Origin: Thiobacillus sp.
Lineage (GTDB): Bacteria > Pseudomonadota > Gammaproteobacteria > Burkholderiales > Thiobacillaceae
DNA: 33,918 nt
NCBI GenBank assembly: GCA_019459705.1
Contig: JAIBFE010000271.1
Location: forward strand, 1 to 33,918
Direction of reading: 5' to 3'
Translations under genes and position numbers: made by a program
Notes under the pieces: model-generated
The model's database searches: none
What the model saw: the letters and a program-made list of their open reading frames with translations, nothing else
What the model was told of the DNA's origin: nothing
Part shown: positions 1-33,918 of the stretch, piece by piece
How positions within the stretch are numbered: the first letter of the stretch is position 1
Layout of the letters: every line of letters begins with the position of its first letter

Positions 1-28
1 TATTTCCGATAAGCCCGGCACCTGGGAA

Positions 29-625
29 GTGTTCACCCTGATGTCCTGGCGCGATGCGCGTCTGGCGTCGGTCAGCCAGGCCGGGCTGGTGGAGAAATTT
101 GTCGACGCACTGGTGTGGGTGTTCTTCCCCGTCTACCTCTACCAGCACGGCCTCTCGCTTGCCGGAATCGGCTGGGTGGTCGGCGTGTATGGCTTCGTCT
201 GGGGCATGTCGCAGTTCCTCACCGGCCACCTGTCCGACCGCATCGGCCGCAAGAAGCCCATCGTCTGGGGCATGTGGCTGTGCGGCGCCGGCGTTGGCCT
301 GGTGCTGCTGGGCGAGGGGGAGCTGTGGTGGTCGTTCGCCGCCGCGGTGATGGGCTTCGGTATGGCGCTGCTGTACCCCACGCTGTCCGCCGCGGTGTCC
401 GACATCGCCCATCCCAACTGGCGCGGCTCGGCGATCGGCATCTATCGCTTCTGGCGCGACCTCGGCTACGGTATCGGCGCGCTGCTGCTGGGTGCGGTGG
501 CGGCACTGTTCGGCGGGATCGAGGCGGGGTTCTGGTTCACCGCTGGCGCCATGTTCATCTCGGGCCTCATCGTCCTGCTGGCATGCGAGGAAACCCACCC
601 GCGCCTCAATCCCGCCGGGGATTGA
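29..625 (+). CDS. MFS transporter, 3' part (N-terminus lies outside or upstream of the window start)
   Basis: Multi-TM protein with the MFS loop motif GHLSDRIGRKKP; ORF open near window start. Confidence 0.8.
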   Translation: MFTLMSWRDARLASVSQAGLVEKFVDALVWVFFPVYLYQHGLSLAGIGWVVGVYGFVWGMSQFLTGHLSDRIGRKKPIVWGMWLCGAGVGLVLLGEGELWWSFAAAVMGFGMALLYPTLSAAVSDIAHPNWRGSAIGIYRFWRDLGYGIGALLLGAVAALFGGIEAGFWFTAGAMFISGLIVLLACEETHPRLNPAGD

Positions 626-647
626 TCTGTTTCATCAAGGAGTTCGC

Positions 648-1103
648 ATGAACAAAACGCTCGTTACCCTGTTTGCCAGCCTGTCCCTGCTGGCTACGCC
701 TGTCTGGTCGGAAGAAAACCCTGCCGTGGTCGATGCGCTCTCCGGCTACATGGACTTCGCCGAATACGGCAGCAGCCTGATCTGGCCCGAGCAGATCCCG
801 AAAGAGGACTGGAAGAAGATCTTCATCGTCGATGCGCGCGACGCCGCGCAATACGCGAAGGAACACATCCCCGGCGCGGTCAATATCGACTGGCGGCAGG
901 CGGTGGCACGTCGTGCCGAACTGCCGAAGGATCGCATGGTGGTGATGTACTGCAACTCCGGCTCGCTGTCCGCACAGGCCGTGTTCGCGCTGCGCCTGCT
1001 GGGCTACGACAACGTCAAGGTGCTGCAGGATGGCATCGAGGGCTGGAAAGCCAAGGGCGGCTTCGAGGCCCATGCCCGCGCCAGTCAGCCAGCCGGGCAT
1101 TGA
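648..1103 (+). CDS. Exported rhodanese-like domain protein
   Basis: Signal peptide MNKTLVTLFASLSLLATPVWS; rhodanese pattern IVDARDAAQYAKEHIPGAVNI...VMYCNSGSLSAQA; AAGGAG upstream of ATG 648. Confidence 0.88.
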   Translation: MNKTLVTLFASLSLLATPVWSEENPAVVDALSGYMDFAEYGSSLIWPEQIPKEDWKKIFIVDARDAAQYAKEHIPGAVNIDWRQAVARRAELPKDRMVVMYCNSGSLSAQAVFALRLLGYDNVKVLQDGIEGWKAKGGFEAHARASQPAGH

Positions 1104-1749
1104 TTGCTTGGATCCCGCCGGCTACGACGCCTGGTACCACACTCCGCGCGGGCGCTGGATCGGCGAAACCGAATATGCACTGGCCGCGCGCCTGCTCGCG
1201 CCGCGGGTGGGAGACAGCCTGCTCGACGTCGGTTGCGGCACCGGCTGGTTCACCCGCCGTGTCGCAGCCGACGATCTCGTCGCAACCGGCCTCGACCCCG
1301 ATCCCGTCTGGCTGGATTACGCTCGTGTGCACAGCAGCCCGGCTTTGAGCTGGGTGGAAGGCGATGCGCGTACGCTGCCGTTCGCAGACGCCAGTTTCGA
1401 TCATGTGCTGTCGATGGCTGCACTCTGCTTTGTTGATGACGAGCGGCGCGCCGTGGCCGAGATCGTGCGCGTGGCACGCCGCAGTTTTGCCATCGGCTGG
1501 CTGAACCGCTCCAGCCTGCTATACAGAGACAAGGGCAGGCGCGGCGGCAGTGGTGCGTATCGCGGCGCGCGCTGGCATACCGCATACGAACTGCGCGCGT
1601 TGCTGTCTGGGTTGCCGGTGCGCAACGTGAAGTTGCAATCGGCTGTCTTTCTGCCTTCCGGAACCCGCTGTGCGCGCTGGCTGGAGCACGGCTTGCCCGC
1701 TGTGCTGCCATGGGGCGGGCTGCTCGTGCTGCATGGCGAAAAGGCTTGA
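1072..1749 (+). CDS. SAM-dependent methyltransferase (class I, Methyltransf_11-like); start could be 1030
   Basis: Motif I LLDVGCGTGWFTRRVA, later LPFADASFDHVLSMAALCFVDD. Confidence 0.85.
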   Translation: MPAPVSQPGIDCLDPAGYDAWYHTPRGRWIGETEYALAARLLAPRVGDSLLDVGCGTGWFTRRVAADDLVATGLDPDPVWLDYARVHSSPALSWVEGDARTLPFADASFDHVLSMAALCFVDDERRAVAEIVRVARRSFAIGWLNRSSLLYRDKGRRGGSGAYRGARWHTAYELRALLSGLPVRNVKLQSAVFLPSGTRCARWLEHGLPAVLPWGGLLVLHGEKA

Positions 1750-1787
1750 GCGGGCCTTTGAAGCCGCCCCCCATGGAAAGGATTGTG

Positions 1788-2684
1788 ATGCAAAACCACA
1801 TGCGCGCATGTTTCCCGAACAGCTGGCTGGCCTGCGGGCTTTTACTGCTGTTCGCGGCCAGCGCCAGCGCGACCGAGCCGACCTACAAGGAAGGCGAAAC
1901 CATCTTTATCGAAACCGGCGTGGAAGCGCCCGACCGCAACCCAACCTGGTATGCCTCCATGGTTGCCAAGCCCCATGCTCCCGTGTTCGAGATGCTGGCC
2001 ACCCAGGGCACGCAGGGCCGCTACTACCCCTACACCTACCCGGTCACGCTGAAGGACCTGGTGCGCTTCCACGGTCACGACTGCGAGGGGACGACGACCG
2101 CAGCGAATTCTGCGTGGATGGCGTTCAAGATCCTGTTCCCGGACGGCATCATCGACCGCAGCGTGCTGTGGGGCATCAGCGGCGAATCGCCGTGCTGGTC
2201 GGATGCCGTGGCCTTCCTCACCGGCGCGCGCCTGCAATACGGCAACCTGGGCTTCTTCAAGGACAAGCGCTACAGCCATGCCATCGTCCTCTACCGGGAA
2301 GACACGAAAGTCGCCGTGCTCGCCACCTGGAAGGAAGGCATCAACAACATCCCGGGCGAGCCGGTCATGCTGCCCGGCAAGGTCACCTGGCAACCGAAGA
2401 TCACCATGAAGGACGTGGAGGCACTCAAGGCCGTGGTGAAAAAGGCCGGTGGCAACCCCACGCCTTATCAGGTCGACCTGATGCGCTATCAGCAATGGGC
2501 GCACATCAACGACATCCTCGAACACCCGCTCGAAGAAAGTTATCAGGCCCAGATAATCGAGAACTTCAAATGGGAAGACTGGACCGACCCGGCCAAGGTT
2601 GTCGCCAGGCCCCACGAGCGCTCGGATACGCGTCTGAAAAACTATCCGTATCGCGGCAGGCCGGTTGAGGTGCCCCCCCGGTAG
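1788..2684 (+). CDS. Secreted FmdE-like (formylmethanofuran dehydrogenase subunit E domain) protein
   Basis: Signal peptide; VRFHGHDCEGTTTAANSAWMAFK resembles the FmdE GHxCxG region. Confidence 0.75.
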   Translation: MQNHMRACFPNSWLACGLLLLFAASASATEPTYKEGETIFIETGVEAPDRNPTWYASMVAKPHAPVFEMLATQGTQGRYYPYTYPVTLKDLVRFHGHDCEGTTTAANSAWMAFKILFPDGIIDRSVLWGISGESPCWSDAVAFLTGARLQYGNLGFFKDKRYSHAIVLYREDTKVAVLATWKEGINNIPGEPVMLPGKVTWQPKITMKDVEALKAVVKKAGGNPTPYQVDLMRYQQWAHINDILEHPLEESYQAQIIENFKWEDWTDPAKVVARPHERSDTRLKNYPYRGRPVEVPPR

Positions 2685-2701
2685 CCAGGCAACTTCCTGA
2701 A

Positions 2702-4018
2702 TCAGGCTGACGCGTCAGGCACCCCCGCGTCTTGTTCAGGAGGAATCGGCGTGGCGAGCACCTTGTCGATGCGCTTGCCGTCGAGGTCGACCACTTCCAG
2801 CCGCCAGTTTTCCCAGATCAGCACGTCGCCGGTCTGGGGCAGGCGCCCGGACAGCCACATCACCAGCCCGCTCAGGGTGTGGTAACGGCCGCGGTCTTCC
2901 TCGGGCACGCTTTTCAGCGCCAGCCGGTCCTTCAGTTCGGGAATGGGGATCAGGCCGTCGAGCAGCCAGGAACCGTCCTCGCGCTGCACTGCCCAGGCCT
3001 CCTCCATGTTGCGCGGCTTGAATTCGCCGGTCACCGCTTCCAGCACGTCCTGCATGGTGACCAGGCCGTTGATCTCGCCGTATTCGTCGATCACCAGCAC
3101 CATGTGTGTGTCCGACGCGCGGAACTGCTCCAGAAGGTCCATGCCGGTCAGGCTTTCCGGAACGTACACCACCGGCATCAGCTGCGCGGTGAGGTCGGCA
3201 CGGCCGCCCTGCAGCGTCTGGTTGAACAGCTGCTTGGCGCTGACAATGCCGAGCACCTCGTCGAGCCCGCCCTTGCAGACCGGAAAGCGCGAATGCTCCG
3301 ATTCGGCGACGCGTCGCAGGTTGTCCTCCAGCGGCAGGGTGGTGTCGAGCCAGACAATGTCGGCGCGCGGAATCATCAGCGAATGGATATGCCGCTCGTC
3401 GAGGCGGAACACGTTGCGCACCATCTCGCGCTCCTGCTGCTCGATCACGCCGGATTCCGAGCCCTCTTCCAGCAGCGCGTGGATTTCTTCTTCGATCACG
3501 TCTTCCTGGGTGCTGGCCTGCTTGCCGAGCAGGCGCAGCAACGCATCGGTCGACACCGACAGCAGACGCACGAACGGACGCGCCAGGATCGCCAGCCAAT
3601 TCATGGGGCGTGCCACGCGCAGCGCGATGCCCTCGGGGTTGAACTGGCCGATGCGCTTGGGCACCAGTTCGCCGATCACGATCGACACGTAGGTGATGAC
3701 GATGACCACCAGTGCGGTCGAAGCGATCTGGCTGGCTTCCACGTCCATCCCGTGCGACTGCAGCCACAGCGCGAACGGCCCGGCCAGCACCGCCTCGCCG
3801 ATGATGCCGTTGAGGATGCCGATCGAGGTGATGCCCACCTGCACCGTCGACAGGAAGCGCGTCGGATCGTCGTGCAGCCGGATGGCCACCGCCGCCGAGG
3901 CATCGCCGTCCTCGGCCAGGCGCGCCAGGCGTGCGCGCCGCGCCGTCACCAGCGCGATTTCAGACATGGCGAACACGCCATTCAGCAGGATCAGGGCGGT
4001 CAAAAGCAGGATTTCCAT
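2702..4018 (-). CDS. CNNM/CorC/HlyC-like membrane protein (DUF21, paired CBS, transporter-associated domain)
   Basis: N-terminal TM DUF21 (MEILLLTALILLNGVFAMSEIALVTARRARL), CBS region, C-terminal CorC_HlyC region. Confidence 0.9.
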   Translation of the reverse strand: MEILLLTALILLNGVFAMSEIALVTARRARLARLAEDGDASAAVAIRLHDDPTRFLSTVQVGITSIGILNGIIGEAVLAGPFALWLQSHGMDVEASQIASTALVVIVITYVSIVIGELVPKRIGQFNPEGIALRVARPMNWLAILARPFVRLLSVSTDALLRLLGKQASTQEDVIEEEIHALLEEGSESGVIEQQEREMVRNVFRLDERHIHSLMIPRADIVWLDTTLPLEDNLRRVAESEHSRFPVCKGGLDEVLGIVSAKQLFNQTLQGGRADLTAQLMPVVYVPESLTGMDLLEQFRASDTHMVLVIDEYGEINGLVTMQDVLEAVTGEFKPRNMEEAWAVQREDGSWLLDGLIPIPELKDRLALKSVPEEDRGRYHTLSGLVMWLSGRLPQTGDVLIWENWRLEVVDLDGKRIDKVLATPIPPEQDAGVPDASA

Positions 4019-4100
4019 AGGGGATCCGATAGGCAACGGAAGGGACAGGTGGATGGTAGCTGGGCTGCACCGCGCGCGGTGTATCCAGGGCGCCGGCATG

Positions 4101-4134
4101 AAAAGGGCGGCTACCCTCGACAGGCAGCCGCCCT
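4101..4134 (-). terminator. Rho-independent terminator of the Hsp20 gene
   Basis: On minus strand AGGGCGGCT-N13-AGCCGCCCT followed by TTTT. Confidence 0.75.
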
Positions 4135-4156
4135 CAGCCCGAAGGGCAGGTCAGGC

Positions 4157-4600
4157 TTACTGGATCGCCAGTTTTTTGGCCGAGCTGGCTGCCTTTTTCG
4201 GCAGGGTCAACTCCAGCACGCCGTCGCTGTACTTGGCCTGCGATTTGGCTTCGTCAACGTCATGCGCCAGGGTGAAGCTGCGTGCCACCTTGCCGCTGTA
4301 GCGCTCGGAACGCAGCACTTTTTCACCTTCTTTTTCTTCCTTCTCCATTCTGGTTTCGGCGCTGATCGAAACCTGGTTGCCGTCGATGCTGACGTGGATG
4401 TCCTCTTTCTTCACGCCCGGAATGTCGGCATGCACGGTGTAGGCGGTGTCATCTTCCTTCAGGTCCATCTTGATCTGCATCTGCGGCTGGCCTTCGAAGA
4501 GCGCAGGGCGCACGAAAAATCCCTTGAGCAGATCATCGATGTCGCCGAACGGATCGACGCGGGCGAGATTCAGGGGGTCGTAACGCGAGAGGTTGGCCAT
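4157..4600 (-). CDS. Hsp20/alpha-crystallin small heat shock protein
   Basis: ADIPGVKKEDIHVSIDGNQVSISAE...RSFTL...DGVLELTLPKK. Confidence 0.95.
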   Translation of the reverse strand: MANLSRYDPLNLARVDPFGDIDDLLKGFFVRPALFEGQPQMQIKMDLKEDDTAYTVHADIPGVKKEDIHVSIDGNQVSISAETRMEKEEKEGEKVLRSERYSGKVARSFTLAHDVDEAKSQAKYSDGVLELTLPKKAASSAKKLAIQ

Positions 4601-4788
4601 GATCACTACTCCTCTAAAACAGGGGTGTTGATAAGAAAATCAAGCTGCCATTGCAGCTACACATTCAATGTAGACCCGTATCCGGCCAATTCAATACCCG
4701 GGCAATGCCTTGTTTCATACGGCCGGTCGGGACGGCGTCCCGCGAATCTGCCTATGATGAAGAAGCGCATGACGCCGTCTATTTCCCC

Positions 4789-7470
4789 ATGCATATCCAG
4801 AGCCTCCCTGCCGAGCACGTGCTTGCCAGCCTGCATGCCGCGGCTGGTGGACTGAGTGCGGCCGAAGCGCAGCGGCGTCTGGCGGAGTTCGGGCCCAATC
4901 ACGTCGAGGAAGTGGAGCGCGAGTCCCTTCTGCTGCGCTTCGCCCGCGAGTTCACCCACTTCTTCGCCCTCATCCTGTGGCTGGCGGCGGCGCTGGCTTT
5001 TTTCGCCGAGGCCTTCGATCCCGGCCAGGGCATGGTTCGGCTGGGCGTGGCCATCCTCGGGGTGATCCTGATCAACGGTGTCTTTTCCTTCTGGCAGGAA
5101 TACCGGGCCGAGCGTGCGGTCACCGCGCTGCGCCAGCTGCTGCCGCAGCAGGTGAAGTCCGTTCGTGCCGGCGAGACCGTGCAGCTGCTCGCAGCCGAGC
5201 TGGTGCCGGGTGACATCGTGCTGCTGGAGGAGGGCGACTTCGTGCCGGCCGACTGCCGGCTGATCGAGGCCTTCGGCCTGCGCGTCAACAGCGCGACGAT
5301 CACCGGCGAATCGCTGCCGCAGGCGCGCCATGCCGATCCGCATCCCGAGGTGTCGCCGTTTGCCGCCAGAAATATCGTGCTGGCCGGCACCTCGGTGGTG
5401 TCGGGGCAGGCGCGCGGCGTCGTCTATGCCACCGGCATGCGCACCGAGTTCGGCCGGATCGCGCACCTGACCCAGACTGCCGGGGCGGTCATCTCGCCGC
5501 TGCAGCGCGAGATCGTGCGGCTTTCCCGCATCGTGGCGGTTCTTGCCAGCGGCATCGGCGTCGTGTTTTTCCTCATCGGCCAGGCGCTCGGCCTGCCGTT
5601 CTGGGAGAACCTGCTGTTCGCCATCGGCATCATCGTCGCCAACGTGCCCGAAGGCCTGTTGCCGACGGTGACGCTGTCGCTCGCCATGGCGACGCAGCGC
5701 ATGGCGAAGCGCAATGCGCTGGTGCGACACCTGCCTGCAGTGGAAACGCTCGGCTCGACTACGGTGATCCTCTCCGACAAGACCGGCACCCTGACGCAGA
5801 ACCGCATGGCGGTGCGGCGCCTGTGGCTGGGCGGCGGATTCTTCACGTCGCAGGACATCGCGGCGCAACCGCGCCTGGTCGTGAACCACCTCGCGCTCTT
5901 CGTCAACGCCGCGCTCTGCCACAACCTGAAAGAACTGAATCATCAGGGCAGGCACGAATGGCTGGGCGACCCGATGGAAGCCGCGCTGGTCGCCATGGGA
6001 CGCGATGCGGCCGGCTCGCTCGACAGCGTCGCCCGGCTCGACGAACTCCCGTTCGACACCGATCGCAAGCGCATGTCGGTTCGCTGCGATACCCCGCAGG
6101 GGCCCATGCTTTACTGCAAGGGCGCGCTGGAGACGGTGCTCGCGGTGTGCGATTTCGTGCAGACCGAAGGCACGGTCGTGCCGCTCGACGCTGCCGCCCG
6201 ATCGCAGCTGCTCGCTGCGCAGGACGAGATGGCCGGGGCCGGACTGCGTGTGCTGGCTTTTGCCCATGCGCCGGCGCCGTGCGGCCTGCCTGCCACGGAA
6301 GGGGGCATGACCCTGTCCGGCCTGGTCGGGCTGGAGGACCCGCCGCGCCCCGAGGTGGCCGATGCCATATCACGCTGCGCCGAGGCTGGCATCCGCGTCA
6401 TCATGGTCACCGGCGACCACCCGCATACCGCGCTCGCCATCGCCCGCGAGATCGGGTTGGTGAAAACGGCGCAGCCGGTCGTCATCAGCGGGGACGACCT
6501 GCGTCGCCTGTCGCCTGCCCAGCTGCAGTTCGCGCTGGACGCACCGGAAATCCTGTTCGCCCGCGTCGGCGCAGAGCAGAAAATGCATCTTGTCGAAGCC
6601 CTGCAGAAAAAGGGCGAGATCGTCGCCGTCACGGGCGACGGCGTCAACGACGCGCCCGCGCTGAAGACCGCCGACATCGGCATCGCCATGGGAGTTGCCG
6701 GCACCGACGTCGCCAAGGAAGCGGCCGACCTGATCCTGCTCGACGACAATTTCGCCAGCATCGTCGCAGCCATCGAGGAGGGGCGCGCGGTGTTCGACAA
6801 CCTGCGCAAGTTCCTTACCTACATCCTGTCGTCGAACATTCCGGAGCTGGTGCCCTATCTCGCCTTCGTGCTGTTCCGCATCCCGCTGCCGCTCACCATC
6901 ATCCAGATTCTCGCGGTCGACCTCGGCACCGACATGCTCCCTGCGCTCGCCCTCGGCGCCGAAAAACCCGATCCCGCCGTCATGCGGCGCCCGCCGCGTG
7001 CGCGCAGCGAGCGCCTGCTGTCGTGGAACCTGATCGCCCGCGCCTACCTCTTCCTCGGCGTGCTCGAAGCGGGCGCCGCCATGGCCGTGTTCTTCTTCGT
7101 CCTCGATGCCGCCGGCTGGCAATACGGCGAATCCCTGGCGCGAAACGCGCCGCTCTATCTCGAGGCCACCACTGCCTGCCTTGCGGCCATCGTGATTACG
7201 CAGGTGATGAACGTCTTCCTCTGCCGCCATCCGCAGCGTTCGGTTTTTAGCTTCGGCTTGTTCAGCAACCCGCTCATCCTGCTCGGCATCACGGCCGAGA
7301 TCGGACTGCTGCTGTTCATCGTCTACACCCCGGCAGGCAACTGGCTGTTCGGCACGGCACCGGTGGGGGCAGAGGTTTGGCTGATTGCCGTGGCGCTGGC
7401 GGGTTTGATGGGGACCGCGGAGGAGGTGCGAAAAACGTGGGTGCGGCGGTTCCACGGGGGACGTTCTTGA
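4789..7470 (+). CDS. P-type (P2) cation-transporting ATPase
   Basis: TGES, DKTGTLTQNRM phosphorylation site, MVTGDHPHTA, TGDGVNDAPALKTADIGIAMG; start 4789 preferred over 4651. Confidence 0.93.
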   Translation: MHIQSLPAEHVLASLHAAAGGLSAAEAQRRLAEFGPNHVEEVERESLLLRFAREFTHFFALILWLAAALAFFAEAFDPGQGMVRLGVAILGVILINGVFSFWQEYRAERAVTALRQLLPQQVKSVRAGETVQLLAAELVPGDIVLLEEGDFVPADCRLIEAFGLRVNSATITGESLPQARHADPHPEVSPFAARNIVLAGTSVVSGQARGVVYATGMRTEFGRIAHLTQTAGAVISPLQREIVRLSRIVAVLASGIGVVFFLIGQALGLPFWENLLFAIGIIVANVPEGLLPTVTLSLAMATQRMAKRNALVRHLPAVETLGSTTVILSDKTGTLTQNRMAVRRLWLGGGFFTSQDIAAQPRLVVNHLALFVNAALCHNLKELNHQGRHEWLGDPMEAALVAMGRDAAGSLDSVARLDELPFDTDRKRMSVRCDTPQGPMLYCKGALETVLAVCDFVQTEGTVVPLDAAARSQLLAAQDEMAGAGLRVLAFAHAPAPCGLPATEGGMTLSGLVGLEDPPRPEVADAISRCAEAGIRVIMVTGDHPHTALAIAREIGLVKTAQPVVISGDDLRRLSPAQLQFALDAPEILFARVGAEQKMHLVEALQKKGEIVAVTGDGVNDAPALKTADIGIAMGVAGTDVAKEAADLILLDDNFASIVAAIEEGRAVFDNLRKFLTYILSSNIPELVPYLAFVLFRIPLPLTIIQILAVDLGTDMLPALALGAEKPDPAVMRRPPRARSERLLSWNLIARAYLFLGVLEAGAAMAVFFFVLDAAGWQYGESLARNAPLYLEATTACLAAIVITQVMNVFLCRHPQRSVFSFGLFSNPLILLGITAEIGLLLFIVYTPAGNWLFGTAPVGAEVWLIAVALAGLMGTAEEVRKTWVRRFHGGRS

Positions 7471-7659
7471 TGGACTGCAGCAATCAGGGGGATGTGCGAG
7501 GTTCGAGGCAACAGGGGGCTAGAATAGGCGACTCCAGGATGCCACGTTGAGTGGCGAAGCCAGGACTGAAGCCTGACTGAAAGCTGATGGGTAAATATTC
7601 GATAACCATGAATCTCCGCGCTCGATCGCGATCGGCGGCAGCGACATGAATGCCATGAC

Positions 7660-9057
7660 ATGAAGACAGGCAGCTACGCCCCTCCCGACAAAATTATGGA
7701 TCTGCTGCTCGACGCTGTCTGCGTCGTGGACATCCAGGGGCGGTTTGTTTTTGTCAGCGCGGCGTGCGAGCTGGTTTTCGGTTACACACCGGAGGAAATG
7801 GTCGGCAGGCCGATGATCGACTTTGTGTTTTCCGAAGACCGGGCGAGGACGCTGGAGGTGGCTGACAATGTCGTGGCCGGGCAGCCGCTGCTCCATTTCG
7901 AGAACCGATATGTGCGCAAGGATGGCCAGGTCGTCCATATCATGTGGTCGGCCCGTTGGTCGGAGGCAGATCAAATGAGGTTTGCCGTGGCGCGGGACAT
8001 CACGGATCGCAAGCGTGCCGATGCCCTGCAGGCCTCACTCTATGCCATTTCTGACGCAGCGCACTCCGCGGAAGACCTGGACGTCTTGTTCCGGCACATC
8101 CATCAGATCATTGGCGGATTGTTGCCAGCAGCCAATTTCTTCGTTGCGCTATACGATGAAAAAAAGGACGAGTTGACCTTCCCTTACTACGTTGACGAAT
8201 CCGGTCAGGCGCCTGCGCCGCAGAAACTGGATTCGTCGACGCTGAGTGCGGAGATCATCCGCAGCGGGCAGGCCCAGCTTGCGGCACCCGATGCCGGCGA
8301 GAGGCAGCCCGGGCTTGGCCGGCCCGATGTCGGCAGGGATTCATCGAACTGGCTGGGCGTCCCGCTCCACGCAAAAAAAGGGGTCATCGGCGCGCTGGTG
8401 GTGCAGAGCAGTCGCGCTGATATGCGGTATACCGAAAAAGACATCGAACTGCTGCAGTTTATCGCTGCGCAGATCGCGCCTGCGATCGAACGCAAACAGA
8501 TGGAGGCCTGGCTGCAGCATATTGCGCAGCACGATCCGCTGACCGGTCTGCCCAACCGCGAGCTGTTCCACGACCGCTTGCAAACCGCGCTGCTCCTGGC
8601 AGAACGGAATCAGACCCGGCTGGCCCTGTTGTACCTTGATCTGGACAAATTCAAGCAGGTGAACGACACCCTGGGACATCCCGTTGGCGACCTCCTGCTA
8701 CAGGAGGCGGCGCGCCGTCTCAGGCAGTGCGTACGTGACTCGGATACGGTCGGGCGCGTCGGCGGTGACGAGTTCATGGTGCTGCTCAACGGCATTCCGC
8801 TGCGGGAGCATGCCTTGTCAATCGCCGAAAAAATCCGGGTGGCCTTCGATTACCCCTTTGAACTGGCCGGTCATTCGGTGCATATCTCGCCGAGCATTGG
8901 CATCGCGCTTTATCCGGAACAGGGCGACGATTACAAGCAGCTGATCCGGGATGCCGACGAAGCGATGTACGACGCCAAAAAGAAGGGCGGCAACCGTGCC
9001 CAGATAAGCGCCAGGCCCGGCATTCTCAAAGAGCCGCGATACCAGAAGACGGCCTGA
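7660..9057 (+). CDS. PAS-GAF-GGDEF diguanylate cyclase
   Basis: N-terminal PAS (VFVSAACELVFGYTPEEMVGR), central GAF-like region, GRVGGDEFMVLL intact GGDEF motif. Confidence 0.92.
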   Translation: MKTGSYAPPDKIMDLLLDAVCVVDIQGRFVFVSAACELVFGYTPEEMVGRPMIDFVFSEDRARTLEVADNVVAGQPLLHFENRYVRKDGQVVHIMWSARWSEADQMRFAVARDITDRKRADALQASLYAISDAAHSAEDLDVLFRHIHQIIGGLLPAANFFVALYDEKKDELTFPYYVDESGQAPAPQKLDSSTLSAEIIRSGQAQLAAPDAGERQPGLGRPDVGRDSSNWLGVPLHAKKGVIGALVVQSSRADMRYTEKDIELLQFIAAQIAPAIERKQMEAWLQHIAQHDPLTGLPNRELFHDRLQTALLLAERNQTRLALLYLDLDKFKQVNDTLGHPVGDLLLQEAARRLRQCVRDSDTVGRVGGDEFMVLLNGIPLREHALSIAEKIRVAFDYPFELAGHSVHISPSIGIALYPEQGDDYKQLIRDADEAMYDAKKKGGNRAQISARPGILKEPRYQKTA

Positions 9058-9096
9058 AAACAGGACGCACCAATTTGCGGCACGTCGTTTCATCGG

Positions 9097-9113
9097 TGCA
9101 CTGCGGTTGAGCG
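9097..9113 (+). promoter_or_regulatory. Possible NtrC site upstream of nasA
   Basis: TGCAC-TGCGGTT-GAGCG; one mismatch to GCAC-N7-GTGC core; about -99 from predicted start site. Confidence 0.35.
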
Positions 9114-9177
9114 CATCACTGGCATCACGGCCGTCCGACTTGCGGCAAGCCATTGAATTCTCTGCATTGTGTCATCC

Positions 9178-9193
9178 TGGCACAGACCCTGCT
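9178..9193 (+). promoter_or_regulatory. Sigma-54 promoter of nasA
   Basis: TGGCAC-AGACC-CTGCT, GG-N10-GC spacing, one mismatch to TGGCAC-N5-TTGCW; ATG at 9217. Confidence 0.65.
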
Positions 9194-9216
9194 GACAGAC
9201 AGGGCAAGGAGTCATC

Positions 9217-11898
9217 ATGTCTGTCGTTTCATCTGTCTGCTGTTATTGCGGCACCGGCTGCGGGGTGCTGATCGAGGCCGACGCCGGGACAATCACCGGC
9301 GTGCGCGGCGATCCGGCGCATCCGGCCAACCGCGGCAAGCTGTGCACCAAGGGTGCGACGCTGCATTTGTCGGCGGTCGCCTCCGGTCGTGCGCTGCATC
9401 CAGAGCTGCGCGACGATCGCGCGTCGCCGCGCCGGCGAGTGGGCTGGGACGTGGCGCTCGATCATGTCGCCGAGACATTCCGCGCGGTCATCCGTGAATA
9501 CGGCCCCGATGCGGTGGCCTTCTATATATCGGGCCAGCTCACCACCGAGGCGTACTACGTCTTCAACAAGCTCGCCAAGGGCCTGATCGGCACCAACAAC
9601 GTCGACACCAATTCGCGCCTGTGCATGTCGTCCGCCGTGGCGGGCTACAAGGCCACTCTGGGCGCCGATTCGCCGCCCGGCTGCTACGACGACATCGAGG
9701 CGGCCGGCACGATCTTCATTGCAGGCTCGAACACCGCGTATGCGCACCCGATCCTGTTCCGCCGCATCGAGGAGGCGCGCAAGCGCAATCCCGGCATGAA
9801 GCTGGTCGTGGTCGACCCGCGCCGCACCGACACCGCGGCCGAAGCCGACCTGCATCTCGCCATCCTGCCCGGCACCGATGTCGCGCTGTTCCACGCGATG
9901 CTCAACGTCATGCTGTGGGAGGAGCTGATCGACCGCGCCGCCATCACCGCACACACCGAAGGCTGGGAGGCACTGCGCGATCGGGTGCGCGATTACACGC
10001 CGGAAAAGGTCGCGCCGATCTGCGGCGTGGCAGCAAGCGACATCGTGCAGGCCGCGCGCTGGTTCGCCCAAGGGCCGACGCTGTCGCTGTATTGCCAGGG
10101 ACTCAACCAGTCCAGCTGCGGCGTCGACAAGAATGCCGCGCTGATCAACCTGCATCTGGCTACCGGGCAGATCGGCAAGCCCGGCGCCGCGCCGCTGTCG
10201 CTCACCGGCCAGCCCAATGCGATGGGCGGGCGCGAGGTGGGCGGGCTGGCGAACCTGCTGTCGGCGCACCGCGATATGAACAACCCCGAGCATCGCGCCG
10301 AGGTCGCGCGGCTGTGGGGCGTTGAGGACGTGCCGGCAACGCCGGGCAAGACCGCGGTGGAGCTGTTCGAGGCGGTGAGGCGCGGCGAAATCAAGGCGGT
10401 CTGGATCGCCTGTACCAATCCCGCGCAGTCGCTGCCCGACCAGAATCTTGTGCACGAGGCGCTGCAGGCCGCTGAATGCGTCGTGCTGCAGGAAGCCTTT
10501 GCCGACACGGAAACCGCGCCGTATGCCGATGTGCTGCTGCCGGCGTCCACCTGGGGCGAAACCGATGGCACCATGACCAATTCGGAGCGCTGCATTTCGC
10601 GCGTCCATGCTGCCGTGCCGCTGCCCGGAGAGGCACGCCCTGACTGGGCCATCGTCAGCGACTTTGCGCGTCGGCTGATGCCGGAAATGGGGGCGCGGCT
10701 GTTTCCTTACGACAGTGCCGAGGCCGTCTTCAACGAACACCGTGAAACCACGCGCGGGCGCGATCTCGATATCAGCGGCCTGAGCTACGCACTGCTCGAT
10801 GCCGGCCCGCAGCAATGGCCGTTCCCCGAGGGCGAGACGGCAGGCAGGGTGCGTCTCTACGCCGATGGCATCTACCCGACGGCCAGTGGCCGCGCGCACT
10901 TCCACACCGCGCCGTACCGCCCGGTTGCGGAGCCCATCGACGCGCGCTATCCGCTGCACCTCAACACCGGCCGCCTGCGTGACCAGTGGCATGCGATGAG
11001 CCGCACCGGCCGCGTGGCGCGGCTGTTCGCCCATGCCGATACGCCGTTGCTGTCGATGGCGCAGCGCGATCTTGAATTGCGCAGATTGAAAGCGGGCGAT
11101 CTGGTGCGTGTGAAAAGCCGGCGCGGCGAGGTGATGGTGGCGGTCGAGGCGAGCGACAGCCTGCGCCCCGGTCAATGCTTTTTGCCGATGCACTGGGGCG
11201 CGCGCTTCATGGGAGGTCGCGGCATCAATGCGCTTACCCTGCCGGCCTTCGATGCGGTGTCGAAGCAGCCCGAACTGAAGCATGCCGCGGTGCAGGTGGC
11301 CAAGGCTGACCTTCCCTGGCGCATGGCCGCGCTGGCGGTGGGCGATGGCGCCAAGCTGCTCGACGCCGTGCAGCCCCTGCTGCGCGCCTGCGACTACGCC
11401 GCTGCCGGACTGGCGGGGCGCGACCGGGACGTGCTGACATTGCGTCTGGCGCATACCGGGCCCTTGCCGGACGAATTGCTGTCCGAACTCGATGCTGCGC
11501 TGGGATTGGATGATCCGCTCGCGGTGATGCACTACCAGGACAGTCCGCGCGGCATTTCCAAGCGTGTGCGCGTCGAGTCCGGCAAGGTCGTCGCCGCACG
11601 GCTCACCGGCGAGACCGCCGCCTTCGACTGGCTGCGTGATGTGATCATCGAGGGCGCCGATGCGGTGTCGTTGCGGGCCTGGATGCTCGCGCCGGTGGCC
11701 CGCCCGCCCGCAGGCGGGGCAGGGCGCGGCCGCATCGTGTGCAACTGCCTGAACGTGGCCGAGCCCGACATCGTCGCAGCGATCACGGCAGGGGCCGATC
11801 TGGCCGCATTGCAGGCCACGCTGAAATGCGGCACCGAATGCGGTTCGTGCGTGCCGGAACTGAAACGGCTGATCGCAAGCAACCGGGCGGCGGCATGA
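9217..11898 (+). CDS. nasA: Assimilatory nitrate reductase catalytic subunit with C-terminal BFD-like [2Fe-2S] domain
   Basis: N-terminal CCYCGTGCGVLIE [4Fe-4S], molybdopterin oxidoreductase body, C-terminal CNCLNV...CGTECGSCVPELK. Confidence 0.93.
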   Translation: MSVVSSVCCYCGTGCGVLIEADAGTITGVRGDPAHPANRGKLCTKGATLHLSAVASGRALHPELRDDRASPRRRVGWDVALDHVAETFRAVIREYGPDAVAFYISGQLTTEAYYVFNKLAKGLIGTNNVDTNSRLCMSSAVAGYKATLGADSPPGCYDDIEAAGTIFIAGSNTAYAHPILFRRIEEARKRNPGMKLVVVDPRRTDTAAEADLHLAILPGTDVALFHAMLNVMLWEELIDRAAITAHTEGWEALRDRVRDYTPEKVAPICGVAASDIVQAARWFAQGPTLSLYCQGLNQSSCGVDKNAALINLHLATGQIGKPGAAPLSLTGQPNAMGGREVGGLANLLSAHRDMNNPEHRAEVARLWGVEDVPATPGKTAVELFEAVRRGEIKAVWIACTNPAQSLPDQNLVHEALQAAECVVLQEAFADTETAPYADVLLPASTWGETDGTMTNSERCISRVHAAVPLPGEARPDWAIVSDFARRLMPEMGARLFPYDSAEAVFNEHRETTRGRDLDISGLSYALLDAGPQQWPFPEGETAGRVRLYADGIYPTASGRAHFHTAPYRPVAEPIDARYPLHLNTGRLRDQWHAMSRTGRVARLFAHADTPLLSMAQRDLELRRLKAGDLVRVKSRRGEVMVAVEASDSLRPGQCFLPMHWGARFMGGRGINALTLPAFDAVSKQPELKHAAVQVAKADLPWRMAALAVGDGAKLLDAVQPLLRACDYAAAGLAGRDRDVLTLRLAHTGPLPDELLSELDAALGLDDPLAVMHYQDSPRGISKRVRVESGKVVAARLTGETAAFDWLRDVIIEGADAVSLRAWMLAPVARPPAGGAGRGRIVCNCLNVAEPDIVAAITAGADLAALQATLKCGTECGSCVPELKRLIASNRAAA

Positions 11899-12079
11899 TG
11901 ATTTCCTCTCTATTTCAACCGCAAGGCGGCGTGCAGGGTATTTCGATCGGCCGCTTGCTGCGGCATGTTCTAAGGAAGCTGTCCGGCACCGGCAGCGACC
12001 GTCTGCGGGGTGAAACCGAACTCAGCCGACTGTCGGGCTTGCCTTCGTGCTGCTTTGCGCACTTCGCGGACAAACATAA

Positions 12080-13045
12080 ATGAGCTACGCGACCCTTATC
12101 CGCCAGATCGAAGCCGGCGAAGGTTTGAGCTTCACCGAAGCGCGCGCGTTGGGCGCGGCCCTGCTCGATGGCGGCGTACCCGAACTGGAAACCGCGGCCT
12201 TTCTGGTCGCCTTCAACCAGCACGATCCGGGGCTGGATGCCTGGCTCGGCCTGCATGCCGCGCTGGCCGAGCGACTGCCGGATTTCGTTGTGCCTTCGGG
12301 CCCGTTCCGCACGGTGGTGCTGCCGACCTATCACGGGGTGCGCGAGCATCCGCACCTTACCCCGCTGCTGGCGCTGTTGCTGAGGAGCTTCGGCATCCCG
12401 GTGCTGATCCATGGCGTGCTTGAGGGCGGCGGCGGCACGGCGGCCGCCTATGTACTGCGCGAACTCGGCATCATGCCGTGCAGCAGCGCGGCACAGGTCA
12501 ATGCTGCGCTGATTGATGAAGGTATCGCGTTTGCGCCTGTGGCGCTGCTGAGCCCCGGCCTGGCGTCATTGCTGGCGCTGCGCTCGCGACTTGGCGTCGA
12601 CGGCTGGGTGACGCGGCTGGCAATGCTGGCCGATGTGGCGGGCGAACACTCGGTGCGGGTGACGCCGGTGTCTGTCGGCGCGGATATCCCGGTGGTGCGC
12701 GAGGTGCTGGAAGCACTGGGCGGACATGCCCTGCTGCTGCAGGGCTGCGAGGGCGAGGCGTTCGCCGATCCGCTGCAGCGGCCGGACATGGTGCTGGTGC
12801 AGGACGGACAGGGGCAGCTGGTGTACGAATCGCAGTCGACCGCGTCCGCGCTGGCCAACCTGCCCGAGATGGACGCGCGGGCGACCGGTGCCTGGATCGA
12901 CAAGGTCATGCGCGACCACTTGCCGCTGCCGCTGCCGATCCGCAATCAACTGGCGGTATGCCTGTTTGCAGCGGGGTATACCGAAGACCTCAATCAGGCG
13001 CGCGCGATCACGGCGATCAACGGCTTCGGCCGGGCGGCAGCGTAA
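12080..13045 (+). CDS. ybiB: YbiB/TrpD2-like protein (anthranilate phosphoribosyltransferase fold)
   Basis: SFTEARALGAALLDGGVPELETAAFLVAF..., HGVLEGGGGTAAAYVLRELG; resembles TrpD2 family. Confidence 0.75.
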   Translation: MSYATLIRQIEAGEGLSFTEARALGAALLDGGVPELETAAFLVAFNQHDPGLDAWLGLHAALAERLPDFVVPSGPFRTVVLPTYHGVREHPHLTPLLALLLRSFGIPVLIHGVLEGGGGTAAAYVLRELGIMPCSSAAQVNAALIDEGIAFAPVALLSPGLASLLALRSRLGVDGWVTRLAMLADVAGEHSVRVTPVSVGADIPVVREVLEALGGHALLLQGCEGEAFADPLQRPDMVLVQDGQGQLVYESQSTASALANLPEMDARATGAWIDKVMRDHLPLPLPIRNQLAVCLFAAGYTEDLNQARAITAINGFGRAAA

Positions 13046-13067
13046 TTCGGTGCGCGTGGCGCGATCC

Positions 13068-13084
13068 GGCACCGTGGTGGTGCA
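13068..13084 (+). promoter_or_regulatory. NtrC-like site upstream of nirB
   Basis: GGCAC-CGTGGTG-GTGCA; exact GCAC-N7-GTGC core, about -110 from predicted start site. Confidence 0.55.
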
Positions 13085-13159
13085 CATCGGGCGGCCTGCA
13101 TGCCGGTCGGATGCCATGAATCCCTGTAAAAACAAGGTACTTGCAATGCGCTGACAGGG

Positions 13160-13175
13160 TGGCATAGCGATTGCT
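13160..13175 (+). promoter_or_regulatory. Sigma-54 promoter of nirBD
   Basis: TGGCAT-AGCGA-TTGCT, GG-N10-GC spacing, one mismatch to consensus. Confidence 0.7.
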
Positions 13176-13193
13176 TTAATGTTGCTTGAAGCA

Positions 13194-13220
13194 GACCGAA
13201 TGCAACGGCGTATCTCGGTC
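13194..13220 (+). promoter_or_regulatory. Leader hairpin with ANTAR-type hexaloop (A1,G4) in nirB 5'UTR
   Basis: GACCGAATGC-[AACGGC]-GTAT(c)TCGGTC; 10 bp with one bulge; downstream of predicted sigma-54 start site. Confidence 0.45.
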
Positions 13221-13252
13221 ATCACTTTTGGTCTTTCGTTTGGAGTGGTGAG

Positions 13253-15709
13253 ATGGATATGAGTACGCCCATGGGACAGGGTCCCAAGATGAAGCTCGTG
13301 ATGGTCGGCAACGGCATGGCCGGGGTGCGCACGCTGGAAGAGCTGCTGAAGCTCGCGCCCGACCTCTACGACATCACCGTGTTCGGCGCCGAGCCGCACC
13401 CCAACTACAACCGCATCCTGCTCTCCCCGGGGCTCGCCGGCGAGCAGACGGTCGATGACATCGTGCTGAACCCGCTCGACTGGTACAACGACAACAACAT
13501 CACCCTGCACCTCGGCAAGAAGGTGGTGAAAATAGACCGCACCGCGCGTGCAGTCGAAGCCGACGACGGTACCCGCGCCGAATACGACCGCCTGTTGCTT
13601 GCTACCGGCTCCAATCCTTTCATCCTGCCGGTGCCCGGCGCCGACCTTGAAGGCGTGATCAGCTTCCGCGACATCGCCGACGTCGATGCGATGATCCGCG
13701 CCTCCAGCCAGTATCGCCACGCGGTCGTCATCGGCGGCGGCCTGCTCGGCCTGGAGGCCGCCAACGGGCTGATGAAGCGTGGCATGGAGGTGAGCGTGGT
13801 GCATATCGGGCCGTGGCTGATGGAGCGCCAGCTCGACGAGCCCGCCGCACGTTTGCTGCAGAAAAGCCTGGAAGAAAAGGGCATGAAGTTTTTGCTGCAG
13901 AAGCAGACGGCTGAACTCGTGCAAGGCGAGTCCGGAAGAGTAGCTGCAATCAAGTTCAAGGACGGCGACAGCGCGCCGGCTGACCTGGTCGTGATGGCCG
14001 TCGGCATCCGCCCCAACACCGAGCTCGCCGAATCGTCCGGTCTGCATTGCAACCGCGGCATCGTGGTCAACGACACCATGCAGACCTTCGACCCGCGCAT
14101 CTATTCCATCGGCGAGTGCGCCGCGCATCGCGGCATCGCCTACGGTCTGGTTGCGCCGCTGTTCGAGCAGGCCAAGGTGTGCGCCAACCATCTGGCGCAT
14201 TACGGCATCGGCCGCTACCAGGGCTCGGTGACCTCGACCAAGCTCAAGGTCACCGGTATCGATCTCTTTTCCGCCGGCGATTTCATGGGCAGCGAGGGCA
14301 CCGAGGCCATCCTCTATTCCGACCCCATCGGCGGCGTCTACAAGAAGCTCGTCATCAAGGACAACAAGCTGGTCGGCGGCGTGATGTACGGCGATACCGT
14401 CGACGGTGCCTGGTATTTCTCGCTGCTGCGCGACGGCAAGGACGTCACCGAGCTGCGCGACCATCTGATGTTCGGCCAGGACCATTGTGGCAACCTCGGC
14501 CACCAGGGCATCAACAAGGCCGCGACGATGACCGACGACATGGAGGTGTGCGGCTGTAATGGCGTGTGCAAGGGCGACATCGTCAAGGCGATCCGCGAGA
14601 AGGGCCTGTTCACACTGGAGGATGTGCGCAAGCACACCAAGGCGTCGTCGTCGTGCGGATCGTGCACGGGCCTCGTCGAGCAGATCCTGGCGGTCACCGC
14701 GGGCGGCGACTATTACGCCGCGCCGAAGACGAAATCCATGTGCGGCTGCACCGACCACACCCACGAGGCGGTGCGCGAGGCGATCCGCCAGAACAAGCTG
14801 CTGACGATTCCGCAGGTGATGACCTTCATGGAATGGCGCACGCCCAACGGCTGCGCATCGTGCCGTCCCGCGCTCAACTACTACCTGATCTCCACCTGGC
14901 CGGGCGAGGCCGAGGACGATCCGCAGTCGCGCTTCATCAACGAGCGCGCTCACGCCAACATCCAGCGCGACGGCACCTACTCGGTGATCCCGCGCATGTG
15001 GGGCGGGCAGACCACGCCGGCCGAACTGCGCCGCATCGCCGATGTTGCCGAGAAATACGCCATCCCCTCGGTGAAGGTCACCGGCGGCCAGCGCATCGAT
15101 CTGCTCGGAGTGAAGAAGGAAGACCTGCCCAAGGTGTGGGCCGACCTCGACATGCCGTCGGGTCACGCCTACGGCAAAGCGTTGCGTACGGTGAAGACCT
15201 GCGTCGGCTCCGAGTGGTGCCGCTTCGGCACCCAGGATTCGACCCAGATGGGGATCGATCTCGAGAAAGTGTTCTTCAAGATGTGGGCGCCGCACAAGGT
15301 CAAGCTCGCGGTGTCAGGCTGCCCGCGCAATTGCGCCGAAGTCGCGATCAAGGATGTCGGCATCATCGGCGTCGATTCGGGCTGGGAAATCTATGTCGGC
15401 GGCAACGGCGGCATCAAGACCGAGGTCGCGCAATTCCTCGTCAAAGTGAAGACGCCAGACGAGGTGCTCGAGTATTCCGGCGCCTTCCTGCAGCTGTACC
15501 GCGAGGAAGCACGCTACCTCGACCGCACCGTGCACTACCTCGAGCGTGTCGGCCTCGACTACGTGAAGAAAAAAATCCTCGACGACCACGAAGGCCGGCG
15601 CGCGCTGTACGAACGCCTGCTGTTCGCACTGTCGGTCGAGCGCGACCCCTGGGTCGAGCGCGCTAAGGAAGGAAAGCTCAAGCATGAATTCGAAACCGTC
15701 GCCGCATAA
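13253..15709 (+). CDS. nirB: Nitrite reductase [NAD(P)H] large subunit
   Basis: FAD/NAD(P) oxidoreductase N-terminus, CGCNGVCKGDI and CGSC motifs, sulfite/nitrite reductase C-terminus with TCVGSEWCRFG and SGCPRNCAEVAIKDVG. Confidence 0.97.
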   Translation: MDMSTPMGQGPKMKLVMVGNGMAGVRTLEELLKLAPDLYDITVFGAEPHPNYNRILLSPGLAGEQTVDDIVLNPLDWYNDNNITLHLGKKVVKIDRTARAVEADDGTRAEYDRLLLATGSNPFILPVPGADLEGVISFRDIADVDAMIRASSQYRHAVVIGGGLLGLEAANGLMKRGMEVSVVHIGPWLMERQLDEPAARLLQKSLEEKGMKFLLQKQTAELVQGESGRVAAIKFKDGDSAPADLVVMAVGIRPNTELAESSGLHCNRGIVVNDTMQTFDPRIYSIGECAAHRGIAYGLVAPLFEQAKVCANHLAHYGIGRYQGSVTSTKLKVTGIDLFSAGDFMGSEGTEAILYSDPIGGVYKKLVIKDNKLVGGVMYGDTVDGAWYFSLLRDGKDVTELRDHLMFGQDHCGNLGHQGINKAATMTDDMEVCGCNGVCKGDIVKAIREKGLFTLEDVRKHTKASSSCGSCTGLVEQILAVTAGGDYYAAPKTKSMCGCTDHTHEAVREAIRQNKLLTIPQVMTFMEWRTPNGCASCRPALNYYLISTWPGEAEDDPQSRFINERAHANIQRDGTYSVIPRMWGGQTTPAELRRIADVAEKYAIPSVKVTGGQRIDLLGVKKEDLPKVWADLDMPSGHAYGKALRTVKTCVGSEWCRFGTQDSTQMGIDLEKVFFKMWAPHKVKLAVSGCPRNCAEVAIKDVGIIGVDSGWEIYVGGNGGIKTEVAQFLVKVKTPDEVLEYSGAFLQLYREEARYLDRTVHYLERVGLDYVKKKILDDHEGRRALYERLLFALSVERDPWVERAKEGKLKHEFETVAA

Positions 15710-15718
15710 GGAGCCGAC

Positions 15719-16051
15719 ATGAGCCAATGGACCGACATCCTGGATGTGAACGACATCCCCAAACTCGGCGCCCGCGTGGTGCGCCACGGCACACTCGACA
15801 TCGCCGTGTTCCGCACCGCCGACGATGAAGTGTTCGCGCTGGAAGACCGCTGCCCGCACAAGGGCGGCCCGCTCTCGCAGGGCATCGTGCACGGCAGGAA
15901 GGTGACCTGTCCGATGCACAACTGGAACATCGAGCTCGACTCCGGCTGCGCGGTGGCGCCGGATCACGGCTGTGCGCGCGAATTCCCCATCAAGCTCGAA
16001 GGCGGTCGCGTGTGGCTCGATCTGTCGGAGGTTTCGCGCGTCGCCGCCTGA
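15719..16051 (+). CDS. nirD: Nitrite reductase small subunit (Rieske-type)
   Basis: CPHKGGPLSQGIVHGRKVTCPMHNWNI Rieske-like motif; directly follows nirB. Confidence 0.95.
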   Translation: MSQWTDILDVNDIPKLGARVVRHGTLDIAVFRTADDEVFALEDRCPHKGGPLSQGIVHGRKVTCPMHNWNIELDSGCAVAPDHGCAREFPIKLEGGRVWLDLSEVSRVAA

Positions 16052-16079
16052 GTGAGCGTGATCACTGATTGACGAAATC

Positions 16080-16117
16080 ACGGTCTCCTGCACCTGCCTG
16101 GTGCGGGAGACCGTTTC
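16080..16117 (+). terminator. Terminator hairpin after nirBD
   Basis: ACGGTCTCC...GGAGACCGT 9-bp stem with inner CACC/GGTG, followed by TTTC (short U tract). Confidence 0.6.
16089..16105 (+). promoter_or_regulatory. NtrC-like site upstream of the 99-aa ORF, inside the nirBD terminator hairpin
   Basis: TGCAC-CTGCCTG-GTGCG; exact GCAC-N7-GTGC core; about -128 from predicted start site. Confidence 0.5.
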
Positions 16118-16198
16118 AATGCCCTGCCATCCGGCAGAGCCGCAGGGAATTCAGGGCTTGGCCGGTCCAAGCCCTTGATAATCATGATCGACAAAGCC

Positions 16199-16214
16199 TG
16201 GCACGGAGGTTGCT
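16199..16214 (+). promoter_or_regulatory. Sigma-54 promoter (full consensus match) of the 99-aa ORF
   Basis: TGGCAC-GGAGG-TTGCT, GG-N10-GC. Confidence 0.75.
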
Positions 16215-16292
16215 CCAACACACGGGGCGGCACCTGTCATGGGGCCGCCTGCCCCTAACCTGCGCGATGCGCAACGAAAAACAGAATGGAAC

Positions 16293-16592
16293 ATGGCGAA
16301 TCTGAACAGCGAAACCCTCAGCGAAATGGTAAAACTGAAGTTCTCGTCGCGCAAAGCCGGTGGACCGGATATCGATCTGGTGAAGCTGGCGACGGATGCC
16401 GAATACGCTAACAAAACTCTGGCCGCGATCGAGAAACTGCCCTTCGAGTCGCTAGTGCTGCTATCGATGACGCTGCGCGTCAAACTCGGCCTGATGTCAG
16501 TGACGCCGGCGGAAGCTGCCAGGGAGATCGAGCCCGTCGAGAAGGAAAAGGAGGTGCCGCCCCAGCGCTACATGAGCGGTGCGCGCAGCTAG
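16293..16592 (+). CDS. Uncharacterised 99-aa protein
   Basis: ORF MANLNSETLSEMVKLKFSSRKAGG...; own sigma-54-like promoter; no family recognised. Confidence 0.65.
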   Translation: MANLNSETLSEMVKLKFSSRKAGGPDIDLVKLATDAEYANKTLAAIEKLPFESLVLLSMTLRVKLGLMSVTPAEAAREIEPVEKEKEVPPQRYMSGARS

Positions 16593-16643
16593 GTCGAGGC
16601 GCTTGCCATCCAGGTCGTTCCCCCTCATTCTGAACGAAACGCC

Positions 16644-16660
16644 CGCACCAAGATGGGGCG
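16644..16660 (+). promoter_or_regulatory. Possible NtrC site upstream of the ATP-grasp operon
   Basis: CGCAC-CAAGATG-GGGCG; one mismatch to GCAC-N7-GTGC core; about -130 from predicted start site. Confidence 0.3.
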
Positions 16661-16755
16661 GACTAGGGGGTGCGCGCCTCATTGTCAGCCGCTGCAACGC
16701 GTCTCCGGAACGCCGCTTATAGACAAGCTATTGATATAAAAGAGTCTATTTGGCC

Positions 16756-16771
16756 TGGCACAGTCGATGCT
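16756..16771 (+). promoter_or_regulatory. Sigma-54 promoter of the ATP-grasp / alpha-E / HPPD-like operon
   Basis: TGGCAC-AGTCG-ATGCT, GG-N10-GC, one mismatch. Confidence 0.65.
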
Positions 16772-16830
16772 GTGTACTGGGTGTGTTCCGCGAATCCTAG
16801 CCACAACGCGGTGCGAGACCGGAGACTGAA

Positions 16831-18279
16831 ATGAAGATCGATTGCGGGAGCTACCCGCTAATGGGCGGGTATGACGAGTTGCTGGAAGCGCCGGGCAAGC
16901 CGCGCGATGGTGCAGTCGGGTTATGCGACTACTTTGCCGGGCTGCCCGCCGACGAACTCGAGGCGCGCCATGATGCCGTCGATGCCGCCATCATGGCAGC
17001 TGGCATCACCTTCACCGTGTATTCCGAGGCCGGCAACATCGATCGCGCGTGGCCATTCGACGTGGTGCCGCGCATCATCGACAAAACCGAATGGGACCGC
17101 ATCGAGGCCGGGCTGAAGCAGCGGTTGCGCGCATTGAATAGGTTCATCGACGACATCTACCACGAGCAGAGGATCGTCAGGGACGGTGTGTTCCCCGCCG
17201 AGGTGCTGGCCGATTCGAAGAATTTCCGCGAAGCCTGCGTCGGGGCCAATCCGCCGTTTGGCGTGTGGGCGCATATCTGCGGCACCGACCTGGTGCGCGA
17301 CGGCGATGGTACGGTCTACGTGCTGGAAGACAACCTGCGGGTGCCGTCAGGCGTGTCTTACATGCTGGAAAACCGCCAGCTGATGAAGCGGCTGTTTCCC
17401 GAACTGTTCGCGCGCTATGACGTGCTGCCGGTGGACGACTACACCGCGCAGCTCTATGACATGCTCGCATCCCTGTCGCCGCGTGAAGGCGACCGGCCGG
17501 AGATCGCGGTGCTCACGCCCGGCATCTTCAACTCGGCCTACTTCGAGCATTCCTATCTTGCCCAGCAGATGGGCGCGCATCTGGTCGAAGGCTCCGACCT
17601 GGTGGTGCTCGACGACGACTGCGTGTACATGAAGACGATCGAGGGGCTGACCCGGCTCGACGTCATCTACCGCCGCATCGACGATGACTTCATCGATCCC
17701 GAGGTGTTTCGTGCCGACTCGGCGCTCGGCGTGGCTGGCCTGATGCGCGCCTGGAAGCAGGGCAAGGTCGGCATCGCCAATGCCCCCGGCGCGGGCGTGG
17801 CGGACGACAAGGTGGTGTACGCCTACGTTCCTGACATGATCCGCTACTACCTCGGCGAGGAGGCGATCCTTCCCAACGTGCCGAGCTATCTGTGCATGCA
17901 CGAAGCCGACCGCGATTATGTGCTGGCCAACCTCGACAAGCTGGTGGTCAAGCCGGCCAACGAATCGGGCGGCTACGGCATGCTGGTGGGGCCGAAGTCG
18001 ACGCTGGACGAGCAGGCGAAATTCGCCGAACTGATCCGCGATAATCCGCGCAACTACATGGCGCAGCCGACGCTGTCGCTGTCTACCGTGCCGACGCTGT
18101 GCGAAGGCGCGATCGAGCCGCGCCATGTCGATCTGCGGCCATTCATCCTGCAGGGACGGGATTTGTACGTGACGCACGGCGGCCTCACCCGGGTGGCGTT
18201 GCGGCGCGGCTCGCTGGTGGTGAACTCGTCGCAGGGCGGCGGCAGCAAGGATACCTGGATCGTGCAGGGAGTCTGCTGA
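16831..18279 (+). CDS. Circularly permuted ATP-grasp protein (COG2308 type)
   Basis: EDNLRVPSGVSYMLENRQ..., KPANESGGYGMLVGP, RPFILQGRDLYVTHGGLTRVALRRGSLVVNSSQGGGSKDTWIV. Confidence 0.93.
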   Translation: MKIDCGSYPLMGGYDELLEAPGKPRDGAVGLCDYFAGLPADELEARHDAVDAAIMAAGITFTVYSEAGNIDRAWPFDVVPRIIDKTEWDRIEAGLKQRLRALNRFIDDIYHEQRIVRDGVFPAEVLADSKNFREACVGANPPFGVWAHICGTDLVRDGDGTVYVLEDNLRVPSGVSYMLENRQLMKRLFPELFARYDVLPVDDYTAQLYDMLASLSPREGDRPEIAVLTPGIFNSAYFEHSYLAQQMGAHLVEGSDLVVLDDDCVYMKTIEGLTRLDVIYRRIDDDFIDPEVFRADSALGVAGLMRAWKQGKVGIANAPGAGVADDKVVYAYVPDMIRYYLGEEAILPNVPSYLCMHEADRDYVLANLDKLVVKPANESGGYGMLVGPKSTLDEQAKFAELIRDNPRNYMAQPTLSLSTVPTLCEGAIEPRHVDLRPFILQGRDLYVTHGGLTRVALRRGSLVVNSSQGGGSKDTWIVQGVC

Positions 18280-19235
18280 TGCTGGCCCGTGTCGCCGAGA
18301 ACCTGTACTGGATGGCGCGTTACCTCGAGCGCGCCGAGGATACCGCGCGCCTCATCAACGCAACCACCATGATGCTGATGGACATGCCGCGCGGCGCCAG
18401 TTTCGGCTGGGAAGACCTGCTCAAGGTAGTGGGTCTGGACGAAGCCTTCCACGCCCTGTACGACGAGGCGAGCGAGACGGCGGTGATGAGCTTCCTCATC
18501 CAGGACGAACGCAATCCATCGTCGATCTTCACTTGCGTTCGCCATGCGCGCGAAAACACCCGTACCTTCCGCGAAGTGCTGCCGCGCGAATCGTGGGAGT
18601 GGGTCAACGAACTGTATCTGTACGCCAGTACGCACATGACCCAGGCGCTCGACCGCCGCAAGCGCTTCGAGGTGCTGACCGAAATCATCCGCCGCCGCCA
18701 GGCCGTGGTCGGCCTGTTGTCCGGAACCATGAGCCGCGACGAGGCTTTCCAGTTCATGCGGCTGGGCAGAAATGTGGAGCGCGCCGACATGACGACCCGT
18801 GTGCTCGACGTCAGCTATGCGATCAACCTGCCGTATCAGAACAGCCAGTATCACGACCTCATCTGGATGAGCGTGCTGCATGCCCTGTCCGGGCACCAGA
18901 TGTACCGCCGCCATGTCGGCGTACGCGCCACCGACCACAAGGTGCTGGCCTTTCTGCTCAACGATGTGCAGTTCCCGCGCAGCGTGCGCCACTGCCTGCA
19001 CGAAATCCAGTTCGCCCTGGATGAATTGCCTGGCGCCGAACCGATGCGCCGCCTGCAGGGCATGCTCAGCCTGGTGGATGGCGCCGATTTCCGCAAGCTG
19101 GCAACAAGCGGGCTGCACGAATTCTGCGACGACATCCAGGCCCGGCTTGCCGACCTCAATGCGGTCATCGGCCTGACCTATTTCCGCGCGGCCCATCCAC
19201 AGAAGATGACGCAAAATCTGTTCAATCTGACCTGA
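18279..19235 (+). CDS. Alpha-E domain protein (COG2307)
   Basis: MLARVAENLYWMARYLERAEDTARL...; start overlaps the ATP-grasp stop by 1 nt. Confidence 0.93.
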   Translation: MLARVAENLYWMARYLERAEDTARLINATTMMLMDMPRGASFGWEDLLKVVGLDEAFHALYDEASETAVMSFLIQDERNPSSIFTCVRHARENTRTFREVLPRESWEWVNELYLYASTHMTQALDRRKRFEVLTEIIRRRQAVVGLLSGTMSRDEAFQFMRLGRNVERADMTTRVLDVSYAINLPYQNSQYHDLIWMSVLHALSGHQMYRRHVGVRATDHKVLAFLLNDVQFPRSVRHCLHEIQFALDELPGAEPMRRLQGMLSLVDGADFRKLATSGLHEFCDDIQARLADLNAVIGLTYFRAAHPQKMTQNLFNLT

Positions 19236-19239
19236 CTCC

Positions 19240-20472
19240 ATGGCCGCATCGCTCAGTTTTCCCCGCTTCGGCGACAAGCAGAATTCGCCGGCTTTCGAGG
19301 ACTACCTCGGCCAGCTGCTGGAGGAGCGCGACCGCATCGGGCTCACTGACTGCATCCGTCAGATCGACGCGCTGATGATCACCGTCGAGCCCGCGCATTC
19401 GCTCGCCTACGTCGCCGAACTGTGCGTGATGACGCCGTATCACTATCTGGTCACGCTCGAATCCGAGTCGCACTTCACCCACATCCTGCGAATCTACATG
19501 AGCGCGCCCGACATCTTGGTGCGCGAGGTAAAGGACCCCAGCGTGCGCGGCATCTTCCGCAGCCTCAACGAGGTCTACCCGATCGGCGCGGTCAAGCCGA
19601 ATTCGCGCTACATGGGCGAGGTGCTGCGCGTCACCGACCCGCACGCGGTGGTCGACATGCAGAAGGCGCGCGACATCCGATTTTTCAACCAGGACCAGAT
19701 CAGGAAGCTGGAATTGCCGGGCAACATGGCGGTGGTCAAACCCAGCCCCTATACCCACAACATCGTCGCCTACTGGGAGCGCCCCGAGGCCGACATCCGT
19801 GTCTATGCGCTCGGCTGGAGCAGCATCCGCGAAGACATGCAGGCCGCCTACGAAGGCGCCAAGGCGACGCAGAAGAAACTCGGCATCGATGCGCTGCTGC
19901 TGCCGGTCGACCATCTGGCCACCCGCATCTACAGCCAGAACCGCGAAGCCGCGATCCTCGAATATCTGACCCTGTCGAGCTATTACTACTGGGGTTCCTA
20001 CGATATTGCCGACCAGAATTCCTCGACCAACGTCACCAAGAGCGTGCATTTTGAAAACGAACTCGAATGCCCGGCCAAGGTGTTCACCGCCGCCAATCAT
20101 CCCTACTTCATGAACCACCTGCTGACCGAATCGCCGACCGAGGCTTTCGTCCGCAATTTCGGCCCGCGCCTGCACCACATCGCCGTGGCGGTGAAGGACG
20201 GCGAAACCGCCGCGCAGGCCAATATCGATTACGTCGTCGCCTCGCTGCGGGACTGCGGCCAGACATTCCTGCTCGACGTCATCGGCTCGAAGGAGGAAGG
20301 ATTGAAACAGATCTTCTCCAGCGCGTCGGAGTATTCCTCGCTGATCATCGAATACGTCCAGCGCTTCGGCGGCTTTCAGGGATTCTTTACCAAGGACAAC
20401 GTCGCCGAGTTGACGCATGCAGCGGGGGTGGAGGAAAGCCTGCGGGCGCTGCAGAAGGAAGCGCAGTTGTAA
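19240..20472 (+). CDS. VOC-superfamily protein resembling 4-hydroxyphenylpyruvate dioxygenase in its C-terminal half
   Basis: VDHLATRIYS (His 19912-19914), GPRLHHIAVAV (His 20176-20178), SLIIEYVQRFGGFQGFFTKDN (Glu 20350-20352) parallel HPPD metal-ligand segments IDHL / GVQHIAF / FFEFIQRKG. Confidence 0.6.
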   Translation: MAASLSFPRFGDKQNSPAFEDYLGQLLEERDRIGLTDCIRQIDALMITVEPAHSLAYVAELCVMTPYHYLVTLESESHFTHILRIYMSAPDILVREVKDPSVRGIFRSLNEVYPIGAVKPNSRYMGEVLRVTDPHAVVDMQKARDIRFFNQDQIRKLELPGNMAVVKPSPYTHNIVAYWERPEADIRVYALGWSSIREDMQAAYEGAKATQKKLGIDALLLPVDHLATRIYSQNREAAILEYLTLSSYYYWGSYDIADQNSSTNVTKSVHFENELECPAKVFTAANHPYFMNHLLTESPTEAFVRNFGPRLHHIAVAVKDGETAAQANIDYVVASLRDCGQTFLLDVIGSKEEGLKQIFSSASEYSSLIIEYVQRFGGFQGFFTKDNVAELTHAAGVEESLRALQKEAQL

Positions 20473-20657
20473 GGCTTGAAGGCGCTGAACTCGGGTGTCT
20501 GGAGTCACCCCAGGCTGCCAAATGCCGAATGAAAGCGCTTTGTCGGCTTGGCGAGTACAAAACAGTCACCCAAAGAAATTTTGCACATGTAGACAAAGCG
20601 GAACTACAGGCAGGCAGCCCGGCGTGAATAAAGCCAGATTGCCCGAACAAGCTATAG

Positions 20658-21323
20658 TCAGCGTGCGGGTTCTGCCACGAAAACCTCGACGCGGCGGTTT
20701 TTTGCACGGCCTTCTACCGTGTTGTTGTCAGCGATCGGTTCATTCGAACCGCGACCATCGATGGCGATGCGGTTTGTCGCCACTCCGCGGGCAACGAGGT
20801 AATCGCGCGTCGAGGCGGCGCGATTCACCGAAAGTGGATTGTTGATCGCATCCGTGCCGGTGCTGTCTGTGTGGCCGATGATGGTCACCATCGTCACCGG
20901 GTTTTCATTCAGGGTGGTGGCGAAGCGATCGAGGATCGGACGCAGGTTCGGCTTGATGTCATAGCGGTTGGTATCAAAGGAAACATCGCTCGGGATGTCC
21001 AGCTTGAGCCGGTTATCGGTAGTCTGGCTCACGCTCACGCCGGTTCCCTGGGTGGCCTGCTCCATCTCGGCCTTCTGTTTCTCCATGTGCTTCGACCACA
21101 GATAGCCGCCGCCCGCACCCACTGCGGCGCCGATCACCGCGCCGGTCGCGGCGCTTTTACCGGTGTTGCCGCCGGCTGTCGCGGCGCCGATGACCGCTCC
21201 GGCGGCGGCGCCAATCCCCGCACCCGTGCCGGTGGTCTTTTGCGTTTCGGTCATGTTGGCGCAGCCGGAAAGACCGCCAAGGCTAAATGCCATAGCGCTA
21301 AGAGAAGCGATGATTTTTTTCAT
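20658..21323 (-). CDS. OmpA-family lipoprotein with glycine-zipper segment
   Basis: Lipobox LSGC, Gly-zipper GAGIGAAAGAVIGAATAGG, OmpA C-terminus IIGHTDSTGTDAINNPLSVNRA...AKNRRVEVFV. Confidence 0.93.
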   Translation of the reverse strand: MKKIIASLSAMAFSLGGLSGCANMTETQKTTGTGAGIGAAAGAVIGAATAGGNTGKSAATGAVIGAAVGAGGGYLWSKHMEKQKAEMEQATQGTGVSVSQTTDNRLKLDIPSDVSFDTNRYDIKPNLRPILDRFATTLNENPVTMVTIIGHTDSTGTDAINNPLSVNRAASTRDYLVARGVATNRIAIDGRGSNEPIADNNTVEGRAKNRRVEVFVAEPAR

Positions 21324-21549
21324 GAGATGACTCCAGTTCCTTCAAAAATATTTCAGTGTGGGTAAGCGTGCAAAGCTTGTGCGTCTGCCTTGGCCAATCG
21401 GTCTAAGTATGCGCCAATTTCACGACCGATCCCTTGCTGACTTGAAACGGCCGCCCAGTATCGAATTTTTTCCGCTACGCCAGTAACGGTCGTTGGCCGA
21501 ACTCAGACTGAAATTTTTTCTTTAAGCAGACATTCGCAGCGCCAACCTG

Positions 21550-22404
21550 TCACGCCAACTCCGTTACCCACACTCCCACGTCGAGGCTGGCACCCGGCAG
21601 CCCCACGAAGGCGCCGGATACCGGAGGCACCGATTCGGGCAAGCGCGCTACCGCGACGGTGATGTGGTCGCTGCCCACGATTTCACCGGTGCTTGGGTCG
21701 AAGCCTTTCCAGCCCGCGCCGGGCAGGAACACTTCGGCCCAGGCATGGGTGGCGCCGTAGTTCACCGTTGATGGCGGTGCATGCAGGTAGCCGCTGACGA
21801 AGCGCGAGGCGAGGCCCAGGCGGTGTGCCGCCTGCATGAATAGATTGGCGGAGTCGCGGCACGAGCCGCTTTCGCGGGCCAGGGTTTCTGCAGCGGTTTG
21901 AACCCCGGGTTCCTCGCGCAGCTGATACGTCAGCGTCTGATGAATGCGGGTGCACAGGCGCTGCAGCAGGGCGTAGGTCTGGATCGTTTCACCGGGCCGC
22001 CATACGTTCGCCACCCATTGAGTCAGTGGATCATCGGCTGCGGGGGCGGCGCCATTCAGGTAGGGCGCCAGCAAAAACCGGTCCTCGGGCGTGTAGGCAA
22101 ACGGGTAGTTGATCGCGTAATCGGCCACCAGAAAATCCAGCGGCGCTTCGTTGAATTGCTGGATGATGGACTCGCTTTCGATCAGGAGCTGGCTGGTTGG
22201 CGTGTCGAACGTGGCGATCGCAACCGAGTTGTCCTCCGCGTCGCGATGCCAGCGCAGGGTGGCCGGCGGCGTGATGTCGAGGTGCGAGGACTCGATGCGC
22301 AACTCGTGGCCCTCTCGTGGCCGCAGGCGCAGGATGTGGGGCTGAAGCTGCACCAGGCCGGAAAAGTTGTAGTAGGTGCGGTGAAGGATTTTATAGCGAT
22401 GCAT
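21550..22404 (-). CDS. Transglutaminase-like protein (COG1305)
   Basis: RESGSCRDSANLFMQAAHRLGLASRFVSGYL...THAWAEVFLPGAGWKGFDPSTG Cys-His-Asp core. Confidence 0.93.
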   Translation of the reverse strand: MHRYKILHRTYYNFSGLVQLQPHILRLRPREGHELRIESSHLDITPPATLRWHRDAEDNSVAIATFDTPTSQLLIESESIIQQFNEAPLDFLVADYAINYPFAYTPEDRFLLAPYLNGAAPAADDPLTQWVANVWRPGETIQTYALLQRLCTRIHQTLTYQLREEPGVQTAAETLARESGSCRDSANLFMQAAHRLGLASRFVSGYLHAPPSTVNYGATHAWAEVFLPGAGWKGFDPSTGEIVGSDHITVAVARLPESVPPVSGAFVGLPGASLDVGVWVTELA

Positions 22405-22471
22405 GGCTCATCCTGTATGCCCGCTCTGCGACATGGGGGCCAGTGTGGCGCGCATGATTGGGGTGTCGATT

Positions 22472-23212
22472 TCAGGCGGGCGGTGCCGGAATCCGTTCCA
22501 GCACGGCGGTGAAGGGCACGGGCAGCAGACCCTGTTCACGCAGTTCGTTTGCCACGTTGTGGATGTGGACTGCCTCCCAGCGTGCAGGAAAGCCGCCCAT
22601 CACCTGTGCGATGCCGATGACCTCGAGCAGCTCTTCCGGGGTGACGTCGCTCCGGGTGAGGAGCTCGCGGGTATGCAGGCGCACCAGCCGCTGCTTGCGC
22701 ACGACCAAGCTCATCAGCAGCGCGATCAGGTTGTAGAACTTCAGATTCGAGACCTTGCCGTTGGGCAGGTGCGGCCAGTCGGCGAAGCGCTGCCAGTGCT
22801 TGGTGTAGGCATCGAACAGCAGGTAGGTGTCGTCGTCGGCCTGGGCGCGCACATACAGCGCGATCGCCTGCACCGTGTTGATGACGGCCTCCGGTGCCTT
22901 GGCGCGGATCGCCCCGTCGATGTGGGTCAAGGCGCATACCTCGCAGCCATCCGCGATGGCGGCGCTGTAGATGAGGATTTCGCTCAGGTGCCGTTCCTTC
23001 GAAAACACCCCGCGCGAAACCAGCAGGCGCGCCATGTCGAGCAGCGCATCGCCGAGTTCGACGCCCTTCTTGACGAAGCGGGCGGCCTGCGGATCGGCCT
23101 CCATCGTGGCTTCGGCATCTTCCTGCAAAGCCATCAGCAGCGAATTCGCGCCACCGGCGATGCTGTGCGCGTCCTGCAGATCCAGTCTTCCGTAAGGGTA
23201 TTCGTTAGACAT
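22472..23212 (-). CDS. AhpD/carboxymuconolactone decarboxylase-like protein
   Basis: LIYSAAIADGCEVCALTHIDGAIRAKAP: CxxC-x3-H as in AhpD-like families. Confidence 0.6.
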   Translation of the reverse strand: MSNEYPYGRLDLQDAHSIAGGANSLLMALQEDAEATMEADPQAARFVKKGVELGDALLDMARLLVSRGVFSKERHLSEILIYSAAIADGCEVCALTHIDGAIRAKAPEAVINTVQAIALYVRAQADDDTYLLFDAYTKHWQRFADWPHLPNGKVSNLKFYNLIALLMSLVVRKQRLVRLHTRELLTRSDVTPEELLEVIGIAQVMGGFPARWEAVHIHNVANELREQGLLPVPFTAVLERIPAPPA

Positions 23213-23894
23213 GAAGGGTGTCGATCTCGCTGTAGGCATGTTTAAGCCACATCTTAACGCGCTGCCGCTCGAGGATGCCGAGCGCATGCGCGTCGGCGCG
23301 CTGCGTGGCCGACCAGAAGCTGCTGCTGTGGCCGTCGATCTTGATCATCGAGGTTTCGTGCAGGCGCTTGACGTTGATGATGCGGGCATGCAGTTCCAGC
23401 GCGCGCTGCTTTTCGCCGGAGGCGTCCAGTAAGTCGAAGTTGTCGCCACGGATGTGGTTTTGCACCAGCACGTAATTCATGCGCGAGCCGAATCGATCGA
23501 GCAGATTTTTCAGCAGATCGACCGAGTCACGGCCCGAATCCATGACGTGCCAGTAGGTGATCGCCACGCCCAGTTCGCTGGACAGTTCCAGCAATCCGGA
23601 ATCGTCCATCCATTGAGTGAGGGCGTCCTGCGTTTGCGCGGCGAGATCGACCAGGATGCTGCGGTCCGGATCGGCAGCGGCCGCTTCGACGATGGCATCG
23701 AGGCTCTCATAGTTGTCGACGACGACAGGCGAAGCGTAGCCGGCGTAAAAGCGCATCAGCGCGCCGTGGGAGCGGTCGGTGTCGAAGCCGAGGAAGGGCC
23801 GCTCGTGGTCGATCAGGTATTGCGCGAGGATGCGCGCGACCAGCGATTTGCCGACCCCGCCTTTCTCGCCACCGATGAAGTGGATGTGGGCCAT
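23205..23894 (-). CDS. ParA/MinD-like P-loop ATPase
   Basis: Deviant Walker A GGEKGGVGKSLVARIL; overlaps the AhpD-like start by 8 nt. Confidence 0.8.
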   Translation of the reverse strand: MAHIHFIGGEKGGVGKSLVARILAQYLIDHERPFLGFDTDRSHGALMRFYAGYASPVVVDNYESLDAIVEAAAADPDRSILVDLAAQTQDALTQWMDDSGLLELSSELGVAITYWHVMDSGRDSVDLLKNLLDRFGSRMNYVLVQNHIRGDNFDLLDASGEKQRALELHARIINVKRLHETSMIKIDGHSSSFWSATQRADAHALGILERQRVKMWLKHAYSEIDTLHV

Positions 23895-23915
23895 GGAATT
23901 TTCCGTTTAAGGGGG

Positions 23916-26900
23916 TTAACGCCGACGCAGATCGAGCGTGTGCGGGAATTCGCCGGGCAGTTCCTCCGGAGGCGGCGCCATCGGGCCGGGCGGCGTGCCA
24001 TCGGGGAAGAAGCGGGCGAGCGGGGCGATCCCCGGCGGCGGGGTGAAGCTGCCGGGGGTGTGCCCCCAGGCCTGGAAGCGGTTGTGGCGACGCGACTCGG
24101 CTTCCCAGGCGTTGACCGGGAAGGTGTCGTAGCTGCGGCCGCCGGGATGGACGACGCGGTAGGTGCAGCCGCCGATGGCGCGGCCGTTCCAGGTGTCGAT
24201 CAGGTCGAACACCAGCGGCGAATGGATGCCGATGGTGGGGTGCAGCGCGGAGGGCGGCTGCCACGCGCGGTAGCGCACCCCGGCGACGAATTCGCCGTGT
24301 ACACCGGTGCTGCGCAGCGGTACGCGGCGTCCGTTGCAGGCGAGCACGTAGCGGCTGTCGGTGAGCCCGCTGACCTTGACCTGCAGGCGCTCGACCGAGG
24401 AATCGACATAGCGTGCGGTGCCCAGGCTGGTTGATTCCTCGCCCAGCACGTGCCAGGGTTCGATCGCGGTGCGCAGCTCGATCTGGATGTCGCCGAGTTC
24501 CAGCGTGCCGTGGCGCGGGAAGCGGAATTCGAGGAAGGGCGCGAACCAGTCTAGGTCGAACGCAAAACCCGCGGCCTTCAGGTCGTTGACCACGTCCTTC
24601 AGGTCAGCCCACAAATAATGCGGCAGCATGTAGCGGTCGTGCAGCAGCGTGCCCCAGCGCACCAGCGGCTTCTGGTAGGGCTGTTTCCAGAAGCGCGCAA
24701 CCAGGGCGCGCAGCAGCAGCATCTGCGCCAGGCTCATGCGCGCGTGCGGCGGCATCTCGAAGGCGCGGAACTCGACGAGCCCCAGCCGCCCCGACGACGA
24801 GTCGGGCGAATACAGCTTGTCGATGCAGAACTCCGAGCGGTGGGTGTTGCCGGTCAGGTCGGTGAGCAGGTTGCGCAGCAGGCGATCCACCAGCCACGGC
24901 TGCGGCACCTCGCCCTGCGGCATTTGCTGGAAGGCGATCTCGAGTTCGTACAGCCGTTCCGGCCGCCCCTCGTCGACGCGCGGCGCCTGGCTGGTGGGAC
25001 CGATGAAGAGGCCGGAGAACAGGTAGGACAGTGCCGGGTGGTGCTGCCAGTAGGTGATGAAGCTCGCCAGCAGATCGGGGCGACGCAGGAAGGGACTGTC
25101 GGCCGGGGTGGCGCCGCCGAGGGTGACGTGGTTGCCGCCACCGGTGCCGGCGTGACGGCCGTCTAGCATGAATTTCTCGGTGCCCAGGCGCGACAGGCGC
25201 GCTTCCTCGTAGAGCATGGTGGTGGTCTTGACCAGGTCCGCCCAGCTGCTGGCGGGATGGATGTTGACCTCGATCACGCCGGGGTCGGGGGTGACCATGA
25301 GCTTTTCGATGCGGCCGTCGCCGGGCGGGGGGTAGCCCTCGATGATCACCGGCATCTTGAGCAGGGCGGCGGTGGATTCGATCGCCGCCAGCAGGTCGAG
25401 GTACTGCTCCAGTGTGGTGGTGGGCGGCATGAACACGTGCAGGCCGCCGCCGCGCGCTTCCACGCACAGCGCGGTGTGCGGCACCTCGACGGATTCCTTG
25501 GTGGTCGGCGTTTGCGGATGGATCCGGGGATGGCCGGACGCGGGGTCGAGATGGAGGCTGTAGCGGGCCGCGACCTCGCCGTGAAAATTCGCCAGCGGCG
25601 GCTGCACCGCGAATGGGTCGACCTCGACCCAGGGTTCGCGCTCGTCTTCAGCCACCCACGGCAGCGAGGCCAGCGGCAGGCGCAGCCCCATCGGCGAATC
25701 GCCCGGGGTGAGATAAAGGCGGTCGCGGCGGAATACCCAGGGTGCGCTGTGCCAGCGCTGTTCGTGCATGCGCCAGGCCAGCGGCAGCACATAGCCGGTC
25801 GGCGTGTTGAGGCCGCGCGACAGCTTGTTGGCGAGGTCGCCGCGCACTACCGGGTCGTCGATGTCGAGCCGCGCCGGGTTGAGGTTGACTGGCAGCTCGG
25901 CCTCCTGCTGCAGCGTGGCCATGGCGTCCTCGTAGGCCGGTTGCGCATAGCGCGCAGCGAGTCCGAGATGCTGCGCCAGGGTGGCGGCAAAGTGCTGGGC
26001 GTCGCCGACGCTGTGGCCGTAGTCCCACCCGGCCTCGGCCAGCAGCGCGTCGTCCTTCCACACCGGCACGCCGTCACGCCGCCAGTACAGACCCAGCGCC
26101 CAGCGCGGCAGCGGTTCGCCCGGGTACCACTTGCCCTGGCCGGTATGCAGCAATGAACCGGCCGGCAGTTTTTGCTTGAGACGCCGCACCAGCACCTCGG
26201 CGCGCTCGCGCTTGTGCTTTCCCAGTGCATCGATGTTCCATTCCGGTGCATCCATGTCGTCGATCGACACGAAGGTGGGCTCGCCGCCGTGCGTCAGGCG
26301 CACGTCCATCGCCTGTAGCTTTTCGTCGACGGCGTGCCCCAGCGCCAGCATCGTCTGCCAGGCTTCGTCGCTATACGGCAGGGTCACGCGCGGGTCCTCG
26401 CGGATGCGGGTGACAGTGTTGGAAAAACTGAACTCGACCTCGCACGGATCGGTCATGCCGTCGATCGGCGCGGCGGACGACGGCTGCGGCGTGCAGGCGA
26501 GCGGAATGTGGCCTTCGCCGGCGAACAGCCCCGAGGTGGGGTCGAGGCCGATCCAGCCGGCGCCCGGCAGATAGACCTCGGCCCAGGCGTGCAGGTCGGT
26601 GAAGTCGGCTTCCGGTCCGGAGGGGCCGTCCAATGATTTTTCGTCGGCAGTCAGTTGCACCAGGTAACCCGACACGAAGCGCGCCGCCAGCCCCAGATGG
26701 CGCAGGATCTGCACCAAGAGCCAGGCCGTGTCGCGGCACGAGCCGAGCGCCTTTTCCAGCGTCTCCTCGCAGGGCTGGATGCCCGGCTCCATGCGCACGG
26801 TGTAGCCGATATCGTGTTGCAACCGCTGGTTGAGCGCGACCAGAAAGTCATTGCTGTGCACCCGCTCGCGCGGCACCTCGGCCAGCCAGGCGGCGAGCCG

Positions 26901-27275
26901 CTCGCCCGCCGGTTCGGTTTCGAGATAGGGCGCGAGTTCGCGCTTCAGGGCCGCGTCGTAGTCGAACGGCCAGTGAAAGGCGCTGTCCTCGATGAAGTAG
27001 TCGAAGGGGTTGATCACCGTCATGTCGGCGATCACCTCGACGTCGACCGAGAATTCCCGCGTCGCCTCTGGGAACACCAGCCGTGCCAGGTAATTGCCGA
27101 ATGGATCCTGCTGCCAGTTGATGAAGTGCGTCTCCGGCGTGATCTTCAACGTGTAGGCGAGGATGGGGGTGCGCGAATGCGGCGCTGGCCGCAGCCGCAC
27201 CACATGCGGACCCAGGGTCACGCGGCGGTCGAACGTGTAGACGGTGGTGTGGCGAAGCGCGACGTGGGTGCTCAT
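23916..27275 (-). CDS. Transglutaminase-like N-terminus fused to DUF2126 (1119 aa)
   Basis: [28 protein letters not shown]...[23 protein letters not shown]; long C-terminus of DUF2126 type ([31 protein letters not shown]). Confidence 0.93.
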
Positions 27276-27307
27276 AAGGGCAGACAGTGTGGGGGCTGAC
27301 TATTACA

Positions 27308-27323
27308 AGCAAGGGGCGAGCCA
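27308..27323 (-). promoter_or_regulatory. Sigma-54 promoter of the transglutaminase-DUF2126 operon
   Basis: Minus strand TGGCTC-GCCCC-TTGCT, GG-N10-GC, one mismatch; start codon 27275. Confidence 0.6.
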
Positions 27324-27402
27324 GGGGTTAGGGGCTAGGAATTAGGATCTAGGGTATGAGCGGCCTCGGCCGCGCCTCCCTCTGACTCCTGACCCCCAAA
27401 CT
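27321..27402. repeat. Intergenic dispersed repeat, copy 1
   Basis: ccaggggttaggggctaggaattaggatctaggg + GC-rich hairpin (GCGGCCtcGGCCGC) + ctcctgaccccc; similar layout at 29998-30090. Confidence 0.55.
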
Positions 27403-28184
27403 TATCCCTGCATCTGCCCGCCCGTATTGCTCGCCACCACCTGCAGCGGCTGCGGCTGGTTTTCCCATTCGAAGGCCGGCAGGTAGATCAGCGACTGGCG
27501 CAGGCCATCGATCCAGGCGTCGCCCAGCGCACGGTAATAGGGATGGTCTTCGGAAAACAGCAGGCGGCGCCCGCTGTCGAGCGCGTTGGCAGAATAGATC
27601 AGCAGTTCGACCGGCGGGCCGACGGTGAGGTTGGAGCGGATGGTCGAGTTGATCGAGACCAGTGCGCAGCGGGCGGCCTGTTCGAGCGGGGTGTCGGGGC
27701 GGATGACGCGGTCGAGGATGGGCTTGCCGTACTTGGTTTCGCCGATCTGCAAAAACGGATGCGCAGCCGATTCGTGGATGTGGTTGCCCTGCGGGTAGAT
27801 CATGTAGATCTCGGGCGTCTGTCCGGCGATCTGGCCGCCGAAGATGAAGGTGGCCTCGAAGTTGGTGCTGGCGGTGTCGCGCGCGGCCTGGGTGCGCTGC
27901 ACGTCGGCCGAGATCGAGCCGACGTAATCGACCGCGTCGCTCATTGACGTGAGGGTGTTCAGGCATGGCGGGTTGCCGAGCTGACAGTCGTCGCGCAGCC
28001 GCTTCACCACGGCCTGCGTGGTGGCGAGATTGCCCGCTGCCAGCAGCACGAACATGCGGTTTCCAGGCTGCACGAAGGTATGCATCTTGGAATAGGTGCT
28101 GACGTGATCGATCCCCGCGTTGGTGAGCGAGTCGGAGGCAAAAACCAGCCCGCTGTCGGTCTTGATGGCGACGCAGTAAGTCAT
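27402..28184 (-). CDS. Anbu-type proteasome-like peptidase (COG3484)
   Basis: MTYCVAIKTDSGLVFASDSLTNAGIDHVSTYSKMHTF; beta-subunit-like N-terminus, cluster partners COG2307/2308/1305. Confidence 0.88.
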   Translation of the reverse strand: MTYCVAIKTDSGLVFASDSLTNAGIDHVSTYSKMHTFVQPGNRMFVLLAAGNLATTQAVVKRLRDDCQLGNPPCLNTLTSMSDAVDYVGSISADVQRTQAARDTASTNFEATFIFGGQIAGQTPEIYMIYPQGNHIHESAAHPFLQIGETKYGKPILDRVIRPDTPLEQAARCALVSINSTIRSNLTVGPPVELLIYSANALDSGRRLLFSEDHPYYRALGDAWIDGLRQSLIYLPAFEWENQPQPLQVVASNTGGQMQG

Positions 28185-28202
28185 GTCGTGGGGGAGTTTC
28201 TT

Positions 28203-29171
28203 TCAGTCGGTCTTCATCGTGCCTGTTTTTGGTTTTTGACTCAAGAGCAATTGTTCCGCGCGAGCCCCCAGATACACATACAAGCCCAGTCCGATGAGCA
28301 GCCCGACCGCAGCCAGCATCACCCATACGCCATCCATGACGTGCTCACCGTCGCCGACGGCGGATTTGAACATTAGCAGCAGGCCCTCGATCGACACCGC
28401 GATCAGGATTGCCGCCATGAAGCGCGTGATGGTGCGGCGAGTCGAACTGTGGCGATACACGTCCTTGTGCATCAGCACTTCTTCTTCGAGGATGGTTTTG
28501 CCGAGATCGAATACCGCCAGCCCCAGCGTAAGGAAAATGATCACGCCAAAGGGCTTCAGATGCAGGTCGGCAGCGGCTTCGGCGGAACCGAATATGTCGG
28601 CCAGCTCCCTCGATGCAGCATAGCCCAGCAGCAGCACTACCGCGAACAGGCCGGCGACAATGACGCTGTATACCCCCTTGAAAAACGGCACGAAGCGCTT
28701 GCGCGAGGCATCGCCCATCAGGAAAGCCACTGCTTCGGCGAGGTCGATATCCAGCACCAGATAGCCGGTGTCCTGGCCGTGATGGATGCGGACGATGGCG
28801 GTGATGCAAAGCTGGCCGCTGGCGTTGGAAAGATAAGGCGCGGTGATCGCCACGCCGTCCGGCCGGTCGTATGCCAGCACGAAATACGGGCGCTGGGCGC
28901 GGCTGGCTCCCAGCCCCTGTCCGCCAGCCGGGTGTCCCTTGCGCACCGGCAGGTTGGGGGTGAGCTGCACGCCGTCGGCGTCCAGCAAATAAAGCAGATC
29001 GATGAAAGGGTAATGGCGGCCGGCGCAGCGCACCGCCTGTCCGCGCGCGTCCGCGTTGTCGAACAGCGCGGGGCTGGCGATGCCGGTGACGATGGATCCG
29101 ATCAGCCCATCCAGCGCGTGACGGTATTCTTCATACCGCTCGATGACGGCAAGCGTGCTGGGACTCGCCAT
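28203..29171 (-). CDS. Membrane protein with N-terminal extracytoplasmic Cache/PDC-like region and C-terminal TM helices
   Basis: PFIDLLYLLDADGVQLTPN... GYLVLDIDLAEAVAFL followed by several TM segments; no enzymatic output domain seen. Confidence 0.65.
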   Translation of the reverse strand: MASPSTLAVIERYEEYRHALDGLIGSIVTGIASPALFDNADARGQAVRCAGRHYPFIDLLYLLDADGVQLTPNLPVRKGHPAGGQGLGASRAQRPYFVLAYDRPDGVAITAPYLSNASGQLCITAIVRIHHGQDTGYLVLDIDLAEAVAFLMGDASRKRFVPFFKGVYSVIVAGLFAVVLLLGYAASRELADIFGSAEAAADLHLKPFGVIIFLTLGLAVFDLGKTILEEEVLMHKDVYRHSSTRRTITRFMAAILIAVSIEGLLLMFKSAVGDGEHVMDGVWVMLAAVGLLIGLGLYVYLGARAEQLLLSQKPKTGTMKTD

Positions 29172-29178
29172 GCGCGGA

Positions 29179-29976
29179 TCAGGCGGCCTCTTTCGGCCTC
29201 ATCTGGCGGCTGTACAGGAATTCCAGCACCTGGCTGCGCAGCTCGTGGTAGTGCGGATCGTGCGCCAGCGCCAGACGGTCGCGCGGACGCGCCAGATCCA
29301 CCGTGAGAATCTCGCCGATGGTGGCGGCCGGGCCGTTGGTCATCATCACGATGCGGTCGGACAGCAGTACTGCCTCGTCGACGTCGTGCGTCACCATGAT
29401 GACAGTGCTCTTGGTTGCCGCGACGATCTTCATCAATTCGTCCTGCAGGTGGGCGCGGGTCAGGGCGTCAAGCGCGCCGAAGGGTTCGTCCATCAGCAGT
29501 ACCTTGGGCTCCATCGCCAGCGCGCGGGCAATGCCGACGCGCTGCTTCATGCCGCCGGATATTTCGCCAGGCAGCTTGTTCGCAGCGTGGGTCAGGCCGA
29601 CGAGATCGAGTGCGGCACTGGTGCGCGCCTTCAGCTGCGCTTTCGATTCGTTGCCGCCGAACACCTTTTCCACTGCGAGGTAGACGTTTTCGAACGCGGT
29701 CAGCCAGGGCAAAAGGGAATGATTCTGGAACACCACCGAGCGTTCCGGCCCCGGTCCCTTGATTTCCTTGTTGGCGAGCAGCAGCACGCCGTCGGTGGCG
29801 TCGAGCAGGCCGGCCACCAGGTTGAGCAGGGTGGATTTGCCGCAGCCGGAATGGCCGATCAGTGCGATGAATTCGCCCTGGTCGACATGGAGGTTGATGT
29901 CGGTCAGTGCGGTGAACCTGCCTTTTTTGGTGCTGAACACCATGCCGGCGTTTTCGATCTGGACGTAGGATTGCAT
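29179..29976 (-). CDS. nrtD: Nitrate ABC transporter ATP-binding protein
   Basis: [17 protein letters not shown] Walker [33 protein letters not shown] signature/Walker B; NrtD-type. Confidence 0.92.
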
Positions 29977-29997
29977 TTTGAATTCTCCTTGGGATTG

Positions 29998-30090
29998 AGG
30001 GGCTAGGAACTGGAATCTAGGATCTAGGGAGCGGTGCGGCTTCGCCGTGCCACTTTCCCTAACCCCTGGTTCCTGGCTCCTGGTTCCTCA
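29998..30090. repeat. Intergenic dispersed repeat, copy 2
   Basis: aggggctaggaactggaatctaggatctaggg + hairpin GGTGCGGCttcGCCGTGCC + ccctaacccctggttcctggctcctggttcctcag. Confidence 0.55.
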
Positions 30091-30990
30091 GTCGTAACTA
30101 AACCGTTTCGCGATCAGCATCAGCGCCTGTTCGAGCAGCAGCCCGACGATACCGACGACGAAGATGGCGATGATGATGTGGGCGACGTTGAGGTTGTTCC
30201 ATTCGTCCCACACCCAGAAGCCGATGCCGACGCCGCCGGTGAGCATTTCGGCGGCGACGATCACCAGCCAGGCCACGCCGATCGCCAGCCGCACGCCGGT
30301 CAGCACGTAGGGCAGCACCGCCGGGAACAGGATCTTGGTGAACACCTTGAATTCCGACAGATTCAGCACCCGCGCCACGTTCAAATAATCCTGCGGAATG
30401 CGCTGCACGCCGGCGGCGGTGTTGAGCACCATCGGCCAGATGCTGGAAATGAAGATCACCCAGATCGACGCCGGCTCGGCCTTTTGCAGCACCAGGAGCC
30501 CGATCGGCAGCCAGGCCAGCGGCGATACCGGGCGCAGGATGCTGATGATGGGCGACAGCATGCGGTTGAGAAAGTCGAAGCGGCCGATCATGAAACCGAG
30601 CGGAATGCCGACGGCGGCGGCAAGGCCGAAGCCGATGCCGACCCGGTAAAGGGAGTTGAGAATGTTCCAGCCGATGCCCTGATCGTTGGGGCCGTTGTCA
30701 TAGAACGGGTCGGAGAACAGCGCCACTGCGGCATCCCAGGTTTCGGCGGGTCCCGGGATACTCTTGCCGCTGTTGGCCACCAGTGCCCACAGCGCGACGA
30801 ACAGCAGCATCCCCAATAGCGGCGGGATGGCGTTCTTGACGAGACTGGCAGCGCCCTCGATCAGGCGCTTGCCGGATGCGGTCTCGAAATAAGGGGTACG
30901 CCGCCTGGGAGCGGCACTGGGCACCTGGACGATATCCGGTCCTGACAGGATATCGTCCAGCTGTTCGCTTGTTGCATTGACTGCGCTCAT
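30088..30990 (-). CDS. nrtB: Nitrate ABC transporter permease
   Basis: Multi-TM with permease EAA-type region; located between nrtA and nrtD. Confidence 0.92.
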   Translation of the reverse strand: MSAVNATSEQLDDILSGPDIVQVPSAAPRRRTPYFETASGKRLIEGAASLVKNAIPPLLGMLLFVALWALVANSGKSIPGPAETWDAAVALFSDPFYDNGPNDQGIGWNILNSLYRVGIGFGLAAAVGIPLGFMIGRFDFLNRMLSPIISILRPVSPLAWLPIGLLVLQKAEPASIWVIFISSIWPMVLNTAAGVQRIPQDYLNVARVLNLSEFKVFTKILFPAVLPYVLTGVRLAIGVAWLVIVAAEMLTGGVGIGFWVWDEWNNLNVAHIIIAIFVVGIVGLLLEQALMLIAKRFSYD

Positions 30991-31024
30991 ATCGCACTCC
31001 TCAATATTGATTGCGCCGGATGGC

Positions 31025-31438
31025 TCATGCCGGCGCGTAGGCGGCCTGCTTCATGACGGAGGCGAGGGTGGTGTAGGCCTCGGTCCAGGCGGCCTCCACC
31101 GGCGGGGTGAATTGCTCGCCCAGCCCTGTGCCCAGCGTCCATAGCAGGGCGCTGCCCACCGTGTCGTAATGCGCTTCGGTCACGCCGTAGGCGACGTGGC
31201 GGCGTCCCAGGTCCTCGATCGCGCCCAGCATGGGCCCGAGCCGATCGAGGCTCATGACGACCGTGTTGATCATCGTCATCAGCTTGCGTCCCTGTTCCGC
31301 CATATCCCCCTTGAACAGGGGGCGCAAAGACGGATCGAGTTCGAACAGGCGGCCATAGAACAGCTCGGCAGCGGCCTTCTGGATGGGCAGCACCTGCTGC
31401 CAGCTGCTTTTTACCAGTGCGATTTTTTCGGGTGTCAT
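31025..31438 (-). CDS. Single-domain globin (flavohaemoglobin/Vitreoscilla-type family)
   Basis: MTPEKIALVKSSWQQVLPIQKAAAELFYGRLFELDPSLRPLF... HVAYGVTEAHYDTVGSALLWTL...WTEAYTTLASVM. Confidence 0.88.
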   Translation of the reverse strand: MTPEKIALVKSSWQQVLPIQKAAAELFYGRLFELDPSLRPLFKGDMAEQGRKLMTMINTVVMSLDRLGPMLGAIEDLGRRHVAYGVTEAHYDTVGSALLWTLGTGLGEQFTPPVEAAWTEAYTTLASVMKQAAYAPA

Positions 31439-31457
31439 GTCGATTCTCCTTCCTGGG

Positions 31458-32729
31458 TCAGGCCTTGATCTTGAAGCTGTCGGCGTAGGCCTTGGGGTTC
31501 TTGCCGTCCCACACCACGCCGTCGATCAGCTTCGAGGTGCGCATGTCGGACTTCGGCAGCGGCGTCTTGGTCATCGCAGCGGCCTGCTTGTAGATGTCGA
31601 TGCGGTTGACCTTCTTCGCCACCGCCAGATAGTCGGGGTGATCCTTCAGCAGGCCCCAGCGCTTGTGCTGGGTGAGGAACCACATGCCGTCCGACAGGTA
31701 GGGGAAGCCGACGATGCCATTGTTGTAGAACTTCATGTAGTTGGGGTCAGACCACTTCTTGCCGATGCCGTTGTCGTACTGGCCCAGCATGCGGTCTTCG
31801 ATCGAGTCGAAGTCGGTGTTGACGTATGACTTGGCCGAAATGATCTTGGCCACTTCGGAGCGATTGCTCATGGTGTCGATGTATTTCGACGCGTCGAGAA
31901 TCGCCGCTACCATGGCGCGCGCGGTGTTGGGATATTGCGCGACGAAGTCGGCGGTGGTGCCGAGCACCTTCTCCGGATGGTCTTTCCAGATTTCCTGCGT
32001 GGTGGCGGCGGTGAAGCCGATGTTGTCGCGGTTCGCGCGCGCGTTCCACGGTTCGCCTACGCAGAAGCCGTCCATGTTGTCGACGCGCATGTTGGCGACC
32101 ATCTGCGGCGGTGGCACGGTGATCACCTTGGCCTGGGTGAAGGGATTGATGCCGTGTGCGGCCAGCCAGTAATACAGCCACATCGCGTGGGTGCCGGTGG
32201 GGAAGGTCTGCGCGAAGGTGTATTCCTTCGGTTCGGCCGCCACCAGTTTGGCGAGCGATGCGCCATCGGTCACGCCCTTGGCCTTGAGCTGGTTCGACAG
32301 CGTGATTGCCTGGCCATTGTGGTTCAGGTTGGCCAGCACCGCCATGTCCTTCTTCGGGCCGCCGATGCCCATCTGCACGCCGTAGATCAGGCCGTACAGC
32401 ACGTGCGCGGCATCGAGTTCGCCGTTCACCAGCTTGTCGCGCACTGCCGCCCACGAGGCTTCCTTGGTCGGCGTGATGGTGAGGCCGTATTTCTTGTCGA
32501 AGCCCTTCACCGAGGCCATCACCACAGACGCGCAGTCGGTCAGCGGAATGAAGCCGATGTTGAGGTTGGGCTTCTCGGGGGCGTCGGAGCCGGCGGCCCA
32601 GGCACCCTGGCGCACGCCGGGCGGCACCATGGCCATGAGGGCGGCGGCGACGGAAATTCCGGTGGTCTTTTTCATGAAATCACGCTTGCTCGGGTCTTGC
32701 ACAAGGGGTTTGTCCTGGGTGTCGCTCAC
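31458..32729 (-). CDS. nrtA: Nitrate ABC transporter substrate-binding protein (NrtA/CmpA type), GTG start, Tat-like signal
   Basis: SKRDFMKKTTGISVAAALMAM signal; NIGFIPLTDCASVVMA...GFCVGEPWNARA. Confidence 0.93.
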   Translation of the reverse strand: MSDTQDKPLVQDPSKRDFMKKTTGISVAAALMAMVPPGVRQGAWAAGSDAPEKPNLNIGFIPLTDCASVVMASVKGFDKKYGLTITPTKEASWAAVRDKLVNGELDAAHVLYGLIYGVQMGIGGPKKDMAVLANLNHNGQAITLSNQLKAKGVTDGASLAKLVAAEPKEYTFAQTFPTGTHAMWLYYWLAAHGINPFTQAKVITVPPPQMVANMRVDNMDGFCVGEPWNARANRDNIGFTAATTQEIWKDHPEKVLGTTADFVAQYPNTARAMVAAILDASKYIDTMSNRSEVAKIISAKSYVNTDFDSIEDRMLGQYDNGIGKKWSDPNYMKFYNNGIVGFPYLSDGMWFLTQHKRWGLLKDHPDYLAVAKKVNRIDIYKQAAAMTKTPLPKSDMRTSKLIDGVVWDGKNPKAYADSFKIKA

Positions 32730-32745
32730 GGTGTGTTCTCCAAAT

Positions 32746-32778
32746 AAAAAAGGCGTCGCCTTCAGGGCGGACGCCTTT
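32746..32778 (-). terminator. Intrinsic terminator in the nrtA leader (attenuator)
   Basis: Minus strand AAAGGCGTC-cGCCctgaaGGC-GACGCCTTTTTT, 17 nt before the GTG. Confidence 0.85.
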
Positions 32779-32783
32779 GTCCA
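32768..32783 (-). promoter_or_regulatory. ANTAR-type hairpin 2 of the nrtA leader, overlapping the terminator
   Basis: UGGAC-[AAAGGC]-GUCCG; hexaloop with A1 and G4; its loop and 3' arm form the terminator 5' arm. Confidence 0.65.
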
Positions 32784-32812
32784 GTAATGAAAGAGTTGAC
32801 GGTCACGCTGAA

Positions 32813-32830
32813 AGCCACATCGTTGCGACT
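32813..32830 (-). promoter_or_regulatory. ANTAR-type hairpin 1 of the nrtA leader
   Basis: AGUCGC-[AACGAU]-GUGGCU; hexaloop with A1 and G4; 6 bp including two wobbles. Confidence 0.6.
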
Positions 32831-32845
32831 GTTCAGTTCTGCTGT

Positions 32846-32861
32846 AGCAACCGTTGTGCCA
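32846..32861 (-). promoter_or_regulatory. Sigma-54 promoter (full consensus match) of nrtA operon
   Basis: Minus strand TGGCAC-AACGG-TTGCT, GG-N10-GC. Confidence 0.8.
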
Positions 32862-32937
32862 GCTGGCTGAGTCCCTTGTATTGCAAGGATTTTATTGAAA
32901 CGGGGCCGGGTCGGGACCGGGGCTGTCCGGTGCGTTC

Positions 32938-32954
32938 TGCACTCATGCAGTGCA
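32938..32954 (-). promoter_or_regulatory. NtrC-like site upstream of nrtA
   Basis: TGCAC-TGCATGA-GTGCA, exact TGCAC-N7-GTGCA, about -111 from predicted start site. Confidence 0.65.
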
Positions 32955-32990
32955 TGGTTGTGCTGCAGTGCACCAATCAGGGGGCGTGCA

Positions 32991-33554
32991 TCAGGCCGGT
33001 TTTTGCAGAATCTGCCGTGCAATGTCCGCCAGCTTCAGGCCGCGGTCCATCGCGGCGCGGCGCATCTCGCGATACACCTCGGGTTCCGATGCGCCGGTCT
33101 GCTTGATCAGCAGGGCCTTGGCCTGGTCGATCAGCTTGCGCTCGCTGAGTTCGAGCCGGGTCTGTTCGAGCTGGTCGTGCAGCGCCTGGAAGGCTTCGAA
33201 GCGCGACACCGCCACGTCGAGGATCGGCCGGATGCGCGCCGGGTCGAGTCCGTCCACCACATAGGACGTCACGCCCGCCTGCGTCGCTGCGCGGATCGAA
33301 TCCGGGCTGCCGTCGTCGGTGAACATCACGATCGGACGCGGACAGTCCTGGTTCACCACGCAGATGTGCTCCAGCGTGTCGCGATCCGGCGAGTCCTGCG
33401 CAATGATCACCACGTCCGGACGCAATGCCTGGATCTGTACGTCCAGGCTGCGCGCTGAATTGAGCGTGGCCGTCACCACGCAGCCCGTCGCCTCCAGCGC
33501 CGGCACCAGCATCGCCAGCCGGTCAGGCTGGTTTTCAACAATCAGTACGCGCAT
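32991..33554 (-). CDS. nasT: NasT-like response regulator with C-terminal ANTAR RNA-binding domain
   Basis: Receiver-like N-terminus MRVLIVENQPDRLAMLV...; ANTAR C-terminus LSERKLIDQAKALLIKQTGASEPEVYREMRRAAMDRGLKLADIARQIL. Confidence 0.92.
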   Translation of the reverse strand: MRVLIVENQPDRLAMLVPALEATGCVVTATLNSARSLDVQIQALRPDVVIIAQDSPDRDTLEHICVVNQDCPRPIVMFTDDGSPDSIRAATQAGVTSYVVDGLDPARIRPILDVAVSRFEAFQALHDQLEQTRLELSERKLIDQAKALLIKQTGASEPEVYREMRRAAMDRGLKLADIARQILQKPA

Positions 33555-33580
33555 GTTCGTTTTGGTATCCGATGCTTTAC

Positions 33581-33608
33581 AAAAAAAGGCGGCCTCCGGA
33601 GAGGCCGC
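33581..33608 (-). terminator. Intrinsic terminator in the nasT leader
   Basis: Minus strand GCGGCCTC-TCCG-GAGGCCGC + CTTTTTTT, between predicted sigma-54 promoter and nasT ATG. Confidence 0.82.
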
Positions 33609-33669
33609 AAAATCGGAGGAGACTGCCTGAGCAACCTGGCCTTGCGGTTTGGATACTCAATCAGGATAT

Positions 33670-33685
33670 AGCAGGGGGCGTGCCA
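33670..33685 (-). promoter_or_regulatory. Sigma-54 promoter of nasT
   Basis: Minus strand TGGCAC-GCCCC-CTGCT, GG-N10-GC, one mismatch. Confidence 0.6.
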
Positions 33686-33750
33686 GCTTCAAGATTGGTT
33701 AATTATCAAATGCTTATGTGTTTTTGAAGCGTGCGTGACAGGGGCCGGGG

Positions 33751-33767
33751 TGTGCCGTTGTGGTGCA
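33751..33767 (-). promoter_or_regulatory. Possible NtrC site upstream of nasT
   Basis: TGTGC-CGTTGTG-GTGCA on + strand; two mismatches to TGCAC-N7-GTGCA; about -100. Confidence 0.3.
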
Positions 33768-33807
33768 TGAGGTGGGGAAATGGAATCAAAACGGGGCGCA
33801 GATGGGG

Positions 33808-33836
33808 GCGTCATTGCGAACGTAGCGTAGCAATCC
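33808..33836. repeat. Short palindromic intergenic element of the 'cgtcattgcgaac...gtagcaatcc' type
   Basis: gcgtcATTGCgaacgtagcgtaGCAATcc; resembles widely dispersed intergenic repeats. Confidence 0.5.
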
Positions 33837-33918
33837 GTCGGTGAGTTGGCGCGAAGCACCTTTAATGGTTAAGCCTTCACAAGACAGCTGACCGTTTGGG
33901 GGGGGGACCCCCCGCCAC

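Follow-up and report, generated by a model that had tools for sequence, protein, structure and literature searches.

In the characterized NasS-NasT systems, NasS is a cytoplasmic homologue of the nitrate-binding protein NrtA and holds NasT until nitrate binds. NasT-dependent antitermination at the NalA leader, with a sigma-54 promoter and NtrC, is described for Pseudomonas in PMC12830290, and the NalA/P11 leader of nirBD is controlled by NasS-NasT (PMC3795266 and PMC12830290, citing Romeo 2012 and Nie 2024). In Paracoccus, NasT binds the nasA leader (PMC3795266), and mutations in the hairpins of this leader disturb both expression and growth on nitrate (PMC5424462). The mechanism itself is therefore already known, from NasT-NalA in Pseudomonas and from Paracoccus and Klebsiella. 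Here we propose that the nitrate uptake operon of Thiobacillus is likewise subject to NasT antitermination, based on a contig of 33,918 nucleotides from Thiobacillus sp. (JAIBFE010000271.1, analysed over its whole length and referred to as the window). The main interest lies in the circuit around the nrtA leader, which, judging from sequence, differs from the known systems in three features: NasS was not found, NasT has an alanine at position 52, and the two hairpins are widely spaced.

An ANTAR-type leader between nasT and nrtA

Reading the minus strand directly from nasT to nrtA, one meets in succession an NtrC-like dyad, a sigma-54 promoter, a first hairpin, a linker, a second hairpin and a terminator:

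32938-32954, minus strand: NtrC-like dyad TGCACT-N5-AGTGCA (TGCACTGCATGAGTGCA), at about -105 from the predicted start
32847-32862, minus strand: sigma-54 promoter CTGGCACAACGGTTGC, an exact consensus with GG at -24 and GC at -12; predicted +1 near 32835
32808-32836, minus strand: hairpin 1 with its extended CUGAA/UUCAG stem below one bulged C
32813-32830, minus strand: hairpin 1 core, AGUCGC[AACGAU]GUGGCU
32784-32812, minus strand: linker, 29 nt when counted from the hairpin 1 core
32768-32783, minus strand: hairpin 2, UGGAC[AAAGGC]GUCCG, the putative antiterminator
32746-32778, minus strand: intrinsic terminator AAAGGCGUC...GACGCCUUUUUU, with a 5' arm common to the loop and 3' arm of hairpin 2

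The initial annotation had read this stretch as an ANTAR/NasT antiterminator leader, and the sequence comparisons presented here support that reading. The promoter, the two hairpins, the linker of about 29 nt and the terminator all lie where it had placed them; it had overlooked only the CUGAA/UUCAG extension of hairpin 1, from which the linker measures ~24-25 nt. Its proposal that hairpin 2 and the terminator are exclusive folds also holds, since the loop and 3' arm of hairpin 2 are the 5' arm of the terminator on the minus strand. At -18.3 kcal/mol (z -4.1), the terminator stretch is more stable than hairpin 2 alone (-5.5 kcal/mol), so that the terminated form would be the default; the hairpin 1 core folds at -6.9 kcal/mol. 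We scanned for two consecutive A1/G4 hexaloop hairpins of which the second contributes its loop and arm to a T-tailed terminator; this composite occurs at a single site in the window, the nrtA leader, and at none in 100 dinucleotide shuffles. The sole candidate for another ANTAR-terminator leader within the window was a reverse-strand echo of the nrtA-leader terminator and was rejected.

The nrtA leader displays the characteristic traits of dual-hexaloop ANTAR RNAs, namely tandem hexaloop hairpins, A1 and G4 in both loops, and a second hairpin sharing sequence with the terminator 5' arm. Its assignment to the NasT class of ANTAR leaders is well supported and the corresponding mechanism is probable; we are largely confident that it serves the nrtA-globin-nrtB-nrtC operon as a transcription attenuator under the control of NasT. 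The sites found suggest that, when nitrogen is limiting, NtrC and the sigma-54 RNA polymerase would start transcription near 32835. By default, the RNA would fold hairpin 1 and then the terminator, and transcription would stop ahead of nrtA. Active NasT, if it acts as in NasT-NalA and as EutV does, would bind through its ANTAR domain the A1/G4 hexaloop of hairpin 1 and then that of hairpin 2; bound hairpin 2 would keep the terminator 5' arm, allowing read-through into the nitrate transporter genes. Termination, NasT binding and a response to nitrate are thus expected by analogy with Pseudomonas, Paracoccus and EutV.

The leader resembles NalA/P11 (RF00625) in its sigma-54/NtrC promoter, in its association with NasT, in the dual A1/G4 hexaloops, in an identical hairpin 2 (GGACAAAGGCGUCC) and in a terminator overlapping hairpin 2; a sigma-54 promoter with an upstream NtrC site, as in the NasT-NalA leaders, is predicted here too. 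Unlike NalA/P11, it precedes an nrt transport operon instead of nirBD, NasS was not found, and the hairpins lie 20-31 nt apart in Thiobacillus versus 3 nt in a P11 homologue (L149). With the Rfam P11 model, the window scores 25 bits, below the gathering score of 70, and the remaining Rfam matches in the window are at chance level. The leader is also similar to the Rfam consensus of the narK RNA (RF03032), which has a GGCAC..UUGCU promoter, a GGCAGCC[AACGGC]GGCUGCC hairpin and a CGAC[AAAGAC]GUCG hairpin; even with E up to 1, the narK RNA model matches nothing in the window, and in a Thiobacillus relative (L024) it gives 23.5 bits versus 43.2. More broadly, two A1/G4 hexaloop hairpins, the second within a terminator, are shared with eutP of Enterococcus (EutV), nasF of Klebsiella (NasR) and amiE of Pseudomonas (AmiR) (PMC3369931, PMC8934654), whereas promoter and partner proteins differ from those systems.

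Conservation of the leader in Thiobacillus

Using nasT as an anchor, we collected 35 homologous loci with 34 distinct leaders, 32 of which were aligned; the two left out are a decayed leader (L021) and that of a locus with a different gene after nasT (L060). In the latter, a large membrane sensor-like protein gene (4122-6425, plus strand) stands in place of nrtA, preceded by a diverged AAAGGC-type leader and terminator, and nrtA is located ~3.5 kb from nasT. The promoter, the folds and their conservation can be followed directly in these sequences. The A1 and G4 that had been claimed for both hexaloops are borne out in all 32 distinct Thiobacillus leaders: in loop 1, A1, A2 and G4 are kept while positions 3, 5 and 6 vary, and hairpin 2 (GGACAAAGGCGTCC) is without variation. 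In hairpin 1, 94.9% of the cells are paired and three pairs have changed on both sides, with a covariation score reached by no shuffle; the terminator arms are paired at 99%, and the whole structure at 96% versus 35-45% for slid structures. The initial annotation had named a lack of loop conservation or covariation in homologous leaders as grounds for abandoning its reading; the loops are conserved and hairpin 1 covaries.

Because the leaders are related and hairpin 2 is unvarying, covariation supports hairpin 1 and is silent on hairpin 2, which counts against the attenuator reading. Hairpin 2 is suggested instead by its invariance, by analogy and by one compensatory case, GAAC[AAAGGC]GUUC, at a locus with a divergent nasT (L087); the leader of G104, whose nasT is just 51% identical, has a hairpin 2 of the same sequence. 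Upstream, the sigma-54 promoter is kept in homologous leaders, and a GCAC...GTGC dyad precedes it in 28 of the 35 loci, mostly at -104 to -107 (1% in shuffled regions). The linker, in turn, belongs to the least-conserved class among the leader parts and is the sole long unpaired stretch, the consensus fold of the aligned leaders containing no conserved hairpin within it; in the genus, it spans 25-31 nt from the hairpin 1 core or 20-26 nt from the extended stem.

These data bear on a different reading, in which the nrtA leader would be mainly a stand-alone sRNA acting in trans, antitermination being secondary. In its favour, P11 is classed as an sRNA gene in Rfam, with a weak match (25 bits) in the window, and P11 of P. 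aeruginosa PA14 has been described as an sRNA that is sensed by worms and regulates the nitrogen assimilation operon (PMC12080996). However, conservation falls on the two ANTAR hexaloops and on the terminator instead of an exposed seed, and the linker is among the least conserved parts; the terminator is just ~16 nt away from the nrtA start codon (32729), and in Pseudomonas the same RNA is described as a NasT-controlled nirBD leader (PMC12830290). We consider this reading improbable and retain the NasT-controlled attenuator.

For this attenuator, the length of the linker is a second difficulty. EutV linkers are 5-12 nt long and lengthening them inhibits (PMC3369931, PMC8934654), as opposed to the 29 nt found here, beyond the length that EutV tolerates; a search for actinobacterial ANTAR targets used a criterion of 2-25 nt (PMC8164766). 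Since antitermination by EutV was abolished by a linker extension of 20 nt (PMC8934654), either NasT is different or the two hairpins are brought close to each other by the RNA. This raises the question of how an ANTAR protein acts on hairpins whose spacing is at least double that of eut leaders. The leader set of 32 sequences provided here shows clear loop conservation.

Distribution in the genus and beyond

A covariance model (R1) built from the 32 leaders was run on genomes of the genus, of other genera and of other families. Among the same-genus genomes, 36 of the 38 encoding NasT contain one strong match each (the exceptions being G074 and G104) and none of the 18 without NasT gives a match, a co-occurrence explained in part by physical linkage. 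In the window's own genome, R1 detected no second ANTAR-terminator leader at E below 0.01. Weaker matches occur elsewhere in the family, where other genera have them near nrtA or nirB, and in further families of the class; one such distant match (L149) scores 126 bits with the Rfam P11 model and is a genuine P11. Many distant leaders retain GGAC[AA(A/C/U)GGC]GUCC together with an upstream A1/G4 hexaloop on very different stems, such as AAGCACC[AAAGUC]GGUGCUU, CCGGUGC[AACGGC]GCAUCGG and UCCCG[ACAGAG]CGGGA. Upstream of hairpin 2, A1 and G4 are present in the best-paired hexaloop of 28 of 37 distant leaders (10% in shuffles); hairpin 1 was selected by pairing in the cross-genus tabulation, which serves as an illustration rather than as an unbiased test of covariation. 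An A1/G4 hairpin 1 is lacking in several nirB leaders from other genera. Linkers measure 26-39 nt in some sister genera of the family and 2-5 nt in others, next to the 3 nt of the P11 homologue.

NasT, the nrt operon and the search for NasS

The genes on either side of the leader are the following:

32991-33554, minus strand: nasT, receiver and ANTAR protein (PF00072, PF03861), with Ala52 at the phospho-acceptor position
31458-32729, minus strand: nrtA, exported nitrate-binding protein and first gene of the operon (PF13379, 356.9 bits; SKRDFMKK twin-arginine-like signal)
31025-31438, minus strand: single-domain globin between nrtA and nrtB (PF00042, 63.3 bits)
30088-30990, minus strand: nrtB, nitrate ABC transporter permease (TIGR01183, 257 bits, over cut-off)
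29179-29976, minus strand: nrtC, nitrate ABC transporter ATPase (TIGR01184, 345 bits, over cut-off)

NasT had been said to be encoded next door, and the neighbouring gene does encode a protein with the Pfam ANTAR domain (59.6 bits) and Response_reg; it is the only ANTAR protein found in the window's genome, an assembly of 394 contigs estimated to be 86% complete. In alignments, Ala52 is positioned opposite the Asp of EutV, Rv1626 and several other NasT proteins, and the receiver thus lacks the phospho-acceptor Asp of EutV-type ANTAR response regulators. A globin gene adjoins nrtA in other genera of the family as well (L071, L082, L083).

The pairing of a receiver-like domain with ANTAR is that of NasT in the NasS-NasT two-component system, but the cytoplasmic partner was not found. 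Using a Paracoccus NasS as query, we found no NrtA homologue devoid of an export signal, but only exported NrtA, in the window's own genome (86% complete) or in three near-complete genomes, G053 and G058 (single contig) and G106, which has the locus of T. thioparus DSM 505. Other NrtA-like proteins of several relatives were considered and rejected as NasS: these 26-28% matches are long proteins with an internal twin-arginine-like signal and are probably exported. Signal-less NrtA homologues are present in some other genera of the family (L072, L076). The arrangement recalls Paracoccus denitrificans, where an ANTAR-type leader, shown to bind NasT, also lies between the nasT locus and a nitrate assimilation operon; there, however, nasS follows nasT, whereas here it is followed by nrtA, an exported homologue. 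That NasS was not found in the genomes searched weighs against the NasT attenuator and poses the question of how nitrate is sensed by NasT in this genus.

Together with a linker outside the EutV range and the alanine at the phospho-acceptor site of the receiver, the same result could indicate that NasT no longer acts and that the leader is a decaying relic, a NasT-independent attenuator. This is highly improbable, given that the loop bases and hairpin 2 are unchanged in 32 leaders while adjoining sequence has diverged, that the leader accompanies NasT in 36 of 38 genomes as against 0 of 18 others (linkage accounting for part of this), and that similarly long linkers (26-39 nt) are kept in other genera of the family. 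We thus continue to favour an attenuator on which NasT acts.

Further RNA elements at nasT and nirB

Two other structured elements, along with the nitrate assimilation genes, were identified in the window:

33582-33686, minus strand: nasT leader with a sigma-54 site and a structured RNA, unrelated to the nrtA leader
13194-13220, plus strand: terminator-less hairpin in the nirB leader, GACCGAAUGC[AACGGC]GUAUCUCGGUC, with an A1/G4 hexaloop (-12.0 kcal/mol, z -3.0)
9217-11898: nasC-like, assimilatory-nitrate-reductase-like gene (best NCBIfam matches formate dehydrogenase, NasA and NasC, all below cut-off)
13253-15709: nirB (over cut-off)
15719-16051: nirD-like small frame

The nasT leader consists of a sigma-54 site (33686-33671) and a structured RNA (33670-33582), with a strong terminator ~27 nt before nasT. 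The structure reads GAG..CC AAA CC GNRA GG CCA GG..CUC, followed by a nearly invariant AGGCAGUCUCCUCCGA, and two of its pairs are changed on both sides. Of the 38 same-genus genomes with NasT, 34 have a strong match (at least 76 bits) to the corresponding model (R2), once per genome and adjoining nasT, and G053, G064, G093 and G104 have none; matches beyond the genus were marginal, did not include the conserved AGGCAGUCUCCUCCGA and were dismissed. No A1/G4 dual hexaloop is evident in this RNA, and its Rfam matches are not above chance. Its role may be that of a nasT attenuator or of a small RNA. In some species (L024, L025, L028), it carries an extra hairpin domain.

Shortly upstream of the nasC-like gene, as of nirB, there is a sigma-54-like site; neither gene is preceded by a terminator-type leader in the window. 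The nirB hairpin is directly before a possible stem covering the nirB ribosome-binding site, the longer fold including this stem being no better than shuffles (z -0.9). Nearly invariant, it was found in 28 of the 56 genomes of the genus, three of which (G076, G077 and G105, 79-82% complete) have no NasT match; by inspection, its stem changes mostly preserve pairing, and in G053 the loop is kept on a changed stem. A conserved leader peptide was discarded as an explanation: the short frame has lost its start codon (ATG) in G053, and differences in length displace it with respect to nirB. Because a single hexaloop is enough for EutV binding (PMC8934654) and ANTAR targets overlapping ribosome-binding sites have been described in actinobacteria (PMC8164766), translational control of nirB by NasT is possible.

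A more speculative scheme, which we think unlikely, would link these elements to the nrtA leader: Thiobacillus would have rewired NasT into a NasS-free circuit, in which the sigma-54 attenuator of nasT itself, an undescribed structured RNA, sets the amount of NasT, and NasT opens nrtA by long-linker antitermination and nirB through the terminator-less hexaloop beside the ribosome-binding site.

Two further gene neighbourhoods were noted in the window. A GGDEF protein is encoded directly upstream of the nasC-like gene (7660-9057, plus strand); c-di-GMP is reported to inhibit NasT in Pseudomonas putida (cited in PMC12830290). Downstream of the nrt operon, on the minus strand, a proteasome-subunit-like protein (27402-28184) adjoins a transglutaminase/DUF2126 protein (23916-27275).
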